Assembly: GCA_040218535.1 (NCBI GenBank) | Contig: JAVJRG010000005.1 | Location: forward strand, 1,550,001-1,614,000 | DNA length: 64,000 bases | Direction of reading: 5' to 3' | DNA from: Lacipirellulaceae bacterium | Lineage (GTDB): Bacteria > Planctomycetota > Planctomycetia > Pirellulales > Lacipirellulaceae | Shown: in pieces, positions 1 through 64,000 of the stretch | How the letters are laid out: every line of letters starts with the position of its first letter | Numbering within the stretch: the first letter of the stretch is position 1 | Translations under genes and position numbers: made by a program | Notes under the pieces: model-generated | Told to the model about the DNA's origin: nothing | What the model saw: only the letters and a program-made list of their open reading frames with translations | Databases searched by the model: none

Positions 1-1026
1 CTTCCGGTACCTCAGCTTTCTTATGTAACAGTCGACGGCCACGAGAAAACACTGAATGCTAGCGGCGATAAGCGGTACCTCTTAGTCAACTTGTGGGCCA
101 GTTGGTGCCGTCCTTGTTTGGTCGAACTCAAGGAGTTCGAAAGACACGCCGACGAACTTCGTGCTGCCCAAATTGAAGTCGCAGCCCTGTCGGTTGATCA
201 GTTAGATTCAAAAGGTACTTCGTCTGCGAAAGCGGCGAGCAATCTACTCCGCACGCTCAAGCTTCCAGGTGTCTCCGGTTGGGCGACATCCGAGACGGCT
301 GAAACGCTACGCCTTGTGCAAGAGAACCTGTTCGACTTTCATCAGCCGATGTCTCTGCCGACGAACATCCTGATCGATCCGCAAGGGCGGCTCGCAATTC
401 TTTATCGAGGCCCTGTTTCAGTCGAGCAGCTACTTCAAGATGTAGAACGTCTCGAGGGGAGCGAGCCTCATGAGGGGCTGCCGTTCCCAGGTCGTTGGCG
501 GTCACCCCAAACGCAGCTCAGTCCGTTCGACTTGGTTTGGAATCTTGTCGAGAGTGGCCATCTGAATCAAGCGATCACTTATATCAACGACAATTACCCA
601 CTGCTGGAAAGCCATTACAATATGCCAAAGTTGCTAACGCTTGTTGGTAATTCCGAGCTTGCGGGCGGGAAAGCAAATGAGGCGGTGCGCTACTATCGTT
701 CCGCTTTGAAGCTGGATCGCAGTTACTCCGACGCTCAAAACAACCTCGCCTGGATTCTCTCAACGCACCCGGACGACAGCCTACGCAACGGCGAGGAGGC
801 CCTACGCTATGCTGAAGCTGCGCTTCGACAGGGAAGAGGGAACCTGATTTCAATGCTTGATACCTTAGCTGCGGCATTAGCAGAGAACGGCATGTTCGAC
901 CAGGCAGTCCGCGCAGCAAGCAAGGCTGTAGAAATGGCCGAGAAAGAGAGATTGCAGGTTCAGGCGAATCAAATCCGTTCGCGGCTGAAAATGTACAAGA
1001 AGAGTCAGCCTTATCGCTCGGAATAG
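1..1026 (+). CDS. thioredoxin-fold plus TPR protein, 5' end cut off
   Basis: The reading frame is open from the first base, so the gene begins outside the window; the first start-like codon inside is TTG at 91, in the middle of the fold. The thioredoxin motif WCRPC is encoded at about 106-120 after a beta-strand LLVNLWAS, and a cis-Pro-like SLPTNILID loop follows near 352-376. This is a TlpA/redoxin-type fold. From about 530 onward two or three TPR-like helical hairpins are readable (KANEAVRYYRSALKLD, then AEAALRQG). The cysteine pair is intact, so thiol-disulfide activity outside the cytoplasm is plausible. In planctomycetes this C-terminal combination often follows an ASPIC/UnbV or FG-GAP propeller, but the upstream part is not visible. 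Fold confidence is high; exact role is unknown. Confidence 0.8.
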   Translation, partial: LPVPQLSYVTVDGHEKTLNASGDKRYLLVNLWASWCRPCLVELKEFERHADELRAAQIEVAALSVDQLDSKGTSSAKAASNLLRTLKLPGVSGWATSETAETLRLVQENLFDFHQPMSLPTNILIDPQGRLAILYRGPVSVEQLLQDVERLEGSEPHEGLPFPGRWRSPQTQLSPFDLVWNLVESGHLNQAITYINDNYPLLESHYNMPKLLTLVGNSELAGGKANEAVRYYRSALKLDRSYSDAQNNLAWILSTHPDDSLRNGEEALRYAEAALRQGRGNLISMLDTLAAALAENGMFDQAVRAASKAVEMAEKERLQVQANQIRSRLKMYKKSQPYRSE

Positions 1027-1076
1027 TAGGATTGCAACCCACGAACGCTTCCAGTCGGTCAAAAACGTAGAAGCTC

Positions 1077-2219
1077 ATGAAACACGCGAGCCTCCTCCGC
1101 CGTGATTTTTTTCGTCGCATGGGCCTCGGAGCCTGTTCGCTCAGCCCCGCTTGCGGACTGTTAGCAAGCAGGGTATTCGGGGCCGACCAGGCGAAAAGCG
1201 AACTCGTTGAATCGGTGCGGGACCTCGGCCCACAGTTCCTAGACAACCCGCTAAACATCACGGGGCAAGATGGGGCAACCTCTTGTGAATTGCCTTCGGG
1301 AGACAGCCTGTGGCTTTTTGGTGATACCATCGAGGGCCCCTTTAAAAGCATCCGCGGTCATGACCTGACCGATGTGCTTTCCAACACGGCCTCGATTATT
1401 CCAAAGCAAGATTTCTCAGAGGGCATCAAGAAGTTTCGCTACCTGACCGCAGACGGCGATTCGAGAGCCCGCCAAGTTATCGCGTTCGACAAAACGGAAG
1501 ATCGCGCTAAGCACCGCCTTTGGCCGATCCATAGCACCTGCGTTGGAGATTCGATCTATGCGTTTTATCACAAGATTACGATGGATGCCGAGCGTGATGT
1601 TTTTGAGACTTTCGAGCTCAATGGAATGGGAATCGCTCGGGCGAATGTTGGCGAGTTTTGCTTTGAACGGCTACAAGCTCCCGATGGGACGAAAGAGTTT
1701 TGGAAAGGCGACCAGCCTGGGTTTGGCGTGTTTCTCGAACAACTTCCAGATGGATACTTGTATCTGTGGGGCTGTTTTTGGACCGGGATGTTCCTGGTGA
1801 GGACGCGTCCCAATTCGCTTGAGAACCTCGACAGTTATGAATACTTGATTGAGGCCCCCACGCTCGCTCAACCGAATCGGAAGGCACGTTGGTCCCCAAA
1901 GTTCGAGAACGCCGCTGTCCTCTTCGATAATGTTCCCAATGAGCTTTCCGTATCGTACAACCCTTACCTCAAACAGCATGTCGCAATTCACGTATTGGGG
2001 CGTGACAATCGATTGGCTATCCGCACTGCACCGCAAATTGTTGGCCCCTGGAGTAAGCCCGAGGTGTTTCACATAGCTCCTCGCCAAAGCGACGCGGACC
2101 TTTTTACAGCCGCCAAGGAGCACCCCGAAATGCGCACTTCAGGCGGGAGAACCCTGTACGTCACCTACGTCAACTCAGCGAATTACATCCCCACACTGCT
2201 TGAAGTCACCTTGAAATAA
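1077..2219 (+). CDS. Tat-exported DUF4185-type beta-propeller protein
   Basis: This 380-residue protein starts with a twin-arginine-like leader (RRDFFRRMGLGACS at residues 8-21), so export in folded form is likely. The motif GDSLWLFGDT near residue 75 and the later blade-like repeats (GYLYLWG, NELSVSYNPYLKQHVAIH, LAIRTAPQIVGPWSKPEVFH) are characteristic of DUF4185, a five-bladed propeller related to glycoside-hydrolase folds. The substrate is unknown; carbohydrate binding or cleavage is the usual guess for the fold. The ATG at 1077 follows the previous stop by 50 bp, so co-transcription is possible. Confidence 0.75.
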   Translation: MKHASLLRRDFFRRMGLGACSLSPACGLLASRVFGADQAKSELVESVRDLGPQFLDNPLNITGQDGATSCELPSGDSLWLFGDTIEGPFKSIRGHDLTDVLSNTASIIPKQDFSEGIKKFRYLTADGDSRARQVIAFDKTEDRAKHRLWPIHSTCVGDSIYAFYHKITMDAERDVFETFELNGMGIARANVGEFCFERLQAPDGTKEFWKGDQPGFGVFLEQLPDGYLYLWGCFWTGMFLVRTRPNSLENLDSYEYLIEAPTLAQPNRKARWSPKFENAAVLFDNVPNELSVSYNPYLKQHVAIHVLGRDNRLAIRTAPQIVGPWSKPEVFHIAPRQSDADLFTAAKEHPEMRTSGGRTLYVTYVNSANYIPTLLEVTLK

Positions 2220-2458
2220 GCGTTATCTTCTCGATTTGACCGGTCTAATCGATGTTCAGATTTCGCTCTATTTTCTTACGGCGGCTCGGTAGGTGTGATA
2301 GAATCCGCTATAGAGAAGCACTTTTCCTTAATCAAACGGTTATTCGACTTCCCTCAACGCAAACGCAGGTGGAATCTCCTCGCGGAGTCGAAATGATGTG
2401 TTTAATTCAAACTGATCATTCCTATTAGCCATGCATTCGCAGCTCTGGGAGTTAGGTA

Positions 2459-3565
2459 ATGTCCTCCGTCCACGTATCAGGTAAGCGGGCGTTTACGCTT
2501 GTTGAACTACTCGTTGTGATTGCCATCATCGGCGTGCTTGTTGGGCTCCTTCTCCCGGCCGTCCAAGCAGCCCGCGAGGCTGCCCGTCGTGCGCAGTGTC
2601 TGAATCATTTGAAACAGATGGGCCTCGGGGCAGCAAACCACGAGTCGACACACCAGATTTTACCCGGATCAGGGTGGGCTCCTTGGACCACTGGCGATCC
2701 TGACAGGGGAGTAGGGCGGGGGCAGCCGGGTAGCTGGGTATATCAACTGCTGCCATTCGTAGAGCAGCAAGCTGTCTACGAACTTCCCTCTGATGGAGAC
2801 CCCGACAACATCACTGTGCAACAACGCGAGGGTGCTGCGCGTCTTCAGCAGACTCCCCTTGCAACCTTTAATTGCCCATCGCGTCGGGCTTCGGTGAATT
2901 ACCCTTGGGATACAAATCTTTCCGCCTTTTTCCGGGTTCGGAATTCAAATCATGTTGAGGAAAAAGCACACAGCGACTACGCTGCGAACGCGGGCGACGC
3001 ATTTCCTGACGAAGGTGCCGGTGGTGGACTGAGTTTCTTCTTCCAGGAATCAGAATGTGGTTTTCCTGCGAATCAATTCACACTTGTGCTTCCTCCTCGA
3101 CCATCGGGAGGTAACTACGATATCGAAGATACCTTTTGTTGGCCTTCGCTCGATACGCAAACAGGTGTTTGCTTTCTCGGAGCTGAAATAGGAATCAAGA
3201 ACATTACCGATGGTACTTCGAATACGATCCTCTACGGTGAAAAGTACGTTGAGGCTGACCAGTATGAAACAGGCTCCGACGGGGGGGATAATCAGTGTAT
3301 GTACAACGGCTGGGACTGGGACGTGAATCGATGGGGAGGTGGATCTCGAATCGATCCTTCGGTCAATCCAACCTTGATCGGCGAGGCAAAGCCTGACCGT
3401 GCCAATGATGAAAACTTCTATAGCTGGGGAAGCGCTCATGCGGGGGTCTTCAACGTGACCTATTGCGATGGTTCGGTTTCCTCCTTAAGTTTCGATATCG
3501 ACCGTGCGATCCTAGCGAACCTTTGTAATCGCTACGATGGGCAGGTCAGCGGCAGAGAAAATTGA
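2459..3565 (+). CDS. DUF1559 prepilin-like secreted protein
   Basis: The 368-residue protein has a type IV prepilin-like N-terminus ([17 protein letters not shown], residues 10-26) followed by the planctomycete signature [17 protein letters not shown], and ends with the DUF1559 tail in which a His ([17 protein letters not shown]) precedes a DG motif. This family is greatly expanded in planctomycetes. The leader resembles a prepilin-peptidase substrate, so surface or periplasmic location through the type II/IV-like machinery is likely; the cluster at 52-64 kb is a candidate route. The function of the domain is not established. It precedes a lipoprotein gene by 85 bp, a pairing often seen for this family. 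Confidence 0.9.
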
Positions 3566-3650
3566 GGTTATTCTGTTTCTAAGAAGTCCTCAGTTAAGCA
3601 GATAGCAGCCGAAACGACTTACGCTTCCTAATTCCATTGAGTAACTTGCT

Positions 3651-4265
3651 TTGCCCCTAAGAAATGCCGCAATAGTTTGCCTTTCTCTCTTGTTGCTAGC
3701 TGGCTGCGGTGGTGATCTAAGTCCATTGGAATTACCCGATCTTGACCCAGCAGACGCAGCTCAGCAAGCGGTTGAACTCTACGATAAGGATGACAATCAA
3801 TCGCTTTCGAAGGAGGAATTGGCTAGCTGCCCAGGCTTGTTAATGAGCTTGAAAGCTTATGATCTTGATAGTGACGAGTCGATCTCCGAAGAAGAGATTA
3901 AGAGCAGGCTTAAAAAGTTAGTAGAGAAGGCTGCCGCACTTTCAAGGGTCACCGTCACGCTTAAGCTCAACAAGAAGCCGCTTCCCGGCGCGACCATTCG
4001 CTTTGTTCCAGAGCCGTATCTCGGGGAAGCGATCAAGAGCGCTACTGGAAAGACACTCAAGCGCGGTGTTGCTTCAATGGCCGTAGCTGACGAAGAATTG
4101 CCGGATTCGCAAAAAGGAATCCGTGGGATTCATCCCGGCACCTACCGCGTTGAGATTACTCATCCTGAAGTAGAGATCCCCGCTAAGTACAACACCAATA
4201 CCACGCTCGGCTATGAAACGACGCCAGGGAACCCCTACGCTTCATTCGATCTGAAAAGCAAGTAG
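3651..4265 (+). CDS. EF-hand lipoprotein
   Basis: A 204-residue lipoprotein starting at TTG (3651): MPLRNAAIVCLSLLLLAGCG gives a signal peptide with lipobox LLAGC. Two EF-hand-like loops follow: DKDDNQSLSKEE (about residues 46-57) and DLDSDESISEEE (about 73-84), both with Asp/Asn at calcium-ligand positions. The C-terminal half (VTVTLKLNKKPLPGATIRFVP) resembles the carboxypeptidase-regulatory-like beta domain common in planctomycete lipoproteins encoded after DUF1559 genes. Calcium binding is inferred from the loops. No enzyme motif is seen. Confidence 0.8.
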   Translation: MPLRNAAIVCLSLLLLAGCGGDLSPLELPDLDPADAAQQAVELYDKDDNQSLSKEELASCPGLLMSLKAYDLDSDESISEEEIKSRLKKLVEKAAALSRVTVTLKLNKKPLPGATIRFVPEPYLGEAIKSATGKTLKRGVASMAVADEELPDSQKGIRGIHPGTYRVEITHPEVEIPAKYNTNTTLGYETTPGNPYASFDLKSK

Positions 4266-4285
4266 CGTTCTCCTCTCTGATCGAC

Positions 4286-4301
4286 GGGGCGTGCACGCCC
4301 C
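4286..4301. repeat. 16-bp perfect palindrome
   Basis: GGGGCGTGCACGCCCC lies between the lipoprotein stop and the PfkB start. It is a perfect inverted repeat without a spacer and without a following T-run, so it is not a standard terminator. It could be a protein-binding site or simple chance; nothing more can be said. Confidence 0.4.
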
Positions 4302-4312
4302 TCCAAATCATC

Positions 4313-5269
4313 TTGGACGAATCCAAATCCATCGATTGCATCGTTTGCGGTTCCTGCACCGTCGATATCCTGGTTCGTCCGTTTCAACTGGACCAACCAG
4401 TCATCGGCGGTCGACTTTACGAGGTCGACCCGCTGCGGGTGGAAACAGGCGGCATTGTCAGTAACTCGGGGGCGACCTTCGCGCGACTTGGTCTGAAGAC
4501 AGAAGCTTTCACGCTCATCGGGGACGACGAATTCGGCACGATCATACGTGATCGCTTTCAGACTTTTGGGGTCGGCACACAAGGACTTTCTGTTCACTGT
4601 CGTGAAGCAACCAGCGCATCAGTGGTGATGGTCGATCCCTCAGGAGAGCGATCCTTCGCACATTGTGTTGGTGCGCCTCGGGAACTTGACCTCGCATGGT
4701 TCGAGAGTCACATGAGTTTTTTCAAGCAGAGCCGGGCGGTGATGCTCGGCTACTTCTCCCTCATGCCTAAGCTGGAACCGGACCTTCCGCAGGTCCTTGG
4801 GATGCTCCGTCAAGCGGGCTGCCTGACGATCCTGGAATCTGCCGGCAGTGGCGGAAGTCTCGATGATCTTGCTCCTTCGCTGGCGGAAGTCGATATTTAC
4901 TTGCCGAGCGAGGAGGAAGCTCGTCACCAAACCGGAACAGATCAACCCGGTGAAATGATCGAATTGTTTCGAGCACGTGGAGCCCGGGGCACCGTAGGCA
5001 TCAAATGCGGAACCCAAGGGTCCGTGATCAGCCCGGTTCCCGGCGAGGTACTAACGATCGACTGCATTGAGGCACCGGGCGCTGTCGTTGACACCACCGG
5101 TGCGGGAGATGCTTTTCTTGCTGGTTACGTGGCGGGTATTCTGAAAGAACTGAGCCCCAGCCATGCCGGCCGTCTCGCTGCGGCAGCGGGAGCCTGTTGT
5201 GTTACCGGCCTAGGAGCCTCCGCCGGACTGCGCGACTACCAGGAGACAGCGCAGCTTGCGGGGCTGTGA
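4313..5269 (+). CDS. PfkB-family carbohydrate kinase
   Basis: The 318-residue protein has the ribokinase/PfkB fold: an N-terminal strand with G-S-C-T-V-D (residues 12-17), GGIVSNSGATFARLG (near residue 46) as the substrate-binding glycine segment, and the C-terminal PfkB signature DTTGAGDAFLAGYVAG (about 260-275) with the catalytic Asp in GAGD. It should phosphorylate a sugar or nucleoside with ATP in the cytoplasm; substrate cannot be read. The start is TTG at 4313 because no ATG or GTG is available before the conserved first strand. The next gene, 75 bp on, looks like an aldolase, so the two may form a short catabolic pathway for a phosphorylated sugar. Confidence 0.85.
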   Translation: MDESKSIDCIVCGSCTVDILVRPFQLDQPVIGGRLYEVDPLRVETGGIVSNSGATFARLGLKTEAFTLIGDDEFGTIIRDRFQTFGVGTQGLSVHCREATSASVVMVDPSGERSFAHCVGAPRELDLAWFESHMSFFKQSRAVMLGYFSLMPKLEPDLPQVLGMLRQAGCLTILESAGSGGSLDDLAPSLAEVDIYLPSEEEARHQTGTDQPGEMIELFRARGARGTVGIKCGTQGSVISPVPGEVLTIDCIEAPGAVVDTTGAGDAFLAGYVAGILKELSPSHAGRLAAAAGACCVTGLGASAGLRDYQETAQLAGL

Positions 5270-5344
5270 GCAATTCCTCATCTTTTTGCTAGTGAAGTGC
5301 GATACACTTCAGCGTTGTTCTGACGAAACGAAGAGCTTACAGCT

Positions 5345-6343
5345 ATGCAAAAGTCACTCGATGCAAAACTCCGCAAACTGCAAGCTGATTCGAGTTGCAA
5401 CGAGTTCATTCTTGCCGATGCCAAGGATGCTGACATGGCGTTTGGCTTGGCAGCCACCGGCAGCTGCGCCACATCACAGCGTCCTCGCACGTTGGACGAA
5501 TACCGTGATCAAATCCGTGCGGTCGTGAAGCAAGGGCTCATCGACATTTCGCTGATGAGCGCCAGTACCGCCGAGGTGCTCTCCGCCGAGGAAGGCCTCT
5601 TTGCCGACAGCACCGTGACTCCCGCGATTCGCATGAACGATTCAACGGACATTTGGCTGGCTGCGGGAACCGGTAACTACGCTGAGCAACCTTCACTACC
5701 GCATCGCAGTGCGAGTATCGAACACGTCTTGGGTCTTTCGGATCAGGGCAGCACGCCCTTGGCGACGTTGGGACTTTACTCCATCACTATGAACAACAAT
5801 GCATCGGCGGATCGGGCGACTCTCGAGGCGTTCGCTCAGTTCCGTCGCGAAGCAGTGTCCCTGGGACTTCGTTACTTCCTCGAAGTTTTCCCACCTAACG
5901 CTCCCGGTCCAAGAGCCCCTGCAGACGAGGGTGCATTCGTTCGCGATACCGTCATCCGTGTTCTTGCCGGCCTCACTCGTGCTGAGCGTCCGCAGTTTTT
6001 GAAGATTCCTTATCTCGGGCCGGAGCTTACTGAGCAGTTGGCATCTTACGACAGCAGCGTAATCCTCGGCATCATGGGCGGAGCCTCAGGCACCACACAC
6101 GACGCCTTTGCGCTGTTGGCGAGCGCCAAACAGCACGGAGTCCGGGCCGCCCTCTTCGGCAGACGGATTAACAATGCGGAAGACCAGTGCGCGTTCGTCC
6201 AACACTTACGCGGCATTGCCGATGGTGAGCTCAAGCCGCAGGAGGCCGTCCGAAGCTACCACGCGGAGCTGGAACGTTGTGCGATCACGCCCCACCGGTC
6301 GCTTAACGAAGACCTCGAGCTCACTCCAAGCAGCTTCTCCTAA
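5345..6343 (+). CDS. probable class I aldolase-like TIM-barrel protein
   Basis: A 332-residue cytoplasmic protein. The C-terminal half reads like a class I (DhnA/LsrF/LacD-like) aldolase barrel: LRYFLEVFPPN, then PQFLKIPYLGPELTEQL, whose Lys at about residue 220 sits where a Schiff-base Lys would be expected, then SSVILGIMGGASGTTHDAF and GVRAALFGRRI as phosphate-binding strands 7 and 8. No secretion signal. It follows a PfkB kinase, which suits a kinase-aldolase pair, but the family assignment is by motif shape only. The gene ends 12 bp before the left boundary repeat of the integrated element, so it is the last chromosomal gene on that side. Confidence 0.55.
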   Translation: MQKSLDAKLRKLQADSSCNEFILADAKDADMAFGLAATGSCATSQRPRTLDEYRDQIRAVVKQGLIDISLMSASTAEVLSAEEGLFADSTVTPAIRMNDSTDIWLAAGTGNYAEQPSLPHRSASIEHVLGLSDQGSTPLATLGLYSITMNNNASADRATLEAFAQFRREAVSLGLRYFLEVFPPNAPGPRAPADEGAFVRDTVIRVLAGLTRAERPQFLKIPYLGPELTEQLASYDSSVILGIMGGASGTTHDAFALLASAKQHGVRAALFGRRINNAEDQCAFVQHLRGIADGELKPQEAVRSYHAELERCAITPHRSLNEDLELTPSSFS

Positions 6344-6354
6344 TACCACCAATA

Positions 6355-6375
6355 CGACGACCTCGAGGTTATGAG
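6355..6375. repeat. left attachment-site core (21 bp)
   Basis: A 21-bp segment containing CCTCGAGGTTATGAG, identical to 13705-13725 within the tRNA-fMet gene. The flanking bases differ on both sides, so this is the exact extent of the identity. Unlike a normal tRNA integration scar, the sequence to its left does not continue with the 3' half of the tRNA. Confidence 0.8.
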
Positions 6376-6933
6376 ACGCTACTTTTGCCAGCGGAAAACA
6401 TCTCGAAAACACGGGGATAAAGACAAGTTAGCGTCAGATCAACCGATTGCAAACCATCTTATCTAATCGCATTATTTCTCGGGGAATCGCGGTACTCAGA
6501 ATGAGTTGTCAATTGAAAACCTGTACGGTACAGGAATGGCATCTCTTGCTTCCCGAGGAGGTGCGGCCTGTCGTGATAAAGGTCGCTTGGCGATTGACCG
6601 GCGCATCGGCCTGTTGCCATGGGTCAGTAGTAGTGGTAGGGAGGGGGCGAGACGTTGTTAGCTGCGAAACGACTTCAGGGGGAACGGTGAACACTACTTG
6701 TCGGTCCCGCGGAAGGACCCGACCGGGGCCATCGTTGGTAAACGTAAAGCTAGATTTTCAGAGCGCGTTTCTGGCCGAATAACGCCATCACGGGGAAGTG
6801 GCGTCGAATCGAAACCCGGAAGGACCCGGAACGGCTCGCTTGGGCTAGGGTGGGTCCTCTACAACGAAAGCACGGCAGAAACCTACCGGCGAAAGAACCA
6901 GCGGGCTCGAATCCCTTCCCTCCCGCGATGCCA
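6376..6933. other. non-coding left end of the element
   Basis: No convincing gene is visible: the open frames here start with TTG or overlap on both strands and encode low-complexity Arg/Ser-rich peptides. The stretch carries one of the paired 15-bp palindromes and two copies of the decamer GGAAGGACCC (about 6713 and 6819) that recur in the GC-rich block near 7650. Confidence 0.5.
6520..6534. promoter_or_regulatory. arm-type palindrome, left copy
   Basis: CCTGTACGGTACAGG, a perfect 7+1+7 inverted repeat, 144 bp inside the left att core. The identical 15-mer occurs at 13590-13604 near the other end. In a circular form the two would flank the attachment core, as integrase or excisionase arm sites do. 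Confidence 0.6.
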
Positions 6934-7131
6934 CTACGAAGCGCCACAGTCGAACGGCTCGGCAGCGTGAGTTTCAGCAAACTCATAGGCTTGCCGCAAG
7001 GCTTCGTATTCGCTCTCGGCCCGCTTCTCGATGATGAGCCCATCCCGCTCCAAGGTACACGCCCAGCCGGTACGGGCTCGCTGGACGATCACGGAAAAGC
7101 CTTGTTGCTCAATTAGCTCTTGGTAGTTCAT
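6934..7131 (-). CDS. small hypothetical protein
   Basis: A 65-residue protein beginning MNYQELIEQQGFSV and ending in a clean amphipathic helix (ESEYEALRQAYEFAETHAAE). An upstream in-frame ATG at 7143 or earlier is possible, but no clear ribosome-binding site favours any start. The composition looks like real coding sequence rather than a shadow frame. No known family is recognised. It is the last gene on the minus strand of the element, far from the att-proximal integrase. Confidence 0.5.
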   Translation of the reverse strand: MNYQELIEQQGFSVIVQRARTGWACTLERDGLIIEKRAESEYEALRQAYEFAETHAAEPFDCGAS

Positions 7132-7786
7132 GCGGGCGAGCATACCGTCCCGCCAACCGCCCTGCTGGAGAATCACCATCTTGTAGCCGCTGCAAAAAAC
7201 CCTCATCAACGCCAGCCACACGAAAACGGTGCGCTAGGGAGTAACAATCCTCGACACTTCTAAGTGCTAGGTCGCTCTCAATTCTCTCCACAGGACCCTA
7301 GCGAATCTCAGGGATACCCCCTTATCAAAACTCGCGGAAAAGTGTGCGCGGCTTGGGCTATGGTCTGCGAGCAAAGCACGATCAGAATTTAACCCGCCCC
7401 CACCCCCTCGACTTTTGACATTGCCGCGCACCACTGGGGGTAACGGCTTGCAAACCGTTGCCACTTCAAACGGGACCACCCCCCCGGGCCAAAACATTCA
7501 TTTTTTGCCAAAAAATGCACGCGATTACAGAAACGGCTAGCGTTGCGTTGCACTCTGGAAACCGACCACCCCGGGGGGAAGGGAGGTCCCCCAACCAGAA
7601 TTTTGATATGTAGGGGACGTTTGATTGCAAAAGCCCCGAACGTAGGCAATCCGCGGGAAGGGACCCGACCGCGGGGATTGGGTCCTTCCGGGTGCACCCC
7701 GCAGGGGCTAAGTCGGTAGCAATCGGGGCGTTTTCTTACACGCCTCGAAAAACTCGACTTGTACTACCAATACCAAACGCCTTCAC
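7132..7786. other. GC-rich, palindrome-packed non-coding region
   Basis: No credible gene is seen. The region contains AACGG/CCGTT around a TTGCAA centre (7442-7459), a 19-bp palindrome at 7499-7517, long C and G runs (7481-7489 and 7568-7595), and an imperfect hairpin near 7656-7690 in which GGAAGGGACCC faces GGGTCCTTCC. This concentration of dyads in an element that encodes a helicase/primase-like protein suggests an origin or a structured RNA; this is inference. Confidence 0.5.
7499..7517. repeat. perfect 19-bp palindrome
   Basis: CATTTTTTG and CAAAAAATG face each other around a single C. It is AT-rich within very GC-rich surroundings, a pattern suited to a protein-binding or duplex-opening site. 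A role is not shown by the sequence. Confidence 0.6.
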
Positions 7787-8059
7787 TTAGTCGCCCCCGA
7801 TGCCGTCATAGAGCAAGAGCAGCTCCACGTCGTCAATCTCTTGGGCGGGTGTCTGCGGGCTCAGCCGGGCCGCGTACCACCCATCGAGTACCCCGCGGGC
7901 ATAGAACAACAGCCGCTTGCCGTCGCGTTTAACGTGGTGGTCTGAGGCGAGCCATCGGACTTCGCGGTCGAAGTAATTGACCGTCACGTCCAGCACGTCC
8001 GCCATCGCTTGCTTGGTCAGCCAGGTATCGGGCCGGGTGGGTTTGCTGGGGTTGGCCAT
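7787..8059 (-). CDS. small helix-turn-helix protein
   Basis: The 90-residue protein contains TWLTKQAMADVLDVTVNYFDREVRWL (residues 12-37 approx.), which has the layout of a winged HTH of the MerR/excisionase or phage Nu1 small-terminase type, followed by a wing (VKRDGKRLLFYARGVLDGWY) that ends as in DNA-packaging or excisionase-like proteins. It could be the excisionase of the element or a small DNA-packaging recognition protein. No clear Shine-Dalgarno is visible before the ATG at 8059. It lies downstream of the DUF3987 gene on the same strand. Confidence 0.6.
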   Translation of the reverse strand: MANPSKPTRPDTWLTKQAMADVLDVTVNYFDREVRWLASDHHVKRDGKRLLFYARGVLDGWYAARLSPQTPAQEIDDVELLLLYDGIGGD

Positions 8060-8233
8060 GTTCCGACTACTCGCTTTGCTCTTACTACCACCGGGAAAAT
8101 AATTGCCGTGTACAAAAAAGTCTCTCGATCGCTACTGGCGTAGCCCCCGGGGAGGGCCTCGGGAAGAACCTAGAGCATGGGGGGGAACATATTTCTATGT
8201 CGCGATACTTCCGCAAGGGCTAGGTAGTTACCA

Positions 8234-8422
8234 TCACGAAGTAGTACCTACGCCCTTGGCCCGTTGTTCCGCCTCGGCATGGGCTCGGGGAGTAAAGTAG
8301 TTCGCCTTGTCCGCCGTCGTGATTCGCTTATCCCCGAGGCGAGCGAGTAGCCGCTGGCAGCGCTCTCGCTTTGCGTTGCTGTCGAGGAGGTCCTTTTGAT
8401 CGTTGGGGGCTTGGTACCTCAT
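8234..8422 (-). CDS. small hypothetical protein
   Basis: A 62-residue, highly charged helical protein (NAKRERCQRLLARLGDKRITTADKANYF...). A GAGAG purine stretch lies about 10 bases upstream of the ATG at 8422. It sits 78 bp after the DUF3987 stop and is probably in the same transcript. No family is recognised; it could be a small DNA-binding or regulatory protein. Moderate doubt that it is expressed. Confidence 0.45.
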   Translation of the reverse strand: MRYQAPNDQKDLLDSNAKRERCQRLLARLGDKRITTADKANYFTPRAHAEAEQRAKGVGTTS

Positions 8423-8476
8423 GTTGTCGCTCTCTTTTTAGGTGTCGGGTATTGTCGCTTTTAGAAGTTCACTAGG

Positions 8477-8537
8477 CGGTAACGGTAACGGAAGGTCGCT
8501 CTAGCCCGTGTTTGTGGGGCTTTTGTTACCGTTACCG
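8477..8537. repeat. 13-bp inverted repeat around the DUF3987 stop codon
   Basis: CGGTAACGGTAAC at 8477-8489 is matched by its reverse complement at 8525-8537. The right arm encodes the Gly-Asn-Gly-Asn near the protein's C-terminus. A closely related pair lies inside the same gene near 9990-10043. Confidence 0.55.
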
Positions 8538-10195
8538 GTATGGCCGTTGCAGTGGTGGTGATGCTCAGCCGTGCGATGGTTTGCGATGGTCGGTTTGTTG
8601 TCGTCGAGGAGGAAGCAGCGCTTCGGTCGGCCCGCGGTCGATTCCACTTGCCATGTTCCTAGTCCCCGCCCCGCGAGCTTCTCCAGGGCGGCCTCGGCTT
8701 CTCCCGGCTTGCGGTACTGCCGTGAGGCATGAGCCAGGTCCCGCGGTGTCATCGCTCCGCCGCGACGTTCGATCAACTCGACCAATTCCCGCTCGGCACG
8801 CTCCTCGGGCGAATCGTTGAACATGCCATAGACTCGCTTGGCCTCATTGCCAAACCAGTCAGTTAGCTCGATGGCCGCCTCGATGGAAAGCTGGTCGATC
8901 GCATGCCCGGCAGCCGCATCACCGGTGGCCCATGTGCAAAGTTGAAAGACGAGAGCGAGCCGGGCCGTGTACGCTTCGAGCTTGCTCCAGGCAGCGGCCA
9001 GATCGTCGTCGAGGTCGGCCAGCTCCGCACGGTGGCGATTGAAGTATTCCACCCACACGGCTTTTGCCTCGGGCGTGAGGTCCAGGGGGAAGGGCTCGGG
9101 TTCTGGTACTTCCCCTTCGTATTCATCATCGAGGCTTGCAGCCCCAGCCGGTTCCAACTCACAAAGCCGGTCAAACACTTCGGCCATGCGTTGCTCGACT
9201 TCGGGCGAGACGGTTTCGTCGGTCCACACCACCGGTCGAGGTCGGGGCATCGCCAGTAGCAGCCGTGCACAGAGCCCGTCCTGCATGTGTTCACGTCCGA
9301 TGGCCGTTCGCAACACGCCCGGTTGCACGCCGCCCACCAGGGAGACGGCGGCCCGCGGTACATGCATCATGCGGATCGGTCCGCTTTTCCGATCCACGGT
9401 TAAAGCACCCGCACTCCACACGGCCAGCCAGTGGCCGAGGTCGCTCCCCTTGCCGCCCTTGTACTCCGCGATGCCGTGCAACCACCCGGCCAGTTCATCG
9501 CGGGCGACAAGCAAACCGTCAAACTGCCCAGCTAGCAAAGCGGTCAGCGCCTCGATCGTGCAATCGCTGGTGAGGTAACGATTGCAGATCGGCGGCTCGG
9601 GCTTCCACGGGGGGAGGTCGTCGCTCTTGCTCCGCTTCCAGGTGGCATAGTCGCGTTCGTATTGGGCCAGATCACGCTCATGGTCCTGCAAGGCTTGCTT
9701 ATGCTTGGCGATGGAATCCGCTTGCTTGGTTTCGAGGAACTTCAGCGCGGAGTTGAGGGAGGGCGTCTTGTGGGTTCCGCTCTTGCCGACGATGGCCGCC
9801 CAGAGAATCGACGGTTCGGTCCACGTCCGTTTGAGGCGAATCACCCGACTGTTGCCGATCGCGCGGGCGAGTGAACACAACAGCGGAAGGGCCACGAACG
9901 AAGCATCGCAACCGATGGCAGCCGCCGCTGCCTTCACGTAATCGGCTACCACCGCGGGCAACGTGTTCACCGGGAAGGGCTCATACGCTGGTAACGGTAA
10001 CGAAACCTCCTCGGGCTCGGGCGAGCTTGTGTTACCGTTGCCGTCGAGGTGTGCCACCAGTTCACTTTTCAGTGGGCTCAGTTTTTCCAGCCAGTGGCGT
10101 TTCGACTTGGGGGCTTCGATCTGCAATTGCCCGCCCGAGGCTTGTAGCTTCACGCCGTCGGCCTCGGCTTGCTCGATCAACTCTATAACGTCCAT
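8501..10195 (-). CDS. DUF3987 helicase/primase-like protein with TubC-like N-terminus
   Basis: A 564-residue protein. Residues 1-52 (VIELIEQAEADGVKLQASGG...LKSELVAHLDG) match the TubC N-terminal docking-domain shape often fused to DUF3987 proteins. The body has the DUF3987 pattern: AIGNSRVIRLKR, a Walker A-like GKSGTHKTP (about 135-143), LLVARDELAGW as the acidic strand, and GGVQPGVLRTAI. DUF3987 proteins occur in phages, plasmids and islands and are linked to replicative helicase/primase functions, so this is the probable replication initiator or helicase of the element. Its ATG overlaps the upstream gene's stop by 13 bp, suggesting translational coupling. Confidence 0.8.
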   Translation of the reverse strand: MDVIELIEQAEADGVKLQASGGQLQIEAPKSKRHWLEKLSPLKSELVAHLDGNGNTSSPEPEEVSLPLPAYEPFPVNTLPAVVADYVKAAAAAIGCDASFVALPLLCSLARAIGNSRVIRLKRTWTEPSILWAAIVGKSGTHKTPSLNSALKFLETKQADSIAKHKQALQDHERDLAQYERDYATWKRSKSDDLPPWKPEPPICNRYLTSDCTIEALTALLAGQFDGLLVARDELAGWLHGIAEYKGGKGSDLGHWLAVWSAGALTVDRKSGPIRMMHVPRAAVSLVGGVQPGVLRTAIGREHMQDGLCARLLLAMPRPRPVVWTDETVSPEVEQRMAEVFDRLCELEPAGAASLDDEYEGEVPEPEPFPLDLTPEAKAVWVEYFNRHRAELADLDDDLAAAWSKLEAYTARLALVFQLCTWATGDAAAGHAIDQLSIEAAIELTDWFGNEAKRVYGMFNDSPEERAERELVELIERRGGAMTPRDLAHASRQYRKPGEAEAALEKLAGRGLGTWQVESTAGRPKRCFLLDDNKPTIANHRTAEHHHHCNGHTGNGNKSPTNTG

Positions 10196-10548
10196 GCGAT
10201 GATGTCCTCCTCATGCTGGTCGTCCGTGTTGAGCGAGTCGAGAAGTTGATCTAAGTCACGCATGGTCCGCTCGGCGCGGTTGGCCGCATCAATCGTCAAG
10301 GGCCGTAGCGGTCGCACTACCGCCGTCGCCCGTCGTTTGCCCGGCCAGTACAGTTCTCGATACCGCCGGGGCAAGGTCGCTTCCAGGTAATCCTCGGCTA
10401 TCACTTCGGCAGCGTGAGCATGAGCCACCGGTAACCGCTCGATCCGCACGTCGAGATTCTTTTCAGCGAAAATTTCGAGATACCCGTCGCCATCGGTAAC
10501 GACCAAAACTGGTTGACGCGGCGGGAGATCATTCTTGTTACAATCCAT
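10183..10548 (-). CDS. small hypothetical protein upstream of DUF3987
   Basis: A 121-residue protein, MDCNKNDLPPRQPVLVVTDGDGY..., rich in charged residues and ending in a helical region (AANRAERTMRDLDQLLDSLN). The start at 10548 is chosen because GGAGG lies 7 bases upstream; a longer frame to 10656 has no such signal. The stop overlaps the DUF3987 start by 13 bp, so the two are co-translated. No known domain is recognised. It may be an accessory to the helicase-like protein. Confidence 0.65.
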   Translation of the reverse strand: MDCNKNDLPPRQPVLVVTDGDGYLEIFAEKNLDVRIERLPVAHAHAAEVIAEDYLEATLPRRYRELYWPGKRRATAVVRPLRPLTIDAANRAERTMRDLDQLLDSLNTDDQHEEDIIAWTL

Positions 10549-10615
10549 CGTGTAACCTCCGAAATTTGCCCGCGTCGATGGTCGCCAAACACTTCGGCGC
10601 GGGCTATTAAACTTG

Positions 10616-10936
10616 TCAGTTCGTAGCCGCTTCCAACTCACGCTCAGCCGCGGCAATGGCCGCTTCGCGTTGGCGATTCGTGCGGGGCTTGGGCAGGGAT
10701 CCCCCGTCAGCCGCCGCCGTGGTGGCTTCGATGAATCGGCGGACCGCTTCGATGCTGGTCTTGCGTCGTCCGCCCACTTTTACGGTGGGCAGTTTCACGC
10801 CGCTCACGCCGCGCAGTCGCCAGCGATGAAGGGTCGAAGGATGGGGCCGGTCGCCAGTGGCTTTCTCGACCGCCGCCCCGAGGGGGAGGAGGGTTTCATC
10901 GGGGAGGATGACAACCGTGAAAGATTCGAGTCGCAT
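10616..10936 (-). CDS. DUF1580 domain protein
   Basis: The 106-residue protein reads ETLLPLGAAVEKATGDRPHPSTLHRWRLRGVSGVKLPTVKVGG RRKTS (split here), the DUF1580 pattern with a central HTH-like segment (HPSTLHRWRLRGV) and the conserved GGRR-TS. DUF1580 is almost restricted to planctomycetes and usually occurs in mobile regions; a DNA-binding regulator or excisionase-like role is likely. The start at 10936 has GGAG about 9 bases upstream and places the domain near the N-terminus. It is probably the first gene of the replication operon. Confidence 0.8.
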   Translation of the reverse strand: MRLESFTVVILPDETLLPLGAAVEKATGDRPHPSTLHRWRLRGVSGVKLPTVKVGGRRKTSIEAVRRFIEATTAAADGGSLPKPRTNRQREAAIAAAERELEAATN

Positions 10937-10998
10937 CGCAATTTGCTCCAAGGGTTCGCGTTGGTTTGATGAACAACGCAATCAATTGAAGCAAATAA

Positions 10999-11107
10999 AC
11001 GTGACACTATCGCATGGTTTTTTTGACAGGCTTGACGGCCTATGAGAGAAGGTCGAAACGCCAGAGTGTGACAGTGTGATAGTTAGGGGGTGTCAGGATT
11101 TTGACAC
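10999..11107. promoter_or_regulatory. cluster of TGACA/TGTCA motifs upstream of the DUF1580 operon
   Basis: TGACA occurs at 11002, 11024, 11069 and 11102 and its complement at 11091. The last two form GTGTCA-6-TGACAC (11090-11107), which overlaps the stop codon of the 281-aa gene. A similar inverted pair (CTGTCA-5-TGACAG) is found near the attachment core at 13628-13644. This looks like an operator array for an element-encoded regulator or an iteron-like origin. Confidence 0.45.
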
Positions 11108-11938
11108 ATAGCGTGACTTTATCTTTGCGACGTTGGCAGCGGATAAGTGAGTGCGTTCGACGACGACTTGGTTATCGAAACCCTTACGGAAAAGGCTTAT
11201 CGCATGTTTGGTTGTTGGTGCCAGTCTTCTAGAGTCCGGTAAGCGATCAGCGGAAGTAAGCCAGAAACTAGGAACGCGCCCTAAGGCTCGCTGTGTTTCC
11301 TTCACTACGCTAAGTGCCAGGAAATTGAGTTGCTCCCATTCTTTCTCTCGCTTTTCAAAATCGTAGAAGCTCTCTGCCAGAGCTAGAATAATGCTGCGAG
11401 CATTTTCCGCGAAAGTTGCCTCATCTAGTGGGAATTCAGTAGAGCTAGATTTCCAGTCATAATCCTCATCTATGTCATCGAACATGTATCTTGGAGGTAC
11501 ACGCCATTCTGGATCGTTCAACTGTTCGCTAACGACTCCAATCCAAGCGTCCGCCGCGAAAATGGCAGCTCCTACGTAAGTATCGTATGGGCCTCGCCAG
11601 CCAGCAAATGCACGTGACTTGATCGTTACAGGAGCTGGGCTTGCCATACCAAACTTGTTTGCGATCAGTTGGTCGTCCGCCGCCTTGCTTAATTCATAGC
11701 GGTGCAGCCAGAGCTTCTCGAAATCCTCTCGCATCTCGAGCGCATTATCACGCATAACATCAAGTTCAAATTCTGATGTTCTAGCTAGGTCGAATCGATA
11801 GCCGTCGTTGCAAATATCGACAAGGCATATATCGAGATGCTCAACTAGGCTAGCGATTAGCTCAACGATGCGATAAGCCGACAGCCCCACACTCTCAATT
11901 GAGGATTTTTGCTGAACCTTGTCTGATGTCTTCCCCAT
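11093..11938 (-). CDS. unknown 281-aa cargo protein
   Basis: The start at 11938 (MGKTSDKVQQ) is preferred over longer in-frame starts because GAAGG lies about 8 bases before it and the upstream extension has an unlikely composition. The protein is soluble, acidic in the middle (DDIDEDYDWKSSSTEFPLDEATF) and helical; its last 35 residues (HAISLFRKGFDNQVVVERTHLSAANVAKIKSRY) have the spacing of a helix-turn-helix. The base composition looks more AT-rich than the neighbouring element genes, as for a cargo gene of different origin. No family is recognised. A role in regulation or defence is possible but unsupported. Confidence 0.6.
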   Translation of the reverse strand: MGKTSDKVQQKSSIESVGLSAYRIVELIASLVEHLDICLVDICNDGYRFDLARTSEFELDVMRDNALEMREDFEKLWLHRYELSKAADDQLIANKFGMASPAPVTIKSRAFAGWRGPYDTYVGAAIFAADAWIGVVSEQLNDPEWRVPPRYMFDDIDEDYDWKSSSTEFPLDEATFAENARSIILALAESFYDFEKREKEWEQLNFLALSVVKETQRALGRVPSFWLTSADRLPDSRRLAPTTKHAISLFRKGFDNQVVVERTHLSAANVAKIKSRYVSKS

Positions 11939-12071
11939 CGCACTACCTTCACAAAACGCCGGGCCGACCGACCGCTGGCTTTGGCGTAGTGCGGACCAAA
12001 ACAAGCGGTCGAGTCTGTGCGGTCCCACTCCGTCGAGTTTAGGGCCGCGAACCCGGCTAGGTTTCGTTGTC

Positions 12072-12254
12072 TTATCGGTGATGTAAGGTGTGCGGGGGTT
12101 GATCTCGAATCTCTGGCGCGTCCCACCAGCCGATGGCAGCCCCGTAAACCGTGAGGACCGAAACGACGATGAAAAACACCAGCACCCCCGCGGCCAACCG
12201 TTCACGCCAGGTCCACCTACCGTATACGCGAAGTTGTTTCTTCTGGCGTTTCAT
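12072..12254 (-). CDS. small single-pass membrane protein
   Basis: A 60-residue protein with a basic N-terminus (MKRQKKQLRVYGRWTWRERL) and one strong membrane segment (AAGVLVFFIVVSVLTVYGAA, about 21-40), then a short hydrophilic tail. The positive-inside rule places the N-terminus in the cytoplasm. It lies between the integrase and the 281-aa gene on the same strand. No family is recognised and no clear ribosome-binding site is present. Confidence 0.5.
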   Translation of the reverse strand: MKRQKKQLRVYGRWTWRERLAAGVLVFFIVVSVLTVYGAAIGWWDAPEIRDQPPHTLHHR

Positions 12255-12381
12255 GCTTTGCTGTCGATTCCACGAACGGCGTCATCACCGAAATAGTATG
12301 CCGTTTGAGGCATTGTCCCGGAAACGTGCAAGGCGAGTCAATCCACCGCGAACCATCGCACGATCCTCAGTCGAGCGAGCC

Positions 12382-13578
12382 TCAGCCAATCTTGCGCACC
12401 ACTTCGATCCCCTTGGCCAGATCACGCTCCGCATATACTTGTGTCACGTCGGCAGAGCTATGCCCGAGGATCACTTGGGCGGCCTCTAGACCAAACTCAC
12501 GACGGATTTCAGTGGCCGCGGTATGGCGGAGGCGATTAGGTGCCCACTTCTCGATGTCGTGCTTGTCGCAAGCCCGGTGAATTGCTCGACGGTAGCTATC
12601 CGTGGAGTACATCTCCCCCGCTTTGCATTTGGCCTTCCGCTTGCGATTCGTGCCCGGTCGGTTGCCGGTAGCTTGAGGCGTTATTCTGGTAGCATGTTTT
12701 GACGCTCGCCGTTTCGCTTCACTATCGCAAGGGCGAAAACAGTAGGCTTGTGCGTCGCGGGCCAGGTACTTCAAGAGAATCGCTTGCGCCTTAGGCCCGC
12801 AGAGAATCACCCGGGTCTTGCCGTGATGCTCAGTCTTGTGCGACTCAGGACGGTAGGTCCACACGTCCCCGCCACGATCCACGTCACACGGTCGCAACTG
12901 GCAAACCTCATTAGGCCGACAGCCTGTTGCGCGCTGAAATCTCACCATATCGGCTACCACTTCGGGCAAGTGGGCTAGCGTAGCATCGACGACGGAATCA
13001 TCGACCGGCAACACGGGTGGATTCTCTCGTGCTTCAGTGCGTCCCTTGCGTAGCCCTGTCACCATCGACAAGGCTTGTGGGATGCTGGCGGGAATCATCT
13101 CCTCAGCCGCCGCCCACTTAAACATACGTTTCACGCGGTCCACGTTCTTGTTGATATACCTACGGGAATGATCCAGCCCAATCATCACTTGCCGAACGGC
13201 CTTGAGCGACAATGGCCCGAAATCCACGGCACGGCAGCGCCCATAGAGGGGCTTAATCAGCTTGCAGCTCTCGACGATCATCTCGTATTCACGGGTTGGC
13301 TTGCCGTTCTTGCGGTAATAGCCACGGGCAAAGCGAACATAGGCTGCCATGACTTCACTCACAGTAATCTCAGTTTGCCGATCATCGCGAAGCTGCCCGC
13401 CGCCTTGAAGCCACTCACCTACGAGCCGCTGGTACTCTTGTTTGCTGGCCGCGGAATTGTATTTGCCCAGATAGATGTCACGGCCATTCAGGGTGACGAC
13501 CGCCAAGCCTTTGGCTTTGTGGCGACGGTATTTAGGTGGGCGCAAGAAAGAAGCGTTCGACATGGTGAAACTCTCCAT
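12382..13578 (-). CDS. tyrosine recombinase (integrase) of the element
   Basis: A 398-residue phage-type integrase. The N-terminal arm-binding segment has the AP2-like strand pattern (GLAVVTLNGRDIYLGKYNS), the SAM-like core-binding region covers about residues 65-170, and the catalytic domain shows the first Arg in RATGCRPNEVCQL, the second Arg in PNRLRHTAAT, the His in LGHSSADVTQVYAERD and the nucleophile Tyr nine residues later. The first His of the HxxR box is Asn here (N-R-L-R-H), a variation to note. AGGAG about 10 bases before the ATG overlaps the 15-bp palindrome at 13590-13604, so a protein bound there could control integrase synthesis. It should recombine the tRNA-fMet core. Confidence 0.92.
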   Translation of the reverse strand: MESFTMSNASFLRPPKYRRHKAKGLAVVTLNGRDIYLGKYNSAASKQEYQRLVGEWLQGGGQLRDDRQTEITVSEVMAAYVRFARGYYRKNGKPTREYEMIVESCKLIKPLYGRCRAVDFGPLSLKAVRQVMIGLDHSRRYINKNVDRVKRMFKWAAAEEMIPASIPQALSMVTGLRKGRTEARENPPVLPVDDSVVDATLAHLPEVVADMVRFQRATGCRPNEVCQLRPCDVDRGGDVWTYRPESHKTEHHGKTRVILCGPKAQAILLKYLARDAQAYCFRPCDSEAKRRASKHATRITPQATGNRPGTNRKRKAKCKAGEMYSTDSYRRAIHRACDKHDIEKWAPNRLRHTAATEIRREFGLEAAQVILGHSSADVTQVYAERDLAKGIEVVRKIG

Positions 13579-13589
13579 CGGAAGGAACT

Positions 13590-13604
13590 CCTGTACGGTA
13601 CAGG
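13590..13604. promoter_or_regulatory. arm-type palindrome, right copy
   Basis: CCTGTACGGTACAGG, identical to 6520-6534, 100 bp inside the right att core and 11 bp upstream of the integrase start. It overlaps the integrase ribosome-binding site, which would allow autoregulation as well as a role in recombination. Confidence 0.6.
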
Positions 13605-13627
13605 TTTCCCCATGATTTCGAGTCGCA

Positions 13628-13644
13628 CTGTCAAACGCTGACAG
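13628..13644. promoter_or_regulatory. inverted repeat CTGTCA-N5-TGACAG
   Basis: A 6-bp dyad between the integrase gene and the tRNA. It shares the TGTCA/TGACA half-sites with the cluster at 10999-11107, which suggests a common element-encoded binding protein. Confidence 0.4.
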
Positions 13645-13683
13645 GTAAACCTAACTTATGGTCTCGACTGGACTTACAAAAAG

Positions 13684-13757
<74 letters not shown>

Positions 13758-14132
13758 TCAGATACGCAATTCTATCGGCAGGTTTGTGGGCTGGCAAGGC
13801 TCGAAACTGGCTACTTCGAGTCGGTTTTCTGGTGATTAATGCGAGTCTCTGATAGGCGGACTCGCCCGTTCGTCACGATCAATAGAGTCGTCAGGGTCTA
13901 GCTCTCCTAACATGCGGCATCTTCTGCGGGGTCGCTTCTGTCTAAGGGGTGCAGGGGCCGATAGATAGTAGGTTGAGCGGCTGGGGAATTCGTTTTTCTC
14001 TGAGACTATATATATATGGTCGCGATTTGCCGCGAAATGATGGATTTCCTACACTGTTACTAGCCGCAGGTCACGACACCATTGGCGTGGGAGAGCGGCT
14101 CGACTTGTCTCTCGTGGAACAGAGATTTCCCT
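13758..14132. other. intergenic region between tRNA-fMet and the toroid protein
   Basis: No gene is seen. It contains the tRNA promoter and a GCGAGTC-11-GACTCGC inverted repeat (13841-13865) without a T-run. Confidence 0.5.
13769..13797 (-). promoter_or_regulatory. sigma70-type promoter of the tRNA-fMet gene
   Basis: On the minus strand, TTGCCA (13792-13797) and TAGAAT (13769-13774) are separated by exactly 17 bp, with the tRNA 5' end 12 bases further. Both hexamers match the housekeeping consensus at five or four of six positions. Confidence 0.65.
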
Positions 14133-15716
14133 ATGGCACAAACGGACGCCTCGATGATGGGCTCCGCGACGGGGGCGGCTTTGCCGGTTGCCCAGCCGTT
14201 TGGGGAAGTCGTGCGCGAAGTCGGTGCTAGCGGAGAGCCAGTCGTCGGCGTCACGATTGAACTCACCAAACCGAAAGTCCCCGCGGGTGAGCTGCCCGCT
14301 GAGGACCAAGACGTTCGCGGCAATCTGCCGCCGCTCGCGACTTTTAGCGACTTGCTCGGCGAAGCTCCGGCTTGGTTGCTGAGTGCAGCACTGCACATGA
14401 TTGTGCTGATCATCTTCGGCCTTCTGGTCATTGCCAACCGTCAGCCGCCCGGGTTTCTGTTGCAGCTCGAGCCGAGCGATACCATGGGCGAGGATCTCGA
14501 AATGGGCGAGTTCGACATGCCGCTCGAACTCGACGACGAGTTGATCGAAGATGCTGTGGCGGTTGATCCACAACTTGCCGAGGTCGCTGAGACGGAAGTG
14601 TTCACGGTCGATTCGATGCCGACCTTGGCGACGGGGCTTGAGCCTTCGAGTGAACCGATTCGCATGTCTCTCTCCGGACGAGAAGCGGGAATGAAAGCTG
14701 CGCTGTTGGCGGCCTACGGAGGAACCGGGGCGACGCAGGATGCCGTGGCGGAAGGATTGGAATGGCTCAAACGAAATCAACAGAATAGTGGTCTTTGGAG
14801 TTTGAAAGGAAAGTATTCTGACGGCGTCAATTCGGATAACCCTGAGGCGGCGACTGGGATGGCATTGCTGGCCTTTCAAGGTGCTGGGTACACGCCGTTG
14901 AGCGACCCGAAGGATCCGCACACACGAGTGGTGACGAGGGCCTGGTATGCGCTGCTCAAACGACAAGACCAGGACGGCAACTTCTATAGCACGGGCCGCA
15001 GTCATGGGCGGCTTTATACGCAGGCTATTTGCACGATCGCTTTGTGCGAGCTTTACGGTATGACGCGCGATGAACAGTACCGTGCGCCGGCGCAGTTGGC
15101 GGTTGACTATTGTGTTTCGGTGCAAGGCCCAGAGGGGGGCTGGAAGTACTTCCCCAACGAAGGGGGCGACCTTTCGGTGACGGGCTGGTTTGTGATGGCG
15201 CTGCAGAGTGCCCGCATGGCGGGGCTGAACGTGCCGAGCGAAACGTTGGTGCGGATCAATGGTTTTCTTGACCTGGTGACACACGATGGCGGGGCTCAAT
15301 ACAGTTACGACGCGCGGCACGCCGCCACTCCCTCGATGAGTGCTGAAGGGCTGCTCTGCCGTCAGTATCTTGGGTGGAAGCATAACGACCGGCGACTGAT
15401 CCGCGGTGCCGACCGGTTGATCAAGAACCTGCCGAGTTGGAAGGGAACACGGAACAGCTACTACTGGTACTATGCCTCGCAGGTTTGTCATCACATGGAA
15501 GGGAAGCATTGGCGAACTTGGAACGACCGGATGAAAGTGGTGCTGCCCGCGCACCAAGTAAAAAAAGGACGCGAGCGAGGCAGTTGGGACCCGAGCGGCG
15601 ACGTCGGCAAAGGACACGGCGGGCGACTCTACGTGACGTGCCTTTCGATCTACATGCTTGAGGTCTACTACCGGCATTTGCCGATTTATAAGACCGAGTT
15701 ACTTTCGGGCGGCTAA
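14133..15716 (+). CDS. prenyltransferase/squalene-oxidase-like alpha-toroid membrane protein
   Basis: The 527-residue protein (from the ATG at 14133; an earlier ATG at 14082 is less likely) has one membrane segment (WLLSAALHMIVLIIFGLLVIA, about residues 80-100), an acidic linker, and then an alpha-toroid of squalene cyclase/prenyltransferase type with repeated motifs: VAEGLEWLKRNQQNSGLWSLKG, VTRAWYALLKRQDQDGNFYS, QLAVDYCVSVQGPEGGWKYFP. These QW-like repeats (QxxGxW) are the signature. Such planctomycete proteins carry the toroid outside the cytoplasm; catalysis has not been shown for them, and no DxDD or zinc motif is visible, so it is more likely a binding scaffold than a cyclase. Confidence 0.75.
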   Translation: MAQTDASMMGSATGAALPVAQPFGEVVREVGASGEPVVGVTIELTKPKVPAGELPAEDQDVRGNLPPLATFSDLLGEAPAWLLSAALHMIVLIIFGLLVIANRQPPGFLLQLEPSDTMGEDLEMGEFDMPLELDDELIEDAVAVDPQLAEVAETEVFTVDSMPTLATGLEPSSEPIRMSLSGREAGMKAALLAAYGGTGATQDAVAEGLEWLKRNQQNSGLWSLKGKYSDGVNSDNPEAATGMALLAFQGAGYTPLSDPKDPHTRVVTRAWYALLKRQDQDGNFYSTGRSHGRLYTQAICTIALCELYGMTRDEQYRAPAQLAVDYCVSVQGPEGGWKYFPNEGGDLSVTGWFVMALQSARMAGLNVPSETLVRINGFLDLVTHDGGAQYSYDARHAATPSMSAEGLLCRQYLGWKHNDRRLIRGADRLIKNLPSWKGTRNSYYWYYASQVCHHMEGKHWRTWNDRMKVVLPAHQVKKGRERGSWDPSGDVGKGHGGRLYVTCLSIYMLEVYYRHLPIYKTELLSGG

Positions 15717-16405
15717 GCCAAATAAAGACTGGGCCGACGAGCGGCTGGTGTTTTGCACGCTTTGACATTTGCACCAAAGTTGCATTTCGGCGTGCAAAAG
15801 TCCGAGGTGATTTTGCATTGCTGTGCTGCTTATCTCTATTGGCTCTAACGATTTAGGGCGTATCGGTGAAAACCGGGCTACCGACTTTTGCTTTGCGATC
15901 GTTAGCGTGCAGTGCAAAATTGCCGCATTGATCATGGCGGTCACTCTTTGAGCTCTTGAGGCGTTCATGCTCGCGAGAACTGTCATGGCTAACCCCGTAT
16001 TTTACCAGGTTGGGTGGCCAAAAGCGGGTGGGAAAACAAGGGGAGGTAGGCGTTGAGTCTCCTAAGAAGGGCGCTTGCAACGCACCACAATAGAGGCCGG
16101 CGGAGCGTTCCACACACCCTACTTACTTGACTTGCGGTCAGCGTCAGGCCGTGGGCTAGGAACTCTCCGGAAAACGATTCTTGGCGTTGCCATTATGCCA
16201 ATAATAGACGCTGACGTACCTAGCCCTCGGTGCGAGCAACTTTCCGAAATTGGGTCAGAAGCGGGAGAGTTTGAAGTTGCGGGAGGTGGCGTTCGAAACA
16301 CCCGCTCTCAGCGACTTGTCACCGCGGCGCATCGACAGCGGTTGGTCCAACTTCACTCGCGAAGACGGTCCGCGAATTGAAAGAGGTTGTCGTAACCTCT
16401 GCAGC
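15717..16405. other. intergenic region without a clear gene
   Basis: About 690 bp between convergent genes. The only marked structure is TTTTGCACGC (15751-15760) facing GCGTGCAAAA (15790-15799) across 29 bp, with two further TTGCA motifs nearby. This could act as a bidirectional terminator or a binding site; no T-run follows. Confidence 0.4.
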
Positions 16406-19400
16406 TTAGGAGCGGCGGCGACTGGCTGCTATAGCAAACACCGTAAGTGCGACGATCAGGGAACTTGGCTCTGGCACGGGAGCAGTATTGACGATAGTGG
16501 TAGTGCCGTAATTGGTTTCCCAAGTGGCAAGAGTTCCAATGCTTGGGTCGCGTTGCCACGCGAGGAAATCGAATCCGTCGACACGCTGGTTACCATCGAA
16601 GTCGCCAGGTATCGAGCTGCCAGTGCCCTGGAAATCACTGAGCACGACCGATGTTGCGGTGTAGTCGACTTGAAAGGAGCCGGTTCCACCGCTGTAAATA
16701 TTCAATCGTGCACCGTCGGCGACGTTGCTGAAGATGCCTGCAAGCGCCGAAGAAGTAAGCACTGTGAACATATCGCTTGGAGCTGGCGTGAATCCGTTGA
16801 TCAATGCCAACTCCAGTTCGCCAGCCAAGCCGGCTGTGCCCGAGATGTCGAAGACATCGAAATCGGGGTTGAGCGGATCAGAGTTGTCTGTGCCGCCGAT
16901 TTCAAACGACAGCAAGCCGGTCACATCTTGACCGTAGTTGCCAGTTAGCGAAAGAATACCTGCAGAGTTACCAGGAGCGACGGTATCTTGGTTGAAAACA
17001 TTTCCTACCACGGTTCCCTCGCCTTGCAAAGCACCTGTGGTGACTGTAACTCCTGTGCCGGCACTATTGTCGAGTGTACCGCCATCCAGGCTAAGCACTC
17101 CTGCAATGCCATTGCCACCTACCGTGACATCGCCATCAACCATGACTGTTGCGCCATTATTAATGTTCATCGTGCCGGTGCCATCGAAACCAACGAACAA
17201 ATTACCACTCAGATCCCAAGTTGTGGCTGCACCGTCGACGGTGGTCGTCCCAGCCGAACCAATATTAAAACCAGTTACCAAGGTTGTTTGATTAATACTG
17301 CCTCCACCGGAGAGTATCAACTCTCCTCGGTCTACAAATGTCGCACCTGAGTACGTGTTCGCACCCGTGAGGGTTTGCGTGCCGATACCCTCTTTCAGCA
17401 AGTCGCCTGTGCCGCTGAGTACGCCACCGAATGTTCCGCTGCCATTGTCCAGACCGACGACTAATTGGGCAGACCCCAGTTGCACTGAACCCGCGCCTGA
17501 TAGTGCGTCAATCGATTCATTATTACTATCCAGGTCGAAAATTGCCCCTGCAGATACCGTGACGTCCGTCACATCGGCCAAACGTTCGATAGCCCCCAGT
17601 CGGAGCATACCGCCAGTGATGTTGGTCGGCCCGGTGTAGCTATTCGCACCACCCAAGATCAACGTCCCGGTATCGGCTTTTGTCAAACCCCCTGTTCCTG
17701 AGATCGGAAAGGACTTGGTAAGTGTGGTGGCACCTGTCACGCTAATCGTACCGCCACCACTGTTGAGCGTAGTAGTGCGCTGCATGGCAAATGTATTAGT
17801 GGCGATCAACGTGCCACCATCAAAACTCAAAGCCCCCAAGGGAGCGCCGAGATTATTGTTAGCGTTAACTTCAAGCGTGCCACCATTGAAGGATGTGCCG
17901 CCCGTGTACGTATTCGCACCAGACAAAACTTGCGCTCCAGCACCTGTTTTGACGAAACCACCCGTGCCTTCGATCGTGCCGCTAAAGTTGCCGCCGCTAT
18001 CGGCAGAACCGACAGTCAGGATGCCGGTGCCCAGTACGACGTCTCCCGTGCCGTTGAGTCCATCAATCGCATCGTCGATGTCATTCAAATCAAGCCCACC
18101 GGCGTTTAATCCCGCGGTGGCTGCATTTACTGTAACCGTCGAAACATCAGGAAGTCGACCGTTGCCATCGAGCCGCACTAAACCTTGGGTAATGATTGTA
18201 TCCCCAGCATAGGTGTTTGCTGCGGACAGTGTGAGTCGTCCAATGCCGGTTTTTGTGAGCGAACCCGTGCCAGAAACGACACCTCCCAAATCCATCGCAG
18301 CATCTTCGCCAACGGTGCTCAAAGTACCGCCACCGTTGTTTAGAGTGACTACGCGGGTCGTGTTGAAACTATTCTCGCCTTGGACTCGCAGCGTACCTCC
18401 ATCAAAGGATAAAGAGCCTGCAGGATCGCCCAAACTTTCATCTTCTTCGACGTCCAGAATCCCGCCATTGATCGCCGTGTTGCCGGCGTAGGTGTGTGGG
18501 AATTCATCCATTCCTACAGACTTGGTGCGTATTAGCTGCGTTCCTGTACCAACTTTCGTAAGTCCGCCTGAACCGCTAATTACGCCGGTGAACGTGCCTC
18601 CTCCATCATTGGCCCCGATAGTAAGCGTGCCGCTACCCAGCGTCACGTCACCGGTACCTGCCAATGCATCAATCGTGTCGCTCACGTTATTGAGATCGAA
18701 AGTAGCTCCGTTAGCGACGCTCACATCGGTTACGTCGGGCAATTGCCCCGCTCCAGAAAGGCGTACTGTACCAGCATTGATGGTTGTCGATCCTGTGTAG
18801 GTATTCGCAGCCGTGAGTTGCAATACGCCAGCGCCGGTCTTCGTGAATTCGCCATCCAATATGGGAATGTCGTTGGACAGCGAGCCCGACTGAGTCAATG
18901 TAGTGCCAGTATTCACATTAAATGTACCGATGCCCGGCGAAAGCAATACAGAACGAGCATTGGTGAAACTCGCCGTCGTGTTGAGCGTTCCATCGGTGAG
19001 CTGCACAGCGTTTCCTGCATCTCCTAGTTGATTGGAAGCATCGACACGCAGTGTCCCGGCGCCAATGACGGTATTACCCAAATAAGTATTGGCGGCTTCT
19101 AGATCGAGATCGCCATCGCCCGTTTTGATAAGAAGACCTGGACCAGAGACAATACCCGTGCGAGTGAGCGTTGTGCCGGCAACGACTTCAAACGTGCCGT
19201 TGCCCGGTCCCATGACAGCCGGTCGGGCCGTAGTAATGTTTCCAGTGGTACGCAGTGTTCCTCCATCAAGAGTGAGCGTACCAAGCGTGCTGCCTAGGTT
19301 CACGGCACTGCTGATTTCCACCACACCCGCGTTGACATTCGTGCCACCCAAGTAGGTAGAAAATCCGCTGAGCACCAATGTGCCATCACCAATTTTTGTT

Positions 19401-22400
19401 AGCCCCCCGGGGCCAGTGATGTTGCCTGAGGCGTCTAGTGTCGTGGTGTCATCGACATCGAATGTGCCGCCGCCAGCTTCAAGCTGAGTGCCGCGAATCA
19501 TGCCAAAGCTGGCGGTCGTATTCAAAGTGCCTCCGTCAAACGAAAGCAGTGTGCCAAGTGAACCAAGATTCTCGCTTTGGCTGACTTGCAACACGCCATC
19601 GTTGATGAAGGTGCCGCCCGTATAGGTGCTGACGCCAGTGAAGACCTGCGTGCCTGTGCCCTCTTTGATGATGGCACCACCCACGCCACTGATCACACCG
19701 CTATACGAACCACTGCCATCATCGGCACCAATCGTGAGTGTCCCCAGGCCAAGCAACACGTCGCCACCACCGAGTAGTCGGCCAATCGTGTCTGTAACAT
19801 CGGTCACGTCAAACGTCGCACCATTGAAGACATCAACACCACCATTGGCAAGCAGTCCTCCGCCTGTAAGACGAAGTGTTCCTTCGGTGATCTCGGTCAA
19901 TCCACCGAATGTGTTTGACTGGGTAAGCACGAGCGTTCCAGCACCAGATTTCACCAGATCGGCATTCGCCGCACCCGCGATGGGGCTGGCAAAGGTAAGC
20001 GTCGTGCCAGCGGCTGTTTCAAACTCACCGATGGAGTTAATCGTCGTTGTACGGCCGGTGGTGAATGTGGATGTCGTACGCAGCGTCCCTTGATTAAATT
20101 CGAGTGTAGACGACAAAGCACCTAAGCTACTGTTGTCCGTAATTTCTAAAGTACCTTGATCAATCAGCGTGGAAGCCGTGTAAGTATTCGCACCGCTGAG
20201 CACTTGAGTACCACTACCCGTTTTGACAAAAGCGCCGGTCTCTTGGATAGAACCACTAAAGTTACCGTCGCCATCAGCATCACCTACAGTCAGCGTGCCA
20301 CCTCCTAATAGCACCGTGCCATTGCCGAAGAGTCCGTCAATCGTGTCGCTCACGCCGTTCAAATCCCACACCCCGCCAGCAGTGACATCAAAAGCATCGG
20401 GCAATTCCCCGGAACCAAACTGCAAAGTTGCATTGCTAGAAATAAACGTATTACCCGCGTGGATTGCAGGCTCGGTGAGAATCATTGTGCCCGGTCCTTG
20501 GATAGAGAGATTCCCCGTGCCACTGATGCCGGCAGACTGTGTAAGCGTGCCACTATTCACAGAGATGGCACCGGAACCCGCGATCACAATCGGATGCAGA
20601 TTGGTAAAGCTCGCCGTGGTTTCTAAAATGCCACCATCGAGAGTGACTGCCCCACCATTGGCACCAAGATTTGCATTTTGACTCACACTTAGACTAGCGT
20701 CTTGAACTGTCGTGCCCCCTTGGTAGGTGTTTACGCCCGAGAGCGTGGCAAATTCTTCGTTGTCAGCAGCAATCGTCAAGCTTCCCACGCCACTGATGAT
20801 ACCCGGCACATTAGCCGCCACCCCACCTTCGTCACCGATGCGAATAATCCCTCCGCCGCTACCCAGCGTGATGTCTCGGCCAACGCCCAAATCAACTACG
20901 TTGTCGGTAATCTGTAACGTACCACTATCGATGCTAATGTCTCCCAACGAATCGCCTAAATTACTGTTGCCGCTAATGGAGAGAATGCCTTCGTTGATCG
21001 TGGTAGGCCCCGTGTAGGTGTTCGCTCCGGCAAGAATCAGCGTGTGCGTTCCATCTTTGATGAGTCCTCCCGTTTCAGAAATAATACCACTGAATATTGT
21101 AGCTCCGCCAACTTGATCGACAGTCAAGTCACCACCACCTAGCAGGATATTTCCGGCCCCTGAAATCGAGTCGACCGTATCGTGGTTGCCATTGAGATCC
21201 CAAGTCGCACCGCTGGCGATGCTGACATCGGTCGTATCGGGAAGCTGCCCGAAATTGATGAACTGCAATGTGCCGTCGTTGATGTTCGTAGGACCACCGT
21301 AGGAATTGGTACTCGCCGAAAGCTGCAACGTACCGTTGCCTGTTTTGGTAAGTGAGCCAATCCCCGTGATAGGAGTGCCGGCAAACATGGCAAAAGTTGT
21401 GCCGGTGTCGACATCAATCGTTCCGCCACCGGCGTTGAGCTGAATGCCCTTCAAGTTGTTCATTGTAGCAGCGGTTTCAAGGGTACCACCGTCGATCTGA
21501 ATCGTACCATTGCCTAAATTGCTCGACGTGCTGCCTGTGATGCGCAGCGTGCCGCCATTGATTTGCGTGCCACCATCCCAGGTGTTGCTTCCAGACAGCG
21601 TTTGCGTGCCAAGCCCGACCTTCACGAAAGCTCCAGACTCGGTAATGTTCCCAGTAAACGTACCACTGGCGTTGCCACCACCAACGGTGAGCGTACCGCC
21701 ACCCAGGGTGATTGAGCCGCTGCCAATAAGCGCGTCGACCGTATCGCTCACGCCGTTAAGATCAAATGTCGCCCCACTAGCTACGTCGATGTTGCTGGTG
21801 TCGTTGAGCCTACCTGCACCCGAGAGTCGAAGAATTCCAGCATCGATGTCGGTGGTTCCAGTGTTCGTATTGTTTCCGGTTAGAGTAAAAGTGCCCGAAC
21901 CAAGTTTGCCTAAAATCCCCGCACCGCTAATGACGCCCGAATAAGTTGTCGAAGTGCCATCTGAACCCACTCGCAGAGTCGTAAACAGTTCAGTCGATCC
22001 GGCACCTGCCAAGCTGCCGATATTTTCAGGATTAAAAACTTGGAAAGTCGCGCCCGAATTGACAGTCACCCGGGTTGAATCACCCAGTGCATCGCCAGCA
22101 CCCGACATTGCAAATGTTCCCTCATTGACAAAAATGTCGCCATCGAATGTCCCTGCATCAGCACTTGTTTTATTCCAGATACCATCGCCAATCTTATTGA
22201 TCGTAGTTGTGGAACTACCTGTGATGCCGCCCGATTGCACAAGCGTAGTACCACTGTTGACATCAAATGTCGCTGAGAGTCCTGGGTCGATCGTCACAGT
22301 GCGACTGTTGGTCAGCGTCCCGGTGGTGTTGAGCGTGCCGCCTCGAAAGATAATGCCGCCACTGCCTAAGTTACTACTGCTGCCAATGCGTAGCACACCC

Positions 22401-24481
22401 GCATCAATGGTCGTCGTGCCGGTATAAGTATTGTTGCCAGATAGCACCATTGTGTGCGTGCCTAGTTTACGGAAACTGCCTGCTTCGCTAATCACACCTG
22501 AGAAGGTTCGTGTGCCGCCATTTTCATCGACAAAGAGAGAAGCTCCGCCCAAAAGAATCGAGCCTGCTCCGCTAATCGAATCGACTTGATCGGTCAGCCC
22601 GTTCAAATCCCACGTCGCTCCCGAAGCAACAGAGACATCTGAAGACAAAGAGAAATCACCATTTCCTGAAAACTGCACGAGTCCATCATTGATAACCGTC
22701 GATCCCGTGTAGGTTTGTACGGAAGCAATGATCGCGGTATGATTGCCCGTCTTGGTAAAACCACCGCTTCCGCTGATGACGCCGCTCCAAGTAAACGTGC
22801 CGCTGGAAGCATCCACAGTAATTCTTCCACCGGTGCCTCCTGTATCAACACTCGAAAGCGAGCTATTACCAGACAAAGAATTGACGGTCTCGCTGCGATT
22901 GTTGAGGTCGAGCGTTGCGCCGGCTGAGATGTCGACATCCGAAGCATTGCTGATGGCATTGGTAGCGTTGATTCTTAGGATACCATCACTGACGTTGGTG
23001 TCCCCGGTGTACGTATTTGAAGCGTTCAAGACGAACGTACCATTACCCGATTTCGTGATCGCCCCGGTGCCCGAAATCGTAGCAGATTGTGTGAGCGTGG
23101 TACCGTTGTTGACTTCGATCGTGGCAGTCGTCGAATTCGTGGTAATGTTGCGTGAATTGGTAAAAGAAGACGTCGTGTTGAGCGTACCTGATCCAATTTC
23201 AACTGTGCCGCTGCCAAGATTCGCCTGACTACTGACGCGCAATTCGCCTTGGTTGATGTCGAGTATGGAAAAAGCGTTGTTGCCGGAAAGAATCAATGTT
23301 CCGGCACCGTTCTTTTGCATTTCACCCGTTTCAAGAATGTCGCCGCTAAAGGTGCGTGTGCCGGAGGTTTCATCGACCGTCAGGATACCTCCTCCCAGCC
23401 GAATCGTGCCCGCCCCGGCTATCGAGTCGACTGTATCGCTAACGCCATTGAGGTCAAACGTGCCGTTGGCTTCGACCAGTACGTCAGTCGAGTTGGAAAG
23501 CCTGCCGGATCCTTCTAGCCGCAGCGTGCCGTTGTTTACCGTGGTAGCACCCGTGTAGGTATTGCTGCCGGAGAAGACGGTTTCACCAGTTTGATTTTTG
23601 ACAATACCCCCCGTACCGCTAATCACTCCCGAGAAAGTAAATGAGGGATCTACCGCCGTGCTTTCACCGAGTGTTAACACGCCCGATCCTAAATCGACCG
23701 AGCCGCCACCAGTTAAAACATCAATATTTGTATCAAAGTTATTGAGATCGAAGGTGCCGTCGGAGAAGACGCCTAGATCAGCCCCGGCTGCTAAGTTGGA
23801 AGATGAATTTATCTGAAACGTGCCGTCAAAAATATCTATTTCACCTAGTGCAGTGCTTGATCCACTGATACGCACAAAAGAACCATTGTTAATCGAAAGT
23901 CTGCCATTGGTGACAAAACCAGAGCCTGTGATGCCACTATCAAAGAAAACATCGCCTCCGCCTGTCACAAAAATAGTGGAGCCACCCTGTTGAAAATTAA
24001 CATCCGAATCAAAGTCGATCGTGCCGTTGTTCGCGCGGATGCTCAGGGTTTGGTCTCCTAAGTTCACCACGGAATTGAATTCCAACTCTTGCGAGTCGTT
24101 ATTCACAATCTCCGTATCAACGGTCAGCGCTCCACCCGACAAAAACATCGCTCCGCCGCTAGAAACGTAAGAGGAAGACAAGGTGATTGAGTCGATATCG
24201 TAGTCGACATCGTTATTGAAAATGTCCTGAATATCTGGCGACGTGTCAGAGCCTTCTAAGATAATGTCAGTATTGATGCCGTTCGTGGGCGGAGCAGATA
24301 AACCACTCCACTGAGTAATATCTCCCCAGTTGCCGTTCGTTCCCGTGCCGGTCCAAGTAAAGGTGGCTGCCTGGGAGTAAACAATTAGCCCCATTAGTGA
24401 CAAGGCTAGTGACAGAATACCGACAGCTGGTACTTGATAGTTTCTTCGCGCGCGCAGACACAAATCATACGAGAACGTCAT
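16406..24481 (-). CDS. giant autotransporter-type beta-strand repeat protein with PEP-CTERM tail
   Basis: The 2691-residue start at 24481 (MTFSYDL) has AAGGTG about 4 bases upstream and leads directly into a signal peptide (VPAVGILSLALSLMGLIVYSQA). The body is more than twenty imperfect units of about 80-110 residues built on SGANTYTG-T-INxGTLR-SG, then GATFDLNGVSDTIDAL and GGGTLTVG, matching the autotransporter-associated beta strand repeat that folds as a beta-helix. No membrane beta-barrel follows. Instead the C-terminus has a dockerin-like segment (GDFDGNQRVDGFDFLAWQRDPS) and a PEP-CTERM signal: VPEPSS, a hydrophobic stretch and SRRRS. It should be exported and processed by an exosortase, giving a very long fibrous surface protein. 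Confidence 0.92.
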   Translation of the reverse strand: MTFSYDLCLRARRNYQVPAVGILSLALSLMGLIVYSQAATFTWTGTGTNGNWGDITQWSGLSAPPTNGINTDIILEGSDTSPDIQDIFNNDVDYDIDSITLSSSYVSSGGAMFLSGGALTVDTEIVNNDSQELEFNSVVNLGDQTLSIRANNGTIDFDSDVNFQQGGSTIFVTGGGDVFFDSGITGSGFVTNGRLSINNGSFVRISGSSTALGEIDIFDGTFQINSSSNLAAGADLGVFSDGTFDLNNFDTNIDVLTGGGSVDLGSGVLTLGESTAVDPSFTFSGVISGTGGIVKNQTGETVFSGSNTYTGATTVNNGTLRLEGSGRLSNSTDVLVEANGTFDLNGVSDTVDSIAGAGTIRLGGGILTVDETSGTRTFSGDILETGEMQKNGAGTLILSGNNAFSILDINQGELRVSSQANLGSGTVEIGSGTLNTTSSFTNSRNITTNSTTATIEVNNGTTLTQSATISGTGAITKSGNGTFVLNASNTYTGDTNVSDGILRINATNAISNASDVDISAGATLDLNNRSETVNSLSGNSSLSSVDTGGTGGRITVDASSGTFTWSGVISGSGGFTKTGNHTAIIASVQTYTGSTVINDGLVQFSGNGDFSLSSDVSVASGATWDLNGLTDQVDSISGAGSILLGGASLFVDENGGTRTFSGVISEAGSFRKLGTHTMVLSGNNTYTGTTTIDAGVLRIGSSSNLGSGGIIFRGGTLNTTGTLTNSRTVTIDPGLSATFDVNSGTTLVQSGGITGSSTTTINKIGDGIWNKTSADAGTFDGDIFVNEGTFAMSGAGDALGDSTRVTVNSGATFQVFNPENIGSLAGAGSTELFTTLRVGSDGTSTTYSGVISGAGILGKLGSGTFTLTGNNTNTGTTDIDAGILRLSGAGRLNDTSNIDVASGATFDLNGVSDTVDALIGSGSITLGGGTLTVGGGNASGTFTGNITESGAFVKVGLGTQTLSGSNTWDGGTQINGGTLRITGSTSSNLGNGTIQIDGGTLETAATMNNLKGIQLNAGGGTIDVDTGTTFAMFAGTPITGIGSLTKTGNGTLQLSASTNSYGGPTNINDGTLQFINFGQLPDTTDVSIASGATWDLNGNHDTVDSISGAGNILLGGGDLTVDQVGGATIFSGIISETGGLIKDGTHTLILAGANTYTGPTTINEGILSISGNSNLGDSLGDISIDSGTLQITDNVVDLGVGRDITLGSGGGIIRIGDEGGVAANVPGIISGVGSLTIAADNEEFATLSGVNTYQGGTTVQDASLSVSQNANLGANGGAVTLDGGILETTASFTNLHPIVIAGSGAISVNSGTLTQSAGISGTGNLSIQGPGTMILTEPAIHAGNTFISSNATLQFGSGELPDAFDVTAGGVWDLNGVSDTIDGLFGNGTVLLGGGTLTVGDADGDGNFSGSIQETGAFVKTGSGTQVLSGANTYTASTLIDQGTLEITDNSSLGALSSTLEFNQGTLRTTSTFTTGRTTTINSIGEFETAAGTTLTFASPIAGAANADLVKSGAGTLVLTQSNTFGGLTEITEGTLRLTGGGLLANGGVDVFNGATFDVTDVTDTIGRLLGGGDVLLGLGTLTIGADDGSGSYSGVISGVGGAIIKEGTGTQVFTGVSTYTGGTFINDGVLQVSQSENLGSLGTLLSFDGGTLNTTASFGMIRGTQLEAGGGTFDVDDTTTLDASGNITGPGGLTKIGDGTLVLSGFSTYLGGTNVNAGVVEISSAVNLGSTLGTLTLDGGTLRTTGNITTARPAVMGPGNGTFEVVAGTTLTRTGIVSGPGLLIKTGDGDLDLEAANTYLGNTVIGAGTLRVDASNQLGDAGNAVQLTDGTLNTTASFTNARSVLLSPGIGTFNVNTGTTLTQSGSLSNDIPILDGEFTKTGAGVLQLTAANTYTGSTTINAGTVRLSGAGQLPDVTDVSVANGATFDLNNVSDTIDALAGTGDVTLGSGTLTIGANDGGGTFTGVISGSGGLTKVGTGTQLIRTKSVGMDEFPHTYAGNTAINGGILDVEEDESLGDPAGSLSFDGGTLRVQGENSFNTTRVVTLNNGGGTLSTVGEDAAMDLGGVVSGTGSLTKTGIGRLTLSAANTYAGDTIITQGLVRLDGNGRLPDVSTVTVNAATAGLNAGGLDLNDIDDAIDGLNGTGDVVLGTGILTVGSADSGGNFSGTIEGTGGFVKTGAGAQVLSGANTYTGGTSFNGGTLEVNANNNLGAPLGALSFDGGTLIATNTFAMQRTTTLNSGGGTISVTGATTLTKSFPISGTGGLTKADTGTLILGGANSYTGPTNITGGMLRLGAIERLADVTDVTVSAGAIFDLDSNNESIDALSGAGSVQLGSAQLVVGLDNGSGTFGGVLSGTGDLLKEGIGTQTLTGANTYSGATFVDRGELILSGGGSINQTTLVTGFNIGSAGTTTVDGAATTWDLSGNLFVGFDGTGTMNINNGATVMVDGDVTVGGNGIAGVLSLDGGTLDNSAGTGVTVTTGALQGEGTVVGNVFNQDTVAPGNSAGILSLTGNYGQDVTGLLSFEIGGTDNSDPLNPDFDVFDISGTAGLAGELELALINGFTPAPSDMFTVLTSSALAGIFSNVADGARLNIYSGGTGSFQVDYTATSVVLSDFQGTGSSIPGDFDGNQRVDGFDFLAWQRDPSIGTLATWETNYGTTTIVNTAPVPEPSSLIVALTVFAIAASRRRS

Positions 24482-25109
24482 CTCACACCTTCCCAACCCG
24501 AGGCTGATAACTGATGACAAAAGACGAGAAATCTGCTCGACAAATCGCAGTGTTTGCAGAATGGACCACATTGCCGATCAGGCAGATCTCGCAGCAGGCG
24601 CGCCACATTCTATTCGCGTATGCAACATGTCGCAAGTAATTATCTTGTTTTGAATTAGATTTTCCTTGATCGGCCTAAATGCGCGTTCTTCAACGGACTC
24701 ATTGCTTAGGCCATATGCTCATGCACCACCATGCGTGCCAGCGTCTAGAAATCAGTTTGGACGAATGAATTCGCTGCCCCTCCGTTCTTGTGTTGGGGGG
24801 AAACGAGTCACCCAACAGCTCACTCTCGGCACTGAATCGCCTGATTGTCGAGCGGCTGCAAGCAAAGCTACTTGATTTCAACCTGAATCCAAGTCGGCCG
24901 ACAATCGTACGCTGATTTCTCTGGATGAGTTTTCTGACTTTTGACATCTTGAAGCTGCACACCGACTGATGCGAAAAGGACGTGACTTTGGGGTCAGCGC
25001 CGTACTGGCTTTCCAAAGCATTTCCGACTTGCATCATGCCTACTCCAAAGACGACCAGTGAAAGGCGTTACTGTGACAGGTTGGTAACCCCACAGAGGAG
25101 GTCTGAGAG
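24482..25109. other. intergenic region upstream of the giant gene
   Basis: The promoter of the giant gene must lie here on the minus strand. No complete gene is convincing; short open frames on both strands are Ser/Arg-rich and look like degraded sequence. A GGAGG site near the right end belongs to the truncated lipoprotein that follows. Confidence 0.45.
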
Positions 25110-25331
25110 ATGAAACGCTTCCAGTTTGGAGCACTCGTCGCGCTCAGTAGTTTGCCACTGTTCGCACTCGGCTGCGGTTCTTCCAACCCAACTACCACCC
25201 GCCTGATGCCAAGTCTCGCGGAACTCGTCCTCGGGGTTGCTCTGGTAGGTAATGCTGCCGCCCACGGGGAGTTGCCACCAGCCCCCGGTTGCGGTGACGG
25301 TGCGGATGAGGATGTTGGAGTCGAAGCCTAG
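25110..25331 (+). pseudogene. truncated lipoprotein start running into a pabB remnant
   Basis: A strong GGAGG lies about 8 bases before the ATG at 25110. The first 30 residues form a lipoprotein-like signal (MKRFQFGALVALSSLPLFAL then GCGSSNPTTT). From about 25198 the DNA is the antisense of a pabB 3' end, so the remaining 43 residues are read on the wrong strand of another gene. The most economical reading is a lipoprotein gene whose 3' part was lost when the pabB-bearing segment joined. Whether the short chimera is made is unknown. Confidence 0.5.
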
Positions 25332-25480
25332 TTAGAAGGTGGAGCTGCAGTAGGCACCGCGGGCGTGAGGGTTCGAGTTCGGCGATGATTTCCATTGCGC
25401 ACCTTGGGTGCACCGGTGATGGAGCCGCCGGGGAAGCTGGTGCGGAGGAGATCGACGATCCTCATATTCTGGGCATCTTC
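25198..25480 (-). pseudogene. pabB 3' fragment A, internally deleted and frameshifted
   Basis: On the minus strand, pieces of the PabB C-terminus can be read in several frames: NMRIVDLLRTSFPGGSITGAPKV, then AMEIIAELEP, then GGSITYQSNPEDEFRETWH. They align with residues near the end of the intact PabB at 34596-36014. In the intact protein the segment NVMIVDLLR and the later DLLRASFPGG are about 75 residues apart; here they are fused at DLLR, so the part between has been deleted. Several frameshifts make the fragment non-functional. Confidence 0.85.
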
Positions 25481-25597
25481 TTCAATGTCGCCCGAAGAAT
25501 CTAATTGCAGAATTCGATGCGGCTGGCAATTCCTGATATAGTAAGCCTTCATCGCTTCCGCGAACTCCTCCTCTAATTCTACAGTGGGTCAGATCGA

Positions 25598-27871
25598 ATG
25601 AAAAAAATGGCCATCTTTGTCGCGATGTTGGACATTAGCCTGTCAATCTCCTCTGGCTACGCACAATCCGGCTTCCTCCTCGAACCGACCCACGCCCTCA
25701 CCGCCTCGGCGGACTTCGACACCCAGTTCACGACCGGCGCGTGGACGCCCTCCGCGCCCACCGTGGGCGGCCCGGGTACGGTGCTCCGCTTGGACATCGA
25801 CGCCTACACCGGCGGCGGCTCCTCAGACGCTGACATCGAGAACGATTTCGCGCCGACGGTCTACGACCTCTCCGGGCTTGTGCTCAATTACAACGATAGT
25901 TTTTCTGGCGCCCGTACATCATCGCTCTTACGCCCGGCGGGCTCCTCCTGGCGGTTCGTTTCCAGCGGAGGGATCGATCCGCGCATCGAGCGGACTAACT
26001 CAGGCCGATGGGAATTCGAAGCCCCGATGGAGTTTGCCAACGACGTCACCTATTTCTCGTCGTTCCGGCCGGCCGCACTTTTTCTAGAAGGGGCGATCAC
26101 CGGAACCGGCGGCTTGATTGTCGACGGCGTCCTGCAAGATTACAGGGTCGGTAATGTCGGCAGCACGCTGAAGCTCAACGCACATGCCTCTTATACGGGA
26201 CCGACCATCATTCGGGCCAGAGGGCTGGATATCGAAGACGCTGGCAGCTTGAGCGCGACCAGTTCCATCACGATCGAACCAGCAGGCCGCCTCACATTTC
26301 TTGTGGGTTCAAACTTGTCGGGCAATCGGATCGGCGATACGATCCCGGTGACGCTTGCCGGCGGTGCCCTTACCGGCAATGGTATTTCTGCCACTTCGTA
26401 CACCGAAACCATCGGCGACGTCACCCTGGCACGGGCCACCTCGAGTCAAATCGGCATACGTCCCTATCGGGGCGACCTCGCCTTGAGCAGCCTCACTCGG
26501 CAGCGGCACGCGACGCTATCGGTATATGGCGAAAGCCTGATCCGCGGCGTCGGCGGCGTAGTGACCGAAGGCGGGATCAATCCCGGTAACGCCCTGCCGC
26601 TCGTTGGTGGAGCGGGCGTCGCAGGCACGACTGGCATCAGCATCGTCCCCTACATGGCTGGGCATTCGAATCAGGATGCCAACCCCATCTTCGCGGAACC
26701 CAACAGCCTGGTCACGCTCGATCCCAGCAACAACTTCCGTGTGCTCGACCGAAGCACCGAGTTACAAGCCAATTTGACGCCCGATACGCTCACCAACGCC
26801 AACGTGCTGCAGTCTAGTGACTCGGTGCTCACCGCCCCCACCTCCGTAAACGCGTTGGTGTTTCGTTTTAGTGCTGAAATCGGGGGCCCAGGGTCGCTCA
26901 GCATCACCAGCGGAGCCCTTGTGTCATCCGACGTTGCTAGTGTTATCGCTTCGATTGGCGTCAATGACCTACTGTTTCCCAACGACGCGTACGTGTGGGC
27001 TTCCGAGCGGGTCGAGATATTCTCCGATGTCACCGTCACTGGCGACTTCAACAAGAGCGGTCTCGGACTGCTCGAGCTTTTCGGCCCCACGACGGCCAGC
27101 GGCGGAGCGGCCTTCACCCAAGGCAAGACGGACCTCTACGGCTCGCTCGACGCGACTGACCATGTGATCGTGGGAGGAGACGGTGAGCTGGAGATGCTCG
27201 CCGGAGCGTCCCTCACTACGCCTCTGCTGGAGATCGCGGGCGAAGAAGCCCGCTTCACGATGAGCGGCGGCGACCTCCAGGCCGGCGCTGTGATCGGCAA
27301 TCTGTTCCTCGAAGGCGGCGCGTTCTCCCCCGCGTCCGCGCTCGAGACCAGCATCGACGGCAACCTCACCCTGTTCAGCGGCAGCGAATTGGCCATCGAT
27401 ATCGAAGGCACGGGCGCCGGCCAGTTCGATCAGATCGACGTCTCCGGCGACCTGCTGATTACCGGCGGACTCGACCTTGCGATCGGAGCCTACACCCCAA
27501 TGCCCGGCGACGTGATCCCCATCGGCCTGATCGACGGCACGCTGGCGGGCCAGTTTACCGGGCTGGGTGAGGACGACGTTGTGGCCACGGCAGGCAACGT
27601 CGACCTCCGCATCAGCTACACCGCCGGCGACGGCAACGACATCGCCCTGCTAGCCGTCTTGCAAGGTGATTTCGATCGTGATAACGATGTCGACGGGATC
27701 GATTTTTTACTCTGGCAGCGTGACCCAAGCGTCGGGCTACTCTCCGATTGGGAATCTAACTACGGTATCCCAGCGAATGTGGCTGCCGCAGCAGTTGCCC
27801 CCGAACCGTCCTCGATGCTGTTGGCAGCTAGTATAAGTCTGCTTTTCTATTCCCGAGAAAGACGGAGTTAA
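25598..27871 (+). CDS. PEP-CTERM surface protein with beta-helix repeats
   Basis: A 757-residue secreted protein: signal peptide (IFVAMLDISLSISSGYAQS), autotransporter-like beta-strand units (ALFLEGAITGTGGLIVDG, SYTGPTIIRARGLDIEDAG, GGAFSPASALETSIDGNLTLF), a dockerin-like segment (GDFDRDNDVDGIDFLLWQRDPS), and a PEP-CTERM tail (APEPSSMLLAASISLLFYSRERRS is the region; Pro-Glu-Pro then hydrophobic then basic). The GC content by eye is higher than in the giant gene next door, which hints at separate ancestry. It lies between pabB remnants A and B. The Shine-Dalgarno before ATG 25598 is weak. Confidence 0.85.
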   Translation: MKKMAIFVAMLDISLSISSGYAQSGFLLEPTHALTASADFDTQFTTGAWTPSAPTVGGPGTVLRLDIDAYTGGGSSDADIENDFAPTVYDLSGLVLNYNDSFSGARTSSLLRPAGSSWRFVSSGGIDPRIERTNSGRWEFEAPMEFANDVTYFSSFRPAALFLEGAITGTGGLIVDGVLQDYRVGNVGSTLKLNAHASYTGPTIIRARGLDIEDAGSLSATSSITIEPAGRLTFLVGSNLSGNRIGDTIPVTLAGGALTGNGISATSYTETIGDVTLARATSSQIGIRPYRGDLALSSLTRQRHATLSVYGESLIRGVGGVVTEGGINPGNALPLVGGAGVAGTTGISIVPYMAGHSNQDANPIFAEPNSLVTLDPSNNFRVLDRSTELQANLTPDTLTNANVLQSSDSVLTAPTSVNALVFRFSAEIGGPGSLSITSGALVSSDVASVIASIGVNDLLFPNDAYVWASERVEIFSDVTVTGDFNKSGLGLLELFGPTTASGGAAFTQGKTDLYGSLDATDHVIVGGDGELEMLAGASLTTPLLEIAGEEARFTMSGGDLQAGAVIGNLFLEGGAFSPASALETSIDGNLTLFSGSELAIDIEGTGAGQFDQIDVSGDLLITGGLDLAIGAYTPMPGDVIPIGLIDGTLAGQFTGLGEDDVVATAGNVDLRISYTAGDGNDIALLAVLQGDFDRDNDVDGIDFLLWQRDPSVGLLSDWESNYGIPANVAAAAVAPEPSSMLLAASISLLFYSRERRS

Positions 27872-28379
27872 ATGCCGCCGTCTGTACGTCACCGCAATCA
27901 GTCGCGCGCATGCTAAAGTCTCTCGAAGTTGGACAAACCGAACTCACAACCGCAATTTGCAGAATTGCACAGTCGTAACAGACCGATGCTGTTTCGGCGA
28001 ATTCCAACATTACCTCAGCTGCATCGACTGAGACGCATTTCTGCGCGGTCGCTACGGAATCGCTTCGCTATAAGAGTGGGAGTGCGTCGTCAATCGGTTT
28101 GGGCCGGGTTCAGCTTCCATTCTAGTACAGCTTATTCGTCCTGTGGCTTCAGAGAATGCCGTCGTGCAATCAAGCCAATGCCTTCAACAACCCGCGCGCA
28201 TAGTGCCACGTCTCGCGATACTCGACCTCGGGGTCGCTCTGGGAGGTGATGCCGTCGTCCTTGGACTGCTTTTTCGCCGGATTTATCCGATAAAATCTCG
28301 AAGCCTTGCAATGGGCCGCTCAGGTGGCGACATATGCAGGTGTCGTTATCAAAAAACACTCTGGAATAGGGATGGAGCT
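27872..28379. other. intergenic region with pabB remnant B
   Basis: No intact gene is seen. Apart from the pabB fragment at 28173-28258 the stretch has no recognisable coding content. An open frame of the following gene extends upstream to 28143 but crosses the remnant on the opposite strand, so that extension is rejected. Confidence 0.5.
28173..28258 (-). pseudogene. pabB 3' fragment B
   Basis: The minus strand reads D-G-I-T-S-Q-S-D-P-E-V-E-Y-R-E-T-W-H-Y-A then RGLLKAL, matching the last residues of intact PabB (GGGITAQSDPEDEYRETWHK, ARGLLEALS). It is in frame over its whole length but lacks everything upstream. Confidence 0.85.
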
Positions 28380-30878
28380 ATGCGATTTTTTTCGAAGAAG
28401 GCCGTTGGTCTCACAGCAAGAAAGTTCCGCGCCGAGCGGCTCGAGGATCGGCTGCTGATGTCGGTGAACGAAGGAAGCTTCGCGCCGGGGGGCGATTTCG
28501 ACGGCAACCAGCTTGTTGATGGCAATGATTTGGCCGTATGGACAGCCGACTACGGCTCGACCGACGATCTGGCCGCGGATGCCGACTGCAATGGTCTGAT
28601 CGAAGGTCAGGACTTTTTGGCATGGCAACGAAACTTCGGACGCGAACTCAACACGGACTTCGACTTCGGCGACGCTCCGGCATCGTATGGCACGACCCTG
28701 GCCGACGATGGTGCACGGCATCTCGCCACGGGTCCGACACTCGGAGCCACTCGCGATGGGGACTTCGACGGGGTGCCCTCCGGCCAGGCCGACGCGGACG
28801 GCGCCGACGAAGACGGCATCATTTTCACTGACCCGATTCAAGTCGGCGCCCTCGGCGTGAGTGCGTTCGTCGATGTGTTCGGGGCAGAGGGGCAGGCGAC
28901 TAAGCTCGACGCGTGGATCGACTTCAACGGCGACGGATCGTTCGGCGGCTTCGGCGAACAGATTTTTGCGTCGCTCGAGTTGGCGGGGGGGCCAGATGGC
29001 AGGCGGTTGCTTCGGTTCGATGTGCCGAGCTTCGCCGTCGCCGGTGAGCAGATCGCGCGGTTCCGCTTGAGCACCGAGGGCGACCTGGGGCCGACGGGCG
29101 CTGCCGCTGACGGAGAGGTGGAGGACTACGTCGTGACGATTCTCGGGCCAACCGCATCGACCGGCCTCTTCCAAGATCAGCCAGCGATCTCCGATTCGGA
29201 AACGGGCGCAAGCAGCGTGTCGGCGGCCGACATCGATGGTGATCGCGATATTGATGTCGTGTCTTCGCGCGGCAACACCTTGGTCTGGCACCAAAACTTG
29301 GGCTCCGGCATCGCCTTCACCGAACACATCATTGACGACACCTTTGACGCCAACGTGTCGGCGTCGATCGCCGCCGACCTCGATGGCGATGGCGATATCG
29401 ACGTCATCTCGGCGACCAACTTTCAAAACGGCGTAACCAATCGTGGTGTCTTCTGGCACGAGAACGATGGCAGCGATAACTTCACGCGTCGCGGAGTCTC
29501 TAACGCCGGCGTCGTCAATCGGGTAGAGAGCCTGTTTGTCTCCGACGTCGACGGCGACGGTGACCAAGACATCCTCGCGATCACCAATTCCACGAACGGC
29601 AACAACATTTCCGTGCTGGTGAACGACGGCTCGCAGAGCTTCTCCGTTCAGGCTGTTGGCGCGGCGAGCTTCGGCCGAAGCGTTTTCGCGGCGGACGTGG
29701 ATTCCGATGGCGACATCGACGTTCTCTCTGCTTCGCGAAACGACGACAAGGTCGCGTGGTTCGAGAATCAGGGAGGACTCAGCTTCCAAGAGCACGTGCT
29801 CACGACGAGCGCCAACGGCGCCGCAAGCGTATTTGCCGTGGACCTCGACGGCGACGGCGACACCGACGTGATCAGCGCGTCGAACCAAGACAGCACGGTC
29901 GCCTGGTTCGAGAACGACGGTGAGCAGAACTTCACCGAGCGGGAGATTTCGACGAACGACCGCGGGACGTTCGCCGTGTTCGCCGCCGACTTTGATGGCG
30001 ACGGGGACATCGACGTACTCAGCAGTGCGACGGCCAACGGGGAGCTTGCCTTGCACGTGAATGACGGCAACGAGAACTTCGCGAAGCGCAGTTTTGGCTC
30101 AGGCCTTGCCAATGCCCGCCGGATCTTCGCCGCCGATATTGATGGCGATGGCGATCTCGACGCCCTGGCCGCATCGGCGACGCCGGGCAGCACCGTGTCG
30201 TGGTTTGAGAACCAAGTACTCGAGGGCCAGCCCGAAGTCGTCTTCGATAACGGCGCGGGCGGCGTCAACACTCCCGGCCAAGTCTTCGCCGATTCGCCGG
30301 GGGACCGGCTGAACGCCGACGACGTGACGCTCGCGGAAACGACGCTGGTGACCTCGATCGCTTGGAACGGTCGCTACGCGAACTTCCTGGAAGACAATGC
30401 CCCCTCTGAGCTAGACGACTTCACCATTGCGATCTACGCCGACGCCGACGGCAGCCCGGCGAGTGGCCAGCCGCTTGCGGAGTTCAACGTCGGCAACGCT
30501 GTGGGCCGCACGCCCACCGACCGCAACTTTGTCTTTTCCTACGAAGCCGACATCAACTTCCTTATGGAGGCCGGCGTCCGCTACTGGGTCTCGCTGCGAA
30601 ACAACACCCCCGACGACCCGGCCAGCTTTCAATGGTTGGTTGATCCCGACCTCACGAATAACGTCCATTTCTCTAGCGACGGCGGCGCCACGTGGCTGTT
30701 TCAGGGCCAGCAGGCCGACTTCCGGCTGTCTGGGGTGACGCTGAATCAGCAGGCGGCATCTCTATCGTCTCAAACAGCGATTGAGTCTGATTTGACAGAG
30801 CGGGAATCCGACACGCAAGACGAGGCGCTGCTGCTCTACCTGGAAGAGGCGGATGCCGTTGAGGCCTTCGGGATATAA
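28380..30878 (+). CDS. LEPR-XLL / dockerin / GEVED / FG-GAP surface protein
   Basis: From the ATG at 28380 (GGAG just before it) the protein has 832 residues. Order of parts: LEPR-XLL-type N-terminus (AERLEDRLLMS, about residues 17-27), dockerin-like pair (GGDFDGNQLVDGNDLAVW and ADCNGLIEGQDFLAWQRNFG), GEVED domain (DFGDAPASYGT to ADGEVEDYVVTI), at least seven FG-GAP/VCBS repeats with the calcium-type DxDGDGDxDxLxA motif and W-x-ENxG, then a beta domain near the C-terminus. The LEPR-XLL leader and repeats point to export and an adhesive or matrix role. The gene lies between pabB remnants B and C. No PEP-CTERM tail is present. Confidence 0.88.
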   Translation: MRFFSKKAVGLTARKFRAERLEDRLLMSVNEGSFAPGGDFDGNQLVDGNDLAVWTADYGSTDDLAADADCNGLIEGQDFLAWQRNFGRELNTDFDFGDAPASYGTTLADDGARHLATGPTLGATRDGDFDGVPSGQADADGADEDGIIFTDPIQVGALGVSAFVDVFGAEGQATKLDAWIDFNGDGSFGGFGEQIFASLELAGGPDGRRLLRFDVPSFAVAGEQIARFRLSTEGDLGPTGAAADGEVEDYVVTILGPTASTGLFQDQPAISDSETGASSVSAADIDGDRDIDVVSSRGNTLVWHQNLGSGIAFTEHIIDDTFDANVSASIAADLDGDGDIDVISATNFQNGVTNRGVFWHENDGSDNFTRRGVSNAGVVNRVESLFVSDVDGDGDQDILAITNSTNGNNISVLVNDGSQSFSVQAVGAASFGRSVFAADVDSDGDIDVLSASRNDDKVAWFENQGGLSFQEHVLTTSANGAASVFAVDLDGDGDTDVISASNQDSTVAWFENDGEQNFTEREISTNDRGTFAVFAADFDGDGDIDVLSSATANGELALHVNDGNENFAKRSFGSGLANARRIFAADIDGDGDLDALAASATPGSTVSWFENQVLEGQPEVVFDNGAGGVNTPGQVFADSPGDRLNADDVTLAETTLVTSIAWNGRYANFLEDNAPSELDDFTIAIYADADGSPASGQPLAEFNVGNAVGRTPTDRNFVFSYEADINFLMEAGVRYWVSLRNNTPDDPASFQWLVDPDLTNNVHFSSDGGATWLFQGQQADFRLSGVTLNQQAASLSSQTAIESDLTERESDTQDEALLLYLEEADAVEAFGI

Positions 30879-30916
30879 GTGGCACCTAGGCTGAGGCACC
30901 CTACGGTTACAGATTT

Positions 30917-30988
30917 CAGCTAAGTGCTTCTGGGATTCCACGCGCCTTGTGCCCCGTCTCGCGGTACTCGTCCTGCGGGCAACTCCGG
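30917..30988 (-). pseudogene. pabB 3' fragment C
   Basis: The minus strand reads DEYRETGHKARGIPEAL, matching the C-terminal DEYRETWHKARGLLEALS of intact PabB; the plus-strand DNA matches 34597-34665 with a few changes. It ends at the neighbouring FG-GAP gene's 3' end. Confidence 0.85.
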
Positions 30989-30992
30989 TCGC

Positions 30993-33900
30993 CTATTTCT
31001 CTGCGAACACGGATTCCAGCAATTCCTCAGAGAGCCACTCCTGCGGCCCTTCGGGTGATCGGTCGTCAGCTTGCTGAGAAAGGGTCTCTACGGGAGTGTC
31101 ATCTGAAAAGGACACGAAGTGACGGACAGCTGATTCCAATTGTCTCACTTCTGTGAGTATAGGAGGGACTTGCCTTGGAACGATTGCTTCGACGCGATTG
31201 TCAATGTCATGCAGTGCCATTTCTAAGGCAGCATCGATTAGCTCCGAGCGATCCGCAATTGGTTCTTCTGTTGAAGGACTGCTCGCTGCCGCGACGATCG
31301 ATTGCGTCTGTCCGTAATTGGTCTTCCATAACGCAAGATCAAAGCCGTTGACGGCCCCATCGTTGTTGGCATCGCCGTCGGCTACGGTGGCACCGCTGGT
31401 GACGCCGAAGCCGCGTTGCCAGGTGAGGAAGTCGAAGCCATCTACGTCATCGTCAGTGTCGAAGTCGCCCGCCGGCAACGTGAAGACTTGGCCGGTCGCA
31501 TCGCCATTGCCTGTGCCGACTCCGCCGAGCGGCAACGGTGTGGGATCGACCGTGTCGAAGATCGAATCGTCGTCGATCAGATTCAGACCAAGGGTTCCAG
31601 CGCCGGCAATGTTCTCGATATCGACCAGGTAGGAAAAGGGCTGCTGTTCATCAACGCGGAGAATCGTTCCGGTGGCGGTTCCAGTCGTCGCAATCTGGAA
31701 ATCAGTGACATCGACGCCCGTAACCGATTTGTTGAAGGTTACCCAGAAGGTCAGAAAAAACGGTGGGAATGATATCTCATCAAGGCGAACGATGCTCAGC
31801 ACTTGCGGCAGCATGTTATCGATCATGTAGACTTCGCCCTCGAAGTCTCCGTTGCCAACGCCAAAGTTACCGAGCGGGTTACCATTAGGATCGACAATTG
31901 TATCATCGTCTTCTAGGTCGAGGCGCAGGGTTCCAGTGCCGGTGATGTTATCGACTGTCACGGTATAGGAGGAAGGTGTCCCTTGCACAACTTGCGAAAC
32001 ATTTCCTGCTACATCGCCCGTGGTTGTCAACGAAAAATCGTCCACGCTTACGCCTATCGCATCGCGGTCAAAGACGACTGAATAGGATACGCTCCCTGCA
32101 TTGGTTGGAGTGGGATCTAACCGTGTGATCGAAGTCGCCAATAGCGGCGCCACAGTGACCGTCGACGAGGTTACGTTTGCCTGAGGAAGAGACAATAACG
32201 GATCGGTTTGGTCGAAATACGTTGCCGAAGTTGTTGTTGCTCCTGTTGTTTGATGAACCAGGCGAAAACTCGTTTCTGGAGCAGCCCCCGCATTGGTGGG
32301 AAACTCGGCGACAACGAGATAAGAACGAGTAGTAGCTGCGAGCACAGCAACGGTGCCAACGCCCGAGGGAAGTGAAAGTGAGAGCAACCCATTGGTCAGC
32401 GTCAAGTTGTCAACAGAGCTAATAGCGGTGTCAATTGGGGCGTTAAAGACACCATTATCATCGTCGTCTCGATAGAGAACCAGTCGGTCAATCACCGCAT
32501 TGGCCTCAGCGGTTGTCAAAGCCGTACCACTGCTTGTCTCGATGCGGAGCTGCACTGATTCCAACTGCGCAGCGGCATCGCCGCTCCGTCCCAAATGGGT
32601 AAAGTCAATCTTCAACAGCTCGCTCTCATCACCGGGTAAAATCTGCGCTGGTGCAGTATCGGAAGTATTCAAACTGAACTGCGCACGGCGGTTCTCCCAC
32701 CAGGTGATGTCATTAGCACGAACTGCGGCTCCGAGGACATCGAGATCACCGTCCCCGTCCACGTCCGCCGTGGTTACGGAAGTAGAACCATCAAAACTGC
32801 CGTCGATGGTATGCTCGGTCCAGGCCGAGCCATCGCTGGCGGTGTTCTCCCACCAAGTGATGTCATCGGCAGCAAATGCCGCTCCGAGGACATCGAGATC
32901 GCCGTCCCCGTCCACATCCGCCGTCCTGACGGAAGCAGCACCGTTGAAACTGCCGTCAATGGTATGCTCGGCCCAGGCCGAGCCATCGCCGACGGTGTTC
33001 TCCCACCAAGTGATGTCATCGGCCCGCTGTGCAGCTCCGAGGACATCGAGATCGCCGTCCCCGTCCACGTCCGCCGTGGTTACAGATCTAGCGCGATCAT
33101 AGCTGCTGTCGATAGTATGTTCGGTCCAAGCCGAGCCATTGCCGGCGGTGTTTTCCCACCAAGTGATGTCACCAGCATTATCTGCAGCTCCGAGGACATC
33201 GAGATCGCCGTCCCCGTCGATGTCTGCTGTTGTTACGGATACTGCACCAAAAAAAATGCCGTCAATGGTTACTTCTGCTTGCGAATTGATCGTGATCCCC
33301 GAGTGAATCGCCAGATTCGCTCGCCAGACGCGGCGGTTGTTATTGGAGGAGACATAGCTGACGTCCAAATCACCATCGTTATCGATGTCGCCTATTGCGA
33401 CATCCTCGGCAGTTGGCGGCATTTCCAGGACGTGGCGAGTGAACGTGGGATCGCTCTCGCCGCCGTTCTCATACCAGGCAATCGTCCCCGAACCGCTGCG
33501 CCCGCTGGCCAGCAGGTCGAGATCGCCATCTGCGTCCAAATCGCCCACGGTCACGTCATAGGCACCGGTGAGTCCGCTATCGATAGTCTTTTTGAAAGGA
33601 TTTCCTTGAAAGAAATTTCCTGTAGTGCCATGGTTGTTGTACCAGACTAAATCGCCATCGGTACCGGAAGTGGCGATGACGTCTGTGAAACCATCACCGT
33701 CAAGGTCCGCGGCAGTTAGGTTGCGTGGGGCATTCAGAGGAACGCTCGCCGTTGTTCCCCCAGCATCGAGAGTAATGGTGTTTGCGCTCAAGTCGGCAGT
33801 AATGATATACAGTTGCCCACCCTGATTAGAATCGGTCGTCGTAATATAGTCGGCACTCAAGCCAGACCCTGACGGTGTGAAGCCGCCCGAGCCGTTGTTT

Positions 33901-34415
33901 TCATACCTGCCCACATTGCCGTCGAACAGGACGTCCAGATCGCCATCGCCGTCATCGTCGACCAACTTGACAGACGCGCCAACGCTGCTGTGCGAAAAAA
34001 TGAGTTTAGGAGAACTAAAAAAGTTGGGACCAAAATTTTCAAACCACTGCACCTTATCGTCCGAGACAGACGAGGCGAACACATCGAGATCGCCATCGCG
34101 ATCGACGTCTCCCACGTCGAGTCCGCGGACGTTGTTGGCTTGTGCAGCCGTGGCAATCGTTTGTGCCGAGCCAAACGTGCCCGCCCCGTCGGTGTTCTCG
34201 TACCAGAACACGCCGTCGTCGGCCGCCAACTGGTCGAGGTCCCCATCGCCGTCGAGATCGGCCATAATGATGAGGGTGTCGGTGGCCTCGTTGGTATCAA
34301 TCAATTGCTCCGGGCCAAATGGCACAGCCGTGAGCATGTGACGCGATTCGAGCTGTTCGAGACTGAGGCGACGTCGATGGGCAGGCGCAGAGTGTGATCG
34401 CGGCTTATGAGTCAT
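30993..34415 (-). CDS. LEPR-XLL FG-GAP repeat protein with dockerin-like segment
   Basis: An 1140-residue surface protein. The N-terminus has the LEPR-XLL-type motif (RRRLSLEQLESRHMLTAVP, about residues 14-32). Residues about 35-590 are FG-GAP/VCBS blades with DxDGDGDLD calcium loops; they include four nearly identical 51-residue units. Two Calx-beta/Big-like domains follow (SITRLDPTPTNAGSVSYSVVF and SIVRLDEISFPPFFLTFWVTF), then a dockerin-like segment (GDFDTDDDVDGFDFLTWQRGFG and GDANNDGAVNGFDLALWKTNYG), and a helical C-terminal tail. It is convergent with the 28380 gene and lies between pabB remnant C and intact pabB. Confidence 0.88.
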   Translation of the reverse strand: MTHKPRSHSAPAHRRRLSLEQLESRHMLTAVPFGPEQLIDTNEATDTLIIMADLDGDGDLDQLAADDGVFWYENTDGAGTFGSAQTIATAAQANNVRGLDVGDVDRDGDLDVFASSVSDDKVQWFENFGPNFFSSPKLIFSHSSVGASVKLVDDDGDGDLDVLFDGNVGRYENNGSGGFTPSGSGLSADYITTTDSNQGGQLYIITADLSANTITLDAGGTTASVPLNAPRNLTAADLDGDGFTDVIATSGTDGDLVWYNNHGTTGNFFQGNPFKKTIDSGLTGAYDVTVGDLDADGDLDLLASGRSGSGTIAWYENGGESDPTFTRHVLEMPPTAEDVAIGDIDNDGDLDVSYVSSNNNRRVWRANLAIHSGITINSQAEVTIDGIFFGAVSVTTADIDGDGDLDVLGAADNAGDITWWENTAGNGSAWTEHTIDSSYDRARSVTTADVDGDGDLDVLGAAQRADDITWWENTVGDGSAWAEHTIDGSFNGAASVRTADVDGDGDLDVLGAAFAADDITWWENTASDGSAWTEHTIDGSFDGSTSVTTADVDGDGDLDVLGAAVRANDITWWENRRAQFSLNTSDTAPAQILPGDESELLKIDFTHLGRSGDAAAQLESVQLRIETSSGTALTTAEANAVIDRLVLYRDDDDNGVFNAPIDTAISSVDNLTLTNGLLSLSLPSGVGTVAVLAATTRSYLVVAEFPTNAGAAPETSFRLVHQTTGATTTSATYFDQTDPLLSLPQANVTSSTVTVAPLLATSITRLDPTPTNAGSVSYSVVFDRDAIGVSVDDFSLTTTGDVAGNVSQVVQGTPSSYTVTVDNITGTGTLRLDLEDDDTIVDPNGNPLGNFGVGNGDFEGEVYMIDNMLPQVLSIVRLDEISFPPFFLTFWVTFNKSVTGVDVTDFQIATTGTATGTILRVDEQQPFSYLVDIENIAGAGTLGLNLIDDDSIFDTVDPTPLPLGGVGTGNGDATGQVFTLPAGDFDTDDDVDGFDFLTWQRGFGVTSGATVADGDANNDGAVNGFDLALWKTNYGQTQSIVAAASSPSTEEPIADRSELIDAALEMALHDIDNRVEAIVPRQVPPILTEVRQLESAVRHFVSFSDDTPVETLSQQADDRSPEGPQEWLSEELLESVFAEK
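32690..33260 (-). repeat. four 153-bp tandem repeats in the FG-GAP gene
   Basis: The segment CCGAGGACATCGAGATC recurs at 32731, 32884, 33037 and 33190, exactly 153 bp apart (51 codons). Each unit encodes ADDITWWENT, SAWTEHTIDGS and SVTTADVDGDGDLDVLGAA with few changes, indicating recent amplification. Confidence 0.85.
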
Positions 34416-34595
34416 AGTGTTGGTTTCAGAGTACCAAGATGAGAGTCGTGTCCGGGTAAGGTCGAATCACCACCATCGCTGTCGATTCGACCTAACCAGC
34501 TATTATGCTCAAAACGCGACTAATTGCGAGGAGAATGCTGCAGATTGGATTATCTGCGTGAGACCTCGAGGTGTTTCATGATAACTGGAATGGGG

Positions 34596-36014
34596 TCAGC
34601 TTAGCGCTTCCAGCAATCCCCGCGCCTTGTGCCACGTTTCACGGTACTCGTCCTCGGGGTCGCTTTGCGCCGTAATACCGCCACCGACGGGGAGTTGCCA
34701 CCAACCTTGGCTTGCCGTGACGGTGCGGATAAGGATATTCGAGTCGAACGTGCCGTCGAAGCCTTGGTAGAAGAGCGAGCCGCAGTAGGCGCCGCGGGCG
34801 GTCGGTTCGAGCTCGGCGATGATTTCCATCGCGCGGACTTTGGGGGCGCCGGTTATCGAGCCTCCTGGGAAGCTGGCGCGGAGGAGGTCGAGGGGCGTGA
34901 TGCCTTCCTGCAGTTCGCCGCGGACGACCGAAGTGAGGTGTTTGACAAAGGCGTAAGTTTCTAACTCAAAGAGCTTCGCGACGTGGACGCTTTCAGGTTT
35001 GCAGACGCGTGAGAGATCGTTACGCAGGAGATCGACGATCATCACGTTCTCAGCTCGATCTTTCTCACTGGCAAGTAAGTCGTCGCCGGTGAACAGATCG
35101 GCCACGGCATTTGGCGAACGCCCACGGGTGCCCTTGATGGGGCGCGTTTCGACCTGCCGCTGTCCTTCCGTTCCTGTACGGACGGTGAGAAAGCACTCGG
35201 GCGAAGCGCTGCAGATTTGTGAGTCGCCCAGATCGAGGTAACAGGCATAAGGAGCGGCGTTTCGCGTTCTTAATCGCTGATAAAGTTCAACTGAAGAACT
35301 GGTTGCTGGGGCGAGCAAACGCTGGGCGAGATTCACTTGGAAGCAATCGCCGGCGTAGATGTAGTCGATGCCGTGCTGGATACACGCGCAGAATTGGTCT
35401 TTGGTAAAGTTGCTGGTGACGGTTTCGCCCTGGATGGAGTGTTGGGGTGCGAGCTGCGAGTTGGGAGTTTGTGTTGGAGAACTTACCGAATGAGGTCGTG
35501 GATCACGAAGCCACTGCTTCGCTTCGGCCAGACGAGCTTCAGCTCGTTGGTGCCTATCAGCAAAGTCGGTCTCGGGGAAACCCTGCGAGATGATCCAACT
35601 CTGGCCGGTGTCGTGATCGAACGCGAACACTAAATCGTAGAGCCCAACAGCCAGGGCAGGCACCGGCAAATCGTCGTACGTGGGCGGGGCGATTCTTTCG
35701 AGGCTACGGGAGAGATCGTAACTCGCTAGACCTGCGATGCCGCCTTGAAAGGGTGGTAAGTCGTCGCGATTCTTCGCTTCGAATGGCTGCGCGACCCGAG
35801 CCAGTTCGCTGAGTGCATCCGAACCGTTGGCGGGGATCGTAAACCAGTGAAAGGGATCAACCGCCAGAAAAGAATAACGCCCCGTCTTTTCGCCTTGCAG
35901 CGCGCTATCGAAGAAAACAAGATGCTCAAGACCGGCAAGCCGTACGAAGACCTGCTCCGCGGTGAGCTTTGCGGGGAGGGGTTCAGCTAGTGGGAGTTGG
36001 AAGGTCTCTAGCAT
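34596..36014 (-). CDS. pabB: aminodeoxychorismate synthase component I
   Basis: The 472-residue protein is a full-length chorismate-binding enzyme: N-terminal part (LEHLVFFDSALQGEKTGRYSF), then IQHGIDYIYAGDCFQVNLAQRL, CSASPECFLTVR, RPIKGTRGRSP, ENVMIVDLLRNDLSRVC, LRASFPGGSITGAPKVRAMEII and YCGSLFY. The PIKGT Lys marks the PabB-type mechanism. It converts chorismate to 4-amino-4-deoxychorismate with a glutaminase partner, toward p-aminobenzoate. It is 12 bp downstream of the pterin-binding DHPS-like gene and clearly co-transcribed. Three truncated copies of its 3' end lie beyond it at 25-31 kb. Confidence 0.92.
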   Translation of the reverse strand: MLETFQLPLAEPLPAKLTAEQVFVRLAGLEHLVFFDSALQGEKTGRYSFLAVDPFHWFTIPANGSDALSELARVAQPFEAKNRDDLPPFQGGIAGLASYDLSRSLERIAPPTYDDLPVPALAVGLYDLVFAFDHDTGQSWIISQGFPETDFADRHQRAEARLAEAKQWLRDPRPHSVSSPTQTPNSQLAPQHSIQGETVTSNFTKDQFCACIQHGIDYIYAGDCFQVNLAQRLLAPATSSSVELYQRLRTRNAAPYACYLDLGDSQICSASPECFLTVRTGTEGQRQVETRPIKGTRGRSPNAVADLFTGDDLLASEKDRAENVMIVDLLRNDLSRVCKPESVHVAKLFELETYAFVKHLTSVVRGELQEGITPLDLLRASFPGGSITGAPKVRAMEIIAELEPTARGAYCGSLFYQGFDGTFDSNILIRTVTASQGWWQLPVGGGITAQSDPEDEYRETWHKARGLLEALS

Positions 36015-36026
36015 TTGTGGCCGTAA

Positions 36027-37433
36027 CTATTTCCGCTTCAAATAGTGGCGAGTTTCTTCTCGGGTGGCGAATCCCCAGTTGAGGGGCTCGTCTTGTTGGT
36101 AGGTTTTGCCTAGGGTTATCGCCGTGAGGGCTTTGCACATTTCGTAGCCCAGGTAGAACGCGTGGCCGGCGTCGAGGTTTTTTGGCAGGCCACCTTCTGG
36201 GCCGGAAGTGCGTAGTTGCTCCATCACGGTGAAAGGGTCGGCATCGTGGAGGTGCAGTCCGTTGCCTACAAGGTGGACTTCGCCGTCGGTGGCGAAGATG
36301 CGGTAGTTATTGTCCTTAATCGAACTGGCAAGTTGTTCGATTTCATTCAAAGTAGTTTCGACGACTTCAGGATCGCGAAGCATCACCAACCGTGGTTCGA
36401 CGTGCTTGGGCAGCACCCGCTGCGTGACGGCATGGTGCATTAGTCGACGGGCGAGGTCACATTCGAGGACGCTAGTTCTGGCCCAGTTAATGACTTCGGT
36501 CGTGAGAATGCTGCGGATGCCGATTTCTTGGCAGAAGCCTAAGAGCAACGTGTTGACGCCGGCGGAATCTACGTCGGTCAGTTCGGTAAGATTGCCGACG
36601 CCCATCATCATCTCGGCGTCAGGGTAGCGCTGGCGAATTTCGAGATACCGTCCGAGACTCTTAGCAAAGCCGAAAGCGATGGGTTCGAGAATGGGATCGA
36701 TTCGTAGGCGGACGCCTTCGCGGGCGAGAAAGTCGACCGTCTCGTCGAGTCCTTCCAAAGTGGCAGGAACGTCGGGTGTCGCGATCACCTCCACACCCCA
36801 ATCGATTGCCGCCTCGCGGTTAGTGCTGTTGATGCTGAGGACGAGCTCGGCACCGGCGGCGACGGCGGGGGCGATTTCTTTGGGGTTGAGACTGTCAATC
36901 GAGACGCGATACCCGGCGTCTCGCAAAGCGTGGACGGTTTCGCCGACACCGTTCCAGGGGGCGCCCGGTTCGCAGCCGACATCGATCACGTCGGCACCAT
37001 TCTCTGCATGACGCCTTGCGATCTCCAGAATCTCCGCAAGTTCTAATCGAGGGCAGTGATTGATCTCGGCGATGATCTCCAGGTCGTACGCGCCGTATTC
37101 GGTGGGTGGGGCAGGGCGGGAGAAGAAAGTCGGGAGTTGGCGAAGATCGCGGGGGCCAATCACGATGGGGCAATGTGCGGCGGCTTCAAGCGGCTGCACG
37201 TCTCCCTCGCAGTAACCGGGGACGAGAAGTTGAGTTGCCTGCTCAGGAAGTTCAAGCCGCTTGGCGATCCACGCGGGGGACATCAATGCAGCGACGGTAA
37301 TCGGCATGACTTGGACGGAGTAGTCGAATCCAACTTCTGCAGCGAGCGGCGCGACGATCGACTTGAGCGCGTGTTCCGCCAAGCGTCCGGTGACGAAGTG
37401 GTAGTGTTCGCGTTGAGAAGAAGAATCGGACAT
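36027..37433 (-). CDS. dihydropteroate-synthase-like pterin-binding protein (DUF6513/TIGR00284 type)
   Basis: The start at 37433 (MSDSSSQREHYHF) places the conserved HFVTGRLAEHAL near the N-terminus; a start at 37484 is possible. Residues about 15-135 match the DUF6513-like N-terminal domain, and the rest is a DHPS TIM barrel: IIAEINHCPRL, RRHAENGADVIDVGCEPG, GYRVSIDSLNP, ELVLSINSTNREA, RLRIDPILEP, MMGVGNLTELTDVDSAG. This family occurs in archaea, methylotrophs and planctomycetes with tetrahydromethanopterin pathways and is distinct from folate FolP. With pabB directly downstream, a step joining a pterin and a p-aminobenzoate-derived unit is plausible. The role is inferred from family and context. 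Confidence 0.82.
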   Translation of the reverse strand: MSDSSSQREHYHFVTGRLAEHALKSIVAPLAAEVGFDYSVQVMPITVAALMSPAWIAKRLELPEQATQLLVPGYCEGDVQPLEAAAHCPIVIGPRDLRQLPTFFSRPAPPTEYGAYDLEIIAEINHCPRLELAEILEIARRHAENGADVIDVGCEPGAPWNGVGETVHALRDAGYRVSIDSLNPKEIAPAVAAGAELVLSINSTNREAAIDWGVEVIATPDVPATLEGLDETVDFLAREGVRLRIDPILEPIAFGFAKSLGRYLEIRQRYPDAEMMMGVGNLTELTDVDSAGVNTLLLGFCQEIGIRSILTTEVINWARTSVLECDLARRLMHHAVTQRVLPKHVEPRLVMLRDPEVVETTLNEIEQLASSIKDNNYRIFATDGEVHLVGNGLHLHDADPFTVMEQLRTSGPEGGLPKNLDAGHAFYLGYEMCKALTAITLGKTYQQDEPLNWGFATREETRHYLKRK

Positions 37434-37438
37434 CGAAA

Positions 37439-37462
37439 GTAGCTCGGGCCTCCAGGCCCGAG
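37439..37462 (+). repeat. REP-like hairpin, GTAG head (copy 1)
   Basis: GTAGCT followed by CGGGCC-TCCA-GGCCCG: an 8-bp stem (CTCGGGCC/GGCCCGAG) with loop TCCA and a 5' GTAG. It pairs in inverted orientation with copy 2 at 37530-37553. Confidence 0.65.
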
Positions 37463-37529
37463 ATGTTGGCGGTTGGTAATTCAACCTCTAATAATTGGTT
37501 GATTCGCTCAGAAGTTCAAACTCTCTCTA

Positions 37530-37553
37530 CTCAGCCTTGGAAGGCCGAGCTAC
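37530..37553 (-). repeat. REP-like hairpin, GTAG head (copy 2)
   Basis: On the minus strand GTAGCT-CGGCCT-TCCA-AGGCTGAG: same GTAG head and TCCA loop as copy 1 but with compensating stem changes. It overlaps the SDR stop codon and encodes the last seven residues of that protein. Confidence 0.65.
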
Positions 37554-38307
37554 GGAAGCCGCCGTTGACCTTCAATGTTTGCCCGGTGATGAAGGAGGCT
37601 TTCTCTGAGGCTAAGAAAGCGACCGCAGCGGCGACATCATCGGGTGTCCCCCAACGGTTCAGCAACGCTTCCTTCTCCGCACGAGATTGCCAGTAGTCGG
37701 ACGCTTCTTCGCCCCAGGCGGTTTTGATCCAGCCCGGCGCGACGCAGTTGACGCGGACTTCGGGGGCGAACGATTTCGCAAGGCTTCTGCTAGCGCACAT
37801 GATGGCCCCCTTCGAGGCGGCGAACATCTCGCCGCTGTCGCCCTCCATGCCAAGTTCTGCCTGATCCCAACCGATGTTGATGATGCATCCTGAGCCACGC
37901 TCGCGCATGCGGCTGCCAATTTCGCGTGAGAGCAGCAGAGTAGCAGCGACGTCGGTTTTCCAAACGGTTTCGAATTTCTTATCAAACGAAAGGTCGGCGT
38001 CGGCGCCCGTGAGGACGTCGGCGCCCGCGTTGTTCACCCAAATGTCAATCGGACGACGTTGCCACAAGCCCTCGGCGAACTTGCCGAGCCGGTCGGTTGC
38101 GGAGAGATCAAGCAGCACAATGTCTGTCTCGCGACCGAGTTGTTCAACCTCCTTCTGAACTGCTTCGGCCGCGGTCCGGTCGTGTCCGCCGTGGACGACG
38201 ATATTCACGCCCGCGTTGGCTAGCTCAAGGGCAATCGCTCGGCCGATACCTCGGGAACTGCCGGTGACGACGGCCCACTGCTGTTGTTTGTCATAGGGTG
38301 CGGAAAT
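37531..38307 (-). CDS. SDR-fold protein with degenerate active site; start uncertain
   Basis: A short-chain dehydrogenase/reductase fold. The nucleotide-binding motif TGSSRGIG is encoded at about 38241-38264, upstream of the first GTG (38208), so a start there would delete it. In frame upstream no ATG, GTG or TTG occurs before a stop at 38356; the only candidate is ATT at 38307, which is used here provisionally. An ATG at 38294 is one base out of frame. NNAG and the Lys of the catalytic box are present, but YxxxK reads F-A-A-S-K and the Ser strand reads INIGW, so both catalytic Tyr and Ser are missing. It leads the DHPS-like/pabB operon, suggesting a pterin-related or binding role. Confidence 0.7.
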   Translation of the reverse strand: MSAPYDKQQQWAVVTGSSRGIGRAIALELANAGVNIVVHGGHDRTAAEAVQKEVEQLGRETDIVLLDLSATDRLGKFAEGLWQRRPIDIWVNNAGADVLTGADADLSFDKKFETVWKTDVAATLLLSREIGSRMRERGSGCIINIGWDQAELGMEGDSGEMFAASKGAIMCASRSLAKSFAPEVRVNCVAPGWIKTAWGEEASDYWQSRAEKEALLNRWGTPDDVAAAVAFLASEKASFITGQTLKVNGGFRSSAFQG

Positions 38308-38414
38308 GGTTGGACTCGTCGATCGTGGTGGGTGGACTGTTCTCGTGTGATTGGCTCAGGTATAGGATAACAGTCTTGCAGGTTCTCTTGAATGATTCAC
38401 GGGAGATTGATGTC

Positions 38415-40079
38415 GTGTCGAACGAAACCGTTGCCGGACCACGAAGGGTTTGGATGCCATTTGTTTGGGTTGGGGGCCTTGCGGCTCTTTACGCTGGGTA
38501 TCTGATGACCGATGCGCCTGACGATATAAAGAACGTTGTTGGGTACATCGCCGTGGCGGTCGCGCTAACCGGGCTGGCGATTTGGATTTGGCGAAGTAGC
38601 GGATTGCGGGGGACTGGCCGTTTGGTGGCGGTCGCTTTAACGCTCGTCGTCGCCCTGTTCTTTACCCCTGCGACTTTGTTCCTCGCTCAAGTGCTTCCGA
38701 TTGAAGCCGTGCATAACGGCGATGTTGGGATCATTGGTTGGCGCTGGCGCGGCGGCGAAGCAGATCGTGATCTTGCACCGGCAGTCGCGAACGTTAAAGA
38801 AGTCGTTGCGGACGATCCTGACTGGAGTTCGGCGGCAACAGATTATCCGCGGTTTCTGGGTACCGGTTTTTGGGCAGAAGCGGAGAATGTGAAGCTCGAT
38901 CGTGAGAGACTTGCGAAGTCGTCTCCCAAGGAAGTTTGGCGGCAGCGGATTGGTGCGGGTTGGTCAGGCTTTGCGGTGATCGGTCGACGTGCGATTACAC
39001 AAGAGCAACGGGGCGATGACGAGCTAGTCACTTGCTACGACCTCGACACAGGAGAATTAATTTGGGCTCATGACGATCCGGTGCGCTGGGATCCAAGTGG
39101 CGCCGGTTCGCTAGGCTACGAAGGCCCGCGTGCCACACCGACGATCCATAAGGATCGCGTTTATGCGCAAGGTGCGACGGGGATTCTAAATAGTCTGGAA
39201 CTTCACACGGGCAAGGTTGTTTGGTCGCGTGATGTGCTCAAAGAGAACAAGGCACAGAATGTTCTCTGGGGTAAAAGCAATTCGCCGCTTGTCTTTGATG
39301 GAGTCGTCGTCGTCAGCGTGGGTGGTGAGGATGGCCGTTCGTTGATTGCCTATGATGCGGAAACTGGCGACGAGCTATGGACTTCAGGCGACGCGCTTTC
39401 CTCTTACGCTTCGCCCGTGTTAGCTACGCTTGCGGGTGTGCAACAGATTCTCAGTGTCGATCAAGGTCTTGTGCGTGCCGTTCGCGCGGATGACAGCAAG
39501 CAGCTCTGGACTTACGACTGGCCGAGCGACAGTGGTGCTGACGCGGCAGTTTCTCAGCCGGTCCCGCTAGGTGAGGATCGTGTTTTTCTCTCCAAAGGAT
39601 ATGGACATGGTTCGACCGTTCTCCAGATCAAGCTCGACGGCGAGTCTTGGGATGCCAAGCCAACTTGGCGGGGGGGGAAGCAGGGCGTTTTGCCTGTGAT
39701 GAAGACCAAGATGGGCAATGTGGTCGTGCATGAGGGCTACGTTTACGGGCTCGACGAAGCGATTTTGCAGTGTGTCGACCTAAAGACGGGGCGCAAACGC
39801 TGGAAAAAGCGGCGCTCTCCTAAATTAGGGCACGGTCAGATTCTACTGGTCGATGATGTAATTCTTATCCTCAGCGAGTACGGCGAAGTGGTTCTCGTCG
39901 AAGCCTCACCGAAGCGGTATACCGAACTCGCTAGCTTCGAGGCGATCGAAGGCATCACTTGGAATAACCCCACGCTCGCGGGGAACCTCTTGTTGGTTCG
40001 TAACGCACTGGAGGTAGCTTGCTTCGAGTTACCCGTTGTAGAGCAAGAAGTTACGGAACCCAGCGAGCCGACAGAATAA
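38415..40079 (+). CDS. membrane-anchored PQQ-type beta-propeller protein
   Basis: GTG at 38415 is chosen because GGGAG lies about 10 bases before it; the longer frame to 38298 overlaps the divergent SDR gene. The 554-residue product has three membrane segments in the first 105 residues (WMPFVWVGGLAALYAGYLM, VVGYIAVAVALTGLAIWIW, LVAVALTLVVALFFTPATL), then PQQ-like propeller blades: ELVTCYDLDTGELIWAHDD, LNSLELHTGKVVWSRDV, LIAYDAETGDELWTSGD. The repeat (Y-D-x-x-T-G-x-x-x-W) is that of outer-membrane-assembly (BamB) or PQQ-dehydrogenase propellers; no enzyme motif is seen. It is a planctomycete-typical secreted propeller of unknown role. Confidence 0.82.
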   Translation: MSNETVAGPRRVWMPFVWVGGLAALYAGYLMTDAPDDIKNVVGYIAVAVALTGLAIWIWRSSGLRGTGRLVAVALTLVVALFFTPATLFLAQVLPIEAVHNGDVGIIGWRWRGGEADRDLAPAVANVKEVVADDPDWSSAATDYPRFLGTGFWAEAENVKLDRERLAKSSPKEVWRQRIGAGWSGFAVIGRRAITQEQRGDDELVTCYDLDTGELIWAHDDPVRWDPSGAGSLGYEGPRATPTIHKDRVYAQGATGILNSLELHTGKVVWSRDVLKENKAQNVLWGKSNSPLVFDGVVVVSVGGEDGRSLIAYDAETGDELWTSGDALSSYASPVLATLAGVQQILSVDQGLVRAVRADDSKQLWTYDWPSDSGADAAVSQPVPLGEDRVFLSKGYGHGSTVLQIKLDGESWDAKPTWRGGKQGVLPVMKTKMGNVVVHEGYVYGLDEAILQCVDLKTGRKRWKKRRSPKLGHGQILLVDDVILILSEYGEVVLVEASPKRYTELASFEAIEGITWNNPTLAGNLLLVRNALEVACFELPVVEQEVTEPSEPTE

Positions 40080-40546
40080 GAAAGTCGACGATAACCAACT
40101 GGATTCGCTACTTTCAGTTTCTGTCGCGTGCGTGCGAAATTATTGTCGCTTGCCACACATGTGGCGTGGCTCGCCGCAGTTTTGCGCAAAAGATTTCTAT
40201 CCGGTTCGTATTCTCGAAACGAAATAACTCGCACAAGAGTTAGTCAGAACGCGTTCGCAGCAACTCTCACTGCGCGCGTCCCAAAGTGAAAAAATCTGGA
40301 CGATTCTTCTGGCAATTGGAAAACGGAATAAGTAGGCTGCTGACATTAGAGAAGGTGCGAGCATCAAACACACCTCTACCACATGAGCTGACGTATTTTG
40401 CTCTCGTCACCTTTGAGGAGCAACGTATTACTTATCGAACACTCTTCAGGACCAAAGTTCGGTAAGTGATTTTTGAGCTGTTGCTTCGTTTCTCTTTTCA
40501 TTTTTGTTCCTGCTGACCGTCAATGTCCTATTCTGGGGAGTCGTCC
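40080..40546. other. intergenic region before the PKD/RTX gene
   Basis: About 470 bp with no gene that can be supported. It holds a small dyad, GCCACA-CA-TGTGGC (near 40150-40165). The promoter of the following gene is expected here but no clear hexamer pair is claimed. Confidence 0.45.
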
Positions 40547-43500
40547 ATGCCTTCATTCTCAGGTCGTAAAAAGCCAACACGTAAAAACCAATCAAAACGG
40601 GCGAAGCGCCGTGCCGTTAACGCTCGCAACGGTCTTCGATTGGAAACTTTGGAAAGCCGGATCCTGCTTACCAGCGACCCGGTTTTGAGTTTTACGGCTC
40701 CAGGGCCGATTGATGAAGGCTCTTCGGTAAGTGTTGGCTTTAGTTTCTCCGATCTGGTTGAAAGCAGCGGCACTTCGAGTGTCGGTCTTGATCCGGCAGA
40801 CTTTACTGCAAACAGCACAGCAAATGGCCTTTTTGATCCGGCGACAGACGTCGTCATTGATACCGATGCGTTGACGATTTCCGGTGGATTTACTGGGAGT
40901 GGTGTCATTCAAACGGCGGATGCGGGTTTCGGCTCGTACGAGATTGCCGTGTTTGCCTTCGATGACTTCGAACTAGACGCGGGAATCAACCTACGGGCGA
41001 CGGGCTCGCGACCGTTGGCGTTGTTGTCGCAATTAGATGTAGACATTTCAGGAAACATTGATGTTTCTGCCGAGTCATTCGTGAATACGAATCTTACGCA
41101 AGCAACTATTCCAGGTGCTGGTGGCGGCATGGGTGGCGACGCTCAAGGCAACGGCTTGGGCGGACGTGACGGTTACGCGGCTGCGGGTGCTCCGCTCACC
41201 TCGGTCGGTGAGCTTGGTACCGGCGGACCTTTGGGAGGAGCCAGCGGCTCGGGAGGTGGAAGCCACGGCAACGGTCAAGCTGGATCAGCCTTCGGCAGTG
41301 GTCGAGGCTCGGGTGGAACGGGCTTCCTTGACGTTGTGAATTCCATCCAAGGCGGTAGCGGCGGAAGTGCAGCTGGTGTGAACACAACGGCTACTGCCAT
41401 CGGATTTGGTGGCGCAGGTGGTGGCGGAGTAGAAGTTGGGGCGGTGAATTCCATCGTCATTTCTACGACGGGGCAAATCTTGGCCGACGCAGCTAGTGGC
41501 TACCCAGGTTTTAATGGGGGAACTGGCGGTGGTGGTGGTGCTGGTGGCGGCATCCTCGTTCATGCGACCAACATCACTCAAGACGGCACCTTGAGCGCCG
41601 ATGGTGGTGACGGTGGAAGTGGTATCCAAGTTGGTGGTGGTGGCGGTGGCGGTGAGATTGTGCTCGCTTACAGCGCCTCAGGCACTTTCTCGGGGACGGG
41701 AACCGAAAGCGTTGCAGCAGGCAGTGGCAATGTGTTTGCGAATCCTACTGCTACAGATGGCTCTGTCAGCACGATCACCTTCAGCGGTACGCCGATCATT
41801 GAGAATTACTCCTACACGATTAACTGGGGCGACGGTTCAGCAACCGAAACGGGAAGCGATACCGGCGGTGAAATCGCTGTTACCCCTGGCAGTCCGGGTG
41901 GACCTGACACGATGGGCAGCTTCAACGGCACGCATAGTTACGTTGATGATGGTGTGTTCACCGTTGAGGTGATAGTGACCGACACCGGCGGCGGTAGCGT
42001 AACGGAGCTGTTTGATGTCACCGTCAATAACGTGGCCCCGAATAACTTGGTTCTCAATGCGACGCCAGTGATCGATGAGAACGGTGTGGCGACGCTTGAT
42101 GTTTCCTTCGACGATCCAGGGGTCCTTGACGCCCATGAAGTCGTCGTCGATTGGGGCGATGGCAATACGGATACCGTGAATTTAACCGTGGGTGATCGCA
42201 CAACCCAGTTGACACATCAGTACCTGGACGATGCTCCGACCGGGACCGCGAGCGATAGCTTTACGATTAACGTCACAGTAACGGATGATGATCTAGCGTC
42301 GGGAAGCGGAACGGCAAACGTCACCGTTAACAACGTCGCCCCGACAAACCTCGTGCTGACTGCAACGCCGACGATTGACGAGAACGGTGTCGCAACGCTT
42401 GACGTTTCGTTTGACGATGTGGGAACGCTCGACACGCATGATGTAACGATCGACTGGGGCGATGGCACGGTCGAATCCGTTGCACTCACACTCGGCGACC
42501 GTAGCGGCTCGTTCACGCACCAGTATCTTGATGACGACCCGACCGGCACGGCCAGTGACGCGTTTACCATCAATGTGACCGTTGCGGATGACGATCTTGG
42601 TTCGGGAAGCGAAACCGCAAGCGTAACGGTGAACAACCTAGCGCCGGAGATTACTAGCCTAACAACCAGCTCGCCAGCGATTGGTGGAGCAGAGCAGGGC
42701 GAGACCGTTACACTCTCCGCCGATTTCACTGATGTTGGAACGCTGGATACGCACACAGCGGTGATCGATTGGGGTGACGGCACGACGACCGTGGGTGTCG
42801 TCGACCAGAACACAGGGACGATCACGGGTGACCATGTTTACGCCAATGGTGGTTTCTACGATGTGACGCTCACCTTGACGGACGACGATACGGGTGAAGC
42901 GGTCGAAACAACTGCTACGGTGATTGCCGGCGTAGGCCTGAATGATGGTGTTCTTCAGTTCGTCGGCACCAACGGCGACGATCGAGTAAAGGCGTTCCAC
43001 ACCTATAATTGCGATATCAAAGTGAAGTATCGCTTGGACGGCGGTGCGGTTCAGTCCGAAGTGTTTGACCCTGCGGACGTGGATCGAATCGTCTATTACC
43101 TGGGTGACGGTAACGATGTTGGCTTCGTCTCTTCGTGGATCGATCTCGATGCGACCATGTTCGGCGACGGTGGCCACGACCTGTTGCTTGGTGGGCACGG
43201 CAACGACGCGCTAATCGGCGGCGATGGCGACGATACCCTTGTTGGGCGTAGCGGTCGCGACTTGCTAATCGGCGGCGACGGCTCGGACTTGATCGTGGGG
43301 CAAGGTGGTTCAGATATCCTGATCTCCGGCACGACAAGCTTCGATAGCGATTTGTCCGCCATCGATTCCATCATGGCCGAGTGGACCTCGAGCCATGACT
43401 ATGACACCCGTGTCGCCAACCTGACACAACAAGGCTTAAATCCCGAAGCAGTTGACCGGCTCAATGGAGATATCTTCTTAGTCGCGGATCTGACTGTGTT

Positions 43501-43636
43501 CGACGACGACGATACGGACTTCCTGATTGGTGGCCGAGGGAAAGACCTCTACTTCGCCAATCTTGAAGGTGGCACCGAGGACTATGTCTTCGGGCTGCGT
43601 AATAGCGAGTTCGTTGAAGAACTAGACATCGTGTAG
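40547..43636 (+). CDS. LEPR-XLL protein with Gly-rich, PKD and RTX regions
   Basis: GGGGAG at 40536 favours ATG 40547. The 1029-residue protein starts with a basic segment and the LEPR-XLL-type motif RLETLESRILLTSDP (about residues 31-45). A Gly-rich, beta-sheet-like region spans about residues 190-390. At least four PKD-type domains follow, each with INWGDG or IDWGDG and ending VTVNNVAP. The C-terminus has hemolysin-type calcium-binding nonapeptides (GGHGNDALIGGDGDDTLVGR, GRDLLIGGDGSDLIVGQ). It should be secreted and adhesive, with calcium-driven folding. A rho-independent terminator follows at 43668. Confidence 0.88.
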   Translation: MPSFSGRKKPTRKNQSKRAKRRAVNARNGLRLETLESRILLTSDPVLSFTAPGPIDEGSSVSVGFSFSDLVESSGTSSVGLDPADFTANSTANGLFDPATDVVIDTDALTISGGFTGSGVIQTADAGFGSYEIAVFAFDDFELDAGINLRATGSRPLALLSQLDVDISGNIDVSAESFVNTNLTQATIPGAGGGMGGDAQGNGLGGRDGYAAAGAPLTSVGELGTGGPLGGASGSGGGSHGNGQAGSAFGSGRGSGGTGFLDVVNSIQGGSGGSAAGVNTTATAIGFGGAGGGGVEVGAVNSIVISTTGQILADAASGYPGFNGGTGGGGGAGGGILVHATNITQDGTLSADGGDGGSGIQVGGGGGGGEIVLAYSASGTFSGTGTESVAAGSGNVFANPTATDGSVSTITFSGTPIIENYSYTINWGDGSATETGSDTGGEIAVTPGSPGGPDTMGSFNGTHSYVDDGVFTVEVIVTDTGGGSVTELFDVTVNNVAPNNLVLNATPVIDENGVATLDVSFDDPGVLDAHEVVVDWGDGNTDTVNLTVGDRTTQLTHQYLDDAPTGTASDSFTINVTVTDDDLASGSGTANVTVNNVAPTNLVLTATPTIDENGVATLDVSFDDVGTLDTHDVTIDWGDGTVESVALTLGDRSGSFTHQYLDDDPTGTASDAFTINVTVADDDLGSGSETASVTVNNLAPEITSLTTSSPAIGGAEQGETVTLSADFTDVGTLDTHTAVIDWGDGTTTVGVVDQNTGTITGDHVYANGGFYDVTLTLTDDDTGEAVETTATVIAGVGLNDGVLQFVGTNGDDRVKAFHTYNCDIKVKYRLDGGAVQSEVFDPADVDRIVYYLGDGNDVGFVSSWIDLDATMFGDGGHDLLLGGHGNDALIGGDGDDTLVGRSGRDLLIGGDGSDLIVGQGGSDILISGTTSFDSDLSAIDSIMAEWTSSHDYDTRVANLTQQGLNPEAVDRLNGDIFLVADLTVFDDDDTDFLIGGRGKDLYFANLEGGTEDYVFGLRNSEFVEELDIV

Positions 43637-43667
43637 TTCTTGCTGCTTCCCGAATGACTCCATCGAA

Positions 43668-43701
43668 CCGTCGGCCACTTTCGAGTGACCGGCGGTTTTT
43701 T
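43668..43701 (+). terminator. rho-independent terminator of the PKD/RTX gene
   Basis: CCGTCGGCCAC-TTTCGA-GTGACCGGCGG followed by TTTTTT, 31 bp after the stop. The stem has one bulge or mismatch and ends in a clean T-run. Confidence 0.8.
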
Positions 43702-43716
43702 GGCCACAGATGAACA

Positions 43717-43747
43717 CTGATTTCACGGATTGTTCGCGTGAAATCAG
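43717..43747. repeat. 11-bp inverted repeat
   Basis: CTGATTTCACG and CGTGAAATCAG around a 9-base loop, directly followed by the REP-like hairpin. The stretch before it (CCACAGATGAACACTGATTTCA) resembles a dispersed intergenic sequence found in several environmental bacteria. Confidence 0.6.
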
Positions 43748-43770
43748 TAGCCACGCTCGCCAGAGCGTGG
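43747..43770 (+). repeat. REP-like hairpin, GTAG head (copy 3)
   Basis: GTAG then CCACGCTC-GCCA-GAGCGTGG, an 8-bp perfect stem with a GCCA loop. It faces copy 4 in inverted orientation 29 bp away. Confidence 0.7.
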
Positions 43771-43799
43771 ACTTGTGTCCGTGTGATTGTTGAATCGAT

Positions 43800-43823
43800 C
43801 CACCGTCTGGCAACGGTGGCTAC
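43800..43823 (-). repeat. REP-like hairpin, GTAG head (copy 4)
   Basis: On the minus strand GTAG then CCACCGTT-GCCA-GACGGTGG: the same head and loop as copy 3 with two exchanged stem pairs (GC to CG), i.e. covariation that preserves the hairpin. Confidence 0.7.
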
Positions 43824-43841
43824 GGCGTGGGGATGCGAGGT

Positions 43842-44996
43842 TCACTGCGGTGCGTTCTCGATCAGCCAATCTTCGAGGATGATATGCTTCACATGCGGTG
43901 CCCGTAGTAGCGAAGCCCTTGAAGGAAGCAATGCTGAGAGCCAGGAACGACGGGCCAAGCCGGCGACCGCTCTCAGGCGAAAGCTCTCAATGGAGTTGCT
44001 GCCTGTCTGTTGTTCGACGTTCTCTGCCAGCCGCTGGAAGGTTGCCGGGATGACGTTGGGCTCGGGCCCAATGTGAATTACGGTTTCAACACCAGCAGCG
44101 AGGGTTTCGCATACGGCATCCCAGAGCCGTTGAGGATGGTCGACCCACTGTCTTAGGACTTCGCGGCCGGAATGGTCGTCATAGCTGCGCTTGCCCGTGA
44201 CCAATGAAACGACGGGGGGCGAAGGAGGCTGCAACCCGCCAGGAAGGTTCTGCATCATAACAGCCGCCCGGTCAGGAACGGCACATTGCCGGACGATTGG
44301 AGTGTGTAGCGGTGGCCACTGATCGGAATTGAGCCGCAGGTGGGCTTTGTGCGGCAAGAGCTCGTGCATCTGATCCTTGAATCGCTGGACCGTCTGGTTC
44401 TGGCCAATCAAGAGATAGGTATTTGGGGACAACACGGCCGAGATGCCGATCGTTCCTTTTCCTTCGCTTGTGATCGTGACGCACAGACGATCAACGTCTG
44501 CTTCGGGGATTGCTGGTCCACGCGAGAATAACACGCCCATCCGCGTCTCTTCAGAGAGCAGAACGCAGTCCTCAGCCAATGCCAAGGGGACCCGGACAAG
44601 GTCTTCCACGGCAAAGACACCGCTGCAACACACTGCCGAAAGCTCACCCAGACTGTAGCCGAAAGAAAGTTTTGCTCTGCCATGGTCTACTCCATGGACT
44701 TCTTTGAGCAGCCGAAGTTGGGCTATCTCGGTTGCCACAACCAGGGCAACCGCCTCGCTGTAGTGAGCTAGGTCGGGTTCATTGTCATCCTGGACTAGCT
44801 GGAGCAAATCAACTGGACGGCAGGCTTCACGCTCACAGACAGCTCCGAACCGACCCAGTTCTTCGGCAACGATCTCCCGATAGGCAGCGATCTCGAGCAA
44901 TTCGCTGGTGCGTCCTAGATTCGTGACGTTGTAGCCCCGGAAGGCTAAAGCCGCGTTGACGACTCGGTCAGTTGATAGTCGTTGGGGCTTGGCCAT
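43842..44996 (-). CDS. FabD-like ACP S-malonyltransferase domain protein
   Basis: The 384-residue cytoplasmic protein has the acyltransferase fold of FabD: GYSLGELSAV (about residues 113-122) contains the nucleophile Ser in GxSxGE, an acidic/Arg segment follows, and PLHTPIV (about 229) provides the catalytic His. The C-terminal EPNVIPATFQRLAENV resembles the end of malonyl transferase domains. It carries about 75 extra N-terminal residues (RGYNVTNLGRTSELLE) typical of type I/PKS-associated or unusual stand-alone transferases. No other fatty acid gene is adjacent. The substrate may be malonyl-CoA or another acyl-CoA. Confidence 0.75.
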   Translation of the reverse strand: MAKPQRLSTDRVVNAALAFRGYNVTNLGRTSELLEIAAYREIVAEELGRFGAVCEREACRPVDLLQLVQDDNEPDLAHYSEAVALVVATEIAQLRLLKEVHGVDHGRAKLSFGYSLGELSAVCCSGVFAVEDLVRVPLALAEDCVLLSEETRMGVLFSRGPAIPEADVDRLCVTITSEGKGTIGISAVLSPNTYLLIGQNQTVQRFKDQMHELLPHKAHLRLNSDQWPPLHTPIVRQCAVPDRAAVMMQNLPGGLQPPSPPVVSLVTGKRSYDDHSGREVLRQWVDHPQRLWDAVCETLAAGVETVIHIGPEPNVIPATFQRLAENVEQQTGSNSIESFRLRAVAGLARRSWLSALLPSRASLLRAPHVKHIILEDWLIENAPQ

Positions 44997-45299
44997 TGGA
45001 AAAGCAGACGTTGAGCCACGGGTTTGTTGTCACGGAAGATTTGGCTACCCAATCATACACCGTCGCTTCTCCTTTGATGGCGATGAGGTGAATCGTCTGG
45101 AGCGATCGTAACGGCTGCACCGGTTGTAGCTCCCTTTCCTTGTGACAAAGTCTCGCATCAAGGAGTTCTGCCAGTTAATTCGTCGGGGATTGGACTTTCC
45201 TAACCTAGATTTCCACTGGACAGCTAGAGCCGCAATCTAGGAGAGCGACGCAGTCCGGTTCCAGTCAACGAATAGAAGCTTTGAAAATCGGAGATGAAG
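44997..45299. other. divergent intergenic region
   Basis: Contains promoters for the FabD-like gene (minus) and the CBS gene (plus). The visible structure is an 8-bp inverted repeat, CCTAGATT (45204-45211) and AATCTAGG (45234-45241). No RNA gene or riboswitch is recognised. Confidence 0.4.
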
Positions 45300-45695
45300 A
45301 TGACAAAAGCCAGCGAAATCATGTCAACCAACCTGACCGTGATCGATCAAAATTGCTCAGTCAAAGAGGCCATCGACACGTTACTAGAGAAGAATATTAG
45401 TGGCTTACCGGTTACGGATGATTTCGGCCACCTCGTGGGAATCGTTACTGAATTTGCTTTGCTAGCAATCGCTTACGACCACAAGGTGACCAACGACACC
45501 ATTGCTGAGCACATGACGACCAATGTGCTATCTGTCGAGGCAGATGAGCCTGTCAATAAAGTCGCCGACCTATGCATTGTGCATCGAGTGCGTCGTGTGC
45601 CAGTGATGGACAACGGAAAGCTTGTCGGCATGATTTCGCGACGTGACGTTCTCAAGGCAATCTACCAAGAAAGTAGTGCGGCACTTGCCAGCTAA
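45300..45695 (+). CDS. two-CBS-domain protein
   Basis: The ATG at 45300 is preferred to 45294 because CGGAG ends right before 45294, giving a correct 6-base spacing only for the second ATG. The 131-residue protein is a tandem CBS pair: KASEIMSTNLTVIDQNCSVKEA, NISGLPVTDDFGHLVGIVTE, then EHMTTNVLSVEADEPVNKVA and VRRVPVMDNGKLVGMISRRD. Such pairs bind adenine nucleotides and sense energy state. It is followed 33 bp later by a diguanylate cyclase gene, so it may belong to the same signalling unit. Confidence 0.9.
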   Translation: MTKASEIMSTNLTVIDQNCSVKEAIDTLLEKNISGLPVTDDFGHLVGIVTEFALLAIAYDHKVTNDTIAEHMTTNVLSVEADEPVNKVADLCIVHRVRRVPVMDNGKLVGMISRRDVLKAIYQESSAALAS

Positions 45696-45728
45696 ATAGC
45701 TGAAGCAACAACGCCTGAAACCAGATAC

Positions 45729-47222
45729 GTGTTCAAGTTCTCCACAGATCTGCCGACGAACGAACGCCTGATCGAGGCTCTGCTGACCTCAGCAGTCCTC
45801 CTGATCTCGGGGTTGATGTGGTTTTACTATGTGGATACGCCTTGGCTGCTGCACCTGTATTACCTGCCCGTCGTCTTGACGGGATTCTTCCTGGGCAGGT
45901 CACGAGCGAGGTTGTTGTCGCTACTAAGCGTTCTCACAGCGACGATCATCTTCGTTCCCAGTCTGAATGAGACATCAGCGGGAATCCCACTTGCGACGGT
46001 TCTTGCTTTCTGCCTCTGGATACTGACGCTCGTAACGACCGCCATGCTTGTTGGTTCGATGAGTGATCGTTGGCGTGTGGCGATGCACGAACTACGCGAG
46101 TCTCACAAAAAAGACGTGTTGGTCGACCCGCTCACGCAGATTGCCAACCGCCGGGCATTTGAGTTTGAATTGACTCGACGTCTTGCAGAATGGTCTCGTC
46201 ACAAGACACCTGCCGCGCTTCTCACCTTTGACATTGACTACTTCAAGAGCTTCAACGATCGCTACGGACACCAAGCGGGCGACGCCGTCCTAAAGGACGT
46301 TGCCGCGACACTCATGGAAGCGGTGCGGGATACTGACCTTGTAGCCCGTTGCGGTGGTGAGGAGTTTGCCGTCATCCTACCGGGAGCTGATGCGGTTCAT
46401 GCCAAAGAGGTTGCTGAGCGTGCTCGTAGCCTGGTTGAAGCAACACGTTTCGTTCATAACGGACTTACACTCCGCCTCACGGTTAGCGTTGGCGTCGCTT
46501 GCCTCATTGACGGTGACGATGCTGAGTCACTCACGACACGCTCGGATGCCGCGCTCTACCAATCGAAAGAAGCAGGGCGGAATTGCTCTCACTTGCATGA
46601 TGGAATTCACTGCAAGAAATTTGGTAACGGCATCGCTAAAGAATCAGCAGACGCCCTCAAGCCTGTTGTAGAAACCGTTGGCGGAGGGGATCTCTATGCC
46701 GATCCCACAACAGGGATGCCCGCAGGAAAAGTGTTCCTGGAAGAACTTCGTCGCCGCACGGCAGAGACGCACCGATACGGTGGGCAGTTCTGTGTAGCGA
46801 TTCTCAAGATCAACGACTATCTGTCCGTAGATGTTGACGATGTCAAAGCGCAGAAGAGCCTGATCGCAACCGTCGCTCAGTTAACCACTTCCGTACTGCG
46901 TGAGCCAGACTTGGTGGTTCGGTACGACAAAGACTTACTGGCCGTGATGATGCCAGCCACGACGCTTGAACGGTCGCTAATTCCTCTGCAACGCTTACGG
47001 GCGAAAGCCGACGAACACCACGAGAAGCAATATCCCACGCTGAGCTATGGCGTCACCATTGGCGTGGTGGAACTCGAAGAGAATGATACGGCCGGCTCGC
47101 TGCTCCACCGAGTCGAATCCGCTTGTCAACATGTCGCAGAATCCGACTGCGTGGGTATTGGCGTTGGCAGGAATGACTATCTAGAAGTTGTCCGTGGAGA
47201 GCAACTCGTAACCAACAGCTAA
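45729..47222 (+). CDS. membrane diguanylate cyclase with second degenerate GGDEF domain
   Basis: GTG start at 45729. Four membrane segments occupy about residues 15-120 (AVLLISGLMWFYYV, LLHLYYLPVVLTGFFLG, LLSLLSVLTATIIFV, LATVLAFCLWILTLVTTAMLV). The first GGDEF domain has DPLTQIANRRAF, DIDYFKSFNDRYGHQAGD and the active GGEEF, with an RxxD inhibitory site (RDTD) five residues before it. It should make c-di-GMP. A second domain (about 325-490; DPTTGMPAGKVFLEEL, LSYGVTIGVVEL) keeps the fold but has lost GGDEF (RYDKDLLAV), so it is probably regulatory. A nearby GspE has c-di-GMP-binding-type motifs. Confidence 0.88.
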   Translation: MFKFSTDLPTNERLIEALLTSAVLLISGLMWFYYVDTPWLLHLYYLPVVLTGFFLGRSRARLLSLLSVLTATIIFVPSLNETSAGIPLATVLAFCLWILTLVTTAMLVGSMSDRWRVAMHELRESHKKDVLVDPLTQIANRRAFEFELTRRLAEWSRHKTPAALLTFDIDYFKSFNDRYGHQAGDAVLKDVAATLMEAVRDTDLVARCGGEEFAVILPGADAVHAKEVAERARSLVEATRFVHNGLTLRLTVSVGVACLIDGDDAESLTTRSDAALYQSKEAGRNCSHLHDGIHCKKFGNGIAKESADALKPVVETVGGGDLYADPTTGMPAGKVFLEELRRRTAETHRYGGQFCVAILKINDYLSVDVDDVKAQKSLIATVAQLTTSVLREPDLVVRYDKDLLAVMMPATTLERSLIPLQRLRAKADEHHEKQYPTLSYGVTIGVVELEENDTAGSLLHRVESACQHVAESDCVGIGVGRNDYLEVVRGEQLVTNS

Positions 47223-47234
47223 GGCGGCTTCCCC

Positions 47235-50200
47235 ATGTCGCAGAGACAAAAACGATCGATTCTGCAGCGAAGCACGATGGGAATCGTGCTTCTGTTGTTT
47301 CATTGCTGCGCGATAAGTGCTTCGGCAGTGGACGTGACCTATACGGTCTCTTCCAACACTGACGATGCGGATGAAATCAGCGACGGCACAGTGTACGTCA
47401 CCGATGGGAGTAGTTTTTTTTCCAGTACGCGTGTTGGATTTCGTTTCCAAAACGTAAACATCCCCGCTGGGGCAACGATTACCAGTGCTACGCTGGAAGT
47501 CTTCTCCAACAGCAACGGAACAACAAGTTTCTCCGTCGATATCCTTGCGCAAGATGCCGATAATCCGTCCACTTTTACGACCTCAAACGGCAATATCACC
47601 AGCCGACCGATCACCAGTGCCCAGACACTTTGGTCAACAGGTTCGGTGAGCTATAGCGTCGGCGATTCAATTGTGTCGCCGAATTTCGCTTCTTCGATCC
47701 AGGAAGTGATTGACCGTAGCGGGTGGGCATCGGGTAATTCGCTGGTTGTCCTGACGACGGCCAATTCAGGTGACAAGGGTATCTATAAGCGATCAGGGTC
47801 ACCCACCCATGCGCCACAGCTTCATATTTCGTACACAACGGTGAGCAGCCCGCTTAGGCTCCACTTGAAGCTTGACGAAACATCCGGAACAGCAGCGAAC
47901 GACTCTTCAGAATACAACAACCACGGCACCTTGGTCTCTAGCCCCACTTGGCGAACAGATGGACAGAAGGGAGGGGCGTTAGATTTTGAAACCGACGATG
48001 GTGCCGACCGAGTTGATGTCCCTAGCTTCGATACTGATAGCTCGACAATCACCCTTGCCGCTTGGGTAAAGGTAGAGACGCTTCTGAATGACTCCCGGCT
48101 GATCATGAAATCAACGGGTACCGCTAGTAGCAACCAAACCTGGGGAATGACGATCAATAACACGGGAGCATTTGACTTTCGCGTTTCAGCAGGAGGAACG
48201 TGGGATCGCGTTCAAGTGCCCGGAGTGATCGTCGTCGGACAGTGGTACCACGTCGCGGGCACTTACGATGGCACAACGATGCGTGCTTACATCGACGGGG
48301 TTGAAGTCGGCTCGAAAGCTCACTCGGTGGGTGGGAAGATCGATGCTGATCTAGGTGCCCCCATTACCCTTGGTGATTCGACGGCTGGGGGCAGACCCTT
48401 GGATGGCTTGCTCGACGATGTTCGTGTGTACGATTACGCTTTGCCTTCCAGCGAAGTTCTTCGCCTTGCGTCCTCGGGCTTAATAGGGCACTGGAAGCTA
48501 GATGAAACGAGCGGCACGACGGCAGTGGATAGTTCGGATTCGGGCTACGATGGGACTTACACCAATGGTGCCACACCAGGGTCTGCAGGCGTTCGAGGAT
48601 ACGCTGCTGACTTCGATGGCTCAAACGATTACATCACTGTTAGCGGCGGCTCGGACTATAACCTCCAACAGAATGTGACCGTCTCTTGCTGGGCAAAGAG
48701 CGACACGGCAACCTGGAGTGGGTGGGGCTGCCTAGTTAGCAAACGCAACCAGTTCTATCTGCATCCCAGCGCTGGCGGTACCTATATCTACTTTGCTGGC
48801 GATACGACCGGCTCAGGTGACCATTCGGCAGGCGTCGATATGGCTACCATCGGGAGTATCCAAAATTGGCACCACTACGTTGGGGTCTACGACTACGACG
48901 CGGGTGAAGTCCGGTTTTATGTAGATGGGGTACTGCGTGCGACTACAACGCTTACGGCGAACACTTCGCTAGAATCAGATACCGGCGCGCTAACGATTGG
49001 CTGGGATGATGGGCTTGGGGGGACTCGATACTTCGATGGAAAAATCGATGACGTTAGGCTTTATAACTGCACGCTCACCAATGCAGAGGTGGCAGAATTG
49101 TACGGTTTAATTGGCCACTGGAAGCTTGATGAGACTAGTGGCACAACGGCAAGTGACTCCTCCGAATTGAAGCACGATGGAACCCTGATCGGCTCCCCGG
49201 CGTGGAACTCAGGAGGAGTTTACTCGGGTGGTCTGGAGTACGACTACACGGATGGAAACGACTACGTTGAAATCCCGAACTCAGATGCCCTGGATATCCT
49301 GCAACTGGGTGACTACTCGATGTCCACTTGGTTCAAGCCCTCCTCGGTACCCCCAGAAACCGGTTCCGGCAACCTCTCCGGATACGGCTTGATTAAAAAG
49401 CGTAACAGCTCTTTAGGGCTCCACTACTCACACATCACCGGCTTTCAGTTTAACCATTACGCTGACGAAGGCTCAGGCGGAGTGCAGCAAGCGGTCACTT
49501 CGACGGGCAACTACCCCGGGAAGTGGCATCATGTTGTAGCGACCGTCAATGTGTCCGCGGGGCTAGTCAGCATGTATGTCAACGGCGAGCTCGTTGGAAC
49601 GAACTCCTTCGTCCCTGGGTCCCCTGGTATCGACTATGGTAGCCAGCAGTGGCGGCTTGGCATTTCGAACCCAGGTGGCTCAAGTTCCGAGCGGCCTGCT
49701 CATGGGGTGCAAGACGACGTGCGACTCTATAACCGCGTACTCACCTCGGCAGAAATAGCTGAACTTCACGGTTTGGTGGGTCATTGGAAGCTCGATGAAA
49801 ACGCCGGGAGTACAGCGACCGATTCGTCGCTCGCCGAGAATGACGGGACGTACCAAGGTGGCGCTGCCCCTGGTGCGTCGGGGCCGTACGCCAAAGCAGG
49901 AGCCAATGCGGCTGAATTTGAAGGAAACTCAGGCGACAAGATTGCGTTGCCCACGATGGACTTCGATTTCTCGAATGGATTGACACTTTCCGTTTGGTAC
50001 AACGTGGACAATCTTACGGGCAGCTATACCGACTTTTTCTCGCTGAGCAACGGTTCGCTCGTCGATGATATTTGGTTCGGACTGGATAACGCGCAGGGAC
50101 TTGACCTGTTTCTTGCAGATACTGCTGACGGTGCTTCGTTTCGGGGGCTCATCGAAAGTACTTCCATAGCCCTGAATAGTTGGCAACATGCTGTAGCTGT

Positions 50201-51680
50201 CATCGACTCGTCAGGAAACGCCGTCTTGTATCGGAATGGCGTTGTTGTCGCTTCTGGCTACGTCGGTTTGCCTCGAGATACCGCCAGGACTGTCAACGGG
50301 ATTGGAGAAACTACCTTCGGCCATACCATCGACGGCAGACTTTTTGACACGCGAATCTATAATCGACCGTTATCCGCTTCCGAAGTCGCCGAACTTCACG
50401 GCCTTGTTGGCCACTGGAAGTTCGACGAAGGCTCAGGCATCACCGCAGCTGACAGCACAGCTTTTGGTAACAACGCCACCCTCTACGGAGCCACTTGGAC
50501 CAACAGCTGTGAAGGTGGAAATGCCATCGAATTCGATGGCGTTGGCGGCATTGCTTCCACAGATGCCGACTTCTGCCCACCTGCCACCGGTTCTGTGGCG
50601 ATGTGGCTCCGGTCGGCCGGGAATCCCGGCTCGCGGTCACGCCCATTCGGCAACGGTGGCAATTGGGAAGTGCGGCAAGAGCCCGATGGCACACTCTCAT
50701 TTGACCTTGGTGGCGAAGGCCCGGACGTCGGTGCCGGGGGCGATGAATTCGTTACCACTGAAGGGCTGAGCTTTGAAGATCGTTGGTACCACGTCGTGGC
50801 CCAGTTTGATGCGGATGACGAATCGTTTGAAATCTACATTGATGGTTCGCTTGTCCACAGCGGCACGAACGGAGACGACATGACGGAACAGGCGGCGAAT
50901 ATTCTCTCCTTTGGTACTCGTACGGGAAGCACCGAGTACTGGGAAGGCGGGATGCGCGACTTCCGCGTTTACAATCGCTGGCTGGCTGCCGGAAACATTG
51001 CGGAAATCTACGGAAGCCTGGGACATTGGAAGCTGGATGAAACTAGCGGGACAGTCGCCACGGACTCCAGCGGAGCGGGCAACGATGGTGCCTATGTTGC
51101 TTCTCCGACCCTCGGTGTGACGAGCCGTTACCCGGTGAAACTCGGCACGGCAGTTGAGTTCGACGGCACCAACCGGATGGAAGTCCCGGGGAGGTTGAGC
51201 GAGCCTGCCAATGTCACGATTGCTGCGTGGGCCAAACTCGACGCCGCCGATGCAGGGGGGGCAGAAGTCATCAGTATCGGTAACAGCTTCGCGCTTCGCA
51301 TGGACGACTTCAATAACCTGGTGTCCTTCATCTACAACGGCACGGACTACGACACACGCGTCACGCAAAGCCAAAGCTATCAAGGTACCGGCTGGCACCA
51401 TTTCGCCGCTGTTTTCAACGACACCGATGATCTGTACGAACTGTATGTTGATGGCATCCTTGTCGACACCATTTCCACGCCTGATTCCATCTCATGGACC
51501 GACGCCCCGAATACGACGATCGGTGCCCACGCTTGGGCGGATGGAAACTTCGACTTTAGCGGCTCGATTGATGATGTCCGCGTCTTTGGTCGGGCTTTAT
51601 GCGCCGCAGACGTCTATAACGTCTATCGAGACTTCGTCCCCGCGGGTGTGCGAATAAAATCTTGGGTCGAGACACGGTAG
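47235..51680 (+). CDS. secreted hexa-LamG (concanavalin-like) giant protein
   Basis: A 1481-residue protein with signal peptide (MGIVLLLFHCCAISASA, about residues 15-31), a DNRLRE-type beta domain (about 32-205), and six LamG domains of about 200 residues. Each begins with a GHWKLDETSGTTAxDSS variant (about residues 211, 418, 628, 855, 1059 and 1265) and ends with IDDVRxYNR-L. This is a carbohydrate- or protein-binding layout. No PEP-CTERM, dockerin or anchor is present at the C-terminus (VRIKSWVETR), so it may be released or exported by the adjacent type II-like system. The gene lies between the GGDEF gene and the secretion cluster. Confidence 0.88.
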   Translation: MSQRQKRSILQRSTMGIVLLLFHCCAISASAVDVTYTVSSNTDDADEISDGTVYVTDGSSFFSSTRVGFRFQNVNIPAGATITSATLEVFSNSNGTTSFSVDILAQDADNPSTFTTSNGNITSRPITSAQTLWSTGSVSYSVGDSIVSPNFASSIQEVIDRSGWASGNSLVVLTTANSGDKGIYKRSGSPTHAPQLHISYTTVSSPLRLHLKLDETSGTAANDSSEYNNHGTLVSSPTWRTDGQKGGALDFETDDGADRVDVPSFDTDSSTITLAAWVKVETLLNDSRLIMKSTGTASSNQTWGMTINNTGAFDFRVSAGGTWDRVQVPGVIVVGQWYHVAGTYDGTTMRAYIDGVEVGSKAHSVGGKIDADLGAPITLGDSTAGGRPLDGLLDDVRVYDYALPSSEVLRLASSGLIGHWKLDETSGTTAVDSSDSGYDGTYTNGATPGSAGVRGYAADFDGSNDYITVSGGSDYNLQQNVTVSCWAKSDTATWSGWGCLVSKRNQFYLHPSAGGTYIYFAGDTTGSGDHSAGVDMATIGSIQNWHHYVGVYDYDAGEVRFYVDGVLRATTTLTANTSLESDTGALTIGWDDGLGGTRYFDGKIDDVRLYNCTLTNAEVAELYGLIGHWKLDETSGTTASDSSELKHDGTLIGSPAWNSGGVYSGGLEYDYTDGNDYVEIPNSDALDILQLGDYSMSTWFKPSSVPPETGSGNLSGYGLIKKRNSSLGLHYSHITGFQFNHYADEGSGGVQQAVTSTGNYPGKWHHVVATVNVSAGLVSMYVNGELVGTNSFVPGSPGIDYGSQQWRLGISNPGGSSSERPAHGVQDDVRLYNRVLTSAEIAELHGLVGHWKLDENAGSTATDSSLAENDGTYQGGAAPGASGPYAKAGANAAEFEGNSGDKIALPTMDFDFSNGLTLSVWYNVDNLTGSYTDFFSLSNGSLVDDIWFGLDNAQGLDLFLADTADGASFRGLIESTSIALNSWQHAVAVIDSSGNAVLYRNGVVVASGYVGLPRDTARTVNGIGETTFGHTIDGRLFDTRIYNRPLSASEVAELHGLVGHWKFDEGSGITAADSTAFGNNATLYGATWTNSCEGGNAIEFDGVGGIASTDADFCPPATGSVAMWLRSAGNPGSRSRPFGNGGNWEVRQEPDGTLSFDLGGEGPDVGAGGDEFVTTEGLSFEDRWYHVVAQFDADDESFEIYIDGSLVHSGTNGDDMTEQAANILSFGTRTGSTEYWEGGMRDFRVYNRWLAAGNIAEIYGSLGHWKLDETSGTVATDSSGAGNDGAYVASPTLGVTSRYPVKLGTAVEFDGTNRMEVPGRLSEPANVTIAAWAKLDAADAGGAEVISIGNSFALRMDDFNNLVSFIYNGTDYDTRVTQSQSYQGTGWHHFAAVFNDTDDLYELYVDGILVDTISTPDSISWTDAPNTTIGAHAWADGNFDFSGSIDDVRVFGRALCAADVYNVYRDFVPAGVRIKSWVETR

Positions 51681-51754
51681 CTCAAGATCTTCTTTCTTGG
51701 CCCCGCGTGAGACGTGGCTTGCGAAATAGTCGTAGAGCAATGCTGGAATCGGCA

Positions 51755-52090
51755 CTAAGGGTGCGTGCTACCGACATGGCTATCGATGCGTTCGCCGGTG
51801 CCGTCTAGCGTGTAAGCATTACCAGAAGCAGGGCAGACCGGGATTCCGCTGGGAAAGTGCTCTGCTTCCAGATCGGAGAGATTCGTCGGGAAGCTGCCGT
51901 GTTCGAGGTTGTACTTTTCCAGTGCGGTATTCAATTGGGCTCGATTGTGAGAGCAAGCCTTCTCTGCGGCATTACGATTCGAGACCGAAGCTCTGACAAC
52001 GAGGACACTCGCAAGAATCCCAATAACCGTCACGACTGCTAGGAGTTCAAGCAATGAGAACGCGCGACGCTTCGAGGATTGGATCTTCAT
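51755..52090 (-). CDS. pseudopilin (GspG/H-like)
   Basis: The 111-residue start at 52090 (MKIQSSKRRAF) gives a normal prepilin leader; the longer frame to 52258 would bury it. Prepilin motif RRAFSLLELLAVVTVIGILASVL has Ala rather than Gly at -1. The C-terminal region (LEHGSFPTNLSDLEAEHF, GIPVCPASGNAYTLD) resembles the minor pilins at 55791 and 56347, so the three are paralogues. It is on the opposite strand to the secretion cluster, facing the LamG gene. Confidence 0.82.
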   Translation of the reverse strand: MKIQSSKRRAFSLLELLAVVTVIGILASVLVVRASVSNRNAAEKACSHNRAQLNTALEKYNLEHGSFPTNLSDLEAEHFPSGIPVCPASGNAYTLDGTGERIDSHVGSTHP

Positions 52091-52442
52091 ATTTTCTTGC
52101 CCCAGGTTTCTCTTCCTATCGGTGTTGATCTCCTCATGGAAGGTGGCACCTTCAGCGGAGGAAAATTGGATCGCTAAAAAATACCTCTCTACTGGGGTTA
52201 TGCAGATTCGTTGATTCATCTTTTCACCATCCCGTAGGACTTGTCGGGTTGAGATCACGCTCTATGAGGGCTTTGACGATTGTGACGGGTAGCAGTTCTT
52301 GGGGTGGCTGTACTGCTCAGTAAGACTTTGACTCTGCACTTCTAGGAGCTACTTTTTGCTAGGTGTTGCCACAGGGCAACGTCGTTAGAGCGCTGATGCC
52401 TCTAAGAAACAAGAAGACTACCATCCTCGACTTGCAACTGTC
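52091..52442. other. intergenic region before the secretion cluster
   Basis: About 350 bp of divergent promoter region between the pseudopilin at 51755 (minus) and the receiver gene (plus). A small hairpin, GTTGCC-ACAG-GGCAAC, lies near 52364-52380. No gene is seen. Confidence 0.4.
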
Positions 52443-52835
52443 ATGGCAAAGCCCCGCGCTATCGTTTTGCTCATCGAAGAAGAGCCAATCCTTCGCGAAA
52501 TCACCGCGTTTCGCTTGGAGTTGCTCGGCTTTGAAGTCATCGAACGTGAGAATGCAGCGCAGGCTTCACTGTGGCTCAGTTCGAAGCTCCCTAACCTGGT
52601 AGCCGTTGGACAAATGTCTGACGTTGACTCCATAGATTTCGTGAATCGACTTAGCGACGACCAGCGGACGAATCATCTCCCCGTCGTCTATTTATCAGCC
52701 AATTCCGACCTAGAAGAGGTCCAGCGAGCCTTCAACGCGGGTGCGGATGAGTACCTGGTGACACCCTACGATCCTGTTGTGCTCGAGAAGAAAGTTGTCG
52801 GACTTATCGCCGCTGCTGAAGTTGAAGAGAACTAA
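52443..52835 (+). CDS. degenerate response-regulator receiver domain
   Basis: A 130-residue stand-alone CheY-like fold: IVLLIEEEPILREITAFRLELLGFEV, then LVAVGQM, HLPVVYLSA and AFNAGADEYLVTPYD. The acidic pocket is E-E-E, the phospho-acceptor position reads V-G-Q-M instead of a Asp-containing strand end, and the conserved Lys (K-P) is replaced by T-P. It is thus unlikely to be phosphorylated and fits the atypical receivers that act as binding modules. It begins the secretion cluster, 64 bp upstream of gspE, and may control assembly through protein contact. Confidence 0.8.
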   Translation: MAKPRAIVLLIEEEPILREITAFRLELLGFEVIERENAAQASLWLSSKLPNLVAVGQMSDVDSIDFVNRLSDDQRTNHLPVVYLSANSDLEEVQRAFNAGADEYLVTPYDPVVLEKKVVGLIAAAEVEEN

Positions 52836-52899
52836 ACAGGGTCGGGACGAACCGGCTCTCTTCTATCCCCTACATACCTAACACCGATCCCTACAAATA

Positions 52900-54585
52900 A
52901 TGGCCCGCTTAGGCGACATCCTGGTTCGACAAGGCTGCATCACTGAAGCCCAGCTGCAAAGTGCGCTGGCGGCTCAGGGGTCGGAGCGTGGACTGCTGGG
53001 TACGATTCTGATCCGGCGGAATCTCATCACGCCCGAGCAATTGGGCGGTGCCCTATCAGAGCAATACGGTGTTGACTTCGTTGAGATTGTGGCCGAAGGC
53101 ATCAATCCCCAAGTTGTCCGTTTGCTGCCCGAGGATCTCGCGCGTGAACGTCGCGTGGCACCGATTGCTATTCGTGATCGATCGTTGCAGCTAGCGATGA
53201 TCGCTCCTGACGATATGGACACGATCTGCGAAGCGGAGCTGATCACGGGCTACCATGTGGACCCAGTCGTCGCTCTGCCGAACAGCATCAGCGCCGCTTT
53301 AGACCGCGGTTTCGACGATCGGGTGGTGGCACGCCAAACGGTTGTTGACATGAAGATGGCCGACCTCGAAGCGGCCGAGGAGATGATTGAGGAGGAACTC
53401 AATCAGGAGGTGGTTGAAGAGGATCAAGCCCCGGTAGTCCGACTTGTGCGCGCTATTTTGATGGGTGCGATCAATGCCGGCACCAGTGATATCCACCTGG
53501 AGCCACATCAACCTGAAATGCGGGTTCGCTATCGTGTCGATGGTACCCTGCAGGCGGTAATGACCATTCCGCGTCATATCGAAGAGGCGGTCGTTGCGCG
53601 TATCAAGGTGATGGCTGACATGGACACCACTGAAAGCCGCCGCCCCCAGGATGGCCAGCTAACGATTCACGAATCAGGCTCACGCGTTAATTTTCGCGTG
53701 AGTACGATTCCGACGGTCGGTGGTGAGAAGGTCGTGATGCGGTTGCTGGATGAAGGAAGTCGCTCTTTCCAACTCGAACATCTGGGCCTATGCGAGCGCG
53801 ATCTCACAAAGATTCAGGCGTTGATTGATAAGCCACATGGCATGATCGTGGTCACCGGGCCGACGGGTTCTGGTAAGAGCACGACCATGTACTCGGTACT
53901 GTCGAAACTCAATGCCGTCAGCCGAAACATCGTCACGGTCGAAGACCCGGTCGAGTATCGCCTCCCGGGCATTAACCAAGTTGCTTCGGACAGCGAACAT
54001 GGTCTGGGCTTTGCGAACGCATTGAAATACATCATGCGGCAAGACCCAGACGTGATCATGTTGGGCGAGATCCGCGACCACGAGACTGCGAAGACAGCCG
54101 TGCAGGCTGCCCTTACCGGTCACTTGCTAATCAGCACCTTGCATACGAATGATGCCATCGGCTCAGTAGGGCGTCTGAATGACCTGGGCATTGATAACTT
54201 CAAGACAGGCGGTGCCCTGTTAGGTGCCATCGCACAACGATTGTTGCGTTCGATCTGCGAGCATTGCAAAGAGCCCGCAGAACCGAACGACCATTATCTG
54301 AACGCCCTGCATCACAATATCGATATCCCCGACGATACGATCTTCTTCCGAGGTCGCGGCTGCAAGAAGTGCCTAGGGACTGGCTATGCAGGCCGAGTCC
54401 CTATCTACGAGATCATGGTCGTGACGCCTCGGCTTTCCGAGGCGATCGAGAAGGGATTGCCAAACACCAAGCTACGTGAAATCGCCCTTGAAGAAGGGAT
54501 GGTCGAACTAGCAGGAGCAGGGATCGAGCAAGTGATCGCCGGTCGCACGACACTGGAAGAAGTTTTCTATAAGGTTTCTGGCTAA
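52900..54585 (+). CDS. gspE: type II secretion / type IV pilus assembly ATPase
   Basis: The 561-residue ATPase has an N-terminal MshEN-type region: RLGDILVRQGCITEAQ and onward (residues 3-26), then LLGTILIRRNLITPEQ (about 32-47). The core has Walker A GPTGSGKST (about 322-330), the Asp box DPVEYRLPG, Walker B LGEIRDHETA, and HTNDA, and a tetracysteine zinc site (CEHC...CKKC, about 452-490). It powers pseudopilus assembly at the inner membrane. The first MshEN motif keeps the residues that bind c-di-GMP in this fold (R-L-G, G, L, L, Q). GspF is 21 bp downstream. Confidence 0.95.
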   Translation: MARLGDILVRQGCITEAQLQSALAAQGSERGLLGTILIRRNLITPEQLGGALSEQYGVDFVEIVAEGINPQVVRLLPEDLARERRVAPIAIRDRSLQLAMIAPDDMDTICEAELITGYHVDPVVALPNSISAALDRGFDDRVVARQTVVDMKMADLEAAEEMIEEELNQEVVEEDQAPVVRLVRAILMGAINAGTSDIHLEPHQPEMRVRYRVDGTLQAVMTIPRHIEEAVVARIKVMADMDTTESRRPQDGQLTIHESGSRVNFRVSTIPTVGGEKVVMRLLDEGSRSFQLEHLGLCERDLTKIQALIDKPHGMIVVTGPTGSGKSTTMYSVLSKLNAVSRNIVTVEDPVEYRLPGINQVASDSEHGLGFANALKYIMRQDPDVIMLGEIRDHETAKTAVQAALTGHLLISTLHTNDAIGSVGRLNDLGIDNFKTGGALLGAIAQRLLRSICEHCKEPAEPNDHYLNALHHNIDIPDDTIFFRGRGCKKCLGTGYAGRVPIYEIMVVTPRLSEAIEKGLPNTKLREIALEEGMVELAGAGIEQVIAGRTTLEEVFYKVSG

Positions 54586-54606
54586 GTCGCAAGCGAGATC
54601 GAATTC

Positions 54607-55776
54607 ATGTCACGACGCAAACGCTACGCCTCTGCCAATGCCGGAACTTCGATTTACTCCAGTGGTTCGAGTGAAGCGAAGAAGGATGAGCCCTTCGATT
54701 TGTGGAAGGCGCTTACAAAGCCACGAAACGGCACGCAGAAGATGAAGCCTGCAGAGATGACTTTCATCCTGCGCAATCTTTCAACGCTTGTCAGTAACGG
54801 TGTTCCGCTGCCCAAAGCCTTGGCCACACTTGCCAAGGAAGATACGCTCGCGAAGCATCGTGACGTTCTCGATTCGTTGCGTCGCAAGGTTGAGGGCGGC
54901 TCGATGTTCAGCACGGCGCTCGCCGCTTTCCCGCACATGGCGGACAATATTACGCTAGCGCAGATTCGTCTGGGTGAGCGTTCGGGTACGCTCGTCGATA
55001 CGCTTTCTCACTTAGCTGAGCATCGCAACAAATCAAAAGAATTACGCGATCAAGTCATCAAGAAGTTGGCTTATCCTGTGCTGCTTTGTGTGTTGGGTGG
55101 CGGATTGATCACTTTTCTGTTGCTCTACGTGGTTCCTGTCTTCGAGCAGACGTATGCCGATGCAAAGGTCCCGCTGCCCTTCGTGACGCAAGTGCTGATC
55201 ACATTCGGGGCCTACTGCAAGGGTTACCTGGGCTGGCTAGTTGGAGTAGGTATCCTAGCGGTGGCAAGCATCAAGCAACTTCGCAAGAATGAGCAATTCG
55301 CTGCTCAGATGGACCGTGGAATCCTCAAGCTACCGCTGTTTGGCAATTTGTTTCGCGACATGGCTGTCTTGCAAGTCATGGAAGTGCTCAACAACTTGAT
55401 GACTGCGGGATTCAATCTGGCTGATGCTTTGTCTGACACGGCCGACTCCGTGAAGAATCGGGCCGTCCGCCAAGCAGTACTCGACCTGCAGCATGCTGTG
55501 CAGCGAGGGGAACGATTCAGTCGTGAACTGGAACGTCACGAAGATCTGTTTCCACCGATTGTGAACCAGCTCGTTATCGTCGGAGAAAGCACGGGCAAAC
55601 TGACCAATGCGACGCTCGATATCTGCAATCACGTACGGCTAGAAATCGAGCGAAAGACAACGTTACTCGTTGGTTCCCTGGAGCCAATCCTCACGATTTC
55701 GCTGGCTTCGGCCATCGCAGTCATTCTACTTGCGATTTACCTGCCAATGTTCGACATGGTGAACACGGTCCAATAA
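54607..55776 (+). CDS. gspF: type II secretion / type IV pilus inner-membrane platform protein
   Basis: A 389-residue GspF/PilC protein with two repeated T2SSF domains (about 60-185: ILRNLSTLVSNGVPLPKALATL; 265-385: VLNNLMTAGFNLADALSDTAD) and three membrane segments (YPVLLCVLGGGLITFLLLYVVPV, GYLGWLVGVGILAVASI, ILTISLASAIAVILLAIYLP). It forms the platform on which GspE acts. The N-terminal 50 residues are low in complexity and charged. Gene order gspE-gspF-pseudopilins is standard. Confidence 0.95.
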   Translation: MSRRKRYASANAGTSIYSSGSSEAKKDEPFDLWKALTKPRNGTQKMKPAEMTFILRNLSTLVSNGVPLPKALATLAKEDTLAKHRDVLDSLRRKVEGGSMFSTALAAFPHMADNITLAQIRLGERSGTLVDTLSHLAEHRNKSKELRDQVIKKLAYPVLLCVLGGGLITFLLLYVVPVFEQTYADAKVPLPFVTQVLITFGAYCKGYLGWLVGVGILAVASIKQLRKNEQFAAQMDRGILKLPLFGNLFRDMAVLQVMEVLNNLMTAGFNLADALSDTADSVKNRAVRQAVLDLQHAVQRGERFSRELERHEDLFPPIVNQLVIVGESTGKLTNATLDICNHVRLEIERKTTLLVGSLEPILTISLASAIAVILLAIYLPMFDMVNTVQ

Positions 55777-55790
55777 AGGCAAAGTAAGTG

Positions 55791-56141
55791 ATGACGAAGT
55801 GCAACTGCAGTAACTTGGCATCCAGCTTCGGCAGAACCGGCTTCTCGATGACCGAGATGCTTGCTGTTGTCGCGTTGCTGGGGATCCTTAGTGCGATGAT
55901 CGTTCCACGGATAGCTGGCAACGATACGGAAGCTGACAAGGCAGCCTGCCATTCCTACGTTGGTGATATCGAGATTCAGGCGGAGATTTGGAATCACAAC
56001 ACCGGGGGATGGCCGGCAGCGAATCTCTCCGATATCGGAACTGACCTGAACTACTTTCCAGGGGGACTTCCGACGTGCCCCGTTGATGGAAGTACCTACA
56101 CAATCGATTCAAACGGAAGAGTCATCGGTCATACCCACTGA
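55791..56141 (+). CDS. minor pseudopilin
   Basis: ATG at 55791 directly follows GTG at 55788. The 116-residue protein has a prepilin leader RTG-FSMTEMLAVVALLGILSAMIVPRI and Glu at +5. The C-terminus (GGWPAANLSDIGTDLNYFPGGLPTCP, YTIDSNGRVIGHTH) resembles the 51755 and 56347 pseudopilins. It lies 14 bp after gspF. Confidence 0.88.
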   Translation: MTKCNCSNLASSFGRTGFSMTEMLAVVALLGILSAMIVPRIAGNDTEADKAACHSYVGDIEIQAEIWNHNTGGWPAANLSDIGTDLNYFPGGLPTCPVDGSTYTIDSNGRVIGHTH

Positions 56142-56346
56142 CCGTGTCTACAAAAGACAAGTCACGAGGATTATGACGCTTGTAAGTCCAATTCACGCTA
56201 ACGAACAGGCAAACTAAGCGGAAAACATCAGCCTGTTGCAAAAAGTAATCTACGTTTAAGTAAACCGATAAGGCAAACATTGCCACAGATGGGTCAGCAA
56301 ACCGGCCCCCTCGATATTTCGACCCTGCCACAAGGAGTTCCCTAAG

Positions 56347-56652
56347 ATGAAGAAGACTGGAAAGCGCGGCGGTTTCTCGCTGCTCGAATTGCTCGCCGTT
56401 GTTACCATTCTCGGCATTATCGCCTCGATCATCGTCCCTCGCGTGACGGTTTCGAGCACCACGGCTAAAGAGAAGGTACGTGCTCACCACGTAGCTACGA
56501 TGAACGCTGCGTTCGAGCGTTACTACATTGAAGAGAACGCCTGGCCAACTGCGATCGCCACCCTTGTACCAGACTACCTACCAGATGGCGAGCCAGTCGA
56601 CCCAACTGGCGTTGGGTACACCGTGAACAACACTAGCCACCGCGTTGAGTAA
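56347..56652 (+). CDS. probable major pseudopilin (GspG-like)
   Basis: A short 101-residue prepilin with AGGAG 8 bases before the ATG, the best ribosome-binding site in the cluster. Leader KRGG-FSLLELLAVVTILGIIASIIVPRVTV with Gly at -1 and Glu at +5. Short body ending YLPDGEPVDPTGVGYTVNN. Its length, strong translation signal and the terminator-like hairpin placed just after its stop suggest that it is the abundant subunit, but the paralogue at 55791 is an alternative. Confidence 0.85.
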   Translation: MKKTGKRGGFSLLELLAVVTILGIIASIIVPRVTVSSTTAKEKVRAHHVATMNAAFERYYIEENAWPTAIATLVPDYLPDGEPVDPTGVGYTVNNTSHRVE

Positions 56653-56688
56653 TCGACACTCAGCGTGACAAGGAGATTGCAGATCGCG

Positions 56689-57186
56689 ATGCGACGCAAT
56701 TTGGAATATCGGCAAAAGGCTCGCCGCTGCTTGCAGTGGCGAGCCTTTAGTTTTTTGGAAGTGATTGCCGTGGTAACGCTCATCGGCATCGTTAGCCTGG
56801 CGGCGATTTCGCGCTTCGGTCACTCCTCCTTAGAGAACCTGAGTGCAGAGGGCTACGCCCGGCTCCTGCAGCGAGACCTCATGCAGGCTCGCCAAAGGAC
56901 GGTTGCCACAGGCGATAACCACTATCTGAGCCTCACAACGATCGGCGGAGAGGTTACCACCTATACCATGTGGCGAAGAGCCAGTGGAGGTGACGTAGCG
57001 GTTGATCAGGCACGCACAACCCCTACTGGGCTAACCGTCACAGCTAGCCACACAACGCTGGAATTCGACTTCGACGGCTCGGCACTAGCCAGCTATGTCG
57101 TCACCGCCGCAGGACCCGACCGTTCGTGGCAAGTCTCGGCCATTCCCGCTACGGGACTGTGCCAAGTCGCGGACGTCAGTCCCTAG
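56689..57186 (+). CDS. pseudopilin (GspH-like) with an internal terminator-like hairpin
   Basis: ATG 56689 has GGAG 13 bases upstream; GTG 56665 is an alternative. The 165-residue protein has the leader WRA-FSFLEVIAVVTLIGIVSLAAI (Ala at -1, Glu at +5), then helix SAEGYARLLQRDLMQARQRTVAT and a GspH-like beta sheet. Codons 10-23 coincide with a 16-bp perfect stem followed by six T, i.e. an intrinsic-terminator shape. Confidence 0.85.
   Translation: MRRNLEYRQKARRCLQWRAFSFLEVIAVVTLIGIVSLAAISRFGHSSLENLSAEGYARLLQRDLMQARQRTVATGDNHYLSLTTIGGEVTTYTMWRRASGGDVAVDQARTTPTGLTVTASHTTLEFDFDGSALASYVVTAAGPDRSWQVSAIPATGLCQVADVSP
56715..56756 (+). terminator. intrinsic-terminator-like hairpin inside a pseudopilin gene
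   Basis: AAAGGCTCGCCGCTGC (56715-56730), TT, then the pairing arm (56733-56748) with one G-U wobble, then AG and TTTTTT (56751-56756). It lies 63 bp after the stop of the preceding pseudopilin gene and within the first 25 codons of the next. Confidence 0.75.
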
Positions 57187-57339
57187 GTCGGCAATCTTGT
57201 CCAATACCTATTCTGACGGTTACTCGGGTCTGCGGACTTGGCGTTAAGAGGTGTCGGGAAGCCGACTTGAGCCTTCTGTGACCTACGCTTGTCATAAGAC
57301 GTTGAGTTCTGTCAACGTGGTTCTGATGAAGACTGCCTC

Positions 57340-57798
57340 ATGTTTCGACTTCGTAACAACCAACGCCAACAGGCCAAGCGTTCCGGTTTCTCTCTAGTTG
57401 AGATGATCGCCGCGACCGCCTTGGTCGCCGGTACGCTCGTTCCAGCACTGGCAGTGATGCGCGAGGCGATGTCGTTGAGTCGCGAGACACACCTGCGGAG
57501 CTTGTTGGCAAATTTCGCTGTCATGAAGTTGGAGGAGTGTTCCTCGGTCGCGATGCGGAATTGGACTAACGCCACTGATGATGGCGACTTGAGCGCCTAC
57601 GGCTACAGCAACTTGAGTTTCACGATGGTGCGCTCGGACGACCCTGCGGATGGCGGTATGGTTGGTCAGCTTATGTCTATTAGCGTGACTGTCTTTGACG
57701 ACCTCGACGGAGACCTAATCCCAGATACGGGGGAAACTCAGGTGCAGTTCCGCACCAAAATATCGAAACTACTTACCTACGAGAATGAAGAAGTCTAG
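57340..57798 (+). CDS. minor pseudopilin (GspI/J-like)
   Basis: A 152-residue prepilin with RSG-FSLVEMIAATALVAGTLVPAL, helix LRSLLANFAVMKLEECSSVAM as in GspI/PilV, and a beta-rich C-terminus with a calcium-like DLDGDLIPDTGE. Its stop overlaps the next start by 14 bp, implying coupled translation. Confidence 0.85.
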   Translation: MFRLRNNQRQQAKRSGFSLVEMIAATALVAGTLVPALAVMREAMSLSRETHLRSLLANFAVMKLEECSSVAMRNWTNATDDGDLSAYGYSNLSFTMVRSDDPADGGMVGQLMSISVTVFDDLDGDLIPDTGETQVQFRTKISKLLTYENEEV

Positions 57799-58309
57799 CA
57801 ACAACGCGAAACGAGGCTTCTCGCTGCTGGAACTGAGCATCGCGATGGCTATGATGGCTGCGCTTTCCGCGGCTAGCATGGTCCTGCTGCGCACTTCGCA
57901 GAATGCGTGGAATCGTCATCGCGACGATCATGAGAGATCACAAAGTGCTTCGGCGGCGTTGAGGCATATCGTTCGAAATGCTCGACAATCAGTAGCAGTA
58001 ACGGCCATCACCTCGCCCACGAACAATTCAGGATCGCTCTCACTACAACGGTCAGACGGCGCGATTCTCGTTTGGAATCACGACGGAGTCAACGACCAAG
58101 TGAACTACGGGATCACGACCGCCAGTAGTTTGCTTTCCAACTATATTACTGCCTTAACCTTCACGGGATACAAGGCGGATGGGATATCTACCACCGAGGA
58201 CGTCGATCTGATTCATATCGTCGAGTGTACCGTCACTTACGAACTTGATCGCCCGACTGGAACAACTGCCAAGCAACTGACCTCAAGAGCATGGCTGAGG
58301 TCCTGGTGA
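57785..58309 (+). CDS. minor pseudopilin (GspJ-like)
   Basis: A 174-residue prepilin with KRG-FSLLELSIAMAMMAALSAASMVL, then SASAALRHIVRNARQSVAV and a GspJ/PilW-like domain that ends VECTVTYELDRPTG. It is translationally coupled to the previous gene. GspI/J pairs form the pseudopilus tip complex with GspK. Confidence 0.85.
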   Translation: MKKSSNNAKRGFSLLELSIAMAMMAALSAASMVLLRTSQNAWNRHRDDHERSQSASAALRHIVRNARQSVAVTAITSPTNNSGSLSLQRSDGAILVWNHDGVNDQVNYGITTASSLLSNYITALTFTGYKADGISTTEDVDLIHIVECTVTYELDRPTGTTAKQLTSRAWLRSW

Positions 58310-58329
58310 CAACTAGAGAACCGATACGC

Positions 58330-58728
58330 ATGAACCGTCTTTCACGACAAAACGGAGGACCCAGTCGTCTTCGCACCCCGGCACCACGCCGTGGGGCAGC
58401 GATGATGCTGTGTTTGTTTGTCGTTTTCATGGTCACGATGCTCTTGGTGCAAATCCTGAACACAATGACGAGCGATTTAGCTTTAATCCGTAGCACGATT
58501 GACCACGAGAGAGCACTTTACCTAGCCAATGCTGGGATTCATGAAGCAACCGCCATGGTGGAAGCAGACACGACTTGGCGAGGGGTTGTTTCCGAAGGAA
58601 CTTACCCAAACCACGACTCTTACACGGCAACAGCCGTTGATGGAACCGACCCGTTTACTGTCTCGGTAACGTCGTCTGGCGCTTCGGGCGCAGTCACCAG
58701 AACCGTTACAGCAGTCCTTGAGTTCTAA
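58330..58728 (+). CDS. PilX/GspK-like pilus tip component
   Basis: A 132-residue protein with RRGAAMMLCLFVVFMVTMLLVQIL as membrane helix, then ERALYLANAGIHEATAMVE, typical of PilX/GspK N-termini. ATG 58330 is preferred; ATG 58291 overlaps the previous gene by 19 bp and remains possible. The +5 Glu of normal pilins is absent, as in GspK. Confidence 0.75.
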   Translation: MNRLSRQNGGPSRLRTPAPRRGAAMMLCLFVVFMVTMLLVQILNTMTSDLALIRSTIDHERALYLANAGIHEATAMVEADTTWRGVVSEGTYPNHDSYTATAVDGTDPFTVSVTSSGASGAVTRTVTAVLEF

Positions 58729-58765
58729 ATTCCCACTGGCAACTAACCAGAAACTGTAGAAAAAC

Positions 58766-59662
58766 ATGAGCGATCGCAGAGAACAAACTGATCGACGAGA
58801 AGAAGGCGAGCGGCGACGACCAAAACGACGCCAAGCTGGTGAAGAACAAATTCTGATCGTTGAACTCAATGGCTCCGAGCTGTTTGCGTGTCTCATGCAG
58901 CAGCAGGCTGGGGATTCTCCAGACCTTGTCAGTAGTTTCAACTTGACCTGGCGACGGGAATCCGCCGTACTCAATAGTGAGGCAGGGCTTGAGGAAATCA
59001 CTGAGGGTATGCGTGTTATCGCGAAGCACTTCAAGCTAGTGACGACTTCTGTCCACTTTGTGCTTAGCGGCGAATACTGTGTAACTCGCGCCATTCGCGG
59101 CAGTAGTGATGATGTCAGGGCGGAACTGCAACGTATTAGCCAACGCAGCCGTCTGTATCTGTCGCTTGGACCTGGTGAGAAAGTTGTTGTCTCAAATACA
59201 CGCACTCTCGACGCACGGCATCAGCACGCATTAGCCGCTGTCTGTAACGAGAAAACGCTCAAGACGATTCAATTGGCATCGGAAAGTGTTGGCTTGCAGA
59301 TCGCGTCAATCGAACCGGCGCTTTCGGCAGCCAATCGCGCCGTGAGCCGTATCCCTGGCATTCCAGAGACGCCCTATCTGCTCATCCACCTCGATGATTC
59401 CTCGCCCGACATCGGGGTCTGCCAGCATGGGCAGCTACTGCTGGATTACCGTCCAGGAGGTCAGACGAGTCCCGACGAGCTTCCCGCGTTGCTGCTGGAG
59501 CATCGGAATCGATTGCAACGACATACGGGGCGACAACTGCAGCAAGCTCCTCCTGAGCTGACGACGGTTTACCTCTGCGGCCAAGATCGCGCGGTGAGCG
59601 AAGCAGTCACCGCTTTTGCAAAGCAAGGAGATTTCACGGCCATTCAAGCCGACTCTCAGTAA
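58766..59662 (+). CDS. PilM-like (GspL cytoplasmic domain) protein, ends early
   Basis: A 298-residue actin-like fold: ILIVELNGSELFACLMQ (phosphate 1-like), VHFVLSGEYCVTRAI, LGLQIASIEPALSAANRAV, PYLLIHLDDSSPDIGVCQ and TVYLCGQDRAVSEAV. The N-terminus is an extremely charged RRE-rich stretch. It is the cytoplasmic partner of GspE. A TAA at 59660 stops it, but the same frame continues at once with GTG, and the next 39 codons look like the missing PilM C-terminus (VPSLGALLGNHYL). Confidence 0.82.
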   Translation: MSDRREQTDRREEGERRRPKRRQAGEEQILIVELNGSELFACLMQQQAGDSPDLVSSFNLTWRRESAVLNSEAGLEEITEGMRVIAKHFKLVTTSVHFVLSGEYCVTRAIRGSSDDVRAELQRISQRSRLYLSLGPGEKVVVSNTRTLDARHQHALAAVCNEKTLKTIQLASESVGLQIASIEPALSAANRAVSRIPGIPETPYLLIHLDDSSPDIGVCQHGQLLLDYRPGGQTSPDELPALLLEHRNRLQRHTGRQLQQAPPELTTVYLCGQDRAVSEAVTAFAKQGDFTAIQADSQ

Positions 59663-60346
59663 GTGCAAGCAACCTGGCAGCTAGTTCAGGGAGAGAGCGG
59701 TGAAGCAGGCGTTCCCTCGCTAGGAGCGTTATTGGGCAACCACTATCTGGCTGACGCTGACCGAGATGCCCCGAATCTGATGGAGCACATCATTGCCAGT
59801 ACCCAAGAGCCTCTCAAACCGACGCTCATTCGGTCCGCGATACCACTTGCAGCCATGCTGCTGCTAGCAATTGGCATGTTTGTCATCAACTTCAACGAAC
59901 AGGGCAAACTGACTCAGCTTGAGGCGGAGTACAGCAAGCTAGAGCCTGTCGAGATGCGTGCCAAGGAACTGCGGCTTCAGTTGCTAAGAACTGAATCGAA
60001 GGCAGTCGAGATGGAAAAGGTCGCCTCCCAGTTGAATCGACCTTTAGGAAGCGAAGCCCTGAAACAGCTGGGGAATTGCATGCCCAGTGACGTTTGGCTT
60101 CGGCGACTGACGCTTGAGAATGGCAAGTCCATCCAGCTAGACGGCAGCAGCTTCCTGCCTGCTGGCGTGTACGACTTTGTTCGCTGGTTGGAACAAGCCC
60201 CTGGCTTTGACGAGGTTGCTCTCAAAGCGACTCGTCCGACTTCCTCCGAAGCAGGCCCTGTTACTGGCTTCACGCTCGAACTGGAAGTCGTTGACCTTAA
60301 CGATCAGGCTGAGATTACCGCAGAAAAGGTGGCAAGCAATGAATAG
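59663..60346 (+). CDS. PilN-like (GspL membrane/periplasmic part) protein
   Basis: A 227-residue protein starting at GTG immediately after the PilM TAA, in the same frame and without a Shine-Dalgarno. Residues 1-40 look like the end of PilM; then APNLMEHII, membrane helix IPLAAMLLLAIGMFVINF (about 60-77), coiled coil and a PilN ferredoxin-like domain (CMPSDVWLRRLTLENGKSIQLDGSS). Its stop overlaps the next start by 8 bp. Confidence 0.82.
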   Translation: MQATWQLVQGESGEAGVPSLGALLGNHYLADADRDAPNLMEHIIASTQEPLKPTLIRSAIPLAAMLLLAIGMFVINFNEQGKLTQLEAEYSKLEPVEMRAKELRLQLLRTESKAVEMEKVASQLNRPLGSEALKQLGNCMPSDVWLRRLTLENGKSIQLDGSSFLPAGVYDFVRWLEQAPGFDEVALKATRPTSSEAGPVTGFTLELEVVDLNDQAEITAEKVASNE

Positions 60347-60965
60347 TTCCCTAATCCGCAAATTTTGCGAATCCCGATACCGTTGGCCAATCGTTGCAAC
60401 AGCCACCCTGTTGGTGGGCCTCGTGACGCTGCTGCCACTTGCCGATGTCTATTCTGAGAAAAGAGAGGCTTGTAACGTTCTTAAGGACAAATTGGATAGT
60501 GCCCGTCAGACGGCCAAGACGCTTCCGAAGTTTGAGGAACGTGTCGAAAAGGTCGCTCAGGAATTGGAGGCCCTGGAAGCAAGAGGTGTCGGCGAAGAAC
60601 GCATCGGAGACTTGCGGAACCGCATCATTAAGCTTGCCCGTGATAACAACTGCCAAGTCCGTAAGATTGAGATGGGCTCACCGCTCAGACGCATTTGGCT
60701 AAAGGATGCCGACGTGCTTGAAACGCAAGCCGTTTCAAAAAGTGCAAAAGGCAAGACACCTTTCGAGTTGGTTCGGCGCACGATGGTTCTTGCTGTTGAC
60801 GGCAACATGGCTGACCTTGAGCTGTTGCTAGAGAAGATTCAGGAGGAGAAAACCTTAGCTCACCCACAACGCTTGAGCCTCAACCATACCGGACGAGGGG
60901 CAAAAACCGTTGGAATGGAAATTGAACTCCTCCTGTTTGATTTGACCAGAAAAAGGAAGACGTAG
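60339..60965 (+). CDS. PilO/GspM-like protein
   Basis: A 208-residue bitopic protein: membrane helix WPIVATATLLVGLVTLLPLAD (about 15-35), coiled coil (EKREACNVLKDKLDSARQTAKTL region), then a PilO-like domain. ATG 60339 overlaps the PilN stop, a coupling typical of PilN-PilO pairs. It should link PilN to the secretin via PilP. Confidence 0.82.
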   Translation: MNSSLIRKFCESRYRWPIVATATLLVGLVTLLPLADVYSEKREACNVLKDKLDSARQTAKTLPKFEERVEKVAQELEALEARGVGEERIGDLRNRIIKLARDNNCQVRKIEMGSPLRRIWLKDADVLETQAVSKSAKGKTPFELVRRTMVLAVDGNMADLELLLEKIQEEKTLAHPQRLSLNHTGRGAKTVGMEIELLLFDLTRKRKT

Positions 60966-61188
60966 ATTTAAGTTAACGGAGTGTTAAGCCCCCAACAGAT
61001 GACAGGCAACCCGTTTTCAGTGGTGGCACACAAAGTTTACAAGCTCGAAGTGTAATCAACTCAGGAAGTACAACTCGCTATGCCTTTTCGCCTGATTGCC
61101 CTATCAGGCGAAATCAGAGTCAAAACGAAACGCAACGTTCTCTGGTATTTGAGGACGATGCAACTTGGGGCAGTGTCAAGGAGGACAC

Positions 61189-63186
61189 ATGCTCGACATT
61201 GATAAAACTATTCTAAGGAGAGTTCCGAGACCGTCGCCTCGACGGTTTGCGGTCTGCGCTATCCTAATAGTATTCGGGTGCACGCTCTTCGCCCCGGACT
61301 GCAACGCACAAGCGCTTCAACCTCCACAGAACGGGCGATCCGCGGACAAGTTGCCCGCACAAGTCGTAGCTGAGAAGGTCGAAAGCCTCCCCGAGCAGAA
61401 GGATTCAGAACCTCAACTGACTCTCGATGAGGCTCTGGCGAGGCGAGGAGACCTCACACTGCGGGGTGCGAATTCCAGCATCGAGAACGCACTGTTTGCC
61501 ATCAGTGAAATCTGGAAGGTGAATATCGTTGTCGGCAAGGATGTGAAGGGAAGCGTTACAGGGACTTTTAAGCAGACGCCGCTTCGCGAGATTCTCGACT
61601 CGATTCTTCTAGCCAATGGTTACTCCTATCGGGCCATCGGCGATAGCATCACGGTTCTGCCCGCCAGAGAAGTTGGGAGTGCGAACCCACTTTTCAGTGA
61701 GTTGGCAATCCCCATTCAGCACGGTGATCTCAAAGAGTTGGTCGAAGCGGCTCAACTCTTGACGAGTACTCAGGGTAAGGTCCGCGCACTCAACTCTTCT
61801 CGCAGTATTCTTGTAATCGATTATTCTGACCGAGCCGAGAAGATCGCCGCCTTTATCGAGAAAATGGAAGATGCAGCTTCCCGAGTGGAACCCACGCAAG
61901 TTGCACCGGATGGTTCGATTGAACCAGTACCAAGCCAACTGGAAGTCGCCTACTTCCACACGCAGTACGTTGCCGCAGAGACTGTCAGAGCCCCACTCCT
62001 GGCCGTCATGAGTACCCAAGGTCGCGTTGAGGTAATGACGGCTGAAAACCGCTTGATTGTGGTCGACACAGCAGATCGCCTGGAGATGGTGCGACGCGTC
62101 TTGGCTCGCATTGATCGCCCTCGTCCGCAGGTGCGGATCACGGCTCTTATTTATGACTTGAGCCTTGAGGATGTTGAGCAACTTGGCCTGAACTGGAACA
62201 GTGGCGGTAAAGGTAATTCCTTAGGTGCTGAAGGCGGACCGAATCAGCTTCTACAACTCGATACGACAACGCTTGCTCCCTTCACCGCGGGCGGAGCTGG
62301 TGGGGCACTGACAGTGCAAAGCCTGACCCGCAACTTTGACATTACCGCAGTAGCGCTGGCTTTACAGAACGCGAATGACGCCCGGCTGTTGGCAGATCCC
62401 AACGTTACGGTCATGGACAACGAAGTGGCGGAATGGAAAAGCGTTTCGGAAATTCCCTTCCAGCAAGCAACACAAACAGAGTTTGGTGGCAACATTGGCA
62501 CGACAGCCTTCAAGGAAGCCGGTATCACGCTGAAAGTGCAGCCGACAATTGCAGCCGACGGTACTGTGGAGATGCTGATCGAGCCTGAATTCAGTCGACT
62601 CGCGGGTTTTACTCCTCAAGAGAACCAGCCGATTATCGATACACGGAAGACCAGCACGACCGTGCGTGTGGCAAATCGTCAGACGCTGGTGCTCAGTGGC
62701 CTACGGCAACGGAGCGACACGGGTGAGTTCAATGGCATCCCCTTCTTGAAAGACATCAAAGGAATCGGTCCCCTGTTCCGATCGCGTGACACGCTCGTTC
62801 GGGAAAGCGAACTGATTGTGTTCATCATGCCAGAGATCGTCGGCTACGAAGATCCGCTCGACGCCCGCCAGTATCAGGCTCTCGACACGGTGAACTGCCG
62901 CCTCGCCCGTATTCCCGAGGCTGAAGGGTGCCCTTCGGACGGTCAAGGCTGCAGCGATTGCGTTGGCGACTGGGGAGACGAGCACCTAATCCAGCTTCCA
63001 CCCGTCGAACAAGAGCCCGCCATGGAAGTGCCTGTCTCCGACGTTGGCCCGATGCGACAGAACTACGAAGCGCGCTTCCGGGCGAATGCCCCCAGCCAAT
63101 TGCAGGGAAGGCTTACTGATCGCTCCACAGAGAAAGACCCCGCTCCCGCTAAGCGGAGTATCTGGCAACGAATGAAGGGCTCGTAA
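61189..63186 (+). CDS. gspD: secretin (GspD/PilQ family)
   Basis: AGGAGG 6 bases upstream fixes the start at 61189. The 665-residue protein has a signal peptide (FAVCAILIVFGCTLFAPDCNAQ), an N0/N1-type region (LTLRGANSSIENALFAISEIWKVNIVVG), a further N-domain (YFHTQYVAAETVRAPLLAVMSTQGRVEVM) and the secretin barrel domain with the conserved LLADPNVTVMDNEVAEW, VGG-less lip (FQQATQTEFGGNIGTTAFKEAGITLKVQP) and VLSGLRQRSDT, GIPFLKDIKGIGPLFRSRD. It is the outer-membrane channel of the system. Cys-rich GCPSDGQGCSDCVGDWGD near the C-terminus is unusual. Confidence 0.93.
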   Translation: MLDIDKTILRRVPRPSPRRFAVCAILIVFGCTLFAPDCNAQALQPPQNGRSADKLPAQVVAEKVESLPEQKDSEPQLTLDEALARRGDLTLRGANSSIENALFAISEIWKVNIVVGKDVKGSVTGTFKQTPLREILDSILLANGYSYRAIGDSITVLPAREVGSANPLFSELAIPIQHGDLKELVEAAQLLTSTQGKVRALNSSRSILVIDYSDRAEKIAAFIEKMEDAASRVEPTQVAPDGSIEPVPSQLEVAYFHTQYVAAETVRAPLLAVMSTQGRVEVMTAENRLIVVDTADRLEMVRRVLARIDRPRPQVRITALIYDLSLEDVEQLGLNWNSGGKGNSLGAEGGPNQLLQLDTTTLAPFTAGGAGGALTVQSLTRNFDITAVALALQNANDARLLADPNVTVMDNEVAEWKSVSEIPFQQATQTEFGGNIGTTAFKEAGITLKVQPTIAADGTVEMLIEPEFSRLAGFTPQENQPIIDTRKTSTTVRVANRQTLVLSGLRQRSDTGEFNGIPFLKDIKGIGPLFRSRDTLVRESELIVFIMPEIVGYEDPLDARQYQALDTVNCRLARIPEAEGCPSDGQGCSDCVGDWGDEHLIQLPPVEQEPAMEVPVSDVGPMRQNYEARFRANAPSQLQGRLTDRSTEKDPAPAKRSIWQRMKGS

Positions 63187-63210
63187 CGAATCTGCGGCCT
63201 AAGGTGTACT

Positions 63211-63236
63211 CAGCCGAGGGACTACGGCTCTGTTTT
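63211..63236 (+). terminator. possible rho-independent terminator after the secretin
   Basis: AGCCG-AGGGACTA-CGGCT followed by CTGTTTTT, 25 bp after the stop. Short stem, so moderate confidence. Confidence 0.5.
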
Positions 63237-63366
63237 TCTCCCTTGTTTTCTAGGGTCTTTCTAACACCCGCAGCTGAGAGAGCTACCTTTGAGTAGCTAA
63301 ATCCCTCAAGTCGGTTCCGCTTTTGGATCCGTATGTCGGATGAGACGACGTTCAAGGCATAATCTT

Positions 63367-63879
63367 ATGAGACAGTCCCCAATCTCACTTCCGCTCTTAT
63401 TGCTTCCTCTTGCGATGCAGGGTTGCAGCGAGGCGGAACCGTCTGCCGTGGTCGCACCACCAGTGGCAGCAGTCGCGACACAAAGCACTGCACCCCCTAA
63501 GCAACAGGCCAAGCCTGCTTCTTCCAAAAAGAAGAGTGACGCTCCAAAAGGCAAGGAACTGAAGGGCACCGACCAGCCGGCTAAGGTGGAGAAGAAGGCG
63601 GATTACGCGCCTCCGTTTCCTGACCGTGTCGAAATGTTTGCCGCTCCACGCCGCAATGGAGCCCTCAAGAACAACAATGGCGAACAGGGTGAAGCCGTCG
63701 AACTGATGGGCTTCTCGACGCTCGACAAACCCCGCGCATTGCTACTGCTCAATGGGGAAGTCTCGACGCTTGCTGAGGGTGACAAAGTTGGCGAGCTCGA
63801 AGTGGTTTCCATTCAGCCGCCCACGAAAGTGGTTCTCCAGCAAGGGCGTCAACGGACGCAATTGTCGCTAGACAATTAG
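63367..63879 (+). CDS. PilP/GspC-like lipoprotein
   Basis: A 170-residue protein from ATG 63367 with a lipoprotein-like leader (LPLLLLPLAMQGCS), a long Lys/Pro/Ala-rich linker and a C-terminal HR-type beta domain (LMGFSTLDKPRALLLLNGEV, GDKVGELEVVSIQPPTKVVL, GRQRTQLSL). The domain layout is that of PilP or the GspC HR domain, the periplasmic link to the secretin. It closes the cluster. Confidence 0.78.
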   Translation: MRQSPISLPLLLLPLAMQGCSEAEPSAVVAPPVAAVATQSTAPPKQQAKPASSKKKSDAPKGKELKGTDQPAKVEKKADYAPPFPDRVEMFAAPRRNGALKNNNGEQGEAVELMGFSTLDKPRALLLLNGEVSTLAEGDKVGELEVVSIQPPTKVVLQQGRQRTQLSLDN

Positions 63880-63897
63880 TTGGGATGACTGTTCGCT

Positions 63898-64000
63898 TTA
63901 GACGTGATTCAACTTGTTCAGCCCGTTGTACGCTGCCACCTTGTAGCACTCGGCTAACGTTGGGAAGTTGAACACGTTGTTGATGAAGAACTCAGCCCTG
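63898..64000 (-). CDS. sthA: soluble pyridine nucleotide transhydrogenase, 3' end only
   Basis: The minus strand from the right edge encodes [32 protein letters not shown] and TAA at 63898. This matches the C-terminus of the SthA flavoprotein ([27 protein letters not shown]). It converts NADPH and NAD to NADP and NADH. The rest of the gene lies outside the window. Confidence 0.88.

Follow-up and report, generated by a model that had tools for sequence, protein, structure and literature searches.

The 18.9 kb of DNA that lies downstream of pabB in this Lacipirellulaceae genome is probably a displacement array, in which foreign blocks carrying single surface-protein genes would have been inserted serially at the 3' end of pabB, anchored on pabB homology. 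The probability of this reading is roughly 60%, and the repeated capture of genes at this place is well supported. The reading rests on the confinement of all extra pabB pieces to this locus, on the gene-like divergence of these pieces, on two foreign cargo genes, on block borders that coincide with the pieces, on the empty site in Adhaeretor, and on two parallels in other genomes. The window, to which all coordinates refer unless noted, is the complete stretch of 64,000 nucleotides that was analyzed.

Architecture of the pabB locus

A search of the whole genome with the pabB 3' end revealed three extra pieces, referred to as tails A, B, and C. All are located at this locus, and all other matches have E-values above 0.09. 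The features of the locus are as follows.

14133..15716, plus strand: convergent squalene-cyclase-like gene at the far edge of the presumed expansion (ortholog in Adhaeretor, L018, with 77% amino acid identity)
16406..24571, minus strand: cargo 4, on the far side of tail A, a 2721-residue PEP-CTERM protein that has autotransporter-type repeats (TIGR02601, PF12951)
25111..25198, plus strand: lipoprotein-like gene, 5' end only (MKRFQFGALVALSSLPLFALGCGSSNPTTT), cut where tail A begins (GAGGAGG before the ATG; assigned from its sequence)
25195..25488, minus strand: tail A, the 3' third of a pabB, with an internal deletion, frameshifts, and a TAA, and with its terminus lost (E 1.2e-56)
25598..27871, plus strand: cargo 3, a 757-residue PEP-CTERM protein (82.9% DNA identity to an Adhaeretor locus)
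28173..28258, minus strand: tail B, the last ~86 bp of a pabB, frame and stop retained (79% identity, E 2.3e-9)
28380..30878, plus strand: cargo 2, a surface protein with an LEPR-like N-terminus, FG-GAP, and GEVED (PF13517, PF20009)
30917..30980, minus strand: tail C, the last ~64 bp of a pabB, frame and stop codon present (83% identity, E 1.9e-10)
30993..34415, minus strand: cargo 1, a 1140-residue surface protein with an LEPR-XLL-like N-terminus and FG-GAP repeats, dockerin-like (PF13517, PF07595 below cut-off, PF00404)
34596..36014, minus strand: intact pabB, encoding aminodeoxychorismate synthase component I, 472 residues (PF00425 at 1e-83, PF04715; 75% amino acid identity to Adhaeretor)

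As can be seen, the three tails share the minus orientation of the intact gene and alternate with surface-protein genes, just as an earlier note on this DNA had described. Its positions for the tails hold, with adjusted ends: tail A extends from 25195 to 25488, and support for tail C ends at 30980 rather than at 30988. Tail A is bigger than it first appears, spanning approximately codons 330 to 466 of the 472-codon gene, and its internal deletion of ~130 bp is sited between two similar short motifs. Only 3' ends are present among the extra copies, with no 5' or middle pieces of pabB. That each gap between pabB pieces holds one large PEP-CTERM or LEPR-XLL gene, likewise described earlier, is correct, for the open reading frames of 757, 911 (LEPR-like), and 1140 residues are intact; a fourth, of 2721 residues, lies beyond tail A. 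The listed 911-residue frame begins at GTG 28143, and cargo 2 as defined here comprises 832 residues from ATG 28380. The cargo orientation is mixed. A Pfam search with the lipoprotein-like 5' end at 25111-25198 gave no match. The 5.36-Mb genome contains at least 147 PEP-CTERM signals.

A complete gene, beyond which 5'-truncated versions of its 3' end follow in one shared orientation, is the anatomy of a displacement array. The tails are 71-83% identical, and their longest shared runs are 12-15 nt; thus identical core repeats bounding an element are not present. An assembly artefact or a chimeric contig is a highly improbable source of this anatomy. Apart from the division of the assembly into 13 contigs, nothing was found to support it, whereas the locus sits inside a 2.15-Mb contig, the tails differ both mutually and from the resident gene, and independent genomes show the same form.

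In Adhaeretor mobilis, the only congener compared, pabB and the convergent squalene-cyclase-like gene are 10 bp apart, stop to stop. In the window they are separated by 18.9 kb (15717-34595), and this stretch is absent from Adhaeretor mobilis. The 10-bp gap, together with the ortholog at 14133-15716, suggests that the stretch is either an expansion in this genome or a loss in Adhaeretor. The gene for pabA follows pabB directly in 76 of 95 genomes of the order. Here, the two genes are on opposite strands and ~105 kb apart (pabA at G000:C5:1479309-1479878), and in Adhaeretor the distance is 226 kb, again with pabA on the other strand. This distant, opposite-strand placement points to an ancient inversion, one breakpoint of which would have fallen at the pabB 3' end. 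Given that pabA is separated from pabB in this genus, the pabB 3' end may already have been a site of rearrangement, and no operon partner needed protection there.

Two further observations concern the remainder of the window. A tyrosine integrase gene (12382-13578) adjoins a tRNA-Met gene (13683-13757), ~20 kb from the pabB array, and in Adhaeretor a 45% identical integrase occupies the same tRNA-Met place and is followed by different cargo. This place is a second, tRNA-linked insertion site. Additionally, three related stretches at 51782-52099, 55815-56111, and 56314-56646, one of them inverted, match one short Bythopirellula open reading frame.

Divergence of the tails and origin of the cargo

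Differences from the resident pabB at the first, second, and third codon positions number 10/6/31 for tail A, 6/2/15 for tail B, and 2/1/7 for tail C; in tail B, 12 codons differ only synonymously and 5 non-synonymously. When a tree was fitted by codon position, the branch belonging to tail A alone amounted to 0.16/0.06/2.0 changes per site, with 5-95% ranges of 0.38-5.5 at third positions and 0.02-0.14 at second positions. That this branch is long at third positions alone indicates that tail A evolved under coding constraint, within a working gene, after leaving the resident lineage, and not as a neutral copy. Third positions are also in excess among the differences of tails B and C from the resident, which is suggestive of once-working alleles. 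Changes specific to the fragments, when pooled, fall at third positions in 25 of 42 cases (p = 4e-4), although polarization is imperfect at near-saturated sites. The earlier note had quoted bases shared by the fragments and absent from the resident gene. These bases are correct, and there are nine columns in which all fragments present have such a base, eight of them at third codon positions; several of the nine, however, also occur in other species. A mosaic origin of the resident pabB end was rejected, for third positions diverge from Adhaeretor to a similar degree throughout the gene.

The earlier expectation that the remnants would group with pabB of other species found no support in the genomes compared. 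Tail A lies inside the clade formed by the resident gene and Adhaeretor (support 99/91), and within that clade it may be the sister of the resident, which is its best placement (82/27; AU p-values of 0.37 and 0.47). In a tree built on a short alignment tail A pairs with tail B (98/86), and the short length of tails B and C precludes their placement. A sister position to the resident is what would result if pabB, or only its end, had been duplicated in tandem in this genome and the copy had then decayed, with surface-protein genes inserted by unrelated events. Such an origin is nonetheless improbable in light of the presence of 3' ends only, the constraint on tail A, and cargo blocks that border exactly on the tails. 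The earlier argument against simple duplication is thus sustained by the constraint on tail A, by the third-position differences, and by the two foreign cargo genes bordering tails that are described next.

Adhaeretor carries a homologue that matches cargo 3 along its full length, but at another locus, away from pabB. The block from 25487 to 27936, which encompasses cargo 3, is 82.9% identical in DNA sequence to that locus and starts where tail A breaks off. Where the two copies of cargo 3 encode the same residue, 21% of the codons differ, versus 53-61% in seven genes of shared context. This disparity indicates that cargo 3 moved between the two lineages after their split or that a common source supplied both. 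Likewise, residues 1-624 of the 911-residue frame that includes cargo 2 are 80% identical to the product of a gene from another genus (G018), with 37-39% of synonymous codons changed as compared to 59% for pabB. The homologous block starts at ~28268, where tail B breaks off. Both blocks, then, begin within ~15 bp of a tail's broken end; in the case of tail C, ~13 bp separate its broken end from the stop codon of cargo 1. In neither G018 nor Adhaeretor does pabB, or a piece of it, adjoin the cargo homologue. On the basis of these sequence comparisons, at least two of the cargo genes, 2 and 3, were horizontally acquired.

The earlier proposal of repeated capture from related donors accordingly stands with respect to capture, as witnessed by the foreign cargo 2 and 3 and the empty site in Adhaeretor, but not with respect to the identity of the donors, for the tails do not group with the pabB of named other species. 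A separate donor for each tail, delivering it along with the adjoining surface gene, is plausible; alternatively, a tail may be the former resident end that the incoming surface gene displaced. The tails themselves are without function, and the surface genes are probably expressed and kept.

Parallels in other genomes and the placement of the breaks

The survey of relatives covered 806 kb downstream of pabB in 95 other genomes of the order. Two of these, G028 and G064, which represent two other genera, display independently the arrangement of pabB, a small gene, and a pabB tail. In G028 (L145 420-1210), an AbiEii-like nucleotidyltransferase gene separates pabB from an 83-bp pabB tail that lies downstream and is 91.6% identical. 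In G064 (L275, reverse strand, 450-1650), the intact pabB carries ~45 bp of a decayed pabA start, followed by ~0.9 kb containing an HEPN-like gene. Beyond this insert, a 58-bp pabB tail is joined to the intact pabA, and this tail marks the original pabB-pabA junction. The insert duplicates ~105 bp across that junction; one copy has a decayed pabA part, and the other a decayed pabB part. The tails of both genomes are closest to their own resident pabB, and each may have arisen by local duplication. With regard to cargo, the earlier note had anticipated that neighbors would carry other surface genes at this spot. None of the surveyed relatives combines a surface-protein gene and a pabB tail at this place, the two genomes in question carrying nucleotidyltransferase- and HEPN-type genes instead. 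The pabB loci of 80 GTDB contigs contained no convincing tail.

The G064 duplication bears on the possibility of insertion in situ, whereby a staggered break near the end of pabB captures foreign DNA, fill-in duplicates 60-110 bp, and the copies diverge later. The reciprocal decay across the pabB-pabA junction in G064 fits such a course, as does the fact that the copies within G028 and those within G064 are closest to each other. A copy decaying from birth would not, however, show the coding constraint observed for tail A after it left the resident lineage, and the pooled fragment-specific changes favor third positions. For the window, this course of events is thus doubtful.

Tails are commoner at pabB than elsewhere. 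A scan of ~2,650 other open reading frames under the same rule yielded 0-1 comparable tail, the one kept being a PEP-CTERM gene of this genome, as compared to 2 of 95 pabB loci with the window excluded (Fisher p 0.001-0.003). These values derive from one bacterial group sampled in depth, the other frames lie mostly near pabB or PEP-CTERM genes, and repetitive or paralogous matches were set aside by eye. Within this genome, 60 stretches of 20 kb each (1.2 Mb, 869 open reading frames, most of them selected for nearby PEP-CTERM genes) contained no tail of any other housekeeping gene, which speaks against a general process beside surface genes; two matches in these stretches involve PEP-CTERM tails. 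At L210 5964-6834 (G000:C12), a PEP-CTERM gene is immediately preceded by a 92-bp repeat of its 3' end and downstream flank, possibly the same kind of event at a surface gene.

The tails are also alike in length. Four of the five measure 58, 64, 83, and 86 nt, the exception being the long tail A; four tails below 90 nt would have a probability of 8e-5 if the breaks were uniform over the gene. Tail B (start 28258) and the G028 tail (L145 ~1123) share their starting point, the GGCAT codons located ~85 nt from the stop of pabB, and the G064 tail may have the same start if small deletions are allowed. These lengths, the common GGCAT start, and the excess of tails at pabB are what would be expected if a recombinase acting in trans recognized a site ~60-90 nt before the pabB stop and if small, non-autonomous cassettes carried a replacement pabB end. 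Other observations make such a site-directed process unlikely. There is no integrase or transposase gene in the array (15717-34595) or in the G028 and G064 inserts, and the sole integrase nearby is that at the tRNA-Met gene, 20 kb off, as in Adhaeretor. Tail A is far longer than the others, an attC-like fold is absent, and the cargo orientation is mixed. The broader proposal that the pabB 3' end serves throughout this order as a recurrent landing place for integrase-less, single-gene cassettes, cut ~60-90 nt before the stop by an enzyme supplied in trans, is rather unlikely as well.

Several candidate elements were considered and rejected. No fold in the tails was better than those of shuffled sequences, which eliminates an attC-like or hairpin site. 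An integron is contradicted by the mixed orientation, the lack of an unusual fold, and the lack of an integrase within the array, and an island driven by its own integrase by the lack of an integrase gene between 15717 and 34595.

Proposed events and known systems

In the proposed serial, homology-anchored insertion, each block would bring one surface-protein gene with its promoter to the pabB 3' end. The incoming DNA would most likely pair with the resident pabB, which serves as the anchor, and supply a complete new 3' end, while an illegitimate recombination event within the old end of pabB would join its other side. The product would be a 5'-truncated old tail, with its stop and the flank downstream of it, beyond the new gene, with pabB remaining whole; repeats of this step predict the anatomy observed. 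A circular molecule entering by a single crossover in pabB would yield the same product. Tail C would then be the youngest scar and tail A the oldest. We infer the order of events, the anchor mechanism, and the arrival or displacement of tail and cargo in the same event. Two findings weigh against parts of this scheme. No donor with pabB beside a surface gene is known, the homologues in Adhaeretor and G018 being located elsewhere (although these need not be donors), and the short, similar tail lengths argue against random illegitimate joints. Together they leave room for a site-directed process.

If the array is read in this manner, the tails of a housekeeping gene form a record of repeated gene gain that reveals the order, the relative ages, and the borders of the events even when few strains are available. 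It would also represent a route by which planctomycetes rich in PEP-CTERM and LEPR-XLL proteins gather single surface genes across species and genera with no visible mobile elements. The pattern of gene, foreign block, and gene tail is a testable marker of capture for other genomes, and it led to the two additional pabB cases. A search of the literature found no report of pabB as an insertion site.

Islands placed by recombinases at the 3' ends of genes provide one comparison. SCC integrates at the 3' end of rlmH. In tyrosine-recombinase islands at gene 3' ends, such as GInts at ssb (PMC5385486), the gene likewise stays functional, and tandem accretion with repeated gene ends is possible. Unlike GInts and SCC islands, the array and its parallels are without an integrase, the inserts are single-gene, and the tails are diverged and unequal in length. 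Hotspots of gene turnover without mobile elements, for which recombination at flanking core genes has been proposed (PMC5635113), also position accessory genes beside a core gene. They are defined by comparison of many strains and by double crossover, whereas here truncated copies of the core gene record the events.

The earlier note knew of no described system of this kind; displacement arrays at Rhs and type VI secretion (T6SS) loci are, in fact, related. For the T6SS effector-immunity modules of Vibrio cholerae, sequential displacement by homology-anchored insertion has been proposed (PMC5361080), and the outcome is alike: an intact gene with a new end, followed by older 3' pieces and genes. 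The anchor in that system is a toxin gene selected for variety, whereas here it is a conserved folate gene combined with unrelated surface proteins. The same insertion scheme has been proposed for Rhs tips (PMC2935791), where truncated, partly decayed core fragments with variable lengths and neighbors lie downstream in the same orientation. Rhs tips belong to the same protein, however, and their core pieces are reported to be identical within a locus, whereas the pabB tails are diverged and non-coding. Kin arrays are thus already known, and what would be new here is the displacement-array form at the housekeeping gene pabB with unrelated surface genes.

Follow-up and report, generated by a model that had tools for sequence, protein, structure and literature searches.

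Intrinsic terminators and other hairpins inside operons have been described as devices that adjust the amounts of the encoded proteins. In clostridial operons for ABC importers, internal intrinsic terminators with long GC stems and a low number of U residues have been shown to set the ratios of the subunits (PMC9045158). In the cip-cel operon, stem-loops are reported to set the ratios of cellulosome components (PMC4423207), and the paper on the puf operon cites a 1987 study of an intercistronic hairpin and segment stability (PMC6238624). A terminator inside a reading frame can be tolerated, since brfA is reported to have a Rho-independent terminator within its own frame, which is disrupted by synonymous mutation (PMC8012679). 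For E. coli, translation that depends on EF-P is reported to keep transcription from ending prematurely at intrinsic terminators within genes (PMC5021804).

Why many major and few minor pilins are made from one operon is often unexplained. In this article, we describe an RNA hairpin in the first codons of a gspH-like pseudopilin gene, just downstream of a gspG-like gene, which would offer a direct answer.

The hairpin and its operon

The window (the whole stretch of 64,000 nucleotides that was analysed) belongs to a bacterium whose closest named relative is Adhaeretor mobilis (Lacipirellulaceae, Pirellulales), and it carries on the forward strand an operon with genes of the type II secretion or type IV pilus machine. 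The upstream part encodes a GspE/PilB-type assembly ATPase (52900-54585; Pfam PF00437, 2.6e-122), a GspF/PilC-type inner-membrane protein (54607-55776; PF00482, 7.9e-51) and a pseudopilin (55788-56141; TIGR02532, weak TIGR01710), followed by the gspG-like gene that is the upstream partner of the hairpin (56347-56652). The original prediction took the latter for the probable major pseudopilin, an assignment that in our analysis rests on a TIGR01710 match (1.3e-11, 44.7 bits) below the cut-off of 88.85; its name for the next gene, GspH-like, was right, with a weak match (NCBIfam TIGR01708, 1.3e-4, 22.0 bits against a cut-off of 80) and with orthologues in relatives. This gspH-like gene encodes a minor pseudopilin of 165 residues that carries the hairpin in its leader codons (56689-57186); it starts at ATG 56689, GTG 56665 also being possible, and AAGGAG at 56670-56675, 13 nt before the ATG, reads as a possible Shine-Dalgarno sequence. 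Downstream are a pseudopilin in the GspI position (57340-57798; prepilin motif TIGR02532), a GspJ-like pseudopilin (57785-58309; TIGR01711, 6e-4) and a GspK-like protein (58291-58728; NF037980, 9e-4). Another GspG-like pseudopilin lies divergently beside the operon (51755-52258, reverse strand), with similar divergent matches in several relatives, and at loci L010/L039 and L052 a gspG-like copy is found both upstream and downstream of gspH.

The 5' arm of the hairpin (56715-56729, leader codons K-A-R-R-C) and its 3' arm (56734-56748, codons Q-W-R-A and then F, the first mature residue), both seen in the fold and in covariation, form 15 contiguous pairs, one of them G-U, around the loop CTTG (56730-56733), whose sequence is not conserved. 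The position, the single wobble pair and the six T had been predicted correctly, whereas the predicted 16 pairs and 2-base loop are not what the RNA fold gives: the would-be 16th pair, which closes a 2-nt loop, is left open. Counted from ATG 56689, the stem extends over codons 9-20, and the last T of the run falls in codon 23; the distance of 63 nt from the gspG stop codon, which ends at 56652, to the beginning of the stem is as proposed. The six T (56751-56756) are preceded by TTTAG and fall in the U-rich tail TTTAGTTTTTT (56746-56756), which encodes F-S-F-L within the conserved prepilin motif and in which U is above synonymous expectation family-wide. Unlike an end-of-unit terminator, the hairpin does not lie in untranslated DNA after a stop codon.

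The hairpin is real. The RNA fold of 56680-56790 has a free energy of -46.0 kcal/mol compared with -33.9 for shuffled sequences (z = -3.47; none of 200 shuffles as stable), and among 197 sense hairpins of at least 9 pairs within ORFs in 800 kb of the source genome (crude ORF calls) none reaches 14 pairs. The stem sequence occurs once in the source genome, and therefore the hairpin is not a dispersed repeat; a dispersed palindromic repeat or mobile element was ruled out by this single copy. A search of 52000-64000 with 4227 Rfam covariance models gave no match up to E of 1, which rules out a known RNA family as the identity of the hairpin.

The gspH hairpin among Lacipirellulaceae

A gspH match at E <= 0.001 is present in 31 of 43 Lacipirellulaceae genomes. 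Among 29 distinct family loci, picked after the alignments were seen (L046 was initially counted as outgroup), 28 keep the same fixed register, with a 4-nt loop, in the last codons of the prepilin leader and form 10-15 of its 15 pairs; the remaining one, L007, is shorter by one codon and folds with a 3-nt loop, for which reason it has only 7 pairs in the shared register. In 22 of the 29 loci no other 40-nt window is as stable as the hairpin, in 28 the hairpin ranks first or second, and the reading frame is open through it in all 29. In the alignment of 28 rows, with L007 left out, 89.8% of cells pair and 11 of the 15 stem pairs have changed on both sides. The covariation score is 0.540, compared with 0.180 for shuffled alignments (0 of 500 as high) and at most 0.131 with the arms slid; the shuffle tests, like the Fisher test below, ignore kinship, for which the genus-weighted tail test is a partial remedy. 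The orthologues carrying the hairpin rule out a structure that is confined to the source strain or due to chance. As read from these alignments, the gspH hairpin is conserved across Lacipirellulaceae as a covarying RNA element inside coding sequence.

The gspH clade defined by the tree has 31 members, including L046, whose stem is degenerate; five weak gspH matches (L030-L033 and L054, E > 1e-8) were left out, and L116 and L117 are absent from the tree. At L030 (about 1480-1560), a family-member gspH with an early in-frame stop codon still carries the hairpin. The gspH of L096 groups with genus g12 of Lacipirellulaceae although its genome is filed in family f18, with 4% contamination, a placement that could reflect transfer, misbinning or a classification issue.

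The prepilin leader A-R-R...R-R-A is a palindrome in codon terms, and the null model must therefore preserve the peptide. In this register the Ala codons GCN and the Arg codons CGN are self-complementary, so that the peptide by itself accounts for two thirds of the core pairs, and recoded leaders fold at about -16 kcal/mol on average, as would be expected if the hairpin were a by-product of coding that the codon palindrome forms by itself and that has no RNA function. We regard this explanation as very improbable. In synonymous recoding, with codon usage drawn from genes at the loci themselves (gspH, gspG or genes nearby) rather than from whole genomes, the natural stem has a mean z of -2.64 at the 29 family loci (p <= 0.05 in 25), compared with +1.29 in the first outgroup set (0 of 15). 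When the loci are sorted by tree clade, 25 of the 31 members and 2 of 28 other gspH genes have a stem that surpasses 95% of its recodings in stability. Four third-position pairs are Watson-Crick in 27, 23, 22 and 18 of the 29 loci, where 9.5, 8.1, 8.0 and 7.8 are expected. The dyad is thus conserved at synonymous sites, the check named in the original prediction, and the recoding and third-position tests contradict a pure coding by-product. Furthermore, Met at -10 accompanies Met at +1 in 9 of 11 loci and occurs in 0 of 18 others (Fisher 5.5e-6, uncorrected for kinship), and at L040, a locus that groups in the tree with the Met-type genus g4, AGG stands opposite CTG, both changed and still paired. 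The palindromic peptide looks like a consequence of the stem: amino-acid choice in the gspH leader appears to follow it, with RNA pairing dictating the residues. This is a clear bacterial case of such a pattern, and a warning that variation of the prepilin-leader motif, such as Met for Phe at +1, can be due to selection on the RNA and not on the protein.

Within the family loci, the conserved hairpin is restricted to gspH. At equivalent windows of the other pseudopilin genes, recoding gives p <= 0.05 in 1 of 28 gspG, 3 of 25 upstream and 0 of 54 downstream genes, or 4 of 107 together. The best local hairpin test, which considers a hairpin within 34 codons of the start, is positive in 26 of 29 family gspH genes, 9 of 30 other gspH genes, and 10 of 107 and 5 of 44 other pseudopilin genes at family and outgroup loci, respectively (at 15 loci the cleavage site is placed one codon too far upstream in these figures and in the tail and start-distance figures below, and correctly in the 31-member recoding). 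These paralogue controls rule out a general habit of pseudopilin starts.

The U-rich tail and hairpins of other Pirellulales

In mature codons +1 to +4 of gspH, T exceeds synonymous expectation by 1.01 per 12 nt as the mean of 12 genera, the excess being positive in 10 of the 12 (p = 0.0003). In the same codons C is down by 1.39 and A and G show no significant change; mere A+T richness is ruled out, as A is not enriched. The T excess is absent in gspG, upstream and downstream pseudopilins (p = 0.56, 0.70 and 0.16). The terminator score, with a formula after d'Aubenton-Carafa 1990, is 30.0 for the window copy, similar to strong intergenic terminators of the source genome, where 20 of 131 intergenic hairpins in 800 kb score above 20. 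Of the 29 family copies, 13 score above 0; none of 30 other gspH genes and none of 151 other pseudopilin starts do so. By residue at +1, the score is positive in 12 of 18 family copies with F, L or Y and in 1 of 11 with Met; the 16 family copies below 0 include 10 of the 11 Met-type copies, in which the U's lie several bases beyond the stem. A GC-rich stem followed by a U-rich tract is thus present in the window copy, but family-wide only in part (13 of 29). Elsewhere in the source genome, most hairpins picked up by a covariance model of the element are, by our reading of their surroundings, intergenic and terminator-like; in the family search, this model was built on most of the sequences that it recovers. 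Based on the gene-specific T excess, the terminator scores and the matches of the covariance model, terminator anatomy is, as far as such sequence measures go, selected in at least part of the family. A separate terminator-like hairpin of the source genome, at C5:457457-457480 (locus L147), has seven T and a score of 47.5 and lies 14 nt inside the start of a crude ORF, probably a wrong start call.

Comparison of loci indicates that in Pirellulales a hairpin close to the beginning of gspH, directly behind gspG, recurs in several forms. Class II hairpins lie over the first mature codons (R-R-G...A-V-V) at L014, L029, L048, L049, L050, L055, L064 and L067; all eight exceed synonymous expectation (p <= 0.04) and are specific to gspH. 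Class III hairpins (N-D-R...R-S-F) occupy earlier codons of a leader that is longer, at L110-L115, which belong to one Pirellulaceae genus, with p <= 0.05 in three of the six and a weaker signal in three. L106 is a single case of another gspH hairpin, and 10 of 57 tree rows are labelled hairpin-free. At L053 (near 5863) and L068 (near 6039) the hairpin is instead intergenic, between gspG and gspH; its arms are similar to those of the class II coding hairpin, as though a former pilin start had lost its frame and kept the stem. A clear U excess was not found after the class II and III hairpins of other Pirellulales, and termination is consequently plausible only where the U tail exists.

With start codons chosen by rule, the median distance from the start codon of gspH to the base of the stem is 29 nt in class I and 24 nt in both class II and class III; outliers go as far as 50 nt (class I) and 81 nt (class II), and in class III the distance is 24 nt in 6 of 6. 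The leaders of the three classes are about 20, 10-14 and 25 residues long. In contrast to the distance from the start, that from stem to cleavage site varies widely among classes (the class III values are one codon short). A broader reading, which we consider rather less likely than not, is that the hairpin was gained more than once across Pirellulales at different codons near the gspH start, and is for that reason conserved in position and function but not in sequence; that it shapes the leader residues and the first mature residue (Phe, Met or Leu); and that it sets the ratio of major to minor pseudopilin as an RNA device embedded in coding sequence.

Candidate mechanisms and known systems

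The mechanism we favour, tentatively and at not quite even chances, is a partial intrinsic terminator inside the gspH start that lowers gspH and the downstream genes relative to gspG on one transcript. RNA polymerase leaving gspG would transcribe the 15-bp stem in the first gspH codons; at the U-rich F-S-F-L codons a fraction of the complexes would release the RNA at about 56756, and the remaining polymerases would read through into gspH-I-J-K. The shortened RNA would comprise the complete gspG and a 3' hairpin, possibly protective, and more major than minor pseudopilin would be made. What is observed is the stem with its covariation, the selection on it at synonymous sites, its restriction to gspH and the U excess; that RNA is released here, how often, with what effect on the subunit ratio and with what part for ribosomes that translate gspH, we infer. 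The original prediction of partial termination is supported insofar as stem and U tail are held at synonymous sites and specific to gspH, and the window copy scores like an intergenic terminator; the both-sided changes at 11 of 15 pairs and the terminator-like company in which the covariance model places the element also favour it, as does the precedent of clostridial internal terminators with long GC stems and few U's (PMC9045158). As a general terminator the element is not supported, since 16 family copies score below zero and the class II and III hairpins lack a clear U excess, so that the hairpin alone may be the shared property. In addition, a transcript that ends within gspH has no in-frame stop codon, which is costly, although tmRNA is present in the genome, and the U-rich stretch after the hairpin could equally be an RNase E site.

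This last point leads to the main rival, RNA processing and stabilisation, in which a cut in the U-rich gspH start would leave the hairpin to shield the 3' end of gspG while the downstream piece decays, making the ratio post-transcriptional. By our analysis such a processing hairpin, as in the puf operon, would fit nearly as well as a partial terminator, but we still think it unlikely. It would account for the hairpin being kept in lineages without a U tract (class II, class III and Met-type family members), its position next to gspG and the selection on it would agree with such a role if gspG is the more abundant gene, and enrichment of U only, beside the stem, suits an RNase E site, although A is not enriched and the cited RNase E sites are AU-rich. 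In Rhodobacter, the reported RNase E cut in the puf operon falls in the 5' portion of pufL, within its coding sequence (PMC6238624), and stem-loop energy is reported to set subunit ratios in clostridial operons (PMC4423207). Such hairpins, however, usually lie in untranslated RNA, whereas the gspH stem lies in codons that ribosomes must open, and the window copy has full terminator anatomy. Less probable again is a brake on translation, in which a stem just beyond the initiating ribosome would slow the first elongation steps on gspH and reduce the minor pseudopilin. The similar median distances from the start in three classes with different leader lengths are in its favour, but the distance may reflect only the need for an open ribosome-binding site, the outliers reach 50 and 81 nt, and the U excess is not predicted. 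We give even less credence to the translation-coupled attenuator of the original prediction, in which prompt initiation on gspH would open the hairpin and prevent termination, so that the output senses translation. The hairpin is indeed within the frame, about 26 nt after ATG 56689, and ribosomes are reported to prevent intragenic intrinsic termination in E. coli (PMC5021804), but it is complete only about 60 nt past the start codon, and a ribosome would therefore have little time to open it. In terms of layout, a partial terminator needs no such coupling. A ribosome initiating on gspH leaves the base of the stem, 26 nt past the start codon, free by the size of its footprint, and a fixed partial terminator would therefore explain the layout.

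In the literature searched, no description of a hairpin at the gspG-gspH junction was found. We place the gspH element among internal stoichiometry elements, without calling it a proven terminator. Terminators within operons are already known to set subunit ratios; a putative one written into the coding start of the next gene is new, as are, judged by the comparisons above, covariation within codons throughout the family, a U excess confined to this gene and the recurrent gspH-start hairpins. Translation-coupled attenuators have a hairpin and a U tract in a translated region, and the gspH element shares both; leader-peptide sensing and an alternative structure are further features of theirs. 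The terminators of brfA and arfA are likewise internal to an ORF (PMC8012679), but they end the gene's own product for ribosome rescue, whereas the gspH element stands at the start of its gene and probably limits gspH and the genes behind it. As described for cip-cel and puf (PMC4423207, PMC6238624), a hairpin next to the gene with the higher output on a polycistronic mRNA sets a subunit ratio, which the gspH hairpin would resemble; the gspH family differs in the U-specific tail behind the stem. The terminators of the ABC-importer operons (PMC9045158) are alike in their long GC stem, their few U's and their place between an abundant upstream product and its scarcer partners; they are intergenic and their termination has been shown, whereas the gspH element is a predicted one that lies in the coding start of the next gene, where the amino acids covary with it.
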